NCBI GenBank assembly: GCA_949358305.1
Contig: OX442315.1
Location: 9,202,427-9,266,426, forward strand
Length of the DNA: 64,000 nt
Direction: 5' to 3'
Source of the DNA: Strigamia acuminata
Taxonomy: Eukaryota; Arthropoda; Chilopoda; Geophilomorpha; Linotaeniidae
Shown here: piece after piece, positions 1 to 64,000 of the stretch
How positions within the stretch are numbered: position 1 is the stretch's first letter
Layout: each line of letters opens with the position of its first letter
Notes under the pieces: generated by a model
Database searches by the model: none
What the model saw: only the letters and a program-made list of their open reading frames with translations
Told to the model about the DNA's origin: nothing
Position numbers and translations under genes: made by a program

Positions 1-1660
1 GAGTTGACATCTGGTCAATGTTGAGAGCGATTCCATTTTGTCGTAACATCTGACGTACGTGTTGACTGGACTGTTTTGCCACTGAATTAGTAATCCAAGG
101 GACTTCGATCAATTCTAACTCAAAAAAATCATCATTATTATTAGTGTTTCTTAATGTAATTTTCACTCTGCGCCTGCATGCGACTTTGGACTCTTTTTCG
201 CCAAAACCGCCGATTTCCATCATCTGGTTGCCCACGACTTCAGCTCCCAGTTCCTCGACCAATTTCGCATTGATGAAGGACCGATGACTTCCACCATCAA
301 AAAAGCACTGTACTGTTTTAGTCTTGTGGCTCGATTCGGCATTAACCATCAAAACTTGAAAGAAAATGTCCGTGTTTGCTGCGGTCACTGCTGCTGTCAA
401 GGTGACTTCCGGCTCTGGTTTGCTCTCACAAAGTAATAAATGATGAAATCGTTCGCATTGCTTACATTTTTCCTTTTTCGGACAGTTTCGCGCCATGTGT
501 TTGCTGCCTAAACAGTTAAAACACCGACGGGCTTGCATCAATCGTTTCAGTCGTTCGGGTATGGCCAGAGGACACTCTTCCTTGCGATGGCTGCTTTCAT
601 CACAAAAGGCGCAACTCGAATCCGACACGTTTCCAATCAGAGCGCTGGCTGAAGTCGGTTTGTCAAAACGTGCTGGTCTCTTGGCATCTCCGTACGACTT
701 GGGTGTTGGTTTGTCACTCTCCTTTGCGGCCTGCTGCTTGTTCACGGCTGCATATTGTTCCCGTAACGCCAATTCCTGTCGAAAAAATTCTAAAAAAGCT
801 TTAAGATCATGACTTTTATCGCTATTTTTTCTTTGAAAATCCAAGGCAATCACATCGGGTATTGTTGCTAGTAACAATGGACACAAAATTACACCAAACG
901 TTGTCACTTCAACTTGCTCGTTTTCTAAACTACGAACGTGCGACTCGCACGTGTCGTACAGTTTTCTCAGTTCTAACAGGTCACTAACTCGCTTGACGGG
1001 TTGCAACTTCATCAAAGTCTGCATGTGCGCGTTGATGATCACTTCCTTGCGCCCGAATCGTTTCTGCAAGAGTTCTACGGCAGCCTTATAATTCTCGTCG
1101 CTAATTTTTAAACCTTTGACAACTGCCGCCGCGGTGCCCTCCAAAACCGAATTCAAGTATACAAACTTTGCTTTTGTGGTGATCGACTCGTTACTGTTCA
1201 CACTCAAATCGAAGTTGGACCAAAAGTTGCTCCATTCCGTTGGATTACCGTTGAATTTCGCCATCTCCAGCTTCGGAAGTCGAATGTTCCCGTTGTTCGA
1301 TCCATTGTTCGAACCGCCGCCATTAGCAAGATCCGGGTTGGGAAGAACTAGTACGGGTTTCAATAATTCGTCTAACTTCAAATCTATATCGGTCAACGCA
1401 TCGATTATTTTTTTCCTGTACTCCTCGTTTTCTTCTTCTTCCTTCTCGAGCTCCGCACGTGTTACGATGAGTGGAGTTATTTTCTCGTCTATGCCTGATA
1501 ATTGGCTACTTTTTGCGATTAATTGATTTTTTAACCTACGTAATTCGACTGTATCAATCCCGTCCAAAGCCGCGAGAGCAACGATCGCCGTATTTATGAT
1601 TCTTTTCGTTCCCAATCTCGATGTGGTTTGTTGAGCACGCAACCTGTCCAAGTCGTCCAT
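1..1660 (-). CDS. BEL/Pao retrotransposon gag and start of protease, partial at window edge
   Basis: On the minus strand an ATG at 1660-1658 opens a frame that I read as uninterrupted to the window edge. The N-terminal half is helical and Glu/Lys-rich. The middle (about 1300-1130) has the LPKLEMAKFNGNPTEWSNFW block typical of BEL/Pao Gag. Around 440-550 lies a CCHC zinc knuckle (CFNCLGSKHMARNC) followed by a Lys/Cys cluster. Around 310-270 the segment FFDGGSHRSFI fits the retropepsin active site, although the usual DSG/DTG triad reads DGG here. The protein would package element RNA (Gag) and process the polyprotein (protease). Reverse transcriptase and integrase must lie to the left, outside the window. 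Family assignment rests on motif order and is fairly secure; activity cannot be judged. Confidence 0.85.
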   Translation of the reverse strand, partial: MDDLDRLRAQQTTSRLGTKRIINTAIVALAALDGIDTVELRRLKNQLIAKSSQLSGIDEKITPLIVTRAELEKEEEENEEYRKKIIDALTDIDLKLDELLKPVLVLPNPDLANGGGSNNGSNNGNIRLPKLEMAKFNGNPTEWSNFWSNFDLSVNSNESITTKAKFVYLNSVLEGTAAAVVKGLKISDENYKAAVELLQKRFGRKEVIINAHMQTLMKLQPVKRVSDLLELRKLYDTCESHVRSLENEQVEVTTFGVILCPLLLATIPDVIALDFQRKNSDKSHDLKAFLEFFRQELALREQYAAVNKQQAAKESDKPTPKSYGDAKRPARFDKPTSASALIGNVSDSSCAFCDESSHRKEECPLAIPERLKRLMQARRCFNCLGSKHMARNCPKKEKCKQCERFHHLLLCESKPEPEVTLTAAVTAANTDIFFQVLMVNAESSHKTKTVQCFFDGGSHRSFINAKLVEELGAEVVGNQMMEIGGFGEKESKVACRRRVKITLRNTNNNDDFFELELIEVPWITNSVAKQSSQHVRQMLRQNGIALNIDQMST

Positions 1661-1732
1661 CTTGGATTTTTTTCAGCTTTCTTCTCGAAATTTCAACTCA
1701 AAAGTTCTGTTCTATCCGGGGTCGCTTCAGAT

Positions 1733-1750
1733 TCCCGGGTTTCGGCACCA
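1733..1750 (-). other. Primer binding site of the BEL/Pao element (tRNA-Phe type)
   Basis: The minus strand reads TGGTGCCGAAACCCGGGA directly inside the LTR. This is the complement of the 3' end of eukaryotic tRNA-Phe (acceptor stem and T-arm plus CCA). It fixes element orientation (minus) and the inner LTR edge near 1751-1754. Confidence 0.75.
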
Positions 1751-1753
1751 GTT

Positions 1754-2011
1754 TGAAGTCTCAAAACTACTTTCGAGATTGAAATTATAAAAACTGACTA
1801 AATTTCTATTAAAACTAATTTCTAACTAAATGTCTCTAGAGCTGATAAAAACGTGGCTACAAGGGTAACACAAGAGTTTATTCTGGTCAAAAAAAGGGGG
1901 TTTTACATAGTTAAAAATAGGTAAAAAATAGGTCAAGGCACATCTGGACACACGTCATAAATTCTCCTCCAATAAGCGTCTCCTTGATGTTGGCTTCCCT
2001 GTTCGTCTTCA
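1754..2011 (-). repeat. 5' LTR of the BEL/Pao element
   Basis: The inner edge is set by the adjacent primer site. The stretch begins TGAAG and ends CTTCA on the plus strand, a short terminal inverted repeat of the kind LTRs carry. To its right the sequence matches the 3' flank of an LRR gene copy (compare 19790-19860). The partner LTR is outside the window, so the boundaries and the 258-bp length are provisional. Confidence 0.55.
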
Positions 2012-2139
2012 CTTAAAACGCTCCAGTTTTTACACCATATAAATTTTCAACTTGGAAATGTTTGGAAACATGCTTTTTTTTCCAGTGGTAAACATGTTGG
2101 AACGTAAAATTTAAAATACTGTATAAACTATCACTACAA

Positions 2140-2187
2140 TCACATGGGGAGATGGCTGACCTGTAAATCCAAGTTGTGGCATTCAAC
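2140..2187 (-). pseudogene. LRR gene copy 1, last codons (separated from the body by a Gypsy insertion)
   Basis: The minus strand encodes the tail ECHNLDLQVS followed by a stop at 2142-2140. It matches the end of the intact LRR copy at 19839-21158 (ECNNLDLQVS). The upstream coding part resumes at 14993 after the 12.8-kb Gypsy element. The sequence 2020-2140 is the 3' flank shared with other LRR copies. Confidence 0.8.
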
Positions 2188-3169
2188 TGTGGTGATCTCA
2201 AAATATTTCACCAACTTAGAAGATAAAATTAATTGTCTTCTAATTAATTTGACTGTGGCACACGCCAAGTCAGATCATGTGACCGAGGGGAGAAATCCTC
2301 TCTAGGCACATATCACCCCAGGTTGTCCGGGGTGAAAACGGTTATTAGCCGTTATGGTGCAATATGGTGTAATAACCACTAGTTGCACCCATTTGAGCTA
2401 AGTGCGCAGGTTTTCTGCGCAATATTGAAGCGTGCTGGGCTCGCGTCTTGGCTCAAATCGGGACTCTTGACAAAAATACACAACCCACAACATCACTGCG
2501 ATATCTGCTCCGACAATACGTATTGACAGTGGACCGTGTAACCGTCAAGTTTCACCAGCTTGCTTTGTAACGAATTACAAAGCCAGCTATCCTGCTTGAA
2601 TTAGCCGTAGCTAATTCCAGCAATCGAGAAGAGAAGTTTCCCGACGATCGTGAACCATCGCCGTCGCTGTTGCGCGAACGACAGCCACCGCCATCGTACG
2701 AGAGCCGGACGCCTACAGCCGTCAACCACCGCCGCCGAGCCGTCGCACGAGCCGTAGAAGAAACCCACGAGAACCATCGTCTTCGACCATCGTTCGTGAG
2801 TTTGCCGAAAACGAAGACATTTGCCTTCGCTCAACAACATCTCGTTGTTTAAGCGCCATTTCTGACGCTTTGTAGCTTGCAACAGTCGTTGCAAGCCCTT
2901 CCTTTGTTTCATTGTTTCCCGCTCATTTTATTCTTGCGACTTGTCGCATATCGTGATATTCATAATCATTATTAATATATATATTGTAATTTAAACCGAA
3001 TAAATAATTGTGTGATTTTTATTACCATAATAAACTGCCGTTTTATTCCTATTTTCGTAAACTTAACCCTAGACAAGTTTCGGCCGCGATATAAGTCTTG
3101 TAAAGCATTCACCTGCGGTTTCGTGCTTATTTATTAGAAATAAGTGCGATAATAACCCGGATCGCAGCA
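2188..3169 (+). repeat. 5' LTR of Gypsy B
   Basis: It is a 982-bp direct repeat of 14011-14992, beginning TGTGGTGATCTC and ending GATCGCAGCA. Short ORFs on both strands around 2600-2910 recur unchanged in the other LTR and lack any recognisable domain. I treat them as LTR sequence, not genes. An AATAAA at about 3000 (14823 in the other copy) could be the polyadenylation signal. Confidence 0.93.
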
Positions 3170-3171
3170 CG

Positions 3172-3189
3172 TGGGGGCCCGGCCGGGAT
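3172..3189 (+). other. Primer binding site of Gypsy B (tRNA-Pro-like)
   Basis: TGGGGGCCCGGCCGGGAT starts 2 bp after the LTR. It differs at two positions from the complement of a typical eukaryotic tRNA-Pro 3' end (TGGGGGCTCGTCCGGGAT). The tRNA assignment is from knowledge of tRNA-Pro sequences, not from a search. Confidence 0.6.
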
Positions 3190-3280
3190 AGTCATTGTAT
3201 AACTTTGTTAGTTAAAATTTACCCGCCATTTTTATCTTGCTTATCTTTCTTCTCTATCCTTTCTAAATCCTCATTGAAAA

Positions 3281-6200
3281 ATGGCGACTCCTTCAGAGAA
3301 GAGACCGAGAGGAAGGCCGGCGAAGAGACGAGTGGCGATCGATCTACCAGCCGTGGATCAAGAAGTGACTGAGTCACAAGAATTGTTTGAAGCCATGGAT
3401 CAAACAGCTAACTGTAACTCGGCACAGTTAATCGTGAATGAATTCACGCAAGCATTGGAGCGACAACAGCCATCCCCGCCCAGCGGCCAGTTGGACTTAA
3501 ATAATCCAACTGGAAGTGGCCGTTCCAAGTCGCAAAACGATGATTTGAATTTACGAATTCAATCATCAAGTGCAGAGCACTCGCTGAATTCATCACCGGT
3601 TCAAGGTGCAGCACAGCAAGATTCGGAGAACTCCAATATGGAAGTTTCTCATTCTCCCGTGCGTGTTACCATGATGGACGCACTCCGTGAGCAAGCTAGG
3701 CTCGAGGGAGTAAAAGTCACTAGCGAAATGACTGTGGAACAAATCCACAAAGCTATGGTTCGCAAACAAAGCCAAAAAGACGTTGAAATCGTCAGAACAA
3801 GCTTGCAAGCAGAGTTCGAGCGAATGCATGCAGAAATGCAGCAGCAAAATGCCGAACTAAAACAACAACGTGCAAATGACCATGTTAAGTTGTTGCAATT
3901 AGAGCAGGAAAAAGCTTCCTGGCTAATTACTGACGAAGAGCAACAACAAAGGCTCGAGCAACTAAATCAAGCACAAAAAGATTTAGAAATTGCTAATGAA
4001 AATTTGAGATTGGCCAACGCAAATTTGCGAGAAGCCAACACAAATTTAATGACAGCCGAACTAACCGCCCCAGTTCGAGCGAGGGAAGTAATTCCCTCCA
4101 CTTCTCGAAATTACGAGAATTATGCTGCAGAACAAGCAGCAAGAGCTAAGAGATTAGCGCAACGAGAAAATGAAGTATTTCTCGCTCAACAGCAGTCTGT
4201 AATTGATGCTGGTCAAGCCGCCAAAAGTCTAAGCACTGCAGAGCAGTTATTACGTGCCGACTTAGCTGCGCAAGCTCGTGAAAACGAAATTCTTCGCGCA
4301 GATCTATTGACGGTACAAGAGAACTTTGCAGTAGTCGTACAAAAGGTACAAGACGTTTGTGGCGAAGATAATTTTGCAAAGCCAGCCCCAGTTTTGCAAA
4401 AAGGTGCTTCCAAATCACCTGAGTTGATTGATTTAACATCAGCTAAACCAAAAGTCAGTCGACAATCAAGTTGGACTGACAGTGATGACTCACGCAGTAG
4501 TCGTGGAAGCCGTAATAGTCATCACAGTCGCAAAAAGAGAAAGCGACAACCAGACCCGACCGAATATCATTCCCCAAAAGTTCCGCAAAATTCGGATAGA
4601 TTCTTTAGCAATAGTGACCAATTAATTGGATTGCTGGCGAAAAAGAATAAAGAACGTGAGAAACCACACGATCGTGGACGGTCACACGATAATCCGCGAG
4701 AAGGCTCACCAAAACGCGATTGTCATAACGACATCCGTGATGGGCCGAGATACCGTGGAAATCCACCAGGTGGTGACCCACCAGGTGGAGACAGTTCAGA
4801 TGGACATGGAGGTGGCCACTCACGTGACCACAATTCGAATGGCAATCGAGGTGGAAGGGGACCACCAAATGGAGACCGTCGTCCGCCAGATGGCGACGAT
4901 CCTCCGGACCCTGATCCGCCGCCAAATCCGAATCATGAATCTGCGTCTGATACAGATTCCTCACGCCCCAGTGTGAGAGGGCGATCTCGTCACAGAACAC
5001 GTAGTAGAACTCAAAGACCCGATTTCTACACGAAAGATGAGATTGACCAGTTGTTGAGGCAAAATGCTCAACAACAGCGAAAAAACAGAAGGGATAAAAT
5101 TATTTTGCAAAAAATAAATGAATTCACTTCTGATAAATGGACTCATCAGACAACAGATGAAAAGTTCATTAGATGGGATCGAGTTATCCCACATGCCTAT
5201 AATGGAAATTGGCAAGCAGGGTCAAACCTCTTGCTGGAAATATTTGAACTAGGCAAGGTTCACAGTTTTGGCTGTGAAGGTGCATTGGCCCATCTAGTAC
5301 CAAGAATACTGGTTGGCGATGTCAAGGAGTGGTTTCGCAGGAAAGACTTCACGAAGTGGGATGACTTCGTTAAACAATTTATGTTTAAATTTGGTGAATC
5401 GAGCGAAGACATCAAGACGCTCTGGAGATGTCTTAAGCAACGAAAAGGCGAAAGCTTACATTCGTACATGCTAAGAGCAGAGAATCTGCTTGGCAGAATG
5501 CTACATGCTGTTACTGATGCAACAGCTGATGATCAGTTTAGAGCTGGCCTCACAGAATATAGTAAAAATATTCTGATGATGTCGGACGCTCCCGACCCGG
5601 GGAAATTCTCCGAGTTAAACGAGTTCATGGAGGTCAATCAATTGCGCATTGACGAAAAGTACAAAGCTTACCTTACAGATAGCGAAAGGTCAGCGTACTT
5701 AAAGCGAGAGAAAAGACTCGCTGAGCAAAACAATGAAACCTTTAATGGTTTGAAATTATTGCAGCCACCTAGTTACGAAGACTTTCTAGACGAGGTGGAA
5801 GGGAAGAGTTCGAAAAGAGAATCTTCCAAAAAGGACGTCAAAAATCCTCATTCAGTCCCTAAGTTACATGCAAATATAACTGGAGCTGAAACTCCGTCGT
5901 CTGAAGCTGAAGAAGCTGAAGAGGAGGAGGAAGCAGGAGACGAGACGTTGGCTTTATTAGCCAAAGCAGCGGCGTTGTTAGCAAAAAATAACCCCGTTGC
6001 AGGCAAATGGAAGCCAAGAATGAAACCAAAAAATGTTTCATTTGACGCATCAAAGGTGAATACCGAAAGGAATTCAAAATCACCCGCGGTGTCGCCAGAA
6101 CGCCGGTCTGACGCTCGTTCTCGTTCTGCCTCACCAGCAGCAACGAAAAAGAAATCGCCTGCCACTGATCCATGCAATTTATGCAAAAAATTAGGGCATT

Positions 6201-6304
6201 GGCAAAAAGACTGCCCATCCTCTAAAAAGGACAAACCAGTGTCAACAGCTGAGTTTGAAAAAGCAGTCAAGATCATAACTGACATGTTTCGAAAAAACTT
6301 GTAG
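3281..6304 (+). CDS. gag: Gypsy B Gag, 1007 aa, with AT-hook-like N terminus, coiled coil and zinc knuckle
   Basis: The ATG at 3281 is the first long-frame start after the leader. Residues 8-17 (RPRGRPAKRR) resemble an AT-hook. Residues about 150-270 are Gln/Glu/Leu-rich with heptad-like spacing, a likely coiled coil. Residues about 400-570 are Ser/Arg/His-rich, then Gly/Asp/Pro-rich and disordered. Residues about 640-800 form the retrotransposon capsid-like helical domain (WDRV, DVKEWFRR, then a QRKGESLHSYMLR block as in Gypsy Gag). Residues about 965-978 are a C-X2-C-X4-H-X4-C knuckle for RNA binding. The frame ends at TAG 6302-6304, immediately after a -1 frameshift heptamer. At about twice normal Gypsy Gag length, the N-terminal half is an addition of unknown role. 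Confidence 0.9.
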   Translation: MATPSEKRPRGRPAKRRVAIDLPAVDQEVTESQELFEAMDQTANCNSAQLIVNEFTQALERQQPSPPSGQLDLNNPTGSGRSKSQNDDLNLRIQSSSAEHSLNSSPVQGAAQQDSENSNMEVSHSPVRVTMMDALREQARLEGVKVTSEMTVEQIHKAMVRKQSQKDVEIVRTSLQAEFERMHAEMQQQNAELKQQRANDHVKLLQLEQEKASWLITDEEQQQRLEQLNQAQKDLEIANENLRLANANLREANTNLMTAELTAPVRAREVIPSTSRNYENYAAEQAARAKRLAQRENEVFLAQQQSVIDAGQAAKSLSTAEQLLRADLAAQARENEILRADLLTVQENFAVVVQKVQDVCGEDNFAKPAPVLQKGASKSPELIDLTSAKPKVSRQSSWTDSDDSRSSRGSRNSHHSRKKRKRQPDPTEYHSPKVPQNSDRFFSNSDQLIGLLAKKNKEREKPHDRGRSHDNPREGSPKRDCHNDIRDGPRYRGNPPGGDPPGGDSSDGHGGGHSRDHNSNGNRGGRGPPNGDRRPPDGDDPPDPDPPPNPNHESASDTDSSRPSVRGRSRHRTRSRTQRPDFYTKDEIDQLLRQNAQQQRKNRRDKIILQKINEFTSDKWTHQTTDEKFIRWDRVIPHAYNGNWQAGSNLLLEIFELGKVHSFGCEGALAHLVPRILVGDVKEWFRRKDFTKWDDFVKQFMFKFGESSEDIKTLWRCLKQRKGESLHSYMLRAENLLGRMLHAVTDATADDQFRAGLTEYSKNILMMSDAPDPGKFSELNEFMEVNQLRIDEKYKAYLTDSERSAYLKREKRLAEQNNETFNGLKLLQPPSYEDFLDEVEGKSSKRESSKKDVKNPHSVPKLHANITGAETPSSEAEEAEEEEEAGDETLALLAKAAALLAKNNPVAGKWKPRMKPKNVSFDASKVNTERNSKSPAVSPERRSDARSRSASPAATKKKSPATDPCNLCKKLGHWQKDCPSSKKDKPVSTAEFEKAVKIITDMFRKNL
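6292..6298 (+). promoter_or_regulatory. -1 ribosomal frameshift heptamer A AAA AAC at the gag-pol junction
   Basis: In Gag frame the sequence is CGA AAA AAC TTG TAG. The heptamer A AAA AAC is a canonical X XXY YYZ slippery site, placed two codons before the Gag stop. The pol frame is exactly -1 relative to gag and is open from 6283. The arrangement predicts a Gag-Pol fusion. I did not identify the downstream stem-loop or pseudoknot. Confidence 0.8.
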
Positions 6305-8465
6305 ACGCAGATCCATCAGGTCTAGTGGACGCTGCGTCACCTCCGAAATCGGAATCAGAGAATGAAAATCTGAAGATAATGGAAGATGTTGAAGAAGTTA
6401 TTGATGAATTAATTCGTCAAACAGAACTAAAAGAAAAAGAATCTCTTGAGTTAACAAAGGAGATTGTCGGCGAAACTCCGACTGAAGAAGACACTTCCAA
6501 TATTAAAGATAAAGTCGAAGTTACAGATGATAGACCAAGCTCAGTTCCAGAGACACCTGGAATTGAGGAATGCATTAAGTTATTTGCAGCTACAACTCTT
6601 GATACCAATGAGTTATTAGACGAACTACCTTTGGAGCCTCCAATTACAGTTCCTCATAAATTGCGCAGGTTTGAGTGCAAAGTGGCTGGAATACCAAACA
6701 GCCAAGACCTTCCAACGTTAAAGTTAGAAACGTTAAAAGGTGTAATAACTGGTATGTTGGACTCAGGAGCAAATAAGAGCTTCCTAGCCACTTCAGTTAT
6801 TAATCAATTAGGTCTAGAAGAATATCTACGACCTATCGGACCTGGTGTCAGAGTCACGACGGCAAGTGAAGAAGTCACTCCAGATGGAACCATCCATCTT
6901 TCATTTCGATGGACACATGGCACGTTACGTCATCCGTTCATCGTAATACCAAATAAGTATCCAATGGTACTATTGGGTTGCGATTTTATGAATAAATTAA
7001 AAATCCAACCTAATCCGCAGACGATGTCTTGGAATTTTACGCAACCTGTGGATGCAGATTTACCCTACATTCCACAAGCGTTGCTGGAACGTTATTTGGA
7101 GAAAATAGAGGAACCCGATTCCTCATTTGTGACCTTTGCGAAAGCTTACGCTGCAAGTGTAACTCAAAGCAAAATTGATGAAGAGAATTTCATCCAAAAG
7201 TTAGTCGAAGAAGCTAACTTAAATTTGGAGCAATCCAAATTATTAGAAAAGATGTTATCTAAACATAAAAGGATTATTTCTAAAGATCCAGGTAAAACAC
7301 ACCTGGTTAAGCACAAAATTGAGCTTGACACGGAGAAACCCATCCGTGTCCCCTTTAAGAGCATAAACCCTCAAAAAAGGGAAATAATCAGACAACTTTG
7401 TCAAGACATGATTGACAAAGGCGTAGTCGTCAAAGCTGAAGGCGATTACGGAATGCGGCCAGTCCTAGTCATGCGACCAGGAAACGACCCACGCTTGTGC
7501 ATTGATTTCCGCCCCATCAATACACATACTAAGTACAACCCACCTCAAATGCCAACAATTGAGGAAATTCTGCGAGAAATCGGAGAATTCGAATGGGTCA
7601 GTACTATAGATCTGACCAAGGGATATTGGCAGATAGAATTGCGACCTGAAGACAGAGAAAAAACTGCCTTCTGGAGCCCAATGGGAAGACTAATGTTTTT
7701 AGTCATGCCTTTCGGATTAGTAAACGCACCAACTACTTTCCAAGAATTGATGGAAAAGGTTTTGGGTGACGTTTATAGAAAATTTGCATGGGCATATTTG
7801 GATGACATAATTGTTGTATCCAAATCGTTCGAAGAACACATTAAACATTTAGATATAGTGTTTAAAAAATTGGCAGAAGCTAATTTACATGCGCACCCTG
7901 GCAAGACGCATCTCTGTAGAAAGGAATTAATTTTTCTAGGCTACAAAGTAGGAGTAGAAGGACTTGCAGTAGACCCTAAAAAAGTCGCTGCAATTACGCA
8001 ATTTCCGGCTCCTACCAATCTTAAAGAATTACAAAGATTTCTAGGCATGGTGAATTTCTTTCACCGCCTAATCAAGAATTTGGCCACAGTGGCAGAACCA
8101 CTAAGGCCACTCTTGAAGAAAGATGCGGAGTTCGATTGGGAACTGCATCATCAGGCAGCATTCGACGCAATAAAAGACTTGCTTACGAATGCTGAAACAA
8201 TGAAGATGCCTGACTTGTACATGCCATTTATTGTTCATACTGACGCCAGTAAACAAGGGTTGGGTGCAGCCCTTACACAAAAGAAAATTGTGGATGGCCA
8301 AGAAGTCGAAATGCCATGCGTGTATGCAAGCAGAAGCTTGCAACCCGCTGAAAAGAATTATACTGTGACAGAATTAGAATGTCTCGCAGTAGTATGGGGA
8401 TTGCGCAAATTTCGCCCATATTTAGAGTACACTACATTCACTGTACAAACGGATCACCAAGCAGT
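6292..8465 (+). pseudogene. pol: Gypsy B Pol, protease-RT-RNase H part, cut by a MITE
   Basis: The frame is entered by -1 frameshifting and has no ATG of its own near the start. An acidic linker comes first. The retropepsin motif LDSGANKSF is encoded near 6757-6783, and an LLGCDF flap-side block near 6973. Reverse transcriptase follows with LCIDFRPIN, STIDLTKGYWQI, MPFGLVNAPTTFQ and YLDDIIV (about 7795-7815). RNase H shows HTDASKQGLGAAL near 8236 and stops in the TDHQA block at 8465, where a 408-bp element is inserted with a duplicated 8-bp target. The continuation, one frame over because of the insert length, starts at 8874. Function would be reverse transcription of the element. Confidence 0.9.
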
Positions 8466-8873
8466 CCAGAGAATAACATCGGGTACCCGTACCCGTAACC
8501 GTAACCGTACCCGCCCGTACCCGTAGGGTACAGGCGGGTACGGTTCTAGATCTCCCGCGACTCCCGGTTACGGGTCGGGTACGGGTACGTTTTTTGTACG
8601 TTTGCAACGTTTAGTTTTATAATAATAACGTAATAAATTGATTTATTTAACCAATTTGGTTTATTTTTATGATGATGTTTTGATCAGCCTACCGTAGTTC
8701 ATTGTAAAATCGCACCGCCATGAACAATGAACACGTAATCGCGGGTACGGGTAGGGTAGGGTAGGGGGATTCCGGGATAGCCCGGGTACGAGCGGGTACA
8801 AGTACGAAATTGTTTCGGTGACGGGTAACGGGCGGGTAACGGGTAAACTTTTTTCGCCAATGTTATTCTCTGC
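8466..8873 (+). mobile_element. 408-bp hAT-like MITE made largely of GGGTAC motifs
   Basis: The ends carry an inverted repeat (CAGAGAATAACAT at 8467-8479, ATGTTATTCTCTG at 8860-8872). The 8 bp before and after (CAAGCAGT 8458-8465, CAAGCACT 8874-8881) match at 7 of 8 positions and act as the target duplication. An 8-bp duplication and a CAGAG-type end fit the hAT superfamily. Both ends are filled with runs of CGGGTA and its complement; the centre is AT-rich. There is no coding capacity. The insert interrupts the RNase H block of Gypsy B, and removing it with one target copy leaves the flanking pol segments in a single frame. Confidence 0.85.
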
Positions 8874-10967
8874 CAAGCACTTAAGTGGTTGATGTCGTTA
8901 TCTGACCCGTCGGGCAGATTAGCTCGTTGGCAAATGGAGCTGATGGCGTATTCATTCGAAATACAGTACGTCAAAGGTCCGCTAAATGTAATAGCAGACG
9001 CATTGTCACGTGCACCTGTCAGCGCACCTGACGAACCAGAAGACGATGGCGATAATGATGATTTATTATCATATTGTCCATCTCCTTGCCGAAGTTGGCA
9101 AATGGGAAAATTGAACGAATTACCCAAGTCGATAATAATTAATGAAGACGATCAAGCATTAATTAATTTTTGTATTAATATGCATGATCCGTCAGGAACC
9201 CCTGACATCGAATTAAGAGCTATGATGGCTAAAAAATTCGAGCTGCCAACAACAAATGTTTTAATTAAAGCATTTGCAGCTAAAATTGCCAAACAATTAG
9301 AATGTGATCCTCCAACGAGAGATGACATTATTGCAGCGCAAAAAGCAGACAAATTTTGCCAACAAATTCGCAATTACTTGTTAAACAAGCAATATCCAAG
9401 TTACATAGTAACTCGTCTTCAAAGAAGAAATTTTGAAAGACACGCGAGTACTTATCTCATTGAAGAAGATATGTTACTCCATTATCATCCTACCTCCACC
9501 GATGAATTGGGAGAGGATGGTAGGGCACTTAAAGTTGTTGTGCCAAGAAAATTGATTTATAAAATCATTTGGTTGATGCACGGACATCCACTGTCCGGCC
9601 ACCCAAGCATTGCGAGGACAATGTATCGAACTCGAAGAGTTTATACCTGGAAAGGTATGAAACGTGATATTACACGTTTTATTCAGCATTGTCAAGGATG
9701 TCAGGCATGTAAGCCGAGATCGAAGACCGAAATTGAAGGCGCTCAAATTGGACCATTTGGACCATTTGACTGCCTCAGTGTGGATTTGTCTGGTCCCAAA
9801 CCAAGAACCAGAAAAAACAATACCCACATTTGCGTCATCGTAGATGTCGCTACACATTGGCCCGAATTATTTCCAATGTGTAATCCAACGGCAATAAAAG
9901 TTGCCAACACAATTTATCACTTATCAATAACTTTCGGATTTCCGAGACAAATCATAAGTGATAATGGACCACAATTTCGATCACAGGTCTATAAAGAATT
10001 TTGCAAAAAATTCGACATGTCGCGAACACCGACATCGATTTATCATCCACAAAGCAATCCTGTGGAGAGAACCAATCGAGATATTAAATATTTAGTTTCG
10101 ATTTATTTAGATATTCACGACCAATGGGATGAGTATCTACGCGAATTTGCATTCAGTTTGAGAACAACTGTAACAAGAGGCAGAGATTATTCTCCTGCTT
10201 TCTTAAATTTTTTCCGAGAATTAAGAATTCCTTGGGATCCAAGAATTCCGGAAGGAATTTTAGTCATTGATCCAAAAAATCCGCATTTATATGTTCAGAA
10301 ATTAGAAGCAATAATTGCAGAGACGTATCAGCATATGATGTCTCACGTCTTAGATTTAAGACGCCGTGTCGAAACTGAAAAATCAGATAAGAAATTCGAC
10401 AACTTCAGACAGAATGATTTAGTCTGGCGAGAGTCTCATATTCTCTCAAATGCCGCTAAAGGAATAGCAGCAGGCATTTCACCGAAAAGGAATGGGCCTT
10501 ATGTAATTGTCAAAAGGTTACAAGGAGGCGCCTTTCAACTTCGACGGCTGAGTGATAATAAAATTTATCCAGCTGTTCACGGCACTGAATTAATGCCGTA
10601 CTTTCCCGTTTTCAACCAAGAAATTTGGCTGGAAGGGGAGGAAGTGGGTCAAAAAACAAAAAATATTGTTAATACCTTGGATGATGTTGAATTATCCAAA
10701 ATTCCTGTCGAAAACACGGAATCGAGTGAAAAATCGAAACTCAAAAATAACGAAGTCGATGAAATAAACAAGCGACTTGAAAATGTTTCTCTTGATGAAA
10801 ATCTAGAAAAGGAAATGTTTTTAGAAAAAGAGAAAATTTCAAACAATGAAGAAAATAACTCATCTGACATTGGAGACGATGCTGATGACAATCTAAACAA
10901 GTTGGATTGTACTTCGCGAAAGTCAAAGTACAACTTGAGATCTCGCGTTCCGCGAGTCAAGACATAG
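8874..10967 (+). pseudogene. pol: Gypsy B Pol, end of RNase H and integrase, separated by the MITE
   Basis: The frame opens with the end of RNase H (QALKW, then SGRLARW and NVIADALSRAP). The integrase zinc-binding HHCC motif is encoded about 9577-9711 (HGHPLSGH, then CQGCQAC). The catalytic core has D in SVDLSGP (about 9780), D in SDNGPQF (about 9958) and E in NPVERTNRD (about 10060), giving a complete DDE set. A C-terminal domain with PYVIVKRL (about 10498) and LRRLSDNKIYPAVH follows, then an acidic Lys/Asn/Glu tail. The part is intact but detached from RT by the MITE, so this copy cannot make a full Pol. Confidence 0.9.
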
Positions 10968-11205
10968 CGTTGACTTTCACCTTTTGGGTTTACCCGAAAG
11001 ATCCGAGAGAGCAATCTCGTGACGTCATTCGTAGTAAATACTCGAATGACAACGTTCACAATGCGTTATAATTTGTGACGTCATTCGGTGTCACCGAAAC
11101 AAGTTTGTTGCTCCAATCAACGAACTTAGCCACTTTTCCGATAAGTTTTGAAGTGGATGCATCAACTCCGATACCGCACGACAGTTTTTCTTGATTCAGC
11201 AAACT

Positions 11206-11271
11206 GTAAGTAATTTTTCTGAAAGAAAAATTCGATAAATATATTTAACATAATTTATTAATTCTTTCTAG
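11206..11271 (+). other. Predicted leader intron upstream of the accessory gene of Gypsy B
   Basis: A consensus donor (CT|GTAAGT at 11206) and an acceptor preceded by a pyrimidine tract (TTCTTTCTAG ending 11271) bound 66 bp that would lie in the 5' UTR of the accessory transcript. The acceptor could equally receive a donor from the 5' leader of the genomic RNA, as for retroviral env messages. Confidence 0.5.
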
Positions 11272-11309
11272 CCGAAAGAATTTCTTTTTCCACGCGAAAA
11301 AGAAGGAGA

Positions 11310-13958
11310 ATGGCAGACGACGAAGTCAACCTCCATGTGGACGATGAAACGCCAATGGAAGGAGCCGGTAACGACGTCCAATTACCGTTACAAGAGAGGG
11401 TAAATTAATAAAATAGTTTTTACCTAGTGTTTCAGTCAGAAAAATTGAGTAATTTCACTTTTCCTGACTTCAAACACAAGCCGCTAAAAAATAAAAATGG
11501 CGGCTATAAAAGTCACGTGCTTCAAGCATGTGCGAAGGGAGTTGCCATGACAACCAACATCCCTTAGTGGCTCACAGCCACAAGCGCTAAGCTTAAAAAA
11601 TATTTCAAATAAGAAATTATTTGTTTATTTTTAAATAAACTAATTTATTTATTTATTTTTTTTCGAATATAGATCGAGAGGGATCGAGAGACGCCGTTTG
11701 CGCTCCCCGATCATGTGCCGACCCAGCACCCGCTGATTTTTCGAGCGGCGTTGCCCGAAAAAATCAGAAGACTGAAGACGGCAAACAACACGTGGTGGAA
11801 GTTGCGCCACGACTTCAGCAGATCGGCTCTGCAAGGATTCGGAGCAAGAGGCCGGTTCATCGAGCGCCTTCACGTCGACGGAGTTGACGAAATCGAGTGG
11901 ACGCTCGACGAGAGCCCCCCAGGACCGCTTGCAGCAGAATTGCTGCACAACCAGTGGCCAGTGACGCCACGAGAGCGTCACGAGCGCAGAAGAGCGCTAA
12001 AGAGTACCGGAATTAATTACGGTGCTCTCACCCAATTGAGGAAGAACCTCAAAACGACACAACGCGAAGTCGTGCAACGGTACCGCAAGTCCGTTCGTGA
12101 CGGGAACCCGCAATTTCCCGTCACACAAACCGAGCTCCACCAGTTGGCGCTCGCAGGGTGCTTCAACGATTTTCCGGGATTCTTCCCGTCGAAAGCACTC
12201 CGAGCTGCCGCAGTGCAGCTTCGCGTCGACGAAAATCGACAACTGGCTCAAGCACTCGAGGCAGAGGAGCAAGCGCGCTGCGCTCTCCCTTTTTATCGGG
12301 AAGATGAAATTCCGGCCCCAGCGGCCATCAATCCTCCGCCACAAGATGAGGATTTGAGGGTGGGGCAACTCCCTCCGCCGGTTCCAGTCCGACCGATGTT
12401 CCGCGAATCAAGCCGCGATCGAGAGGAACGACAGAGGCGATCGCGCCCGTATTCGACTGACGCACAGCCATCACGCCCGCAGTCGCGACGAGGACGGACA
12501 CCAGAGTCGTTTGGCTCGTCGTCTTCGCTGAGTTTCGAATCGGACTCCACAATTAAGTCCGCCCGAAGTAGCCGAACCGCCTCCACGTTCAAAGTGGACA
12601 ACCCGGCTACTCCATACGCCATGAGACGTGTTGTCGGTGATATCTCTCCCGACTGTAGCGTGCCAGTACCTGGACATGCTAGCCGCTTGCCCGAACATGG
12701 ATATGTTTCCCGCTTGCCGGCTGGAGTTAGCAACCTGCAACTCCGGCCATTTTTTAGTGAGTCATTCGGCCCACAATGGACCTGCTACGAGCAGCAACCC
12801 ATTAGAGCGCAGCAGGAAGTGCTCCAGAAGCTGGACGCATACCAAAGCGCCCAGATCGCCGAGTCGCAGAAGGACTGGCAGAGACTAGCTGAAAGGCTAG
12901 AGCTCTCCGACATCAATACCATTGATGATCCCCGTCTGATGGATTTTCAGCGTCAGCTAATTCCGGGGATGACTAGGGTGTTGTACCCTGGTGTTCTTCC
13001 TTCGCCAGGACAGGCGTTAGCGGCCATTACGTACCTTTGGACCGCGCCGATGGGCCTGTCGGAGAAGAAAGTCGAGCTGTGGTACCACCTCAGGCTCGAC
13101 CCGCCTACGATCTTAGCCGAGCTAATAAAGCAACTCGTAGCAAACGGTGAGACCGAAGAAGAGGCCGCCGTTCGGTTGCGAACCGAGTGGTCCTTTGCGA
13201 AGGCCACGGCGCGAATAGCCGGAAGACCACCGCTTCCAGTTACAAGCGCCACAGCAGCTGCGTCACTGGCTGTTTTCCAGTCGGCCCAAGAAGGCGCTGG
13301 ATGCTCGTTTTGGCAAGAGAACCCGAGAAGTTCTCCAACTCCTGCCGGAGTTCAACGGGAAGTCGAAACCCGTCAGCTCCCCGGTGTGGGTCGAGCGCAG
13401 GGACGAGGCGTCACACCCTCGTCAACCTCCGCACCCGCGTTGGTTTTCTTGGGCTCGCCGAGCCATTTCGACGATGCCACGACGGAAGACTCACGTCTAC
13501 CGCCGCCGCCGCCGCCAGCCAAGCCGGAGACGAAGGTCAGGCCGCTGAAGAAGGAGTCGGCTTTCAAGACCCTGATGCGCCTGTATCCGCACTTCTATTT
13601 GACGCCGGATACGCGAACACTGCTTAGCAACAACCACAAGTTGTCGAGGCAGGTGTTTATGTGGCTCGAAGACCACATTCGGGTGTTAAGCCCACCATCG
13701 GTGCTCCATGATCGACTCCTGAGAGCACGATTAGCGCCAGAGGATCCGATAGAGTTTGCGGCGCTAGGATTTTTCAACCGAGCGAACTCGGCAAGAATCA
13801 TCCAGGTTTGGCTTCATGTCAACCCTGGAATGGTCTCCGGACCAAACGCAGGTCGCGACCTGTGTACGGTTAACGAGCGGTCCAACCCGAGGGACGACAC
13901 CACGGATATGATGCGCCCGTTGACGCCTGAGCGAACTCAGAACATGGACGAATCATAA
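11310..13958 (+). CDS. Accessory gene downstream of pol in Gypsy B (two coding exons, about 790 aa, unknown function)
   Basis: Exon 1 is 11310-11399 (ATG, 30 codons, acidic). A donor AGG|GTAAAT at 11400 and an acceptor AATATAG ending 11672 bound a 273-bp AT-rich intron. Exon 2, 11673-13958, continues in phase 0, 14 codons before the first internal start-like codon, and stays open for about 760 codons. The product is an Arg/Trp/Leu-rich helical N-terminal part, a Ser/Arg/Pro-rich disordered middle, a second helical region, a polyproline stretch (about 13498-13520) and a helical C terminus. I see no signal peptide, membrane anchor, furin site or enzyme motif, so although it sits in the env position I do not call it env. 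GC content is clearly higher than in gag/pol. Both splice sites are predictions. I do not recognise the family. Confidence 0.65.
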
Positions 13959-13999
13959 ATTGGTTCGTTCATTTTCTCTCCATGTAAGATTCGTCTTAA

Positions 14000-14010
14000 A
14001 TGGGGGGATG
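14000..14010 (+). other. Polypurine tract of Gypsy B
   Basis: A G-rich tract (TGGGGGGATG) lies immediately before the 3' LTR, where plus-strand DNA synthesis would start. Confidence 0.75.
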
Positions 14011-14992
14011 TGTGATGATCTCAAAATATTTCACCAACTTAGAAGATAAAATTAATTGTCTTCTAATTAATTTGACTGTGGCACACGCCAAGTCAGATCA
14101 TGTGACCGAGGGGAGAAATCCTCTCTAGGCACATATCACCCCAGGTTGTCCGGGGTGAAAACGGTTATTAGCCGTTATGGTGCAATATGGTGTAATAACC
14201 ACTAGTTGCACCCATTTGAGCTAAGTGCGCAGGTTTTCTGCGCAATATTGAAGCGTGCTGGGCTCGCGTCTTGGCTCAAATCGGGACTCTTGACAAAAAT
14301 ACACAACCCACAACATCACTGCGATATCTGCTCCGACAATACGTATTGACAGTGGACCGTGTAACCGTCAAGTTTCACCAGCTTGCTTTGTAACGAATTA
14401 CAAAGCCAGCTATCCTGCTTGAATTAGCCGTAGCTAATTCCAGCAATCGAGAAGAGAAGTTTCCCGACGATCGTGAACCATCGCCGTCGCTGTTGCGCGA
14501 ACGACAGCCACCGCCATCGTACGAGAGCCGGACGCCTACAGCCGTCAACCACCGCCGCCGAGCCGTCGCACGAGCCGTAGAAGAAACCCACGAGAACCAT
14601 CGTCTTCGACCATCGTTCGTGAGTTTGCCGAAAACGAAGACATTTGCCTTCGCTCAACAACATCTCGTTGTTTAAGCGCCATTTCTGACGCTTTGTAGCT
14701 TGCAACAGTCGTTGCAAGCCCTTCCTTTGTTTCATTGTTTCCCGCTCATTTTATTCTTGCGACTTGTCGCATATCGTGATATTCATAATCATTATTAATA
14801 TATATATTGTAATTTAAACCGAATAAATAATTGTGTGATTTTTATTACCATAATAAACTGCCGTTTTATTCCTATTTTCGTAAACTTAACCCTAGACAAG
14901 TTTCGGCCGCGATATAAGTCTTGTAAAGCATTCACCTGCGGTTTCGTGCTTATTTATTAGAAATAAGTGCGATAATAACCCGGATCGCAGCA
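14011..14992 (+). repeat. 3' LTR of Gypsy B
   Basis: It is a 982-bp direct repeat of 2188-3169, starting TGTGATGATCTC and ending GCAGCA, followed by the second CAAC target copy at 14993-14996. Confidence 0.93.
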
Positions 14993-15438
14993 CAACATAA
15001 CTTTTAATTTGATCATAAGCTGGCGTATCAATATTTCTGCATAGATACACGGTCAACTTCCTCAACGGATTTCGCATTTCTAATAATTTCAAAATGGAAC
15101 TCAAATTAATCGAATCACACCCAGTCAATTCCAAAAACTTGAGATTTTGAAATGCATTCGACCCATCAAGCTGCGATACCAATTCATCATTAAATGTTTC
15201 ACAATTAGAAATATGTACTTCCTCCACATTCGGACACTGAAACAATAACGCGTGTAAATCAATATTAAGCAAAATCGAAATGATTTCCAAGCGACGTAGC
15301 TTCGTGAACAGAACAACATTGGCAGAGTATCGCAAATTGTCGGTTTCATCTAAAATCGTACACTCAATCAGTGTCAATTCCTCCAACTTTGGGCAGAAGC
15401 GACTAATTAGCCGAAGACTGACTAATCGAAGATCCAAC
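14993..15438 (-). pseudogene. LRR gene copy 1, C-terminal LRR segment (between two insertions)
   Basis: The minus strand encodes successive LRRs matching the intact copy: SLRLISRFCPKLEELTL, TKLRRLEI, CPNVEEVHIS, FQNLKFLELTGC, NPLRKLTVYLC. At the high-coordinate end the frame runs into the TIR of the 2-kb transposon (TSD ATCCAAC 15432-15438). At the low end it runs into the LTR of Gypsy B. The insertion length plus target copy (2019 bp) is a multiple of three, and no internal stop is evident. The gene was therefore broken by insertion and not by point decay. Confidence 0.88.
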
Positions 15439-15555
15439 CAAGGAGGTGAGAAGGAGACGTAACTCCTGCAGAACTTCCGGTACAATGCTTGTCTTCCCGG
15501 AAGTGATGTCATTCCCTCTCAATCCGCCATTTTCCAAACAGTAACATGCCGCGTG

Positions 15556-16964
15556 CTGCCTAAACACACAGCTAAAGCGGCCAAAACGCATTGTACCGTG
15601 GATGAAATCATGCAATCCATGGAAAAATTAATTATTTTTAAACGTCTAAGGTGTAAAATTTAAAAGATATTAGTGAGTTTGCGGTTGCCAATTGTTCCTT
15701 ATAATTATGAGTTACAAGCTCATAATTATAATTATAATTCCTTCTTGAAATAGGCACTTGCGGTACAATAAACATTTTATAAATTATACTTATAAATACC
15801 ATGTGAACAGTACAAATCTCTTGCATGTAATGGTAGAACAAATCCATATGCAAAAGAAAATGAAAATCTGTAGTTTTACTAATTTGACAGTTTTCAGACA
15901 TGAAATTGTCTTCCAGTTCATTTATTTGCTTACCTGGAATGATTTTAGTTGTTTCTATCCTTCGATGGCAGAAAGAAATTGTGATTGAGGCTGAATGTTG
16001 AAACAGGTCAGGCAGCCATTTTGAATTTCCATCAGCACTATCAGCGCCATTTGCAATAGTGGGAGGAGCTTCAAATAGTGTTAAGCGATCTGATTGGCTC
16101 CCTTATTTTACAAAATAGTGTAAAAGTTGAGGAGTTACGTTATGTTATAAGTCCAATTTTATAATTATGAGCTTGTAACTCATAATTATAAGGAACAATT
16201 GGCAACCGCAAACTCACTATTGAAAGACACGTCGCTACTGGGAGTCTAGTGAGTGGTGCGTACAAAACCGACTACGGTCAAACGAACGAGTTGGGAACTG
16301 GTGCAGAAGAAAGTCGAGGTAATTCGTACGTAATAACTTAAATTTAAAACAAAATTAAACCAACAGACGATTAATAGGAGTTTGAAAAGATGTAAGGTAG
16401 AAGACCACGTATTCTAGTCGTCCAAAGTTTGACAAAATGGCCAAGACCGCGGTGCTAAAGTGATAGCGACCGGTTTTGTCGATTTGGGATTTGATGTCGG
16501 GGATTTGATGTCGAGGCGGATTTCAGGTTTTAAAAATAATAATTGAGAAAAATTTAAACATTAATTTAAATATTTAAATTTAAGACACCGGCCGAATTTG
16601 CTCAACAAGCGATCGACGCTGATGTTCACGTCGTGGGAATCAGTTCGCTAGCAGCCGGACACAGAACGCTAGTACCGGAATTAGCAAAAGCATTAGAAGC
16701 TAGACGCTAGATTAGAAGCTAGATCGTAAATTAATATTAAAAAAGAAAAAAAACGCAATGAAAATAACAATTTTTGTTTTATTTAGGGACATTCTTATAG
16801 TTTGCGTCAACGTTATTCCGCCACAGGATTACGACCACTTACACAAAATCGGCAAGCTCGGCGGGTGCGCAATTTTCGGCCCAGGAACAAAAATTCCACT
16901 CCCAGCGATGAGAGTGCTAGATTTTGTATCGTCCTCGTTAAATAAAAAATCCCAAGCCATTTGA
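15556..16964 (+). pseudogene. MUT-like: Methylmalonyl-CoA mutase, 3' exons with introns, captured and decayed
   Basis: Five blocks match the C-terminal cobalamin-binding part of mitochondrial methylmalonyl-CoA mutase (methylmalonyl-CoA to succinyl-CoA). They are 15583-15630 (HCTVDEIMQSMEK), 16222-16318 (VSGAYKTDYGQ), 16378-16495 (GRRPRILV, DRGAKVIATGFVDLGFDV), 16585-16710 ([20 protein letters not shown]) and 16787-16964 (VIPPQDYDHL, FGPGTKIP, to a TGA). Introns with AG|GT...AG borders remain, for example 16319-16377. Damage is clear: the GQDGH segment, which includes the cobalt-ligating histidine, is missing near 16440; a stop follows EFEKM near 16393; a frame change lies in block 2; and a MITE lies between blocks 1 and 2. 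Retained introns show DNA-level capture and not retroposition. Confidence 0.88.
15672..16218. mobile_element. 0.55-kb MITE with about 55-bp TIRs inside the captured mutase gene
   Basis: The left end (from AGTGAGTTTGCGGTTGCC at 15672) recurs inverted at the right end (to 16218), including the internal TTATGAGTTACAAGCTCATAA palindrome region. Flanks share ATT, a candidate 3-bp target duplication. No coding capacity. A related end occurs near 30733 (GAGTTTGCGG). Confidence 0.8.
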
Positions 16965-17450
16965 GAGTGAACTACGTGTTTTTGTTTTAATATAATTGAT
17001 CGTGTACATACTTTTGAGATTTATTGTACACAATACTTTGAAAAAATTAACGAAATAAAATTAGCAAAGCATGCAAACACTACACCCAGTTCCAAAGTGT
17101 TACTAAAGATGTCTTGGATGGAATGCAAACAGCATTTCCGACAATAAATACTTTTACAATCCCGAATGTCGCAATGTTATTTTTGTATGTAAGATTGAAG
17201 GCACGATATGCTGGGTTTGGGAAATGGAATAAATTCCACACTAACGACTGTCACTTTTGCACAGTCCATAGCTTTGCATCTTTTCCATTTGCATTTACCG
17301 GCCTACCGCGCTTGGGAAGCATCGCTGTGTATGGAAAATGGCGGAAACAATCCCACAATGCACTGCGCAAATCGCGCATGTGCAGAAGATTATTGCGTAC
17401 GCATGGTGACACCATTTTTGCAGGAGTTACGTCTCCTTCTCACCTCCTTG

Positions 17451-18308
17451 ATCCAACAGATGCAGAACAGTCAATCTTTGTAATCCAACGCTCAGCACTT
17501 CGGGTTCGCACGCGTGTAGTGCCAATAAACTGGTCAATTTGGGGAAAACGGTGAAGAGAAAAGTGAGGTGTTCAGAGGTATTCAGAAAGGTGAGGTTTTG
17601 GCTAGTATTCAGAACACGGTTCATTTGTTCTACGGAATAAGAGCGCAACGGCATCGATTGTGAGATTTGTGACTGTCGTTTTGTCATGGCAAACAAGTTG
17701 TGGTCGGTGTGAAATACCTTTAAAACGGGCAATCGGTTTAAAACGTTGAAACATCCCTCGCAAGTCACACTAGTCTGTTCTACAGACAAACACTCTAGTT
17801 TTACGCAATTGGCTAAAGAAAAGAGGCCAGCGTCGGTGATCTTTGTGCACTCATTTAAACCGAGATGCGTCAATTGTCGACAATTGCGACCGATTTCAGC
17901 TGCGACCTGGTCCGTGCATTCTGTTATCCGATTTAAGTTTAAGCGTTGAATTTGCGGCAAATGGGACAGCAGTTGGATTATTAGTCGAGATGGGGGATTA
18001 TACCAGTAGGTTGACAAGTCTAAGTCGATGAGGTTTTTGCACAATTGGCCAATTTTGTCGATCAAACGATTCGTGGGTAAATCGAACATGCATAATTCCG
18101 ACAACCTTGTCGTGCCGGAATGAATGAAAATGTTTGATTTTAAACATTCGAAGCGAACACGTTTGTTTTCGCGTTGACACAATCTTTCATATATGGTCTG
18201 TATAAAGACGGGAGGGAAAGGTTGTTCAGCTAATTGGGCTTGCATCGCGTCGAAATCAGTCACAATCTTACTTAAACACAGTTCTTGGAGATCTTTCTGG
18301 TACGGCAT
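17451..18308 (-). pseudogene. LRR gene copy 1, N-terminal part
   Basis: The minus-strand start at 18308 (MPYQKDLQELCLSKI) matches the start of the intact copy. The frame is also open upstream to 18380, so a start further upstream is possible. It encodes LRRs with the CC-type pattern (NCRQLTHLGL, C, ITDAGLFSLANCVKLECLSV) and runs to GLQRLTVL, then into the transposon TIR. An internal segment near 17570-17600 (TSQNLTFLNTSEHLTFLFTV) is a short local duplication relative to other copies. With 14993-15438 and 2140-2187 it makes one gene in three pieces. Likely a protein-interaction LRR of the F-box/AMN1 kind, but no F-box is evident. Confidence 0.88.
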
Positions 18309-18429
18309 GTTGATTAAACAGTTGCAAATTCGAATGTTTAAAATTGTGTGAACAAGCCGTTTAAGTGTATACGCTGGCAACGTACGGCGAACGTTGTTAC
18401 ATGTTCGTTGTGCGCGTCATGAAATATTT

Positions 18430-18690
18430 AAAAATTAACAGAAAATCGATTTTGTATATAAGCAAATTATTATTTTTTTTGATTAATAAATTAATTACGG
18501 CGTGTGTGGTAGTCTTAATCGGATTTTCAGATCTGTGGAACTTAAAAACGGAATTTCTGCGATACTTTCTACAGATACGTTATAATTATTGTTTTTCCTT
18601 TTTCTTTCTCTTTCTCTTTGGCACGTGTGGCGGACCAAAATAAACAAGTCTGAGACAAATATGCTTGAAATCAGAAATGAAGTCATCAAC
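18430..18690 (-). repeat. Module spacer with remnant of the lysine-tail exon
   Basis: The sequence around GATCTGTGGAACTTAAAAACGG (18530-18552) and the Lys/Glu-rich remnant near 18590-18635 recur at 21395-21490, 29230-29260, 38570-38720 and 43880-44010. This marks the downstream end of each duplicated two-gene module. The coding content here is too eroded to call. Confidence 0.6.
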
Positions 18691-19180
18691 TTAGATTACT
18701 GCTGCTTGGATAGATGCAGAAAATGTATTAGTAAGCACTCGTACCACTAGAAGACATCTGCCAGAATCAGAAAATAGTTTCAAACCGTGTAAATCAAAAG
18801 TAATACTTTATCTCCGAACGAGAGTGTATAAGCAAAGACTTGATAATGGTGCAAAATTCATTAAAAATGGAATTTAAACCAATGGAAAGATGTTATTTGG
18901 TGCGACCAATCTCGATTGTTCATTGGATTTCGTGATGGAGGTAGAATAGTGTGGAGAAAAAAAGTCCGAAGAACTTCTTCCAGATTGTGTGAAAAAACCA
19001 GTTAAATTTGCTTTTGGGAAAATAATCTGGGGTTGCTTTTGTACTAATGGCATTGGTGAAATTCTGATTGTGGATAGTAATATGAATGCTACAAAGTATG
19101 AAAACATGCTTGAAACACAACTTCTCCTTCCAATTTCATCAATATTCAAAACTAGTAAAAAAATGCAGAAAGAGTTGGAT
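18690..19180 (+). pseudogene. Tc1/mariner-family transposase relic
   Basis: Translation gives a degraded Tc1-type transposase: TRTTRRHLPESENSFKPCKS (helix-turn-helix end), an eroded KMLFGATNLDCS block where the W-K/S-LFSDE catalytic motif would stand, then ELLPDCVKKPVKFAFGKIIW, GCFCTNGIGEILIVD and MNATKYENMLE. Stop codons occur near 18879 and 18949. The expected second Asp stands in the ILIVD block; the first is lost. Immobile remnant. Confidence 0.75.
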
Positions 19181-19410
19181 TAGAAATCATTAGCTTGTAG
19201 GTTGTTTTAAGATTTGGGATATGATTAATCTCAAGAGAGGAAATGTTGATTATTTAATAATGCTGCTCTTTAATCATAGATGATGGTGCGACACGCTAAT
19301 CTCTCAACCAATGATCGTTAACCAATCAACGAATGCTACAGAACAAAACAGAAGATTTTCATCGCAGTCTACCAAGGTAAAAAAGTACTTCTTTTTTCAA
19401 TCAGCAAATT

Positions 19411-19498
19411 CCATATTTCTTCGAATTAAAGTCGCGGCTTTTTGCCACGACTTCTAATCGAGGGCGACTTTAATTTGAAGAAATACAGTATTTCAAAA
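19411..19498. repeat. Short foldback element, copies at 30102-30200 and 39150
   Basis: TTTCTTCGAATTAAAGTCGC is followed by its imperfect inverted copy GCGACTTTAATTTGAAGAAA within 90 bp. A second complete copy is near 30102-30200 and a half copy near 39148-39170. Resembles a very small MITE; no coding. Confidence 0.6.
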
Positions 19499-19599
19499 GT
19501 ATTTCGTTGAAAATTGTGTAATTGAAAATATCAATAAAAACACGTCTTCATAGTGACCCAGCATCCATTTTATTTCATTTTTTTACACTACATTAAAAT

Positions 19600-19690
19600 T
19601 ATTCTTTTTCTTTGCTGCATTTCTTTTTGGCAAGTTTGGATTTGCCATCTTTAAATGCATTTGATTGATAAAAACTTGTAATATAATTAT
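19600..19690 (-). pseudogene. Lysine-rich C-terminal exon fragment
   Basis: The minus strand reads AFKDGKSKLAKKKCSKEKE then a stop, closely resembling the tail of the lysine-tail gene at 40830-41990 (DPFKDKKAAKLAKEKKEEKE). The rest of the gene is not recognisable here. A plus-strand counterpart lies near 29945-30000. Confidence 0.6.
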
Positions 19691-19838
19691 GAATAATATT
19701 TCATTTATTGTGTTGCAGCGAAGTTGAGGGATTAACCATTCAAAGTTGACAGCATTTTTGACAGGATTCCAGATGAATTAGAAATATAGTAAACATGTTG
19801 GGACGTAAAATTTAAAATACTGTAAACTATCAATCCAA

Positions 19839-21158
19839 TCACACGGGGTCATAGCTAACCTGTAAATCCAAGTTGTTGCATTCAACATAACTTTTAATTT
19901 TATCAAAAGCTGGCGTATCAATATTTCTACATAGTTGCAGAACCAACTTCTTCAACGGATTTCGCATTTTCAATAATTTCAAAATGGAACGCAAATTAAT
20001 GGAATCACATCCACGCAGTTTAAAAAACTTGAGATTTTGAAATGCATTCGACCCAACAAGCTTCGATACCAATTCATCATTAAATGATTCACACCAAGAA
20101 ATATGTACTTCCTCCACATTCGGACACTGCAAGAATAACGCGTGTAAATCAACATCAAGATGAATTGAATTGATTTCCAAGCGACGTAGCTTCGTGAACA
20201 GAACAACGGCAGAGTCTCGCAAATTATCGGTTTCATCTAAAATCGTACACTGAACCAGTGCCAATTCCTCCAACTTTGGGCAGAAGCGACTAATTAGTCG
20301 AAGACTGTCTAAGCTAAGACTCGACAGTTCCAGAACAGTCAATCGTTGTAATCCCACGCTCATCACTTCGGGTTCGCACGCGTGTAGTGCCACTAGAGTA
20401 TCCTTTTTAACACGTAAATTGGTCAATTTAGGGAAAGCGGTGAAGAGAAAGGTGATGTCTTGACTACCATTGAGAACAAGGTTCATTTGTTCTATGGAAT
20501 AAGTGCGCAACGGCATCGATTGTGATTGTCGTTTTATCATGGCAAACAAGTTGTGGCCGGTGTCAAATACCTTTAAAACGGGCAGTCGGTTTAAAATGCT
20601 GAAACATCCCTCGCACGTCACACTAGTGTCGAATACACTCAAACACTCCAGTTTTACGCAAGTGGCTAAAGAAAAGAGCCCAGTGTCGGTGAAATGTATG
20701 CAGTGAGTTAAATCGAGATGCGTCAATTGTCGACAATTGCGACCGATTTCAGCCGCGACCTCGTCCGTGCATTCTGGTTCGCTATTAAAGTGTAAGCGTT
20801 GAATTTGTGGCAAATGGGACAGCAGTTTGATTATTAGTCGAGATGGAGGAGCACACGTGGTCGACAAGTCTAAGTTGATGAGGTTTTTGCACAATTGGCC
20901 AATTCTGTCGAACAAACGATCCATGGGTAAATCGAACATGTAAAATTCTCGCAACGATTTCGTGCCGGAATGAATGAAAATGTTTGATTTCAAACGTCTT
21001 TCGAGTTCATACTTGTATCCACGTTGACAAAACCTTTCATATATGGTCCGGATAAAGATGGAAGGGAAAGGTCGTTGAGTTAGATGGGCTTGCATCACGT
21101 CGAAATCAGTTATAATCTTACTTAAACACAGTTCTTGCAGATTTTTCTGGTACGGCAT
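19839..21158 (-). CDS. LRR protein, 439 aa, intact copy (LRR copy 2)
   Basis: Start ATG at 21158 (MPYQKNLQELCLSKI), stop before the conserved 3' flank. Residues 1-60 are a helical LQELCL...PFPSIFIRTIYERF region. From about residue 85 there are about ten LRRs of the cysteine-containing type (LPQIQRLHF; NCRQLTHLDLTHC; FTDTGLFSLATC; KLECLSV; FPKLTNLRV; GLQRLTVLEL; CPKLEELAL; TKLRRLEI; CPNVEEVHIS; FQNLKFFKL). This pattern is typical of FBXL/AMN1-like adaptors that bind substrates for ubiquitination, but no F-box is seen, so the role is inference. No signal peptide or membrane segment. It is the only copy in the window without a disabling change, the likely template for the others. An additional upstream exon cannot be excluded. 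Confidence 0.85.
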   Translation of the reverse strand: MPYQKNLQELCLSKIITDFDVMQAHLTQRPFPSIFIRTIYERFCQRGYKYELERRLKSNIFIHSGTKSLREFYMFDLPMDRLFDRIGQLCKNLINLDLSTTCAPPSRLIIKLLSHLPQIQRLHFNSEPECTDEVAAEIGRNCRQLTHLDLTHCIHFTDTGLFSLATCVKLECLSVFDTSVTCEGCFSILNRLPVLKVFDTGHNLFAMIKRQSQSMPLRTYSIEQMNLVLNGSQDITFLFTAFPKLTNLRVKKDTLVALHACEPEVMSVGLQRLTVLELSSLSLDSLRLISRFCPKLEELALVQCTILDETDNLRDSAVVLFTKLRRLEINSIHLDVDLHALFLQCPNVEEVHISWCESFNDELVSKLVGSNAFQNLKFFKLRGCDSINLRSILKLLKMRNPLKKLVLQLCRNIDTPAFDKIKSYVECNNLDLQVSYDPV

Positions 21159-21279
21159 GTTGATTGATTAAGCAGTTGCGAATTCGAATGTTTAAAATTT
21201 GAATAAACAAGCCGTTTAAATATATACGTTGGCAAACGTATGGCGAACGTTGTTAGAAGTCCGTGCTGTGTGTCAAGAG

Positions 21280-21713
21280 ATTTTTAAAAATTTAAAGAAA
21301 AATCGATTTTATAATCACCAAATTTTTATATTTTTGTTTAATAAATTAATAACGGTGTGTGTGTGTATTTTTTTATTGGATTTTCAGATCTGTGGAACTT
21401 AAAAACGGAATTTTTGTGATAGTTTTTACAGATACATTATAATTATTGTTTTTCCGTTTTTGTTCTCTTTCTCTTTGACAAGTTTGGCGGTTTTTTTTAT
21501 CCTTAAACGGACCTTGCATTATATATCAGTCACAAGTGTGTTGTTGGTTTGTAGTTGAATTCAAGAGTGTGCCAAAACTCCAAATTCGAATAATAGCCGC
21601 GGCTACATACGTTCAATGAACGTAACATTGACATATCGGCCACTATTTAAAATAAGAACAGCCCTTGATTAAGAGCCGCGGTTAAAAGTGCAAGTTTGTA
21701 GAGAACTCTTCCA
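21280..21713. other. Module spacer, no gene seen
   Basis: It contains the shared GATCTGTGGAACTTAAAAACGG sequence (21388-21410) and an eroded lysine-tail exon start near 21460-21520 (reverse of AKLAKE-like codons). Nothing further is recognisable. Confidence 0.5.
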
Positions 21714-22162
21714 GATTTTAATACTCCGTAATTTAATGTGGGCTAAACGATTGACTACACTCTGGCCAACCTCAAGAGTGCACCTCTTTTCCATTGGCCA
21801 AGCCATTTCACTTGTGTAGGTATGTACACAAAAGTAGACCAAAATACATGTTGAGTGCTTTCCTGACAAAGCAACCAATAAACTGCACAAACTAAGCAAA
21901 CATGTATTTTGAAACAAGAACAGCATAAAACATTATTTCATGAATTGAAAATAAATTTTATTATACAAAACAAATAAATTAACATCATTTCAAATAATAC
22001 AATAATCAAACAAATTTAAAAAAGACAAAACTACTTTTCCTGCTGGTAGAAACCACAGTTGGAAGTAATCAGGCTTGGCCAATGGGAAAGAGGTGCACTC
22101 TTGTGGTTGGCCAGAGTGTAGTCAATCGTTTAGCCCACATTAAATTACAGAGTATTAAAATA
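21714..22162. mobile_element. About 450-bp foldback element with about 90-bp inverted arms
   Basis: The left arm 21714-21805 (containing TTTAATGTGGGCTAAACGAT and CACTCTGGCCAACC) recurs inverted at about 22073-22162. The central 260 bp is non-coding and AT-rich. Outer ends read ATTTTAATACTC and GAGTATTAAAAT. No clear target duplication. Confidence 0.7.
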
Positions 22163-22487
22163 GTGTCTGTCTGTATGAACTTACATCGGTAAATATTAGA
22201 CCTGATTGCCTGCACTTGGCCAATGTTAAATAAATTAGTCTTACTACGTTGTTCTATTTCTAATGAAAGTGATGATATTACTAAACTTTTATTGCAAAAC
22301 TTTCGTGAATTGCGTGTAGTTTGTGAAAATAAAGTAAAGTAGCTGTAGGTTGTGTCGCTGTGCAATGTGTCGCTGGGATATCAATACAATACAATACAAT
22401 ATCAATACAAACACGTCTTCAGTCACCCAGAATCAATTTTATTTCATTTTCTACACGTAAAATTAAAAATACTGTAAATTATCACTA

Positions 22488-23622
22488 CTAACTCACGGGG
22501 TCATAGCTAACCTGTAAATCCAAGTTGTTACATTCAACGTAACTTTTGATTTTATAATAAGCTGGCGTATCAATATTTCTACATCGTTCCAGGGTTAACT
22601 TCCTCAACGGATTACGCATTTTCAATAATTTCAAAATGGAACTCAAATTAATCGAATGACACCCATGCAGATACAAAACCTTGAGTTTTTGAAATACATT
22701 CGACCCAACAAGCTTCGATACCAATTCATCATTAAATGATTCACACCAAGAAATATGTACTTCCTCCACATTCGGACACTGCAAGAATAACGCGTGTAAA
22801 TCAACAGCGCGAGACAACGAATTTATTTTCAAGCGACGTAGATTCGTGAACAGAACAACGCCAGAATCTTTCAAATTATCGGTTTTTTCTAAAATCGTAC
22901 ACTCACTCAGAGTCAATTCTTCCAACTTTGGGCAGAAGCGACTAATCAGTCGAAGACTGACTAATCGAAGATACAACAGATCCAAAACAGTCAATCTTTG
23001 TAACCCCACGCTCAGCACTTCGGGTTCGCACGCGTGTAGTGCCACTACAGTGTCCTTTTTAACACGTAAATTGGTCAATTTGGGAAAAACCGTGAAGAGA
23101 AGGGTCAGGTCTTGGCTAGTATTCAGATCACGGTTCATTTGTTCTATGGAATAAGTGCGCAACGGCATCGATTGCGATTGTCGTTTTATCATGGCAAACA
23201 AGTAGTGGTCGGTGTGAAATACCTTTAAAATGGGCAATCGGTTTAAAGTGCTGAAACATCCCTCGGACGTCACACGAGTATCGTATACACTCAAACACTC
23301 AAGTTTAACGCAAGTTGTTAAAGAAAAGAGCCCAGTGTCGGTGATGTTTTTGCAGCCATTTAATTTGAGATGCGTCAATTGTCGACAATTGCGACCGATT
23401 TCAGCGGCGACCTGGTCCGTACATTCTGGTGCCCTACTAAAGTTTAAGCGTTGAATTTGCCGCAAATGGGACAGCAGTTTGATTATTAGTCGAGGTGGGG
23501 GAACATACGAGGTCGACAAGTCTAAGTTGTTGAGGTTTTTGCACAATTGGCCAATTCTGTTGAAAGAAATTAGTCATAATCTTACTTAAACACAGTTCTT
23601 GCAGATTTTTCTGGTACGGCAT
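22488..23622 (-). pseudogene. LRR gene copy 3, internal deletion
   Basis: The start region (MPYQKNLQELCLSKIM, ATG 23622) is present but about 70 codons are missing between KIMTNF and GQLCKNLNNLDLS near 23565, with a frame change. From 23546 the frame is open to 22488 and encodes all later LRRs, ending with the usual ECNNLDLQVSYDP tail. LRR spacing is as in the intact copy. Unless translation starts at the internal Met near 23546 (352 aa), the gene is disabled. Confidence 0.82.
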
Positions 23623-23772
23623 GTTGATTAAGCAGTTATTGCAAATTGAATGTTTAAAATTTGTATGAACAGCATGTTCATACAAATATATACGTTGGTA
23701 AATATATACGTTGGTAACGTATGGCGAACGTTGTTAGAGGTTCGTGCTGCGCGTCAAAAGATTTTTAAAAAT

Positions 23773-23978
23773 TGTTGTGTATTTAAACTATTTGATTGTT
23801 ACAGTACAATGATTGACATGTGTAATACAAATTGATTGTTTATTGCGGTTGCCTTGGCAGCCGTTCTGAGAATAAATCAGTATGTGCAAATGAGTGAATA
23901 AGTGTACATGTGTTGTCTTGCCGTCCCGTTGGGACAGGCTTATTTTAGGAGATGATCTGTTTGGCTTGGAATGCTAAA
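23773..23978 (+). repeat. 5' LTR of Gypsy C
   Basis: A 206-bp direct repeat of 28931-29136, starting TGTTGTGTATTTAAAC. It has an AATAAA near 23870 that may be the polyadenylation signal. Confidence 0.9.
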
Positions 23979-24144
23979 GTGGCGCAGTTGACCAGGCATA
24001 CAGCCTGCGCGGTTGGGGATTTCGGCAAAATCAAGGACATTAATTAAAGAACAAACGAGCAGTTTGCAAGACGAAAAACGGACGTAACCGTTGCATTTGG
24101 AACGTCGAACGTTCGATCGTATTCCATCTTGACCAGCCGACACA

Positions 24145-27100
24145 ATGGCAGCTCCAAAGGTGATTCTAGGCCATCCGGGACCTTTCGACGGCAAATACGC
24201 CGCCGATTGGGACCGGTACCTGGAGCGAGTTGCCGAATTTAGGGCGTTAAATGACATACCTGATGTTAAGCAAAAATCGTTGTTGCTGTCCCTAATCGGA
24301 CCTAAAGCGTATGCTGAGCTTCAGAAGGCCGCTCACCCGGCCAAATTGTCGACGAAAACTTACCAGGACGTAGTAGATTTGATGCGAGTACATCTGGAAC
24401 CGATCGCCCAACCGCATGTGTGCCGCCAGAGATTGGGGCTGCGCATGCGGAAGAAAGACGAGTCGGTGGAGCAGTATTTGACTGTTTTAAAAGGTTTAGC
24501 ACAACCTTGTGGGTTTGCGACGCCGGAAGAGGACGATGCCGGCGTGTTGGACGCGTTCTTGAGAGGCATCAACGATGGAGGTATGCGGAAATATATCATG
24601 CTTTACGAAAATTTGACTTTGAAGCAAGCTGCCAAGCTGGCAACTTCCTACGAGTCAGCCATGGCGACGCCGTCTGCTAGTGTGGACGCCGGAGTGACTC
24701 CGGATGCGCCAATGCATCTGGTGGACGCGGAAGTCAACCAAGTCCGACAGTTTCGTCCTGCGAGACGCGGTGGCGCGACTGGCGGCGGATTCGCACCAAG
24801 TGGTTCGAGAGCGGGGCCCAGCGGTTCCGCGTGGCGAGGTGGTCGAGGAGGCCCCTCCGGAGGTGGTCAACGGGGTCGCGGTAGAGCGGGCGCTCGTGCT
24901 CCCGCAGGAATCGCGTGTTGGCACTGCGGTGGTCCACATTTCAGGTACCAGTGTCCGGACTGGACCCGGAGAGGCGATGCTGGACAGGAGAGTGTGCAAG
25001 AAAATGGTGACAATAGTTTTAAGCCCGAATTTAGACAAAAATCAGTGCCTGTGAATGTTGTGACATGGCAGGAGGAGGAAGATGAAGGCGTGCCCCCTGA
25101 TTCGTGGGATGTGTTTCATGTTGAGCAAACAGAAAAAAGATTTCCCCCATTTTGGGCTGCGCTTCAAATTTGCGGCCGTGCTTGGCAGTTTCAGGTCGAT
25201 TCGGGCGCGGAGAGGTCACTCGTGTCGTGGGCGCAATTCGCGTCGCTTGCGGGGGCGGGTGGGTGTTTTCCTGCCCTTCGCAGGTCAGACGTGACACTCA
25301 AGGCGTACGCAGGCGCGCCGATTGCCGTGTTTGGTGAGGTGTCACTGGCTGTGAGTTATCTGGGATTTCAGGGGGAGGTGGATTTTTTAGTAGTTGAGGG
25401 CGAGGGGCCCAATTTGTTGGGTAGGGACCTCATTGGGCGTTTGGGCGTGAAAGTGGAAGAGCAAGTGCTGGACTCAGCCCCGGGTGGTCAAGAGTTCGTA
25501 GAAGTGCATCAATCAATTGATGCAAGTGCCGAATCACAATTGGCAGCCCTGTTGGAAAAATTTGCGGAAATTTTTGAGGTCGGGTTGGGGGCATTTGATG
25601 GGCCCCCAATTGATTTAAGAATGCGGGCAGATGTTACGCCACGATTTTTCAGGCCCCGCCCGGTCCCAATCCCTCTCAGGCCCCTCGTGGAGAAAGAGAT
25701 TGACCGGTTGGTGGCAGAGGGGATCTTTACCCCCATCACTTTTTCCGAGTGGGCCACACCATTGGTGGTCGTGAGGAAAAAGGATGGGGGGGTTCGCCTT
25801 TGCGGCGATTACCGATCCACCATCAACATCGCCATCGAACCGGATCCGTTTCCCCTCCCCTCGATCGCAGATATATTCGCACAAGTGGGGAGAGCCACGA
25901 TATTTTCAAAGCTTGATTACAGACACGCCTACCAACAGTTGAAGTTGTCCCAGAAATCCGCGATTATAGCGGCGGTGAACACGATTAAAGGCCTTATGGC
26001 CGTAAATCGTTTGCCTTTCGGGACTATTAGTAGTAGCGGGATATTCCAGAGAACAGCTGAGGGAGTTGTGGCGGGAATCAATAAAATCTTCGTCTACCAA
26101 GACGATATTTTGATCGCCACAGTCACGGTGGAAGAACACCTGGTGATTATCGCGCTAGTTTTCGAGAGGTTGTTTAAGAAAAAGCTTCGTTTGTGTCGCG
26201 CGAAATGCGTCTTTTGCGTAACATCTATCGAGTTTTTGGGGTTCCAACTGGCGCATGGCGGCGTTTCCCCGTTACCCGAGCGAGTAAGGGCCATTACCGA
26301 GATTAAGGCCCCAATTGAAGTGACCCAAGTCAAGTCTTTTCTCGGCCTGATCAATTTCTACGGCCAATTTGTCCAGGGGTTATCGACGATGGCAGCGCCA
26401 TTGTACGCGTTGCTTGTAAAGGGGCAGCCGTGGATGTGGTCGAAAACGCAGGAGAGTGCGTTTAATCGCATTAAGCAGGCACTTGTGTCGGCTCCTGTTT
26501 TAAAATTTTACGATTTGAGTAGACCTGCCGTAGTTGTGGCTGACGCGTCCCCAGTGGGGGTAGGGGCGGTGCTGGCCCAAGTGGGCACCGATAACAGAGA
26601 GTGGCCGGTAGTGTACGCGTCGCGCTCCTTGTCATCTGCTGAAAGGAATTATGCGCAGATTGACAAGGAGGCGCTGGCCATCCTGTTTGCAGTGAAAAGG
26701 TTCCACCAATACATCTGCGGACGCCATTTCTCGATTTATACGGACCATCGGCCGTTGCTGGGTATTCTCGGGAGGAATCGCCCAATATCTAATATAATCG
26801 CGCCGAGGATGTTGCGCTGGGCCTTAGCTTTAGCGTGTTACGATTACGAGTTGATGTATCGAAAAGGCGTGGACGTGTCCAACGCTGATGCTTTAAGCCG
26901 CGCGCCAGTTGATCCACCATTAAATGTGAAAACTAATATTTACACCTTTTTAACAGAACTTACTTTGGAGAGTTTGATCGCAAGGCAGGAACTGGTGTTG
27001 GCCACGGGCAGTGACCCGGTTCTGCGCGAGGTGATGCGAATGGTGAAGTCGGGCGTGTGGACTGCTGTTGGTGATAAGAGCGAGCTTCAGCCTTATAAAG

Positions 27101-28758
27101 ACCGTTTTCTCGAGCTGTCGTTGGACTCCGGCGTGGTCGTATGGGGAGAGAGGTTTGTCGTGCCCGCGACGCTCGTACAGCGTGCGCTGCAGTTGCTGCA
27201 CGATGGGCACGTCGGCATCGTGTCGATGAAGGGCCGTGCGCGGGCCGCGTTTTGGTGGCCGACGGTCAACGCTGATATCGCCGCGCACTGTGCCGCATGT
27301 GAGACGTGCAAACGGCTGGCCTCCATGCCGCCTCGCGCGCTGCCGGTGAGTTGGCCGCGTGCTGCTCTCCCCTGGGAGCGAATCCATCTGGACTACGCCG
27401 GGCCCCTGCTTGGCAAGATGATTTTAATAATCGTCGACGCTCTATCAGGGTGGATAGAAGCACAAGCAGTTGCTTCTGCAACCAGCGGCGCGACAATTGC
27501 GGTTTTGCGGCGTTTGTTCGCCGACTTTGGCTTGCCGGTCACGGTCGTGTCGGACAACGCCACGTGCTTTACGTCGCGCGAGTTTCGTGATTTCTTAGAA
27601 AGAAACGCTGTGTCGCAGCTCTGGTCACCACCATTTCATCCGCAGAGCAACGGTCGGGCGGAACGCGCGGTGCGCGAGTTCAAAGACCGGTTGGCAAAAA
27701 TTACCAGCGGTAGTCTGGACGTCCGGATTTCGCGCGTGTTGTTTGCGCATCACACTTCGGTAGGGGGAAGGGATGGTCTGACCCCCGCCCACAGATTTCT
27801 CGCGCGTCCGTTGCGCACACATTTGCATTTGACCAGGGCGAGTGCCGATCATGTGGTCAGCGCCCCTGAATTGGCGGAAATCAGTAGGAGAAATTTTGTA
27901 GAAAATGACATTGTATGGTACAAAGTGTTCCCCGCGACAACAAAGTTGTGGAGAGCTGCAGTGGTTCTCAAAAGAAAGGGAGCCGTGATTTACGAAGTAC
28001 GTGATGTGGAAACTCTTGTGGTGCATGTTAGGCACATAAATCAGCTGCGTGCACGCGTTTTGACGAGAGCAGCCACCGGCGGTCCTGCAAGGAGTGTGGT
28101 GTCACCGCGGGACCAGCCGGGCGAGGGGAGCTCGCAGGCCAGGCCGGTGGTGGATGAACAAGTTGAGGAACAGTGGATGTTATTTCTTGGCCCGCCCCGT
28201 GTGGTGGTTCAACCACCATCGTCATCATCATCCGAGGAAGCGGTGCAAGAGCAAGTCGTAAATATTATAAATGACAATTTATTTGCAGAAACTGTGCAGC
28301 ACCCAATTGAGGAGTTGGTGGCAGAAATTGGCGTACAGCAGCCTGGCGAGGTGTTGATTGTCGAGGAGGACAGGCAACAGCCCGCTGTTGATCCGAAAGA
28401 CGGTGCGATCGTGGTCGACCGTAGGCGACTGAGTGTGTGCCTTGAGAGGATCGACGATTTGCTGCTCGCTAGAACGCCAGATCCGACAGTCGAGAATGAC
28501 GCGGCACTCGCGGATGATGTTGATGACATTCAAGCTGGCGTTGCGGGTACCCGGAGCTTCGTGGAGTTTCACTTACCTGAGTCGGACAGCAGTGGGTCGA
28601 GCGACGACGTCGCGTCAGATGAGCATGTTGACGCTCCGTCGACGTCGCGGGAGCATCCGCAGAGAGAGCGCCGACCCCCTGTGAGATATCGAGACCCGAA
28701 CGTCCAAGTGTCCATGCCAGTTAAGAAGAAGCGGAAGAAGAATCCCAAACAAGCATAA
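24145..28758 (+). CDS. gag-pol: Gypsy C Gag-Pol polyprotein, 1537 aa, single frame
   Basis: The ATG at 24145 opens one uninterrupted frame. In order: capsid-like helical domain (residues 1-190); Gly/Arg-rich linker (about 205-250); one CCHC-like knuckle CWHCGGPHFRYQC (about 258-270); retropepsin motif VDSGAERS (about 351); reverse transcriptase with LCGDYR, SKLDYRHAYQQL and YQDDILI (about 650), where most Gypsy RTs have YL/YVDD; RNase H with VVADASPVGVGAVL (about 797) and YTDHRPLLGIL; integrase HHCC (HDGHVGIVSMKG...CAACETC, about 1019-1055); catalytic D (HLDYAGP), D (SDNATCF) and E (GRAERAV). An acidic tail and basic C terminus follow. Protein order and integrase style fit the Mag/K02A2.6-like Gypsy group. 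No frameshift is needed between Gag and Pol. All catalytic residues seem present, so the copy may be competent. Confidence 0.93.
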   Translation: MAAPKVILGHPGPFDGKYAADWDRYLERVAEFRALNDIPDVKQKSLLLSLIGPKAYAELQKAAHPAKLSTKTYQDVVDLMRVHLEPIAQPHVCRQRLGLRMRKKDESVEQYLTVLKGLAQPCGFATPEEDDAGVLDAFLRGINDGGMRKYIMLYENLTLKQAAKLATSYESAMATPSASVDAGVTPDAPMHLVDAEVNQVRQFRPARRGGATGGGFAPSGSRAGPSGSAWRGGRGGPSGGGQRGRGRAGARAPAGIACWHCGGPHFRYQCPDWTRRGDAGQESVQENGDNSFKPEFRQKSVPVNVVTWQEEEDEGVPPDSWDVFHVEQTEKRFPPFWAALQICGRAWQFQVDSGAERSLVSWAQFASLAGAGGCFPALRRSDVTLKAYAGAPIAVFGEVSLAVSYLGFQGEVDFLVVEGEGPNLLGRDLIGRLGVKVEEQVLDSAPGGQEFVEVHQSIDASAESQLAALLEKFAEIFEVGLGAFDGPPIDLRMRADVTPRFFRPRPVPIPLRPLVEKEIDRLVAEGIFTPITFSEWATPLVVVRKKDGGVRLCGDYRSTINIAIEPDPFPLPSIADIFAQVGRATIFSKLDYRHAYQQLKLSQKSAIIAAVNTIKGLMAVNRLPFGTISSSGIFQRTAEGVVAGINKIFVYQDDILIATVTVEEHLVIIALVFERLFKKKLRLCRAKCVFCVTSIEFLGFQLAHGGVSPLPERVRAITEIKAPIEVTQVKSFLGLINFYGQFVQGLSTMAAPLYALLVKGQPWMWSKTQESAFNRIKQALVSAPVLKFYDLSRPAVVVADASPVGVGAVLAQVGTDNREWPVVYASRSLSSAERNYAQIDKEALAILFAVKRFHQYICGRHFSIYTDHRPLLGILGRNRPISNIIAPRMLRWALALACYDYELMYRKGVDVSNADALSRAPVDPPLNVKTNIYTFLTELTLESLIARQELVLATGSDPVLREVMRMVKSGVWTAVGDKSELQPYKDRFLELSLDSGVVVWGERFVVPATLVQRALQLLHDGHVGIVSMKGRARAAFWWPTVNADIAAHCAACETCKRLASMPPRALPVSWPRAALPWERIHLDYAGPLLGKMILIIVDALSGWIEAQAVASATSGATIAVLRRLFADFGLPVTVVSDNATCFTSREFRDFLERNAVSQLWSPPFHPQSNGRAERAVREFKDRLAKITSGSLDVRISRVLFAHHTSVGGRDGLTPAHRFLARPLRTHLHLTRASADHVVSAPELAEISRRNFVENDIVWYKVFPATTKLWRAAVVLKRKGAVIYEVRDVETLVVHVRHINQLRARVLTRAATGGPARSVVSPRDQPGEGSSQARPVVDEQVEEQWMLFLGPPRVVVQPPSSSSSEEAVQEQVVNIINDNLFAETVQHPIEELVAEIGVQQPGEVLIVEEDRQQPAVDPKDGAIVVDRRRLSVCLERIDDLLLARTPDPTVENDAALADDVDDIQAGVAGTRSFVEFHLPESDSSGSSDDVASDEHVDAPSTSREHPQRERRPPVRYRDPNVQVSMPVKKKRKKNPKQA

Positions 28759-28930
28759 GCTTGTCCGAAAGCCTGCAGAAAAAGTCGTTGTGTTCTTTTG
28801 AAAATTAGGCGAATATGTAATGTCAAAGTTTCGGTCAATTAATGAAATTTATATGTCAAAGTTTGATTGTGAGTGGAAAAATAGTTTATTGCTGTTTTGA
28901 GAATTTGGTGTCACAAATTAGGGGGAGTAA

Positions 28931-29136
28931 TGTTGTGTATTTAAACTATTTGATTGTTACAGTACAATGATTGACATGTGTAATACAAATTGATTGTTTA
29001 TTGCGGTTGCCTTGGCAGCCGTTCTGAGAATAAATCAGTATGTGCAAATGAGTGAATAAGTGTACATGTGTTGTCTTGCCGTCCCGTTGGGACAGGCTTA
29101 TTTTAGGAGATGATCTGTTTGGCTTGGAATGCTAAA
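28931..29136 (+). repeat. 3' LTR of Gypsy C
   Basis: Direct repeat of 23773-23978, directly after a purine-rich tract (28920-28930). Confidence 0.9.
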
Positions 29137-29522
29137 AAAATTTAAAGAAAAATCGATTTTATAATCACCAAATTTTTATATTTTTGTTTAATAAATTAAT
29201 TACGGTGTGTGTGTGTAGTTTTTTATTGGATTTTCAGATCTGTGGAACTTAAAAACGGAATTTTTGCGATGGTTTTATAAGCTTTGATATTGGTGAAAAA
29301 ATCAAAGTTCGAAAAAACATCACTGGACAAAATTATAAAGAAAGTGCACTTTTGTTGGAGGAATAAAAGTTGGTCTCTGGAATTAATTTTGGGAAAAAAA
29401 TAGTTATTTTCCAAATTCTGTAATTTATTTTTTACATTCCCATGGTCATGGGAAGGTTAAATTGGGTCAGGATTATATTGGTGCTTAAAATCGCCGCCAG
29501 AGTGCTTTTTTTTACACAAGAT
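29137..29522. other. Module spacer resumed after Gypsy C, no gene seen
   Basis: It continues the spacer broken at 23772 and contains GATCTGTGGAACTTAAAAACGG (29238-29260). AT-rich; no supportable coding. Confidence 0.5.
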
Positions 29523-29915
29523 CCGATTTTAGAAGAAACCGATAATTTTCGAGATTCTGGCGTTGCTCTGTTCACGAAGCTACGTCGCTTGGAAATAGAG
29601 TCTCTCAATGTGATTTACACGCGTTATTCTTGCAGTGTCCGAATGTGGAGGAAGTACATATTTCTAGTTGTGAAACACTTAATGATGAATTGGTATCGAA
29701 GCTTGTTGGGTTGAAAGCATTTCAAAATCTCAAGTTTTTGGAATTGACTGGGTGTCATTCGATTAACTTGAGTTCCATTTTTAAATTATTAGAAATGCGA
29801 AATCCTTTGAGGAAGTTGAGCGTTCATCTATGTAGAAATATTCATATGGCGGATGATCATAAAATTTAAAGTTATGTTGAATGCCACAACTTGGATTTAC
29901 AAGTTAGCCATTTCC
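29523..29915 (+). pseudogene. LRR gene copy 4, C-terminal fragment on the opposite strand
   Basis: The plus strand encodes the last LRRs (LFTKLRRLEIESL, then in another frame CPNVEEVHISSC, FQNLKFLELTGCHSINLSS, NPLRKLSVHLC) and the ECHNLDLQVS end. A frame change lies near 29610-29640, a stop precedes the tail, and the N-terminal two-thirds are absent. This module copy is inverted relative to the others. Confidence 0.8.
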
Positions 29916-29944
29916 CCAAGAGATTTGTATTTTACTAATTCATC

Positions 29945-30240
29945 TTTAAAGATGGCAAATCCAAACTTGCCAAAAAGAAATGTAGCAAAGAAAAAGAATA
30001 ATTATAATGTAGTGTAAAAAATTAAATAAAATAAATGCTGGGTGACTGAAGACGTGTTTTCATTGATATTTTGAATTAAATAATTTTCAAGTACTTTTGA
30101 AATACCGTATTTCTTCAAATTAAAGTCGCCCTCGATTAGAAGTTGTGGCCAAAACACTCCGTTTGCAATTACAAGTTGGACTTTAATTCGAGGAAGTATG
30201 GGATTTTATGATTAAAAAAAAAAAGTACTTTCTTACCTAG
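29945..30240 (+). repeat. Inverted copy of 19400-19700 (lysine-tail exon remnant plus foldback)
   Basis: From CTTTAAAGATGGCAAATCC through the foldback near 30102-30200, this stretch is the reverse complement of 19400-19690. LRR copy 4 with its flank was thus duplicated in inverse orientation as a unit. No intact coding. Confidence 0.7.
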
Positions 30241-30289
30241 GAAGACTGCAATGGAAATCTTCTGTTTTGTTCTGGAGCATTTTTTGATT

Positions 30290-30425
30290 GGTTTATGTTT
30301 CTTATTGTCGAAATGTTGGCACATCAAAATTTATGCTTCTACGTGCAACCAGTCGCCATGTTGCTCGAATTATAAAAACCTGGATTGGAAAGGAAAAGAA
30401 AATTACAATTTATAGATATATAGTA
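30290..30425 (-). repeat. Dispersed repeat, copy 1 (others near 38960-39080 and 42740-42860)
   Basis: A block containing TTGGCACATCAA and ATGTTGCTCGAATTATAAAA recurs at 38975-39070 and 42770-42855 (inverted). It borders broken LRR copies, as at 42860 where LRR copy 6 ends. The 42740 copy abuts CACCCTGTATA, like the end of some mariner-type elements. Identity unknown. Confidence 0.5.
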
Positions 30426-31321
30426 CAGTATTATAACGATTTCATTACGTGTTATTTTGATTTTCCTTTAAAAATAAATTTAGGAATAACGTGAAGTAAT
30501 AAGTATGGGACGATTCTACCTTTGGCTGAATATTATTAGCCTTAAAGATAAACTTAACATACGTTCGAATGTTAATGATGATAGTTTTAAGTTTCCCTAG
30601 ATAACAATATCAATATTCAAATCAAATGTAAAATTTGTGAGAATGGAAGAAACTAGACTGTGTAGGTTAACAATTTCTTCAAGACTGGTTTATTCTTTTT
30701 AAAACAACAAAATAACTACTTACAAGATTTAGAGAGTTTGCGGCAGGTACTTTTCCCTTATAAAAACTCTCGTTAAGCCTATAAGTATAGTGGAAAACTT
30801 ATATCTCTCCCGGAGCTTACTCTATTTTTGAAAATAGCGTAGCCAATCCGGTAGTTTTCCACTATTTACGTCACTAACTAAAAATATGGATTAGCATTGA
30901 GCTGTTTCGCCGCCATTTTTGAATTCTCCGCTTCATCCACGCGCGGAGCACATGTTACGGTTTATCTAATTGTTTGTGCTTTAAATTCTTGTAAATTTAC
31001 AATAATAAAGTTGCAGCATTGTATTGCAACAGTTAAAAACAGGACTTCTCTCTTTTTAGGCGAATGTGACATTACTAGTTTCTGTTGTCGTTTAAATCAA
31101 TTACGAATATACTTATTTCGGTATAATATAGATTAATTTAGTTTGTTATTCTGATTTCTCTATTTATTTACAATATGATATCTTATAGTGTAATTTCGTT
31201 CATTATTAATTTATTTAGCATCATGTCTGTTATTGAGCACTGAGCACCATGCAGGTGCTATATTATATTATTTATCATTTGCTGATTTCGACACTAGAGT
31301 GTCTTCCCATGTTATTATGTA
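30426..31321. other. Non-coding stretch with a possible MITE remnant near 30733-30880
   Basis: GAGTTTGCGG near 30733 matches the terminus of the 15672-16218 MITE. AGTGGAAAACT near 30788 recurs inverted near 30861 (AGTTTTCCACT). Otherwise AT-rich with no gene seen. Confidence 0.4.
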
Positions 31322-31727
31322 ATGTAATCTCGGCTGAACGAAGTGAAGCGGAGCGAAGCGGAGCGAACGAGTGAAAGCCGATAGCATTCACTCGTGTAAT
31401 TGGAGGTTTAACAGGAGATGGCGCTACTAGTCGGGTTACGTCAGTCTTAAAAGCTATATCCTGGAAAAAAGGAAGTGAAGGAAAAAATGGAGTCAACAAC
31501 AGCACCGAGTTGACGGTAAGCGTATTTACGATATTTCTTAATTATAAGCGTTAGAGTGTAACTAAAAGTTATTAGCTGGAGGTAAATGGAGACCAAATGA
31601 ATTAGTTGTGACAAGGGAGGATGTGGTGGGTCCTGTTAAACCTCCAATTACACGAGTGAATGCTATCGGCTTTCACTCGTTCGCTCCGCTTCGCTCCGCT
31701 TCACTTCGTTCAGCCGAGATTACATTC
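31322..31727. mobile_element. About 400-bp foldback element with about 90-bp inverted arms
   Basis: Arms 31325-31413 and about 31635-31727 are inverted copies containing GAAGCGGAGCGAAGCGGAGC and TCACTCGTGTAATTGGAGG. Between them, 31414-31441 (ATGGCGCTACTAGTCGGGTT) also matches, inverted, the right end of the adjacent element at 36046-36075. A consensus donor (ACG|GTAAGC) at about 31515 follows a very short ATG frame, suggesting a leader exon. Confidence 0.7.
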
Positions 31728-31897
31728 ACTCTTTGTAATCTCCGGCTAAACAGGAGACTTGAAAGGTAACTTTTTTCCATAGGATAAAAATAAAAATGTT
31801 TTGGAAAAAACAAGTTTAACAATTTTTCAGTTTAATCATTTTTTATTTTATGAAATTATTTTGGAATCGGTCTGTTTAGGACTGATTCTTGAAAAGC

Positions 31898-32390
31898 ATT
31901 GTGGTTGACAATAGTTTTGTTGTAGAACCTCGCGAATGTTTGTTCGGAGGTCCAACCGGCAACACCTAATATTTGTTGCACCGGAATAACACTGGCGGCT
32001 GCACTGGTGGCCGCAGCTCGCGTCGAATGAGCACCGAACTCTTGACGGTAAACCGTATGGTGACCCGCACGAGAATCTTGTGCATAGTTTTGGAGTTGAA
32101 AATTACAGCGTCGGTTGACACTGTCATTTCCGAGGTTTTCAATTGTTGCAGTGAGCTTACTCTAGCTGCAGTAGTTAAGCAAGCAGAATAAGTGTCTTTT
32201 CTTGTAGACATATCCAATCTAAGTTGTCGTGTGGCCAGAGTTTGCGCAATTCGTTGAGAGCCAAACCCACATCCCATGTTGCCACGTACCGTGGCAGACT
32301 AGGTCGTAAATTAGTAACTCCTTTTAGAGTGCGAACTACTATTAGTTGTTAGACAACAACGAATACATTATTGTATGTGTTACATTCCAT
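31898..32390 (-). pseudogene. Tyrosine recombinase catalytic domain, frameshifted
   Basis: The minus strand shows PRYVATWDVGLALNELRKLW (32300-32240), then CLTTAARVSSLQQL with the first catalytic Arg, then in another frame GAHSTRAAATSAAAS (H-x-x-R) and AGWTSEQTFARFY with the nucleophile Tyr near 31930. The R-H-R-Y set is complete but split over at least two frames. These motifs are those of DIRS/Ngaro and Crypton recombinases that integrate circular DNA. Confidence 0.8.
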
Positions 32391-34540
32391 TTCTTCGCTT
32401 TCTCTTTGGCAAACGATTTCGATATGGACTTCGATCGTAATTCGATGGACTATTCCAGATAAATAATATGGGTTTGTGAAAATAATCCTATTTATGTAAA
32501 AAGTTTTACTTTGTAATCAGGTATATCCTTATTTTTTATAAGTATGAAAATAAATATATTTATTTATTAACCTGTTTACTTAATCGAAATTATACGTGGC
32601 TAGTTCAGATTCATATTTCAGAATGCAATGATTTTTTTGATCTTATTTCGAATTCTTTCGAAATTGCGATTTCTTGTAATCGCGTTCTTTGTTGTTATCC
32701 AACACATGCTTTCTTTTCAGAATAGACAGTATCTGCCGTATTTTCTAGGTGGGCATGATTATGTCCCAGTCGGCTTAATTTTCAGCCTCCGATGATAAGT
32801 TTTAAAAAGTCTTACCGAGTGGTAAAATTAACTTTTTTACGATAAATTTCATTTCTTGCAAAATAAATTTAGATTCAGATCTCGGTTACAGATGATGTTA
32901 ATGAAAAATCTCTCATTTATCTTAAATATTTCAAGGGATCCCTTACGTATGGTGATTCGATAGAATTTCCACTTGTGGCGACGCAAATTTATCAATTGAT
33001 CTTAATGTATCGTTATTCAAGTATGAACGACATAAAATGTTTTATTTAAATAAAACTTTATAAAAACCAAGTGTTTTCCAATCTTATTGAAAAGTAATGC
33101 AAATAAAGTATTCGTTTGAATTCTTATTAACTGCGCTTAATAATCAGGGATTTAAAAGGTCATCTGGTTTATTCATATTCGTAATATCTATTAAATAGTC
33201 GAAATGTTTGACGTGTTGTTCTTACAACAAACTAGAGAAAAAGCAAGTGCTTTAACTTGGTAATATATTATACTTTCAAGTGTAAAAGGTGATGGTCTGG
33301 ATTGACCTAACTTCTAAAATATTCCAATTTTATTTTAAAAAGGGACTTTTAATATTGAAATGTTCTTTTGAACGATCTGCTACTACATACAATTAGTGTG
33401 CAGATGGCTTCAAAAAAGTTCTTGAACTGAATAAATACTTATAGTTCTGGTAAATATGTTTACCATTTTGTAAAATCAGAATAAAATAAATTGATTCATT
33501 TACCAATTTGATATGTATTCTATTTATTTTGAGAATGAAGAGTAAACTTTATTCCTTTTTCCCGTACTGAAATGATTCGATTTTTGCAATTCGCAAAGTT
33601 TACCTATTTGCCTTTAAGAATTTTAGCATTAAAGTGAATGCAACTTTCTTTCTTGTAATTGACAGCACAAGAATAAAGCGGAATATTTTTAGACATTATA
33701 GATAAATTTCTGTTCCTATTTATTTCAATCGAAACTTTTTCCAGTAAATTTGTCTAAACCAATCTCATTCACTTTCGTAAATGCGTACAAGAGAACTGTG
33801 ACACTCTGATTCGATATAAGTTATAAATCGAAATAAACAAAGATTGTGATTAAAACAATCTGAATTCACGATTGAAAAATTGTTAATAACAATTAGGAAG
33901 CACGCTAAATCGTTGGATTCTTGGCGCTTCTGGTTTCTAGGCAAAGCAGCTGTAAAATGTTTTCATCGGATTAGAACATTCGAGCGATAATCCTTGCCTT
34001 GTTGGATTTTACTATTTTAAAATCACGGTCTTGATTATACGAAACGAAAGTAAGGTTGATCAGGTATGAGGTATGTGTTAATCTTGTAACCAAAATTTGA
34101 GAACAAATAAACCTGTTCTTTAAACAGTATCGACTTTCCTTTGTACTTATTTCCCAAATAAAAGTTGGTGTAAGTGTCTGATAACTTTTTTGTCAATTTC
34201 TTGAAATGGCCGATTGAAAATAATTCGAATTTGAATTCGGTGAAAACGACGTTCCGTAGGCGGACAAAACAACGATAAATTCGGACTGAATTTTATAATT
34301 TCCCGTGGTAGATTTATAAAATAATTTTTATTTATTAACCTGTTTATGGTTTTACCACGTGGTAGAATTCTCGTTTTACGAAGATGTTCGATTTTTCTAC
34401 AGAAAATCAAAATTAAAGTGAATATTTTTCACTTCTTGTGATTCTAATACAAGATCTTTATAACTAAATTTAGTTATGACTTAAATTTCGGTCAAAACCT
34501 ACTTTTCATTTTCATGCGCACAAACTTCCCGATCAATTTG
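32391..34540. other. AT-rich non-coding interior of the tyrosine-recombinase element
   Basis: About 2.1 kb without supportable coding. TTTATTTATTAACCTGTTTA occurs near 32562 and again near 34328, suggesting an old internal duplication. No RT, RNase H or methyltransferase motif was seen. Confidence 0.5.
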
Positions 34541-34799
34541 CATTCAATGTGACCCCAACGAGCGGTGGTCCGCCCATCTGTCTAGTGGCTCGCCCATCTG
34601 TCTAGTGGCTCTCAAGAACTCGCAAGCCGAAACAACTGGGCGACAGGGGAGATTGGGATGACGGAATCGGAACATGTTCGATTCGTCAGTAATAGGAACG
34701 GATAAATTAACCATATTATCCGGGATGACGGGATCAGAAACATTGTTCGATCCGTCTGCGTATGTACCGTTTACGGTTGGATCCGAAGCGGATAAAATT

Positions 34800-35450
34800 A
34801 CCGGTCCGCCTGCGACGACAGGGGTATTCGCAAGGACGGGGTTCAAAAACAAAGCTTGTCCCAATATTTGGATCCGTTCCGCCTGTAACAACAGGGGCAA
34901 TCGCCAGTGCGGGGCTAAAAAACAAGTTTTCCCGACTAATGGATCCGCTTCGCCTGTGACGACAGGGGATTTTGCCAGAACGAGGTTCAAAACAAAGTTT
35001 GTCCTGATATTTGGATTCGTTCCGCCTGTAACGACAGGGGCATTCCGCTCCGCCTGTAACGACAGGGGCATTCCGCTCCGCCTGTAACGACAGGGGCATT
35101 CCGCTCCGCCTGTAACGACAGGGGCATTCCGCTCCGCCTGTAACGACAGGGGCATTCCGCTCCGCCTGTAACGACAGGGGCATTCCGCTCCGCCTGTAAC
35201 GACAGGGGCATTCCGCTCCGCCTGTAACGACAGGGGCATTCCGCTCCGCCTGTAACGACAGGGGCATTCCGCTCCGCCTGTGACGACAGGGGATTTCGCC
35301 AGAACAGAGTACAAAACACAGTTTGTCCAGACTATTGGATCTGCTCCGCCTGTGACGACAGGGGATTTCGCCAGAAAGGAGTACAAAACACAGTTTGTCC
35401 CGACTATTGGATCTGCTCGGGATCTGCTCCGCCTGTGACGACAGGGGAAG
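34800..35450. repeat. Minisatellite: nine exact 28-bp units within a larger degenerate array
   Basis: The 28-bp unit beginning CCTGTAACGACAGGGGCATT is repeated nine times without visible change at 35025-35276. Each unit contains a CCTGT-AACG-ACAGG hairpin. On both sides longer units of about 70-85 bp share CCTGTGACGACAGGGGATTT and a TTCAAAAC...TTTGTCC segment. All minus frames stay open through the array (up to 280 codons), a by-product of a stop-free repeat of length not divisible by three. I do not call these proteins. Confidence 0.9.
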
Positions 35451-36162
35451 TCGCAAGAACGGGGTTCAAAAAAATAAAAATTTTTGTTCCGTTTACGGAA
35501 GTCGGAACGGATATATTAACCGTTCCGTCCGTAGCGATAAGGTTTCTTTGCGGTAAAACGACAACCGTTTCCGCCGGCTGTTTATCCAACACATGTTAGA
35601 AAGCCAAGACGTCCAGCCAAGACGTTAGTGGTCAGCGGTTCAGGCACGGCGCCTGACCCAGCCACAGGAAGTACGCCAGTCTGCGGAAGAACGACGACCG
35701 TTCCCGCAGCAATCTGATTTGCAGCGATAGTCTGCATCAAACCGCGCAATTTCGTCGGTTAGCACATCTAGCCGCTGGTTCATCCTTCTCGGCGAAGGCA
35801 GCGGCGATTGTTGGTTCAAAGTTTGGACCGCGTGGTCAGTATTATCGTCATTGTCATTAATAATCGGGAAACCGATAACCTTAACGAAGGAATTCATTTT
35901 ATGTAACTATAAAAAACAATGATATTACAAAGGGGTTCGAAAAATATAACAATTTCTTTTGAAAAAGGTAGAAAAAACGATACTTATTGAAAATTTTCTC
36001 GTAGAGCAATTCGAACCTGACCGCGCAACCCGTTAGTAGAACCGGAAGTGACGTAACCCGACTAGTAGCGCCATCTCCTGTTTAGCCGGAGATTACAAAG
36101 AGTGAATCCAAAATGGCAGCCCACTTGGATAGTAGTTCTGCATTGAGAGACATTGGCGCGAC

Positions 36163-37399
36163 CATAGTATGTAAAAGGAGAAGTAGCCAAACTCGGTCGC
36201 CATTTTTTTCTGCAATGTGTAGCAATTATTCTAATACTGAAATAAAAAAAGCACCTATCAAAGCCAAATTAATTTTAAAGGAACACCAAAATATCAATTT
36301 TCTTTGGTAAAAGATCAAATGCCATGGAAACCCCTCCAAAAAGGCAGTAAAAATTTCTAAAAACACACTACCGCAAGTATTGTGTTTGTTGCCTGTGGCC
36401 AAGTCTCGAAGCTGCAGCGCTAGTGTTGCTGCTTCGTCCAAGGTCAGCCTTTTGTTTACTTTATAACAGGCCCGAAATAGAGATTGAGCATGGTAAATAT
36501 TACCATTTCTGTGGTTTTACAATGGTTTTAATAATTTTTTTTGTTTTAATTTATTTTTAATATGCTATGCTTTGCTACTGGAATAACTGGATGCTGATTA
36601 AACTATAAAATATGAGGACTGAATATTCTAGCTTTGACTGCACCAATCCATCAGAACCATGAGAATTCTTCCTTGATAAAATTAAAAATATTTGGTGAAT
36701 TTTTAAAATATCCATCTTATAGTTTCTGTAATCTTGTACTGGACATTGAGAAATTATTATAAAAAAAATTAAAAAATAAAAAGTTATTTCCAGATTGTCT
36801 TTTTAGATTTTAGATGGCATTAGTGAAATAACAATTACAAATTCGTAGGAATTGATTCCAAAATTTATTCAGTGCTACTTATAAACTAGAATGATTTTTA
36901 AGACCAAAGAAATGTACGGTATAGAAATAGTGGAGGCTGAGTTGCAAGCAAAGCAAAGAGGAAACTTGGTAAATTGCATTGAATTCAATGCATTACTAAC
37001 AAGTAAGAGAACTTTTTTAAAGCTTCTATTTGTATAAATTTTGTATTTTTTTTTCTTGTTTTAAAGAAATAATAATTTTATACTTATTTTTATTATTTTA
37101 AAAATTAAAAAACAAAAAAATAATTTTAATTTAATTTTTCTAGTTTTAAATTTAAAGAAAAAATTAATTTTGTATTAATTTTTATTGATTTTTAATTGTT
37201 GCAAAAAATAATTGAAATAAATTTTTTTTTATTTCAAAATCCTATGCTAAAGAAATTAAATTAAGCAAAAAAAACACAAAAAATATCACATGCTTTGCTC
37301 AAGTAGACGAATTAGCAGCGGTGGCGCCACCACTAGGAGAAACAACGGAACTAAGGAGTTTGGCTACTTCTCCTTTTACATACTATGGCGCGACTAATC
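36163..37399. mobile_element. About 1.2-kb element with about 40-bp TIRs
   Basis: The left end (CATAGTATGTAAAAGGAGAA and on to 36202) recurs inverted at 37356-37393; the outermost bases are imperfect palindromes (GGCGCGAC). The interior is AT-rich without coding. It lies between the tyrosine-recombinase element and the TRAPPC4 fragment. Superfamily unknown. Confidence 0.7.
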
Positions 37400-37466
37400 A
37401 CAGGACTCCACACATTCCCGCAAAAACCAACCAATGACAGTGCAGTTTACTAAAGGTAATGACATC

Positions 37467-38163
37467 ATTGTGAGCAAAGCCGGGAGTTTGATTTTTCAGA
37501 ACGATCACGATGTCTGAACAAAAAAATAGTCGTGGCTTTCGAGCAGCGCGACGACATCAAAGGCAATCAACATACACTCAATAAGAATAATTTTTTCCAT
37601 CTAAATGTTTCATTTCGTTTCGTTTAGTTGGGCACAGACTGCTAGGCATCAACGGCATGGAGGTGACCGGTTGGCAACTCGAAGACGGCCGTGAGCGTGA
37701 CGCGATTGAAGTGATCGAAAACAAGGAGAATTATCCGCCAAGTATCAAATTCGGAAGACCGAAATTAAACACGAACGAGAAAATATTTTTCGCCAGCATG
37801 TTCCATTCGTAAAAAATTAATAAATTGGATTTTTAGAATTTGGTTATAACTTAAGTAATTTTTTTTAACAGATTGTACGCCATTGCGTCGCAACTGAACC
37901 CAGAAGTGCAGTCGTCGGGAATCGATGTTCTGGAAGCTTACTCGATCAAAGTACATTGTTTTCAGATATTAACTGGTTCGATTTGATCCCAAGTTTGTAT
38001 TTTACTTTTTTCTTTCGCTTTTTTTATTTCAGGAATTAAATTTATCGTCGTTACCGATCCGAAACAAACGGGAATGGACGTTCTTTTGAAGCGGATATAC
38101 AAAATATATGTGGATTTTGCACTTAAAAATCCATTTTATTCTCTGGAAATTCCAATTAGGTAA
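37467..38163 (+). pseudogene. TRAPPC4-like: TRAPPC4 (TRAPP complex subunit, synbindin) gene fragment with introns
   Basis: Blocks match TRAPPC4, a Golgi vesicle-tethering subunit. They are IVSKAGSLIFQ (37467-37499), VVAFEQRDDIK (37529-37561), [13 protein letters not shown]...FGRPKL...ASMFHS (37628-37808), [23 protein letters not shown] (37872-37975) and [20 protein letters not shown]...YSLEIPIR (38033-38160). Introns 37563-37627 (a GC-AG type), 37809-37871 and 37976-38032 fit the frame exactly. The 3' three exons are undamaged, but a stop at 37515 and loss of about 40 codons between the first two blocks disable the 5' part. At 38160 the last donor (AG|GTAATG) leads straight into LRR sequence, so the final exon is missing. 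Gene fragment. Confidence 0.9.
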
Positions 38164-38345
38164 TGAAAATTAGAGAACTTGAGATTTTGAAATAAATTTG
38201 ACTCAACAAGCTTCGATACCAATTCATCATTAAGTGGAAGGAAGATGGAAGGAAAAGGTTGCTGAGTTAATAGGGCTTGCATCGCGTCGAAATCAGTCAT
38301 AATCCTAGTTAAACACAGTTCTTGTAGATTTTTCTGGTACGGCAT
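38164..38345 (-). pseudogene. LRR gene copy 5, remnant
   Basis: The N-terminal start (MPYQKNLQELCL, ATG 38345) is joined at about 38236 directly to a late LRR (LNDELVSKLV, FQNLKFSN), so nearly the whole repeat region is deleted. The 3' end abuts the TRAPPC4 fragment. Confidence 0.8.
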
Positions 38346-38459
38346 GTTGATTAAGCAGTTATTGCGAATTGGAATGTTCAAAATTACTTTAAAATTTCTT
38401 TAAAAATTCTGTATATGTGCTGGCAACGTACGGCGAACATTGTTACATGTTCGCACTGC

Positions 38460-38960
38460 GCATCATGAGATTTTAAAAATTAAAAGAAAATCGATTTCAT
38501 GATCATCAAATTTTTATATTTTTGTTTAATAAATTAATTACGGTGTGTGTGTAGTTTTTATTGGATTTTCAGATCTGTGGAACTTAAAAACGGAATTTTT
38601 GCGATAGTTTTGTTTTAATAGATAAGCTTACATTACATGTAATTATTGTTTTCCCTTTTCGCATTTTAATTTCTCTTTCTTTTCTTCTTCTTTCTCTTTT
38701 TCTTTAGCAAGTTGAGCGGTTTATTATAATTATAAGGTGGTGTTTTGCAAAACGAAAATGCAAAAATTGCAAAAATGTTGAGATGCGTGGAATTTAAAAA
38801 CGGAATAATTTTTGCCAGTTTTTATAGATGCATTCATAGATACATTATACTCCGTAATTAATAATTATTATTTTATCTTTTTGCATTTCTCTTGCTCTTT
38901 GGCACTTTTCATGACACTTCTCATGGGAAATCCATTTTTTTACAGTGTCCACCCTTAGCT
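38460..38960. repeat. Module spacer and eroded lysine-tail exons
   Basis: GATCTGTGGAACTTAAAAACGG recurs at 38570-38592. Two Lys/Glu-rich minus-strand remnants (near 38670-38720 and 38870-38960, the latter with KKWISHEKC) match the tail of the lysine-tail gene. No open frame. Confidence 0.55.
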
Positions 38961-39170
38961 TCCAACATCTTGAAAATGAGCAACATGGCGACTGGACTAC
39001 ACGTTGAAGCGCAAATCTTGATGTGCCAACATTTCGAGAATAAACAACCCAATCTAATAATGTTCCAGAACAAAACAGAAGATCTCCATCGCAGTCTTCC
39101 AAGGTAAGAAAATATACTTTTTTTTTAATCAGCAAATCCCATATTTTTTCGAATTAAAGTCGCAGCTGTA

Positions 39171-40780
39171 ATATCAAACGCATTTTTTTATTATCATTAA
39201 CTTTATGTAATTGGGTTTATTGAAACTAGGGCCCACCAGAATTTCGAAGAACCATTGTTGAACAATGTGTTCCTGGTCCTCAGGTGCTGAGGTAAATTAC
39301 TCGTACTGTAAGTACAGAGTGTGGGAGACAAAGATTTATTCGAAATCAGAGGCTTGAGTGGTTCAAAATGAGTTTAACGCTAAATGAAGGGTATGTGCAA
39401 CAAACTATTTTTTATTGCCAAAAACAACTGTTTCATAAGTACAGTCGAGAAATAATGGAAAAGTTGTCACGGTTCTGACTTCAGACAGTAGAAATTTTCG
39501 AAATTTTAAGCGCATTTTGTGCCTTTTCCCTGATTTTTCTCATTTTAATTTGGAAATTGTTTTGTTTTCCCTAAAATTATTTCATTTTCACCTAATTCCA
39601 AATTTATTATTTTATTTTGTTTTATTTCCCCTATTTTTATCATTTATCCTTAATTTAGCCTAGTCAAGCTCACCCCATCCAAACATTCATGAGAATTTTG
39701 CCATAAATTGATACATTTGCGCTCTGAAATTTACATATTTCCCTCTGACCACCTGTTTTCACCCATTTTCTCTATGAAAATAGACTTGGCTGTGAACATG
39801 TGATCAGAGGTGATTCGTTCTTTCAAAACACCTTTGACAGACAGAATAATTTTCGCCTTCGACGAGTACACATCTCCAGTCGTAACTGAGAGATTTCCTA
39901 GGGCGATTTATGTTGCGCATTAGCGCATATGGCCATTGTGCAGCCTGAATTCTCATGGTTGGCTACTTGACCACAACTATTATTATTTGCCCATATTTTG
40001 CGTTAAATTTACTGGAGAAACGGCGTATTCGACGGTCTTTATTCATCATACATTTTATGCCACTACTGTGACTTCCTCCTCAGCCTAGACATTTTGAATT
40101 GCATGTCGTCTCAATTGCGTGTTCATTTCATTTTCAACGGTTCGACGACGTTGTCTGCAGTCTGGTACCTGCGTGCGCGTACACCCAACGTTTGCGCGTG
40201 TCCAGGAGAAGAAATATTCTCTTCATAAGAAACCATTTTCGATTGCTCCGCAACCCGATGCCGCTCGCACTGCCGTCATTTTCACCGCCGTCTTCAGACT
40301 TATCTACTGTCCACTCAATCAGCCATGTAACCACGTTATTTCTCCCTGTATTTTGCTCCTTTGGGGCCCCAGATAATAAATAATAATAAATAATAATAAG
40401 CGAAATGCCGACATTTTTCCCTTAGTGAAGAAGCGATATTACGTTCTCAATACGAATATTAACGTTCGCCATTTTGTGCGGCACCCGGGTTGATATCCTG
40501 CACCCATAAAAATATAGATTTCACGAACAGACGCTGTCATTACCTAGCTACCACCCCCGGCAAAGTATTAAGAGCTGTGGCGTCTGCGAGCTACAATTTT
40601 CTGGTTACCACAATCCCTGGAAACCCAACAAATTTCCGAAACTATTGTTTAAAGTCGAATACGACGTGACAAAGTTACATTTTACTTTGGTCACTGGATG
40701 TTGCAATAGACTTTATTCCTTACACTATTTAAACATTATACGCAATGCATTGCAAAAAGCTCCTTAAACCCAGTGCTACG
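39171..40780. other. Long stretch without a recognisable gene
   Basis: AT-rich to 39900, then mixed composition. AATAATAAATAATAATAA at 40373-40400 looks like the simple-repeat 3' tail of a non-LTR retrotransposon, but I find no RT motif upstream. A 94-codon plus frame (40099-40383) and overlapping frames show no domain and are not called. Confidence 0.4.
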
Positions 40781-40829
40781 AATGCTCAAACTGTGCTTTC
40801 TATTGGGAATAGCCTGGATGCTACATTAA

Positions 40830-41990
40830 ACTTTTTCTTTTTGCATTTCTCTTTCTCTTCCTTTTTCTCTTTGGCAAGTTTGGCAGCTTTTTTATCCTTA
40901 AATGGATCTTGCATTTTTGCAGGGTAATCACAGTTCTCATGGGAAACCCGGTTTCTTTCAGGATGCGCACCCTTAGCTTCCAACGTCTTGTAAATGAGAT
41001 CCATTTTGGCTTCATTTTTCTTAAACATCGTCAAGATTGCGGAAACTAATTGCGGCCAGTTCTGTAAAGGAAATACACAATTGTAAATAGAAATTATCCT
41101 CAAACGCAGATAGTTTATCGAGACAATAAACTTCAACAATGTGATTGCTACATGTAGTATCTGTATATTGTTACCGCTTGGCGACTCACGGTGACCTGCA
41201 TCACTTCAAACAGCGCACAGTGGTCCTAAGGTCATTCCCCTTCGCAGGATGGACTCACCAGTGAGGGAAGAAAGGAGCTGAGTGGTGTGGTGGGAGAGAG
41301 AGAGCCGAGACAGCACGGAGAAAGGACATGTGCTGGGAAGGTCCTGAAGATGCTAAGGCAGTCGTGCCCTGAGTGGACTCTGCTTTCCTCACCATTCAGC
41401 ACTATGACGCTCAGTAGTATCAGTAGCATGACGATGGGCTTGCTGCAGCCTCCATGAGCGGCTACATGGGTCATACGGAGTAAGTACGACAGAATGTTCG
41501 TGTGTAACCGACCACGTCACTCATGGGAGCAATCCCCGTGTGTGACGGGTCGGTTGCTGGTGTAGCGTCTCTTATGGCACCGCCACACATGGGTAAATGG
41601 GAGACTCTGACCCCCAGACAACGATTAAAGGCCAAAACTCAACAATCTGGAGTTCCTGTCTCAGTCATTTACGTGAGTTTGCATCACTCCCATAGCAGCC
41701 AGTCCCCAGGCTGTCGTGGGTAAGACCATGTCGGTCACAATATTTACGGTGTTTTATGTTTTTGTTCCAGACGCATTCCTCGTGATACCAAACAATCATT
41801 TCGTCATCGACGTAGAAATAGGTGTTTACAACTGTTAAAATAGTGTTTAATAATGTTTAAAAATGACACCGATAATCAGTCCAAATACATATTACTTACA
41901 GAAACTTTTTGTGTTAAATGCGTCATAATTAAATTGGTATATTCTCTTTTCTTCAAACAAGGGCGTTCCTAGAGCTCTTAAAATCTTAAA
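40830..41990 (-). CDS. Lysine-tail gene, copy A, three or more exons, family not recognised
   Basis: Minus-strand exons join in frame. 41994-41905 (NFKILRALGTPLFEEKRIYQ, donor T|GTAAGT) is followed by acceptor TTTTAACAG near 41832 and TYFYVDDEMIVWYHEEC (about 41825-41770). After an intron the 3' exon ends near 40830 (NEAKMDLIYKTLEAKG, NCDYPAKMQDPFKDKKAAKL, then Lys/Glu-rich). No catalytic motif is evident; the charged tail suggests RNA or protein binding. A 0.6-kb GC-rich sequence is inserted in the last intron (41172-41765). The upstream start is not found, so the copy may be partial. It is the second member of the duplicated host module; copy B is at 43944-44530. Confidence 0.55.
41172..41765. 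mobile_element. GC-rich insertion in the intron of the lysine-tail gene
   Basis: Copy B reads continuously from TAGTATCTATA to TTCCAGA (44256-44270), whereas copy A has about 590 extra bases between the same points. The insert is GC-rich against AT-rich surroundings and shows no clear TIR, poly-A or coding motif. Comparison of paralogues supports insertion; its type is unknown. Confidence 0.5.
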
Positions 41991-42189
41991 ATTCCTGAAA
42001 ATAAATTTAAAAATACAATATATTTGTTAAGTTTTTTAAACCAAAGCCACAAGACATGCAAACAGGCCTGAGAGTAGGCTTAAGAACATAATCTTGGAAA
42101 AATAAAATGTCTTACAATACTTTTACAAGCAAAGCAATAGTGAGTAAATAATATAAAAACTACTTTGAGTTTATGATTGTCATATGCCA

Positions 42190-42275
42190 AAATAGACTAA
42201 TGGGTTAGACGTTCGTCTATGTGGTCTACAAAATAGATAGTCCTGGTTTTGAATCTGAGTGTGGGTAAAAGTTAT
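42190..42275 (+). repeat. tRNA-like SINE head (A and B box)
   Basis: TGGGTTAGACGTTCG resembles an RNA polymerase III A box, and CTGGTTTTGAATCTG, 35 bp later, resembles a B box (GGTTCGAATC). The spacing fits a tRNA-derived SINE head. No cloverleaf good enough for a functional tRNA was found. Confidence 0.4.
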
Positions 42276-42860
42276 AAATAAATTTTAAAAAGATTTTATT
42301 AACAAAACAACTTGGTGACTTTAAATAAATGAAAATACACACATGAAAACTACAAAAACGACTGGAACATAAAAATCGAGTTGGAATTAGTGCCCAGGGA
42401 CAAGAAATATCTTAAAAGCAGCCTCAAATCTGTTATTAAATACATAATTGAACCAACCAATCACAACTAGCATAGAGGGTAGACGATCGAAGCACAAAGT
42501 ACGAAATTGAGAATTACTTAAATTTGATGGTGCTCTATAATTTTCTGATTTTTCTCTAACCTGATTGGTTTAAAAGTTAGATAGTGAATGACCTTGAAAA
42601 TGGCTTTCAAGGTCAAATTTGATGACATCATTGGATTGCTTTCACCCAACTTCCTATACGATCGCTTCATCAAAGTTGGCGTAGATGCAATTGCTCAGGA
42701 AATATTTAGAGGGGACGAGACTTTTAGGACACCCTGTATATCCAGAAATTGTAATTTCCTTTTCTTTTGCAATCCAGGTTTTAATAATTCGAGCAACATA
42801 GCGACTGGATTGCACGTTCAAGCGCAAATCTTGATGTGCCAACATTTTGAGAATAATAAA

Positions 42861-43668
42861 CAGTCAATCGTTGTAATCCAACGCACAGCACTTCGGGTTC
42901 GCACTCGTGTAGTGCCACTACACGTAAACTGGTCAATTTGGGAAAAACGGTGAAGAGAAAGGTGAGGTCTTGGCTAGTATTCAGAACACGGTTCATTTGT
43001 TCTATGGAATAAGTGCGCGACGGCATCGATTGTGATTATCGTTGCTTTATCATGGCAAACAAGTTGTGGCTGTTGATAAATACCTTTAAAACGGGCAGTC
43101 GGTTTAAAACGCTGAAACATCCCTCGCACGTCACACTAGTTCTTACTACAGACAAACACTCGAGTTTTACGCAATTGGCTAAAGAAGAGAGCCCAGTGTC
43201 GCTGATGTCTTTGCACTCGGTTAAATCGAGATGTGTCAATTGTCGACAATTGCGATCGATTTCAGCGGCGACCTGGTCCGTGCATTCTGGTGTGCTTAAG
43301 TTTAAGCGTTGAATTTGCGGCAAATGTGACAGCAGTTTGATTATTCGTCGAGATGGGAGATTAAGCAAGTTTGATAAGTCTAAGTCGATGAGGTTTATGC
43401 ACACGTGGCCAATTTTGTTGAACAAACGATTCAAGGGTAGATCGAACATGTATAATTCCCACAACCTTGTCGTGCTGGAATGAATGAAAATGTTTGATTT
43501 TAAACATTTATAGAGCTCACGTTTGTTTTCGCGTTGACGCAATCTTTCATATATGGTCCGGATTAAGACGGGAGGGAAAGGTCGTTGAGTTAATTAGGCT
43601 TGCATGGCGACGAAATCAGTCACAATCTTACTTAAACACAGTTCTTGCAGATTTTTCTTGTAAGGCAT
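42861..43668 (-). pseudogene. LRR gene copy 6, truncated and frameshifted
   Basis: The N-terminal start (MPYKKNLQELCLSKI, ATG 43668) leads into LRRs to GLQRLTV at about 42865, where a dispersed repeat (42740-42860) replaces the C-terminal repeats. Frame changes lie near 43590 and 43030 (AMIKQR then a new frame). The gene is disabled. Confidence 0.82.
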
Positions 43669-43943
43669 GTTGATTAAGCAGTTGCAAATTCGAATGTTTA
43701 AAATTCTGTCAACAAGCCGTTTAAATGTATATGCTAGCAACGTGTGGCCAACACGTTCGGGCTGCGCGGCATAAGATTTTTAAAAATTAAAAGAAAATCG
43801 ATTTTATAATCATCAAATGTTTATATTTCTGTTTAATAAATTAATTACGGTTTGTGAATGTGTCGTTTTTATTGAATTTTGAGAAGTGTGGAACTTAAAA
43901 ACGGAATTTTTGCGATAGTTCTGCTTTTATTGATACATTATAA

Positions 43944-44530
43944 TTATTGTTTTTCCTTTTTGCATTTTTCTTTCTCTTCCTCTTTCTCTTTGGCAAGTTT
44001 GGCAGCTTTTTTATCCTTAAACGGATCTTGCATTATTGCAGGATAATCACAGTTCTTATGGGAAATCCAGTTTTTTTCAGAGTGTCCACCCTTAGCTTTT
44101 AACATCTTGTAAATGAGTTCGATTTTAGCCTCATTTTTCTTAACATCCTCAAGATTGCGGAAACCTGCTACCATGAACGCTGTCAAGGAAATACACAATT
44201 TTAAACGGAAATTATCTTCAACCATAAGCTTCAACAATGCGATTGCCACATTTAGTATCTATATTCCAGAAGCATGTTCCATGTTCCAGAAGCATTCCTC
44301 TTCATACCAAATAATCATTTCGTCATCGACTTAGAAATAAGTGTTGACGTCTGTTAAAATAGTACTCCGTATTTAATAATGTTTAAGAAATGAGACCGAT
44401 AATCACTTCAAATCCATCTTTACTTACAGAAACTTTTTACGTTAAATGCATCAAAATAATATCGGTATACTCTCTTCTCTTTAAGCAAAGACGTTCCCAT
44501 ATCATTTAAAACCTTAAAATCCCTGAAAAT
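43944..44530 (-). pseudogene. Lysine-tail gene, copy B
   Basis: It parallels copy A: exon 44520-44430 (DFKVLNDMGTSLLKEKRVYR, donor T|GTAAGT), exon near 44340-44290 with an in-frame stop in TYF-stop-VDDEMIIWYEEEC, and the tail NEAKIELIYKMLKAKGG, KNCDYPAIMQDPFKDKKAAK. An 18-bp local duplication (GTTCCATGTTCCAGAAGCAT region, 44275-44295) is present. The stop marks it as a pseudogene. Confidence 0.65.
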
Positions 44531-44751
44531 AAATTTAAAAATACAATTTATTTAATAAGTTGGTTTTAATCAAAGCCACGAGACATGCAAACAGGCCTAA
44601 GAGTAGGCTTAAGAAGATAATATTGAAAGAAATAAAATGTAAAGGTATAAAATACTGTATACTGTGGTTACCCATTCTCCTTCAGGCTTACAAAGTTATG
44701 AAATTGACCAATCTCATCGAAGAAACTGTTCCAAATAAAACATGACATCCT

Positions 44752-44917
44752 TGTGGTATTCTGTTGTACATCCGCGTCACTGGATGGCGCTACGCGCGGT
44801 GACACCTGGCGCCGGTGTTTACCTGCGTGATTAAAGTGAATAAAATCATCAGTTTATATTATGTGCATCAACCTAAGCATACGTGTCTTTATTGAGTACA
44901 AACATAAAGATACGACA
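44752..44917 (+). repeat. 5' LTR of Gypsy D
   Basis: Starts TGTGGTATTCTG and ends GATACGACA; direct repeat of 62582-62740. TTGGCGACGAGGATT, the probable primer-site region, follows it. Confidence 0.9.
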
Positions 44918-45051
44918 TTGGCGACGAGGATTAAAAGAAATCGAATCAGAATCCACTCGCATCAAGAGCGGCGCTTGACATCAGGCAACTTAAGTACTGT
45001 GAGTGTGTTCGTAAAGTGGGCGTGACCGCGGCGAAGGTGATTTAGCACGAA

Positions 45052-48000
45052 ATGGCCACCAATTTAAATTTGCCAACGGTTGGAAATTTTGACATTTCGA
45101 CGGGGAATTTGGACTATCGCTGGATAAAGGGGAGTAAGGCATTTGAATACTATTTAGTAGCGGCAAGGGTCGGAGAGGCGCAGAAACTAGCCACGTTGCT
45201 ACATCTCGCCGGGACTGACGTGCAGGATATTTACGATACGTTTGAGGCCGCAAATAAAGTTACATATGATTTGACCTTGGCAGCGTTGGCCGTTTACTTC
45301 AACCCGAGGAAAAATCTCAGGTTTGAGAGGCATGTGTTCAGACAACAGACCCAGGAGCCCGCCGAATTGATGGATGCTTTTGTGACCCGATTAAAGACAA
45401 TGGTTAAAAGCTGCGAATTTGGAGTTTTAGAAGAGGATTTGATCGTCGACCAGGTGTTAGAAAAGGGCCGCGACAAAGGATTGCAATGGCGCTTGTTGCG
45501 CGAGACAGACCTGACCTTGGCTCAATTGTTGACGTTGGCCCGTTCGTCAGAAGCTAGTGAACAGCACGCAACAGCGATGGAGCGTACGGCGACGGAGAAT
45601 AGCAAGGAAAACCTCGTAAATCAGCTTAGCAGTGAGAAAAAACCATTTTTTAAGAATCGTGGTAAAAGTGGGCGTGGCACATTTCGCAAGTTCAACGCGA
45701 AACCGCAGAATACGGACGACAGACGTTTTGATAATTCCCAAGCAGTGAAGGAATGCTATCGTTGTGGCCACAAGGACCATTTAGCAAATGACTGCACCGT
45801 TGCAAAGAACAAAGAGTGCGGGTTTTGTCACAAAATTGGTCATTTTGCTAAAGTTTGCAGGTTAAAGAGCGCCGGAGGTTGTGCACGTGGAAAGGAGCGT
45901 GTTCAGTATGTTGGCGTGAACGAGTACGACTACGACAGCGAGTATTCGTGCTGCATAACGTCTCAGGAACGAAATAATGGCGTGACGGTGAAAATTGACC
46001 AACAAGAGGTAAAAGTTTTGATTGATTCGGGTTCTTCGGTGAATACAGTGGATCAAAAGACTTGGACATTGTTGAAAAGAAAGGGAATCAAGTTAACACC
46101 GACAAAGACTAGACTATTTGCGTACGGAGTAAGCGAGCCTTTGATAGTTAGCGGTGAATTTAATGCACAGGTACCAATAGCTAAAAAGTGAGTAAATACG
46201 AGATTTTTGGTTGTGCCGTCGGGAAAATTGCCTTTATTGTCCAGGAAAACATCCAAAGAGCTGGGATTGTTGAAAATTGACGAAGAAATTGTGAATGAAG
46301 TTAATAATGATGACATTTTATTTGATGAGTCCGTAGGAAAACTGCGAAAGGATCTTGCCAACCGGATTACGAAATTCCGAGATGTCTTTAAAGGAATTGG
46401 AAAACTGGAACTGGAACTTTACATGGATTCGAATGTCCGACCGGTGGCACAATCGGTCCGACGAAGACCCTTCCATATTCGTAAGCAGTTAGACATCGAA
46501 ATTGACAATCTTTTGCAGGCTGACATCATCGAGCCAGTTACCGGGGCGACGGAGTGGGTTTCACCCGTCGTGCCCGTGAAAAAGCCCGATGGCTCGATCA
46601 GGATCTGCCTCGATATGCGTGCCGTCAACGAGGCGGTGAAGAGGAACCGTCATCCGTTGCCCACTATGGAAGAGGTCCTGGACGAAATCGACGGTGCCGA
46701 GTTGATTTCGAAACTCGATTGTCGTCAGGGATACCTGCAGATTCCTCTCAAACCGGATTCGCGACGTTACACCGTGTTCGTGACACATAGGGGACTTTTT
46801 CGTGAAAAGAGACTCTTCTTCGGAATTGCCAGCGCACCGGAGGAGTATCAACGGATAATTCAGAATATCTTGGCCGAGTGCGAAGGCACAAAAAATTCTC
46901 TTGACGACATTGTCGTGCACGGGAAAACAGTCGCGGAACATGACCAGCGATTGGAAAAAGTTCTCGAGACGTTATCCCGAAATGGTTTGACATTGAACCT
47001 TAAAAAATGTTGTTTTGACGTATCAAAGGTGACTTTTCTCGGACATGTAATTTCGAAAAGTGGTATTTCCGTTGCAGAGTCGAAAGTTGAGGCGGTGCGA
47101 AATGCCATTGCGCCAAAGAACGAGACGGAAATCCGAAGTTTTCTGGGCCTAATTAACTACTGTGCACGGTATATTCCGAACTTCGCGACTGAGGCGGAGC
47201 CGCTACGATTGATGGCCAGGAAGGACGTCACTTTCGTATGGGGAAAACGTCAGAACGACGCATTTGAAAAATTGAAAGGACTTTTATGCAGCTCCGACGT
47301 TTTGGCGTTTTTTCGAAAAAATGTCGAAACCGAGTTAATCGTCGACGCGTCGCCGGTCGGTCTCGGGGCCGTGCTGACCCAGCGTGAGGCTGACGGCCAA
47401 ATGAAACCAATTGCGTTCGCCAGCCGAACGTTGTCGGACGTTGAAAGACGATATTAACAGACTGAGAAAGAGGGGCTCGCAGTCGTCTGGGGCTGTGAGC
47501 GCTTCAGAATGTATTTAATTGGCATGCCATTTCTCTTAATTACAGACCATAAAGTGTTGGAAACCATCTACGGAACCAGGTCGAAGCCATCCGCCAGGAT
47601 GGAAAGATGGGTGCTGAGATTGCAGCCATTCGAATTCACGATTCGTCACCGGCCGGGCAGCGCGAACATAGCGGACGCGCTGTCTCGTTTGCTGCCCGTC
47701 CGAGAGGGAAAAAGTGTTTTTGGACGAACAGAGGGCCATGTGCGGTTTGTGGTTGAGAGTGCGCTGCCAAAAGCGTTGACCTTACAAGAAGTGGAATTGG
47801 CGTCGTGAGCAGACGAAACTATTAGTGGAATTAATAAGTGTTTGCAGGACGGGACTCAATTTAATGTAAATCTTCAGAAATTTCAGCTTATCAGAAGGGA
47901 ATTGGCGATGGCAAATGGAATTTTGCTCTGTGGAGCACGGATTGTGATGCCCGACGCTTTGCGAAGAAAAGTAGTCGAATTGGGACACCAAGGTCACCAG

Positions 48001-49124
48001 GGCATCGTCCGGACCAAGCAACGCCTACGTGAGAAGGTCTGGTGGCCTGGCCTGGATCACGACGTTGAGCGTGCGGTGCGGCAATGTCATGCTTGCCAGC
48101 ACAGTGGTGCGACGGAAAAGCCGGAGCCAATCAAAAGCACGCCACTGCCAAAAGGACCGTGGCGGGAGTTGGCAATTGATATTTGCGGTCCGTTTAAGGA
48201 CGGCAATTCTATTGTCGTTCTTGTCGATTATTATTCGCGCTGGCCCAAGGTGCGGATTTTAAAGTCGACAAGGTCGGAAGCAATAACTGTTTGGCTGCGC
48301 CGAGTTTTCGAGCGATGGGGAATTCCGGAGTCGTTGACTTCGGACAACGGACCTCAGTTTGTGGTGGAACACTTTAGGGATTTTTTGATCGAGCGTGGAG
48401 TCCACCATCGCAGGGTCACTCCATACTGGGCTCAGGCTAACGGAACAGTTGAGCGGCTGAATAAGTCATTTGTCAAGGCTTTCTGATCGGCGGAGGTCGA
48501 GGGCAGTGACTGGAAAAAGGCACTTGGGACATTTTTGCAGTCATATAGGAGTACGCCACATCGTACTACCGGAGTGTCGCCGTACGAAGCAATGACGAAT
48601 AGGAAAATGCGAACAAAAATTCTGCAAATAATGACTGAAGAGAAAGGAAAATTGCATCGTTTGGTAAAAAAGAGAGATGCCGAAGAAAAGGATAAGTCGA
48701 AGCAGTATGCGGATCAGCGTCGTGGGAGTAAGGAAAGCGATATTCAACGAGGCGATAGAGTTTTGGTGGCAAAGTCAAGAATGCACAAGCTCGACCTCGC
48801 ATACGAGCACGATTTGATGACGGTATTGCGGAAGGACGGGAATTGTTTATTGTTGAAATCAAGCGATGGCAGAATCGTGAAGAGAAACGTCACGAAAGTT
48901 AGACGATACTTCCCATTAGATGACGACAGCAGTCCAGTGGAGGCGGTACCTGTGCAGCCGAGGCCGAATGCCCATTTGCAGCCAGGGCCACCATTGAGAG
49001 GCGTACGACGTGGAGCGAGATGTGTACCGGACCCCAATGTGGTGCCAAGGAGATCCGAGCGGAAGAGGAGAGCACCGGAATACTTGGGCAGTTATGATAT
49101 GTCGACACGTCTAAGCTTGTTAAC
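45052..49124 (+). pseudogene. gag-pol: Gypsy D Gag-Pol, one frame with four nonsense codons
   Basis: The whole coding part lies in one reading frame. In order: helical Gag; two CCHC knuckles (CYRCGHKDHLANDC, about 45754; CGFCHKIGHFAKVC, about 45815); retropepsin LIDSGSSVNTVD (about 46015); RT (ICLDMRAVNEAV, SKLDCRQGYLQI, LDDIVVHGK about 46900); RNase H (VDASPVGLGAVL, TDHKVLETIYG); integrase HHCC (HQGHQGIVRTKQ...CHAC, about 47980-48100); and DDE residues (DICGPF, TSDNGPQF, NGTVERLN). In-frame stops stand at 46189, 47455, 47806 and 48484; no frameshift is seen. The frame is then interrupted by the GGATC-rich insertion at 49125 and would end at a stop at 62409-62411. Mag/K02A2.6-like. Inactive by its stops. 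Confidence 0.9.
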
Positions 49125-49146
49125 GGATCGGATTGGATCGGATTTC
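49125..49146. mobile_element. Left end of a GGATC-rich element inserted in Gypsy D
   Basis: GGATCGGATTGGATCGGATT directly follows GTTAAC (49119-49124), which recurs at 62369-62374 where Gypsy D resumes. This suggests a 6-bp target duplication. The remainder of the element lies at about 61930-62368; the Copia and Gypsy F insertions intervene. Confidence 0.65.
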
Positions 49147-49302
49147 TGCGCGAGAATGCGCAGAAAATTCGGTACGAAACGGTACCAAATACTTAACAAA
49201 CGCGTTACGAACATACGCGTTATGTGTGGAAGCTATGCGTGTGTCGACCAAATGAATGTCGACGAAACGTACTGTACACCAAAGGAAAATTAAATGTCGC
49301 GC

Positions 49303-50700
49303 TTAATACGAGCGATTCGGAGATGATTTGGAGCGACTCGGAGATGATTTGAAGCTACACGATTCCCGTTCTCGGTGGCGATAATGGCATACGCGATTCC
49401 CGTGCGCAACACACGTCCTTGGTGTGGCAAACGAGGAAATAATGCTTGAATCTTCAATTTTCTTTGCAAAAACGTGAAGTTTCGAATCAAAAATGTCGAT
49501 GTGATATTTTGCTTTATCGATCCTCGAAGCTGAAATGAGATTAGCGGTAAAATTAGGTGCATAAAGAACATTTGCTAATGTGACTGCGCATGGATGTCCA
49601 TCTACTAATGTTGACAAAACAACTGAACCCATCCCTTCTACAGGGGAACTTCCTTGACCAAGGTCCACATTAAATGGAGCAACTCTGCAATATGTCGAGA
49701 ACCACTCTCGAATGTGACAAACATGATCTGTTGCCCCACAGTCTACAATCCACTCATTTGCTGTGGTGATGTGGGCTTCTACCGTTGGAGTAGGAAAGAT
49801 AGGAATTGGAACAGTTGGATTTGAGACGAAAAATGTGCCTTTTCGTGGTACTTGCGATGATTCTCGCTGTTTCGACTTCTCACGCGATTTGCCTTTTGGA
49901 CGTTGACTTTTGCTTCTGTTTCTGCGAGCGAAATTATTTGAAGGCATGGTCGACTTTTCACGACGAGGTTCAGGACATTGGTTTGCGTAATGTCCGAGTT
50001 CTTCGCAGTTGTAACAACGAACAGTTGCCAACGAGCGTTGGACACGTGTTTCTGGATTTCGTCCACGAGAATCGTTGGCATAAGCTGATGTAGAATTGGA
50101 TTTTCTGCTGGAGATTGATTGGAGGCGCAGATACTCTGCTAAGAGTTGTTCAGCCACTTTAACTGAAGTGAAATCTGCTTTCGACCAGTGGTAAATACTA
50201 AAAGTGGCCTGTGCGTACTCCTCAGGTAGAAAATCGAGATATTGATAGGCTAAATGCTTATCTTCTACCTTTTCATCAACATCTTCCAATTGGCGTGCTG
50301 CATAGTTGACTCGGGCGAGAAAATCAGCCATTTCTTCCCCCGACTTCATGCGCAAATGAAGAAAATCACGGCGCATCGCCGCCTGACGAGCGAGGGAGCT
50401 GGGGGCATAGATACTGTTTAACTTGTCCCACGCCTCTTTAGGAGTTGTGCATGAATCCAGCGATGATTTCTTCGCTTCTGACACGTAAACATATATTGTC
50501 CCCAATGCGCGATTTTGATGCCTGTTCCATTTCTTCTTTTCTTTTTCTGTGGCTGCAGGGTCGAGTTTTTCGGATCCATCTATATAATGCCATAGCCCCT
50601 CTGACATTAATAGCATCTTCATACTACGACGCCACATCTCATAGTTCCCAACATCCAAAATTGGGATTCGAGTTGGGTTGGAATCCGAATTCTTCATCAT
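49303..50700 (-). pseudogene. gag: Copia E Gag-protease, truncated
   Basis: Frame of 465 codons, start at 50700. The first 200 residues match Copia-type Gag (NYEMWRRSMKMLL; EAWDKLNSIYAP; ALGTIYVYVSEA). A CCHC knuckle CYNCEELGHYANQC (about 50000) and a basic region follow. The protease active-site block WIVDCGATDHVC (about 49750) and LYAPNFTANLISASRI follow. The last 45 codons (from about 49450) come from the truncated LTR. Everything after protease has been deleted. Confidence 0.88.
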
Positions 50701-50888
50701 TTTGATGGAAATCTGTCAAATAAATAACTAAAGACAATATAAGACAGCCAAAAATATTGTAGGAGTTGGCACTGAATTGAATGCTAACTCTAAACAGAGA
50801 AATAATCGTGAAAAACGATTTATTTGTGAAAATTTTCACCAAAAACTCAATACTTGCGAAAATTAGGTTGTCCAGGATGGCCAGCAGG

Positions 50889-50912
50889 GGACGCAACCAC
50901 CCTCTGCTACCA
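50889..50912 (-). other. Primer binding site of Copia E (initiator tRNA-Met)
   Basis: The minus strand reads TGGTAGCAGAGGGTGGTT next to the LTR, one mismatch from the complement of the animal initiator tRNA-Met 3' end (TGGTAGCAGAGGATGGTT), as in Drosophila-type Copia elements. Confidence 0.75.
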
Positions 50913-51231
50913 AATGCGCGAGAATGCGCAGAAAATTCGGTACGAAACGGTACCAAATACTTAACAAACGCGTTACGAACATACGCGTTATGTGTGGAAG
51001 CTATGCGTGTGTCGACCAAATGAATGTCGACGAAACGTACTGGACACCAAAGGAAAATAAAATGTCGCGCTTAATACGAGCGATTCGGAGATGATTTGGA
51101 GCGACTCGGAGATGATTTGAAGCTACACGATTCCCGTTCTCGGTGGCGATAATGGCATACGCGATTCCCGTGCGCAACACACGTCCTTGGTGTGGCAAAC
51201 GAGGAAATAATGCTTGAAATGATGGCCAACA

Positions 51232-51550
51232 CTTATAGCAACGTGTTGGCTGTCCTTAACTACTAAATAAAACCAAAAACAAACAATTTAATCAACTAAA
51301 AAGGAACTTACATCAGGATAACATTGGAAAGGCATGTCCTGCCTGTGCGTCGCCATTTTGAATGAGTGACGCAGCACTCTGGTGGCGATCATGAACAACA
51401 AAAGTGAAAAGGCATTAGAGCCTGCTACATGTTCAATGCTTTATGCATTGAAAAAAGAACTAACAATCCGCATGATGCGGTTAATTGAAAATAAACAACA
51501 TATGATGTTTGGAAATACAATTAATCAAATAAATGATTGGGGAATCCAAG
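51232..51550. other. Unassigned 0.3 kb between Copia E and Gypsy F
   Basis: It contains TTCAAAATGGCG-like sequence on the minus strand and AT-rich DNA. It may be the outer part of a longer Copia LTR, or a relic of another element. No coding seen. Confidence 0.35.
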
Positions 51551-52684
51551 TGTGATGGATCGCGAGTCTAGGTGGTTTAGAAGCGTTTGAAAGACGCCGC
51601 GAAACAGTAAATTCACACACCCTGGTAGTTTCGTACCTGCCGTAAATCGAATGTGCGCAGGAAGTGGCAGCTAACACACTCTCAGATACTGTACACCACA
51701 CTAATATTTATTTGTGGCCGAGTATCCCGAGCTGTAAAACTCGGGGACAGAATGTCCGGTAGTCGCGTCTGAACCAAAACCCAACGCGTGACCCGCCAAC
51801 AATCGTGTTTTCACACGAAGGCAAACGAATGCACGTCTCGTAGTGGCTCATAAGCAACCCCAAACCGTCGAGTTTGAACGAGGATGGGCAATTTACTCGT
51901 GCTTATACAACGCACGGGCCCTAAACCTAACTCTAAACCTGACTTAATGCTTAATTAAAGCTAAAGCCCAAATGGCAGGCGGCTAAACTAAGCTAAATGC
52001 ACGCGCACGCGAAAGAAACGACACAAACTTCGAACTTATGGCCAACAAATCCTGTTTGGCCTTGGATAACGCGTCACGGCGATAAAACATGAACAAAAAG
52101 GAGCAGGAAAACAAATGGTGAACGAGTGGTGTAAAACCGTGAGTTAACACGCGAAATGAAATGAAAGCCTGAAACCGTGTTGCAGAATTCCAGGGCGAAT
52201 GCAAAGCTACAAGTGAGCTTCGGAGTTAAACCTCAGCCATGAGCACTGGCTCCAAAGGAGCACCTACGCGTTCGGGATACTGAGATCAACTGAAGCAAAA
52301 GAGGAAAAATAGGGTGAGAGGTAAACTTGGACTCAACCAAGCTTGACCAATCACGGAAGAGTCAAGAGCCAATCACCACTGTCGGTGCATACTGATGAGT
52401 ATGACTGATGACGACGCGTGATGACCAGAATAGATATGCAAATAGACTTGCATCAAAATCATAAACTAAAGAAGAAAAACTAGGAGTAGATAAGAGAAAA
52501 GTGAGAGAATGAAGAGAAAGTTAGGAGTGAGTAAGAGATAAGATAGAGAGAAAAATGAGGAAAACTCACGAATGAACATAAACAATACAACAACACAAGG
52601 TAAAGACAAATTAAGGTTTAACTTGGAACAAAACACGGGGTTAACAATGCGTACGTTTTGTACGCGTAACACCGGGCCGTGACA
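51551..52684 (-). repeat. 3' LTR of Gypsy F
   Basis: 1134-bp direct repeat of 60740-61873. Small frames within it (for example 51983-52204) recur identically in the other LTR and are not genes. Confidence 0.92.
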
Positions 52685-53289
52685 CGCCCCCACAGCCAGA
52701 GTTTTATTACTCTGTTTGATGAAGTAATGAAACGATACAATCAATCAAAATCAATAACATAATCAATCGCAACATTAGCGAAGTAAATGAAATCAAAAGT
52801 GAACATGATGCTAAATCAAACAATCGCGTGAAACGCGTTAAAATATACACTCAAATCTCAAAAAGGTAATCTTACACTTTGAATAATCTAAAACTAACAC
52901 AAACTTACGCCTCCAAACAATCGTTGATTGCTGGAACTCCCACGCTCATTGCACCCATCCACCTGACCGAGAGGAAAATTTAGGGGGTCATCTCCACCGG
53001 CACATGATTCTCGGAGGAGGAATGAGGCGTCTCCCGGGCACGCAGATAGGTACAACAGGCGCGGAAAACACTGGAAAACAAACAAAAATAAATAATATAT
53101 CACAGTCGGGTAAAATATACTGTTCACAAATATCACTTAAAATGCTAATCACAAACAATAAAACTAAACACGCGTCCAAATGGAGACTTATCCATTTGAA
53201 CTTAAAAGTTGCGCATAAAACAAAAGTCACGTTCGGTAAGCGATTCACCAAGTTCGCAATGTTACTTCCGGCTGCACTAATCACTGTCC

Positions 53290-56200
53290 TCAGCTTCGTC
53301 GGGAAACACAATCTGAAGGGGTTCCTCCATCAGTGGCACCACACGATACACAAGGACGTCCTCCATTTGCTGTTCCGTCTTGGGATGAAATCGCGTCAAG
53401 ACGTCCATGATAAGGGATTTCTGCCACACGGTCCGATGTTCTTACGCGTTGTTTCCGTTTCTCCTCAAAGTCGATGCAGATCGACCGGACTTCAGTTTGG
53501 AATTTAACGACGCGTGCAGAAATATCGTCCAAGTCTTCTTGGGGAATATCCTCTTCAATTTCCAACTCAGAATCTAATTCCTCGTGATCCTCCGTCCCCT
53601 TAGCCATACTGGAGACATCGGAAACTTCAATTTCCGGCTCTTCAGCCCGGTGCCAATGGCGAAGATCCGACACATGAATAGGGTGGGAAATTTTCCCGTC
53701 TTGGTCCATCAAGAGCACGGTATTTGGTCCCAGGAGTCGATGAATCATATAAACGCCTTCAGTCCGGTGTTGGAAACCCGAACTTATTTGTTTATCAGTT
53801 GATGACAAAACACGACTTTTGACGGTGACCCAATCCCCGGGTTTAAACGTATGGGGCCGCCGTTTTCGGTCATACCAACGCTTATGGCGTAGATGGGCGG
53901 CATCCAAGTTCTTCCTCGCCTCTTCACGGATGCGTAATAAGTATCGATGAAGAAAACGCGATTCATCTGGCGGTAAGGGTTCTCCGTCGTCAGTGTCAGA
54001 GTCGACATCTCCTGGAAAACGTGCTTCTTGTCCTGTGACCATCATGTAAGGTGAAAATTTGAGTGAGGTCTGATAAGCAGTATTAATTGCTAAAATGAAA
54101 GAACCAATGTGCTTATCCCAACGCGTATGTTCGTCTATATACGCGAGGATGCACGTTTTAAGTGATTGGTTGAGTCTTTCCGCCAAGTTCCCTTGCGGAT
54201 GGTAGGCGGAAATATATTTATTTACCATTCCCATTTCGGCGCACTGTGCCTGGAACTTGGCAGAGCGAAAGGTTGGGGCGTTATCACTTATTATAGTTTT
54301 TGGATAAGCCCATCTATAAGTGAACTTTTTAAGTTGTTTCACTGTTGTAGAAACGTCCGCCTTTTCGGTGAGTCTAACGTCCACCCAGCGACTGGCTGCA
54401 TCCACCATTACGAACGCATAGCAGTGTCCGCCAGTGGACTTCAACTTTTTCCCGAAATAGTCGACGTAAATGGTCCGAAACAACCGTCTCGGTTTCGCGG
54501 TCTCCATCTCGCCATAAGGTAGCCTCCGCTCGACCTTCGCCCTTTGACAAGGTTCACAAACTTTAATCCAATTTGCTACATCTTTTTTCATCCCCGGCCA
54601 AAACACACGTGTTTTTAGACGCATTAGTGTTTTCTCGATCCCGAGATGGCCGGAGGTTGGTGGGAAATGTAAGCAATGAAAATACTTGTAACGAAGGGAT
54701 TGAGGGAGGTAAATACGACGCGTAGGAGCTCGTTGACCGATCTTAGTTGGTGGAAACTTGCAGAGCAGACCACGGTGTAACGCCATGTCCACTGCTCGTT
54801 TCTTAAGTTCTGCAGCTTCCATCTCACCTGGCGGCAGAGACCCTGAATTGAGATATAATATAAGTCCCTTAGACCATTCATCGGCTAGTTGGGCTTCTTT
54901 AACGGCTTTCTGTGTTGGGAGAATCTCAATTGTCGGATGATCCGCCGGAAGTGAGTAGAAACTCTCGTCAGACGAGTGCTCAGAGTGGTTAAGCAACTCC
55001 GCATCGATAGAGGGTGTTGGTGAGGCCAAATCTCGCCGTGGTTGCGTCCTCGGTGACAAGTCCCGTGGAATCACAGGAATTTGAAACTCCTCGGAGTCCG
55101 TGTCTCCCGGCAGCTCCTCACTGTCCAACGACATTTCGCTGGCTTCCGAGCCCGTAGAGCGATCGAAGATGATGGGAATCTTTTTCGGCCTTCCGACCGG
55201 TCGCTTCTCCACAACCTTTTTTGGTCGCCCCCGTTTCCTCTTCTCAGGAACGTCAATTGGCAAAGAAACCGCACCTGACTCTTCTTCCGAAGTTGGTGGA
55301 ATAGGACGCGTTACGGGTAAGGATTTAGGCTGCGTCATGTCCCCGCTGGCCGGAGTCTTCCGCGGACGACCTCTTTTCCTTTTTACAGGAACGTCTTCCT
55401 TAGGCAAAGACACCGCCACAGATTCTTCGTCCGACATTGGCAGAGTAGGCTGTGCTCCCGGCAAGGGGCCCGCCTGAGTCGGCCCCTTTGCAATGGGATT
55501 TTTCCGTGGACGTCCCCGCCCTCTTTTTGGCGGGGGTTCGTCCTCCACCGGACATACATCCACCGCCGTAGCCGACAAGGCGTTCAATCTCGCCAGGAAC
55601 GCACGTTTCTGCTTACGCATTGTTACCGCTCTAACGATTTTACAGTTGGGTGATTTCCAATGAGTCACCTCATCTAACTCTTCCATTTTGAGTACTGGCC
55701 AGTCGTTGAAATCGTCGAAGTACGCACAGTAATACGTGTCATCCAACGCTGGACAGTCTTCGTCATCCAGCTCGATCGGTGGGTCAACCGGCGCCCGACT
55801 CAACGCATCGGCTACCCGATTCTTCGTACCACTACAGTGGAGGAATGTGAATCGGTATTCCGACAATGACAGAATCCATCTCGCCAGTCGGCCCTTTGGC
55901 TCGCGCTGGGCCCAAAGCCATGTTAAAGACTTGTGATCACTCTCAAGATAAAAATCCATTAACTCGAGGTATGCTCTAAAGCGTTTAACGGCCCAGACGG
56001 CGGCCAGGCACTCAATTTCCGTTGCCGTATAGTTTTTCTCTGCACTGTTTAAGGCTCGTGACGCAAAGGCAATTGGGACGCGTACGCCGTCATTGTTGAT
56101 CTGCATCAACGCAGCCCCTAGACCAGAATAACTCGCATCGGTTTGTAAGATGTAAGGTTTACTCCAGTCCGGGAAGTTCCGGTGCAAAGTAGACAACGAC

Positions 56201-58443
56201 ACTTGGTTTTTGAGATACTCGAAAGCTGCCTGGTGTGCCGCCGTCCAGTTCCATGGCGCATTCTTTCGCATAAGCACTCGAAAGACTTCACAGGTCTTGG
56301 AATATCCTGGAAAGAACGACGAGTAGTACCCGATCATGCCCTTGAAGCGTTGTAATTCCTTCAAGTTAGTGGGGGCCGGGTACTTGCTGATCGCGTCGGT
56401 CTTCTTTGGGTTAGGACGAATAAGTCCCTCCTCAACAATATGTCCGAGCACCTCAAGACTTGTCTTGCACAACTCCGTTTTTCCTGCGTTCATTGTAAAC
56501 CCCGCTTGGTCGAGCAAAGTGAGCACTTTTTGCAAGTGGGTCACATGCTCTTCGAAGGTCTTACTAAACACGATTATGTCGTCGATGTACACAAAGACAA
56601 ACTTGTAGAGATGCTCAGCTAGAGTCAAATTCATGGCCCTTTGTAAGGTGGCAGGGCCATTGATCGGACCGAAGGGCATACGCGTATACTCAAAGAGTCC
56701 CCTGTGGGTGATAAACGCGAGATATCGTTCATCTCCAGGTCGGACTCCTATTTGGTGGAACGCTTCCCTTCCGTCGATGATGGAAAACCATTTTGCCCCA
56801 CCCAGATATGCAAAGATGTTGTCGATATCTGGGAGGGGGTAAACATCAGGCAAAGTTTGGGAGTTGATCGGCCTAAAATCCATTGCGCAGCGCCAGCGTC
56901 CGTCCTTTTTGGGGACAACTACGGGCGCTACGGCGCAGTCGCTTTTGGAGCGCTTGATTACTCCTTGCGCCAACTTTTGATCGATATAGGCATCGATTAT
57001 TTCCCTTTTTGCCGGATTCACCGGACGTACCGGGACATGAATAGGTCGGAAATCAGGCTTCAGATTCACTTCAAACTGTGTGTTATTACAGAGCCCCAGC
57101 TCCTCACGAAAAATGTGAGCAACTGGTTTCAACGCATCCATTAAGTGATTAATGCGTTTTGGCTCCAACTGGTTACACAGCTGATCATACACCCAAGCGA
57201 GGTTGGTAGGATCTCTGTTTGGGATGTATTGGACGAAATTAACATCATGCTGTCTTGGAGTACTTTCCGCCTTTTGACAAGCAGAAGAGGGCTCCACGTT
57301 GTCGACGACATTTCTCTCTCCACTCGGAGAATCTGCAGTCTCAACCAACGTTCGTTTAGCCACCGCTTTGACTCTTGCTTTACGCAACTTAATGGCTCGA
57401 CGCATCTGACTCAAACACATGGCCTTTTTCCCAGGTTTACGCGTAACTCGCACGACGTTCCTTCGTGCGGTTTTTTCCCGTCTCTTAGGTGACCATATGA
57501 ATGTCCATTTTTGAGCGTCCTGCCCTCTTCGAGCGACAACCACTTTGACAATACAAGGATTGTCTTCGTGTGGAGGCTCAAATAACTCCACTTCAAAATT
57601 ACGCTTATTTAGCAAGACACAGTTAGCCTCACTAATTGGTGGTTTTGTAGCAACCACAGGCTTCTCCTCTGCCTTCTCCTCCTTTGAAGGAATCTCGGGG
57701 ATCAGTTCCCCCTCCTTTTGGCCGACAAGCTTGACGGGCACCGCCGTTTCCTCTGGCTTGGGGACCGGCGGATTTCGCAAAGCCGGAAGGTTGTAAAGAG
57801 GGGGCCCCTTAACCGCAATTCCCTCCGGAAGGGAAGGTTGTTCCTTTGTTAAAGGGAATAAGATCACTGGATCAGATGCCCTAGCTTGCTCTTCCGTGAG
57901 GAAGGGGTGCCTCGTGCCATCCCCTAAGAGGAACCAGTATTCATTAGCGTGGTCCGTACACAGACCAACTGCCTTACAGAAATCTAGCCCCAAGAGGAGC
58001 TCTTGAGATCCCTCCTCTATGATGAGGCAAGTAAAGCAAACTACCGCCGTAGGAGCACGGACGGCTAGTTGTGCACAGCCAACCACTTTGGTAATATGAT
58101 TGTCGGCTGTCCGGATGGTTTCGTCCAGTTTCACCATTTCTATGCCTATCTCTTTTGCGAGTTTCTCATACAATGACATGGTCATTATGCACGTCTGTGC
58201 ACCGCTGTCCATCATTGCAATGAACTCGATATTGATCCAGGCGATTTTAACAAAGGCCGCGTCTCGCCGACAACGGTCCTTCAACCCGATTATCAATTTC
58301 GGCTCTTTGGAAGCCAAAAATTCGGGTGGTGACAACATAATGAAATTTGTCATTTTCGGCTTAGCAGCCGCTAGAGCGGTGGTACTGGTCTTCTGCAACG
58401 CAGGGGGTACCATCCAACCGCTTGTGCTATCCAAAGCCTCCAA
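53290..58443 (-). CDS. pol: Gypsy F Pol, 1717 codons, with AT-hook insert between RNase H and integrase
   Basis: The frame is -1 relative to gag and is open upstream across the gag stop, so 58443 is only the first start-like codon (TTG). In order: retropepsin MMDSGAQTCIM (about residue 79); basic linker (about 330-390); RT with CAMDFRPIN, SIIDGREAFHQI, MPFGPINGPATLQ, YIDDIIVF; RNase H with QTDASYSGLGAAL and ESDHKSLTWL; an insert of about 250 residues with four AT-hook-like motifs (KRGRGRPRKNP, KRKRGRPRKTP, KRKRGRPKK, RPVGRPKK; about 970-1090; 55177-55535); integrase HHCC (HFPPTSGHLG...CEPCQ); DDE residues (VDYFGK, ISDNAPTF, GNLAERLN). A C-terminal acidic tail follows. Intact and plausibly functional; AT-hooks would bind AT-rich minor groove, possibly biasing integration. 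Confidence 0.92.
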   Translation of the reverse strand: MEALDSTSGWMVPPALQKTSTTALAAAKPKMTNFIMLSPPEFLASKEPKLIIGLKDRCRRDAAFVKIAWINIEFIAMMDSGAQTCIMTMSLYEKLAKEIGIEMVKLDETIRTADNHITKVVGCAQLAVRAPTAVVCFTCLIIEEGSQELLLGLDFCKAVGLCTDHANEYWFLLGDGTRHPFLTEEQARASDPVILFPLTKEQPSLPEGIAVKGPPLYNLPALRNPPVPKPEETAVPVKLVGQKEGELIPEIPSKEEKAEEKPVVATKPPISEANCVLLNKRNFEVELFEPPHEDNPCIVKVVVARRGQDAQKWTFIWSPKRREKTARRNVVRVTRKPGKKAMCLSQMRRAIKLRKARVKAVAKRTLVETADSPSGERNVVDNVEPSSACQKAESTPRQHDVNFVQYIPNRDPTNLAWVYDQLCNQLEPKRINHLMDALKPVAHIFREELGLCNNTQFEVNLKPDFRPIHVPVRPVNPAKREIIDAYIDQKLAQGVIKRSKSDCAVAPVVVPKKDGRWRCAMDFRPINSQTLPDVYPLPDIDNIFAYLGGAKWFSIIDGREAFHQIGVRPGDERYLAFITHRGLFEYTRMPFGPINGPATLQRAMNLTLAEHLYKFVFVYIDDIIVFSKTFEEHVTHLQKVLTLLDQAGFTMNAGKTELCKTSLEVLGHIVEEGLIRPNPKKTDAISKYPAPTNLKELQRFKGMIGYYSSFFPGYSKTCEVFRVLMRKNAPWNWTAAHQAAFEYLKNQVSLSTLHRNFPDWSKPYILQTDASYSGLGAALMQINNDGVRVPIAFASRALNSAEKNYTATEIECLAAVWAVKRFRAYLELMDFYLESDHKSLTWLWAQREPKGRLARWILSLSEYRFTFLHCSGTKNRVADALSRAPVDPPIELDDEDCPALDDTYYCAYFDDFNDWPVLKMEELDEVTHWKSPNCKIVRAVTMRKQKRAFLARLNALSATAVDVCPVEDEPPPKRGRGRPRKNPIAKGPTQAGPLPGAQPTLPMSDEESVAVSLPKEDVPVKRKRGRPRKTPASGDMTQPKSLPVTRPIPPTSEEESGAVSLPIDVPEKRKRGRPKKVVEKRPVGRPKKIPIIFDRSTGSEASEMSLDSEELPGDTDSEEFQIPVIPRDLSPRTQPRRDLASPTPSIDAELLNHSEHSSDESFYSLPADHPTIEILPTQKAVKEAQLADEWSKGLILYLNSGSLPPGEMEAAELKKRAVDMALHRGLLCKFPPTKIGQRAPTRRIYLPQSLRYKYFHCLHFPPTSGHLGIEKTLMRLKTRVFWPGMKKDVANWIKVCEPCQRAKVERRLPYGEMETAKPRRLFRTIYVDYFGKKLKSTGGHCYAFVMVDAASRWVDVRLTEKADVSTTVKQLKKFTYRWAYPKTIISDNAPTFRSAKFQAQCAEMGMVNKYISAYHPQGNLAERLNQSLKTCILAYIDEHTRWDKHIGSFILAINTAYQTSLKFSPYMMVTGQEARFPGDVDSDTDDGEPLPPDESRFLHRYLLRIREEARKNLDAAHLRHKRWYDRKRRPHTFKPGDWVTVKSRVLSSTDKQISSGFQHRTEGVYMIHRLLGPNTVLLMDQDGKISHPIHVSDLRHWHRAEEPEIEVSDVSSMAKGTEDHEELDSELEIEEDIPQEDLDDISARVVKFQTEVRSICIDFEEKRKQRVRTSDRVAEIPYHGRLDAISSQDGTANGGRPCVSCGATDGGTPSDCVSRRS

Positions 58444-58451
58444 CGTCCGAC

Positions 58452-60563
58452 TTATTTGGATTTCGGGTCCGCTGCCTTTCCGTTGGATGGTTTGGACAGT
58501 GGACCCTGGTCGTTTCCCGGAAACTGCCAGGGCTTAAAGCAGTGGGGACATAATGCGATGCGTTTTTCAATATCACGCATGTACCATCTGTCCTTCCGAT
58601 TGCGCACCCACTCAGCTCCGGGTGGCAACGGTGTTGTCGGAGGATTAGCCGTATTGGCGAATGTATGGGCAGAATGTCCACATTGTGCCGCCCCCACAGC
58701 CGGAGTAGGCTTATTCTCCGAAACCTTTACAGACGCGTTTATTTGCGGCTCTGGCACTCTCGAAGGTTCCACACTAACAACGGACTGCCCAGCAACACTC
58801 TGCAGGTCCTCACTCGTAGCCCCAAACATTTCAGCCAACGCAACCAATTTCCGTTTATCAAACTGGAAGCGACCAGGCGGAGGCTTTTCTGCCGCCTTTG
58901 TTTTGGCAGGCTCTACCACCTTTTTGGTTGCCTTAACAGCTTGCTTATCCTTGTCCTTGGATTGAGGTCGAGGCACCGGACCTCTTCTCACTCCGCGCTC
59001 ATCGAACTTATACTGCTGAAGAGAACGCAACGCCAATTCGCTGTCAGCCTCCTGCCCCATCTCTATGGCCTGCGACATGAAGCGGACTCCGTACCGAGTC
59101 ATTGCATCCGTTATCTGCGGTTGAAGGCGATGTTTCGCCATATTCCATTGTTGCCTATCCCCCCGAATACCTATCATTTCGAGGTAACGACTGATCTCAC
59201 AAAGAAATTCGGCCGTATCATCCCCTACTTCCTGCCAGGCATCCGTCAGGAGGACCGTGGCTTCGGCCTCCTTGAGGGAATAACGTTTCCGGAAACGCAT
59301 AACAAATTCATCCCATGTTTTTGGTTTATGGCGTAAGTGCAAGTACCAATTTAAGGGCTTCCCACACAGCGCCAAAGGAATGAACAAGTCAATATACGCT
59401 TCATCCGGAATGCGCGTCATGATATAGTGGGCGCGCAATTTCGCTAGGAATCTTTCGACCGCATTATAGGATTGGTCATCCTCATCAAATATCGGCACAT
59501 GTTCCGACCTCACATGCGACAAGTCATACTGATCATATCGCGTCTGCGGTCGCTGCCGGGGCGTCGGCGTTACCGCTGCTGCTTGGGCGTCCCGCGCCCG
59601 TTGCAAACGCGTATTTACCGAATCCCCCCGCGCAGCCGCTGCGCGATCGACACTTGCTGTATCCGGCAAGCTAACAGCTGTCGACTTCGAGCGTATAATA
59701 CTCCTCATCACCTCACTGTTACATTGTGAGGGCGTACCCATTCGAGACCCCGCGCGAGCTGTCACGTCCGATGGTCTCTCATTTGAAGGTAAACGAGGAT
59801 TTACATCCCCTTGTAACCTTCCTGCCACTGCTATTCCTTGCCTGTTCAACTCGCTAGGCGTCAGAATGCGTGACGACTGAACACTTCCCCCAGGTTCCCT
59901 CTGACCGTCAGAACGAGGTCCATCACCAGGCAAAGGGTTATGAGGTCTTTGCTGAGCTGGTGGAATTACCTCCTCCTCGGGCTGTACAGCTAATGCCACG
60001 ATTTCGGCCCTAACCACTTGTCTCACCCCCACAAGAGTCTCATCTTTATAATTTTCCAGTCGGTAGTCAACATGCTGACCAAACTGGTTTAAAGCTCGGA
60101 CCATACGCTCATTCATGGCCAATTCCGCATTTTGCAAATACGGTAGCCATTCTGGAGGCTGTTGACCAGCCTCTCCTTCCTCTTCCTCGACGTTATCCTC
60201 AGAACTACTCCTTTGTTGAGGTGGCGCCGAAGGATTTGGTTGCACGGGCGTTAAAAGATCCGAAGCCGACGCGTCGACATGGGACTCACGCGTAGAAGGA
60301 GTAGTGTCCGGGCAGTAGGTACTATCCGTTGAAGTGGATTTATCTTCTACTTTTACTCGTGTGACATTCCCGTGTGGTCGCAAAAGGTACGGCGGCCCAC
60401 CGTCTCTTGCCACGGGCAAGCCATACTCTGAGCGGGTTCTCGGAGGACGCGCATCAGGGGGACGCCGTGGAGTTTCATCACACAAGCGCTCCCCAACTCT
60501 ACGCATCCAGCTAGGCCACACACTCTTGGAGTTATCCTCTTTAGGATGCCCTCCCTCTGCCAT
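58452..60563 (-). CDS. gag: Gypsy F Gag, 703 aa
   Basis: ATG at 60563. The N-terminal 350 residues are Pro/Ser/Arg-rich and disordered. A capsid-like helical domain lies at about residues 365-510 (VERFLAKLRAHYIMTRIPDE, WYLHLRHKPKTWDEFVMRFR, LLTDAWQEVGDD). A basic region (KDKDKQAVKATKK) and a helical stretch follow. The C terminus carries CGHSAH and, later, CPHC in place of a standard CCHC knuckle. The stop at 58454-58452 lies within the open pol frame. I see no canonical slippery heptamer at the junction. Confidence 0.88.
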   Translation of the reverse strand: MAEGGHPKEDNSKSVWPSWMRRVGERLCDETPRRPPDARPPRTRSEYGLPVARDGGPPYLLRPHGNVTRVKVEDKSTSTDSTYCPDTTPSTRESHVDASASDLLTPVQPNPSAPPQQRSSSEDNVEEEEGEAGQQPPEWLPYLQNAELAMNERMVRALNQFGQHVDYRLENYKDETLVGVRQVVRAEIVALAVQPEEEVIPPAQQRPHNPLPGDGPRSDGQREPGGSVQSSRILTPSELNRQGIAVAGRLQGDVNPRLPSNERPSDVTARAGSRMGTPSQCNSEVMRSIIRSKSTAVSLPDTASVDRAAAARGDSVNTRLQRARDAQAAAVTPTPRQRPQTRYDQYDLSHVRSEHVPIFDEDDQSYNAVERFLAKLRAHYIMTRIPDEAYIDLFIPLALCGKPLNWYLHLRHKPKTWDEFVMRFRKRYSLKEAEATVLLTDAWQEVGDDTAEFLCEISRYLEMIGIRGDRQQWNMAKHRLQPQITDAMTRYGVRFMSQAIEMGQEADSELALRSLQQYKFDERGVRRGPVPRPQSKDKDKQAVKATKKVVEPAKTKAAEKPPPGRFQFDKRKLVALAEMFGATSEDLQSVAGQSVVSVEPSRVPEPQINASVKVSENKPTPAVGAAQCGHSAHTFANTANPPTTPLPPGAEWVRNRKDRWYMRDIEKRIALCPHCFKPWQFPGNDQGPLSKPSNGKAADPKSK

Positions 60564-60722
60564 TGCGTCAACTCAAGCAATTTCGCAGCAAAACTCAAAT
60601 GGATGATCCACTCTAAAAAAGGCGAGTAACGATACCACTCGACCTTTGTTTTCCGATTAATGATTACTAGCCCACTGGAAACAGTTTATATGGCTAGCAA
60701 TCGAAAAGCTACGGGATAATCC

Positions 60723-60740
60723 CGGGTTTCGGCACCAAGT
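60723..60740 (-). other. Primer binding site of Gypsy F (tRNA-Phe type)
   Basis: The minus strand reads TGGTGCCGAAACCCGGGA two bases inside the LTR, the same primer complement as in the BEL/Pao element at 1733-1750. Confidence 0.75.
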
Positions 60741-61873
60741 GTGATGGATCGCGAGTCTAGGTGGTTTAGAAGCGTTTGAAAGACGCCGCGAAACAGTAAA
60801 TTCACACACCCTGGTAGTTTCGTACCTGCCGTAAATCGAATGTGCGCAGGAAGTGGCAGCTAACACACTCTCAGATACTGTACACCACACTAATATTTAT
60901 TTGTGGCCGAGTATCCCGAGCTGTAAAACTCGGGGACAGAATGTCCGGTAGTCGCGTCTGAACCAAAACCCAACGCGTGACCCGCCAACAATCGTGTTTT
61001 CACACGAAGGCAAACGAATGCACGTCTCGTAGTGGCTCATAAGCAACCCCAAACCGTCGAGTTTGAACGAGGATGGGCAATTTACTCGTGCTTATACAAC
61101 GCACGGGCCCTAAACCTAACTCTAAACCTGACTTAATGCTTAATTAAAGCTAAAGCCCAAATGGCAGGCGGCTAAACTAAGCTAAATGCACGCGCACGCG
61201 AAAGAAACGACACAAACTTCGAACTTATGGCCAACAAATCCTGTTTGGCCTTGGATAACGCGTCACGGCGATAAAACATGAACAAAAAGGAGCAGGAAAA
61301 CAAATGGTGAACGAGTGGTGTAAAACCGTGAGTTAACACGCGAAATGAAATGAAAGCCTGAAACCGTGTTGCAGAATTCCAGGGCGAATGCAAAGCTACA
61401 AGTGAGCTTCGGAGTTAAACCTCAGCCATGAGCACTGGCTCCAAAGGAGCACCTACGCGTTCGGGATACTGAGATCAACTGAAGCAAAAGAGGAAAAATA
61501 GGGTGAGAGGTAAACTTGGACTCAACCAAGCTTGACCAATCACGGAAGAGTCAAGAGCCAATCACCACTGTCGGTGCATACTGATGAGTATGACTGATGA
61601 CGACGCGTGATGACCAGAATAGATATGCAAATAGACTTGCATCAAAATCATAAACTAAAGAAGAAAAACTAGGAGTAGATAAGAGAAAAGTGAGAGAATG
61701 AAGAGAAAGTTAGGAGTGAGTAAGAGATAAGATAGAGAGAAAAATGAGGAAAACTCACGAATGAACATAAACAATACAACAACACAAGGTAAAGACAAAT
61801 TAAGGTTTAACTTGGAACAAAACACGGGGTTAACAATGCGTACGTTTTGTACGCGTAACACCGGGCCGTGACA
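60740..61873 (-). repeat. 5' LTR of Gypsy F
   Basis: 1134-bp direct repeat of 51551-52684. On the plus strand it starts TGTGATGGATCGCGAG and ends GGGCCGTGACA. Confidence 0.92.
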
Positions 61874-61932
61874 CCATGATTGAGCAAGGTACAGGTGACA
61901 ATTAATAAAATATTATCAACACACCTACAATT

Positions 61933-62368
61933 TCTGGCCAATCCGCATCCGATCCGAAAATAGTGCGGATCGGAAAATGCGGATCCGATCCGATCCGCAT
62001 TCCCTGATTGGCCGATCCGATCCGATCTGATCCGCAATCAATCCGCGGATTGCGGATCAATCTGCAGATTTTTTCTTTTTTGATTGTGTTATTTTCCGAA
62101 TAACAACGGAATTACAAGTGTTTACAATACAATTAACCATAACTTATTGTTAATTGTATTGTTAACAGTTGTAATTCCGTTGTTATTCGAAAAAAACACG
62201 TTAAATTTTTTTTTTTTTAAATGGCGGATTGCTCGGATCAATCCGCGGCTCGGATTGGTCACCGATCCGATCTGATCCGATCCGATCCGCAGGCGAATCA
62301 GTCGAAAACCCATCCGCATCCGATTCGAACGGATCAAATCCGCGGATTAGCGGATCGGATCGGATCGG
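61933..62368. mobile_element. GGATC-rich non-coding element (right part) inserted in Gypsy D
   Basis: Dense GGATC/GATCC motifs fill 61937-62060 and 62220-62368, on both strands. Between them a near-perfect hairpin occupies 62097-62189. Gypsy D resumes after GTTAAC at 62369-62374. The layout (motif arrays at both ends, AT-rich middle, no coding) parallels the GGGTAC MITE at 8466-8873. Exact termini are uncertain because Copia E and Gypsy F have split it. Confidence 0.65.
62097..62189. repeat. 93-bp hairpin with 40-bp arms
   Basis: CGAATAACAACGGAATTACA opens the left arm and the inverted copy closes at 62189 (TTCCGTTGTTATTCG), with a 13-bp loop and two or three mismatches. It is centred in the GGATC-rich element and could be its core or a separate small foldback insertion. 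Confidence 0.8.
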
Positions 62369-62581
62369 GTTAACAAGCTTAGACACGTCGCAGAAGAGTT
62401 GTTTAATGTGATTGAAGTCGGTACTAATATTTACTAAAATAGTTAATTGTTTAGAAAGTGAAAGTTCAGGCCTGGACGAAAAAATGTTTTGTGAATAATT
62501 TGATTTGTTTAATGATTTTAATTAATTTATTTATTTTAAAGAATGATTGTTACATGTTATTGTTTGAAAAAAAAAGAGTGA

Positions 62582-62740
62582 TGTGGTATTCTGTTGTACA
62601 TCCGCGTCACTGGATGGCGCTACGCGCGGTGACACCTGGCGCCGGTGTTTACCTGCGTGATTAAAGTGAATAAAATCATCATTATGTGCATCAACCTAAG
62701 CATACGTGTCTTTATTGAGTACAAACATAAAGATACGACA
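62582..62740 (+). repeat. 3' LTR of Gypsy D
   Basis: 159 bp, matching 44752-44917 without the 7-bp AGTTTAT; followed by target copy ATCCT. Confidence 0.9.
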
Positions 62741-62745
62741 ATCCT

Positions 62746-64000
62746 CTGTGTTAGTTCTTTGGTGTATCCTATGTAAGCTCCGTACCATCTACCTTCATAC
62801 TTGGCAGTGGAAATAAAGGAGGTAAATCAATTAATTTTTTTATTGATTTTAGGCATTTGTGCATTTCTATTTATTTACTTTGGAATTGTCAGTTGCAGCT
62901 AGCATGGCTTCTATTATATTGCAATGACCTTCAGTGTCTCTTACTTCCGGTGTATAATTAGCAAACGGTGTTAAGTCAACTGTACAAGCAAAAATTGACA
63001 CAATGGCACATTAATATTTCAGCAGTTGTTCATCAGATGCTGAATTGTTTATATGACGTATGCTATTGTTGTATCGTACTTCAAGAACTTTTTAAGGACT
63101 TTTTAAAAAAATGAACGTGAATTTTCAGTTCAAGTTCATGGACTTCATCTTAGTTCACTTTTGTAGAATTGGCAGTGAACGTGAGAGTGAACGCCGTTCA
63201 CAATTTACTGAACGCGCAATATAACACTCCCAATTTCAACACACGTCCATGAGTGTTTTCAAAATGGCAACGCCCATTCAATCAATCAATAAATAACGTT
63301 TTTTAAAAAAGAAGTGTGTTTTTTCAGATCTCTTTTGTAACTACAATGGAACAACGACGTAAAGGCGCACAAATATTTCAGCAATTGCTCTTCAGGTGCT
63401 AAAATATTTATATGACGTATGCTATTGTTGAATTGTACTTCAAAGAATTAAGAAATATTTGTGGTGACCTCCAAGTGTTTTATTTATTTTGTTGAATAAA
63501 ATTATCAACACTTAAGAAATATTGAATTTTTTAATTCACTTATTTGGTTTGATAAACCAAAACAAAATAACAATACACAATTTCTCTAGTGGTGATGAAT
63601 TTATTTTACAACTAAAATAAAAAACATTTTAGAATCACTACAAATTAAGTTTTATGCTGTTTTTAATTCATCATACTAGTACATATATGTTTATTTAGTT
63701 TATTGCTTGCTTGGCTGTCTCCATCCCTGACCCCTTTACATAAAAGGCAGAGATTAACGGAGAGAGGCAGAACTTACACACCAATCTACCAAACGCAACA
63801 GCGAAACACCTCACTGTCAGGCCTAATACGAAACAGTTAGAAGTGATTGAGGAATCTCTGTCCAGGTATATCCAGTAACTCTCGCCGAAAGTACAAGTAG
63901 GCAATTCTCACAAAAGTGCATTAATAGCCCTTGTAAAGTATTCTTTAGACAGCCTATAAAGCTATATCAGTGCTGTTGAATAGATATTTTGCTGTGAACA
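62746..64000. other. Non-coding end region with a direct repeat and a GTTCA-rich stretch
   Basis: 63001-63085 and 63363-63446 are diverged direct repeats (TTTATATGACGTATGCTATTG-type core). Between them, 63108-63216 is rich in GTGAACG/GTTCAC motifs on both strands. No coding or RNA gene seen to the window end. Confidence 0.45.

Follow-up and report, generated by a model that had tools for sequence, protein, structure and literature searches.

A non-autonomous transposon, very probably of the P superfamily, with methylmalonyl-CoA mutase gene DNA in place of its transposase interior in the centipede Strigamia acuminata

We analysed a stretch of 64,000 nucleotides from Strigamia acuminata (assembly GCA_949358305.1, contig OX442315.1, positions 9,202,427 to 9,266,426), hereafter called the window. 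One of a group of related minus-strand genes in the window is interrupted by an element that carries mutase DNA between terminal inverted repeats (TIRs; Table 1). With the element present, the frame of this gene consisted of stop-to-stop stretches of 329 and 208 codons. Upon removal of the element and one target site duplication (TSD), it became a single 501-codon stretch from stop to stop, of which ~33 codons are LTR sequence. The paralog at 22488-23573 has the unoccupied site, with ATACAAC present once. The break in a coding frame described in an earlier note on this DNA is therefore real, but the LRR label that the note gave to the gene is weak. Pfam gave no match for the upstream part, two LRR models for the downstream part (both below the curated cut-off), and LRR_4 and LRR_6 for two paralogs (below curated cut-offs). 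Related LRR-like genes and fragments lie at 15000-24000 and 38200-44000 of the window, and pieces of them share 80-89% identity at the DNA level.

The 3' end of the interrupted gene holds a second insertion, a 12.8-kb LTR retrotransposon at 2188-14993 (983-bp LTRs, 99.9% identical; polymerase- and integrase-like ORFs, recognised by eye). The tail of the LRR-like gene (VECHNLDLQV...) persists below position 2188. Because of this second insertion, the harm done to the gene by the cargo element is uncertain, and the gene may already have been damaged before the cargo element landed.

Table 1. Features of the mutase-carrying element and the interrupted gene (window positions)
Feature	Position	Strand	Remark
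LRR-like gene, downstream part, up to LTR retrotransposon	14994..15431	-	
Left TSD ATCCAAC	15432..15438	.	flanks match over exactly 7 bases
Whole P-superfamily element with mutase cargo	15439..17450	.	2012 bp
Left 32-bp TIR	15439..15470	+	
Retained P-element end, 124 bp	15439..15562	.	corresponds to the end beyond the transposase ORF 3' end in transposase-bearing copies
Junction filler between P end and mutase DNA, about 11-12 bp	15563..15574	.	limits set by eye
Captured mutase DNA, part 1	15575..15649	+	92% to L038:4661-4587
Nested element, 549 bp, 61-bp perfect TIRs	15671..16219	.	inserted within captured DNA
Captured mutase DNA, part 2	16225..17204	+	89% to L038:4541-3577
Retained P-element 5' end with remnant of first transposase (THAP) exon	17214..17450	-	start codon 17322-17320
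Right 32-bp TIR	17419..17450	-	
Right TSD ATCCAAC	17451..17457	.	flanks match over exactly 7 bases
LRR-like gene, upstream part (open, stop to stop)	17458..18416	-	

The TIRs (15439-15470 and 17419-17450) were identical at 32 of 32 bases and the ATCCAAC duplication measured exactly 7 bp on both sides, as the earlier note had reported. The note had placed the cargo at 15556-16964. Mutase exons are present there, but the homology extends further (15575-17204), and 15671-16219 is a separate nested element. Once the nested element and the target that it duplicated are subtracted, 1462 bp remain. Part 1 of the captured DNA comprises the final codons of one mutase exon and the beginning of the next intron. 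Part 2 comprises four more exons, the intervening introns, the stop codon TGA at 16962-16964, AATAAA and 3' flank.

Both ends of the element resembled those of related elements elsewhere in the genome (C and L numbers are our handles for contigs and loci). The retained left end was 90% identical to a cargo-free end at C8:13743669 (L045) and 75% identical over ~110 bp to the transposase-bearing element L046. The last ~237 bp of the element matched the other end of L046, at 71% over 138 bp and then, closer to the interior, in an alignment with gaps. The earlier note had seen no transposase inside the element. Some transposase sequence is nevertheless left, as the minus-strand stretch between 17322 and 17214 was similar to the first transposase exon. 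This remnant reads MLPKRGRPVNANGKDAK in the cargo element against MLPRIGRPVNPTGKGTK, with frameshifts and small deletions between this part and the FIPFPKP codons. It was recovered by tblastn in 3 of the 3 other full copies of the element (E 1.9e-4), and DNA alignment placed the cargo copies on the FIPFPKP codons of the transposase.

The mutase DNA runs in the opposite orientation to the transposase, and a short filler lies at each junction. The left filler was an identical stretch of 11 bases in 6/6 cargo copies. Neither inner TIRs nor inner TSDs were seen at the mutase junctions. By eye, neither junction showed microhomology; the hexamer GCCGCC is present in the P ends of L044 and L045 and also in the donor close to the left junction, but not at the join. 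Short microhomology is common in the Pack-TIRs described by Tan et al. (PMC8277862). Scans of the window for Rfam families (at gathering cut-offs) and for tRNAs (bacterial setting) gave no match.

Apart from the cargo copies, we found this mutase DNA at one place in the genome, a methylmalonyl-CoA mutase gene on C4 (L038), with the parental copy at C4:13637576-13638540 and the rest of the mutase gene around it. The donor exons that we located with a guide protein, beyond the N-terminal leader, were open. Pfam assigned mutase or B12-binding models to 7/7 donor ORF pieces, three of them below the curated cut-off. The donor mutase was 91% identical to that of Strigamia maritima, and the next match was 79% identical. 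When we searched the genome with the 2.2 kb upstream in the donor, we recovered the gene itself, 72 bp at the left side of the cargo in six copies, and one short 88% match on C10.

In the donor, the captured DNA forms one uninterrupted stretch (L038:4661-3577) of about 1.08 kb, extending from part of one exon through later exons and introns and the stop codon to ~250 bp past the stop. In a copy that lacks the nested element, the cargo was 87.6% identical to the donor over 1117 aligned columns. The homology was collinear and spanned the introns at 89-92%, as the alignment proposed in the earlier note was meant to show, and its claim of capture from genomic DNA stood, with exons, introns and TGA in the same order as in the intact gene. 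A processed (retro)copy was ruled out, because introns are present and collinear with the donor.

We found four full-length copies of the cargo element, the window copy on C3 and copies at C1:28625228-28626689, C1:62170559-62171997 and C8:3631758-3633219 (98-100% identity). Pairwise, they differed by 1-4 substitutions in 1439-1462 compared bases, counts from which we excluded the nested element and the 23 bp deleted in one copy. Each has its own TSD (ATCCAAC in the window; GACACAC, GTATAGC and GTCTGAC), and these copies moved as a unit. The left 122 bp of the element gave at least 26 genome matches, of which four were full-length and 100% identical.

Two older, incomplete cargo copies, L039 on C5 and L044 on C8, share the left junction of the full copies. 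In the left part they differed from the full copies at 7/202 and 13/211 bases, respectively, and the second mutase part of L039 was ~6% different. The first 5' splice site is kept in L039 and L044 and lost in the full copies; a His codon is kept in L039 and lost in the full copies. Because the older copies keep features that the full copies lack, the mobile lineage decayed after capture.

The nested element was missing from the three other full cargo copies. Its likely target duplication is the 3-bp ATT (by eye), and at least 40 full-length copies at 97-100% identity, the window copy included, were found in the genome (214 candidates). This small, non-autonomous element has thus multiplied in a recent burst. 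In L039 we observed a separate insert of ~8.4 kb (L039:1109-9496; ends TG...CA, ATAT flanks, by eye), within a few bases of the position of the nested element in the window copy.

We searched the 237.5-Mb genome with a 26-base TIR pattern, allowing up to two mismatches. The pattern matched 44 places and a reversed control pattern none, so the matches are not due to chance. This search, which the earlier note had proposed, yielded both other copies and transposase-bearing relatives. Neither observation that the note had named as counting against capture was made: the TIR has other copies, and the mutase arrangement was not seen at an ancestral locus lacking the LRR-like gene, since the donor lies on C4 and the two parts of the frame join up once the element is removed. 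By coordinates, 12 of the 44 places are single ends and the others form 16 pairs, of which four enclose mutase cargo, two enclose transposase and ten are 1325-1355 bp long. The TSD was exactly 7 bp in 14/14 fetched pairs (of 16), with a tendency towards RTNNNAC (T at position 2 in 10/14, A at position 6 in 12/14, C at position 7 in 11/14).

In the transposase-bearing element L046 (5431 bp), one ORF encodes THAP and another, of 643 codons, encodes TNP-like RNase H and GTP-binding-insertion domains. Pfam matches were above cut-off for THAP (PF05485, E 2.6e-5), RNaseH_N (PF21787, E 3e-31) and GBD (PF21788, E 5.8e-17); PF21789 was below its cut-off. The second transposase-bearing copy, L058 (7330 bp), was 95% identical to L046 and has extra sequence. 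The 643-residue ORF gave at least 71 genome matches, with L046 and L058 at 100 and 96% (69/150 candidates scored); the other matches were more distant and include fragments at 64-80%. Scoring of the 7995 candidates with the most shared words in a protein collection gave at least 60 transposase relatives, all with PF21787. The best identity among the matches listed was 40%, and one listed relative is named DNA transposase THAP9 by its source. These results assign the family to the P superfamily.

L046 and L058 have nearly the same TIR as the cargo element, and their end sequence is 70-75% identical to it. Among the TIR relatives in the genome, we found no transposase-bearing element with ends close to those of the cargo subfamily. 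Because the ends of L046 and L058 match at 70-75%, the cargo element may have been derived from, or mobilised by, a different element that has perhaps been lost. The 1325-1355-bp relatives share ~125-135 bp of each end with L046 (89-90% among the matches listed). In L047, which is of this type, the interior is A+T-rich and repetitive, and L051, L054, L055 and L057 matched it at 98-100% end to end among the matches listed. The eight fetched relatives of this size (of ten) gave no match to the cargo interior. We looked at 5 of the 12 single TIR ends: L039 and L044 carry cargo, L048 and L049 are of the 1.3-kb type, and the fifth is L059. The 0.78 kb beside the L059 end (L059:26-801; C8:4763525) gave no match to the cargo, the transposase element or the 1.3-kb family at E 1e-15.

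P-type ends on both sides, a transposase start on one side and mutase exons and introns between them suggest replacement, and the first-exon remnant kept by the cargo element identifies the replaced part as the transposase interior. The element is thus very probably a non-autonomous P-superfamily DNA transposon in which ~1.08 kb from the 3' end of the host methylmalonyl-CoA mutase gene has replaced the transposase interior. Repair of a double-strand gap in a P element would have been interrupted, and synthesis would have switched to the mutase gene as template. End joining would then have closed the gap and left the ~10-bp fillers. The chimera would have been moved in trans by a P-superfamily transposase and amplified, and the window copy would have landed in the LRR-like gene and split its frame. 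We infer the gap-repair step from the anatomy of the element and from published P-element work; the mobiliser was probably a P-superfamily transposase.

Fork stalling and template switching (FoSTeST) within a P element, with immediate transposition, is a serious alternative to repair of an excision gap, and we give it a somewhat less than even chance. The chimera is multicopy, the donor is on C4 whereas the six copies are on C1, C3, C5 and C8, and no cargo-bearing copy lies beside the donor gene. Tan et al. tie this pattern to FoSTeST (PMC8277862). Gap repair, however, leaves the same structure, and nothing here tells the two models apart.

We compared the cargo and the donor by sequence class, with approximate exon limits. 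Differences amounted to 50/566 in exons, 22/246 in introns and 14/252 past the stop, and to 6.9, 9.0 and 10.6% at codon positions 1, 2 and 3. This pattern is close to the one expected if the copy was made from DNA and then left unconstrained; constraint acting solely on the donor would account for the slight excess at position 3. The cargo is most likely without coding function and decaying like a pseudogene, as judged from these differences. That it is an expressed, selected gene module, such as a small B12-binding protein, is very unlikely. Its last exon is open for 82 codons in 3/4 full copies (83 in the fourth, after the 23-bp deletion), and 6 of the 7 splice-site or poly(A) patterns looked for were the same as in the donor. 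Yet other exons have stops and frameshifts, one 5' splice site is lost, and codon positions differ little in rate. In the full copies the codon for the His of the donor motif DGHDRG, the cobalamin ligand, has become Gln.

The P 5' end with its start codon points into the cargo, and transcription from there would be antisense to the mutase exons. The exon stretches are ~91% identical to the donor, the basis for considering that the four near-identical copies could supply, from mobile loci, antisense or small RNAs directed at the host mutase gene. We regard such a role as improbable, though somewhat less so than a coding one.

Mutator-type elements have TSDs of about 9-11 bp. The earlier note had compared the element to the Pack-MULEs of plants; the behaviour fits, since a TIR element with gene fragments is what Pack-MULEs are known for, but the superfamily is P, given the 7-bp TSD and the P-type transposase. 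The chance that the ends nevertheless come from a Mutator-like element is slight in the extreme. Drosophila Ssk-FB4 has been interpreted as a Pack-MULE, with 9-10-bp TSDs (PMC8277862), against the 7 bp of every fetched pair here. Moreover, both longer elements with the same TIR that we scanned encode a P-type transposase, and a P-type first-exon piece lies within the cargo element itself. The idea that two separate TIR elements flank a mutase pseudogene and were moved or duplicated together is a general possibility alone and has a next to negligible probability, since the junctions are identical in the four full copies and a distinct TSD flanks the outer TIRs of each copy.

The earlier note had expected an animal example to be notable. 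The element is a clear, young, multicopy member of the P superfamily, but it is not a new kind, as gene-carrying TIR elements are already documented in animals (PMC8277862, PMC2572040). Tan et al. (2021) describe Pack-TIRs in animals, and their survey of 100 reference genomes assigns 323/370 to hAT or TcMariner, with none found in insects, four multicopy and a median captured length of 224 bp (PMC8277862). In the present element, likewise, TIR ends enclose a copied non-TE segment whose parental copy can be identified, and the TSDs differ among its copies, as in multicopy cases such as the Ssk-FB4 family in Drosophila populations. It differs in being of the P superfamily, in a centipede, multicopy, and in holding ~1.08 kb with several exons and introns. 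A literature search on gene capture and P elements, at the level of titles and abstract beginnings, showed no natural P-superfamily Pack-TIR among the papers listed. We do not claim priority for a first such element, as the 47/370 Pack-TIRs outside hAT and TcMariner may include P-superfamily ones.

The superfamily has TSDs of 7-8 bp (PMC4168063), and elements with the present TIR combine a 7-bp TSD with THAP and a P/THAP9-type RNase H transposase. Drosophila Galileo has mostly 7-bp TSDs with the consensus GTATTAC or GTANTAC (PMC4168063). Galileo and the present family share a THAP plus RNase-H-type transposase and 7-bp TSDs, here with the RTNNNAC tendency; Galileo has long TIRs, whereas the cargo element has a perfect 32-bp TIR and host gene DNA inside. 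Turmoil-1 of C. elegans is also an animal transposon with protein-coding host fragments (PMC2572040). In Turmoil-1 they lie in its inverted repeats, whereas here they lie between the ends and replace the transposase interior.

Artificially activated Drosophila P elements also captured other DNA, with gap filling in one of two studies (as cited in PMC8277862). Those captures were experimental, whereas this one is natural and was later amplified. It is very probably a young, well-resolved natural gene-fragment capture by a P-superfamily transposon in a myriapod, for which a single assembly contains the donor together with both full and older cargo copies and the relatives that bear a transposase. 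In this natural multicopy case, gap filling and fork switching could be compared by tracing the loci in other Strigamia genomes. The comparison is apt because capture by gap filling has been shown experimentally in P elements, in the work that PMC8277862 cites.

We made two further observations. L046:6843-7833 (minus strand) and the matching part of L058 contain extra open frames that lie opposite to the transposase and converge on it. These can be read as one spliced gene and are 97 and 95% alike between L046 and L058. They gave no Pfam match and no protein-collection relative at E <= 0.001 (642 candidates); at other places in the genome they matched weakly three times. In the window, a direct repeat of 1140 bp (51546-52685 and 60735-61874; 100% identical, starts 9.2 kb apart) is perhaps the LTR pair of another recent element.
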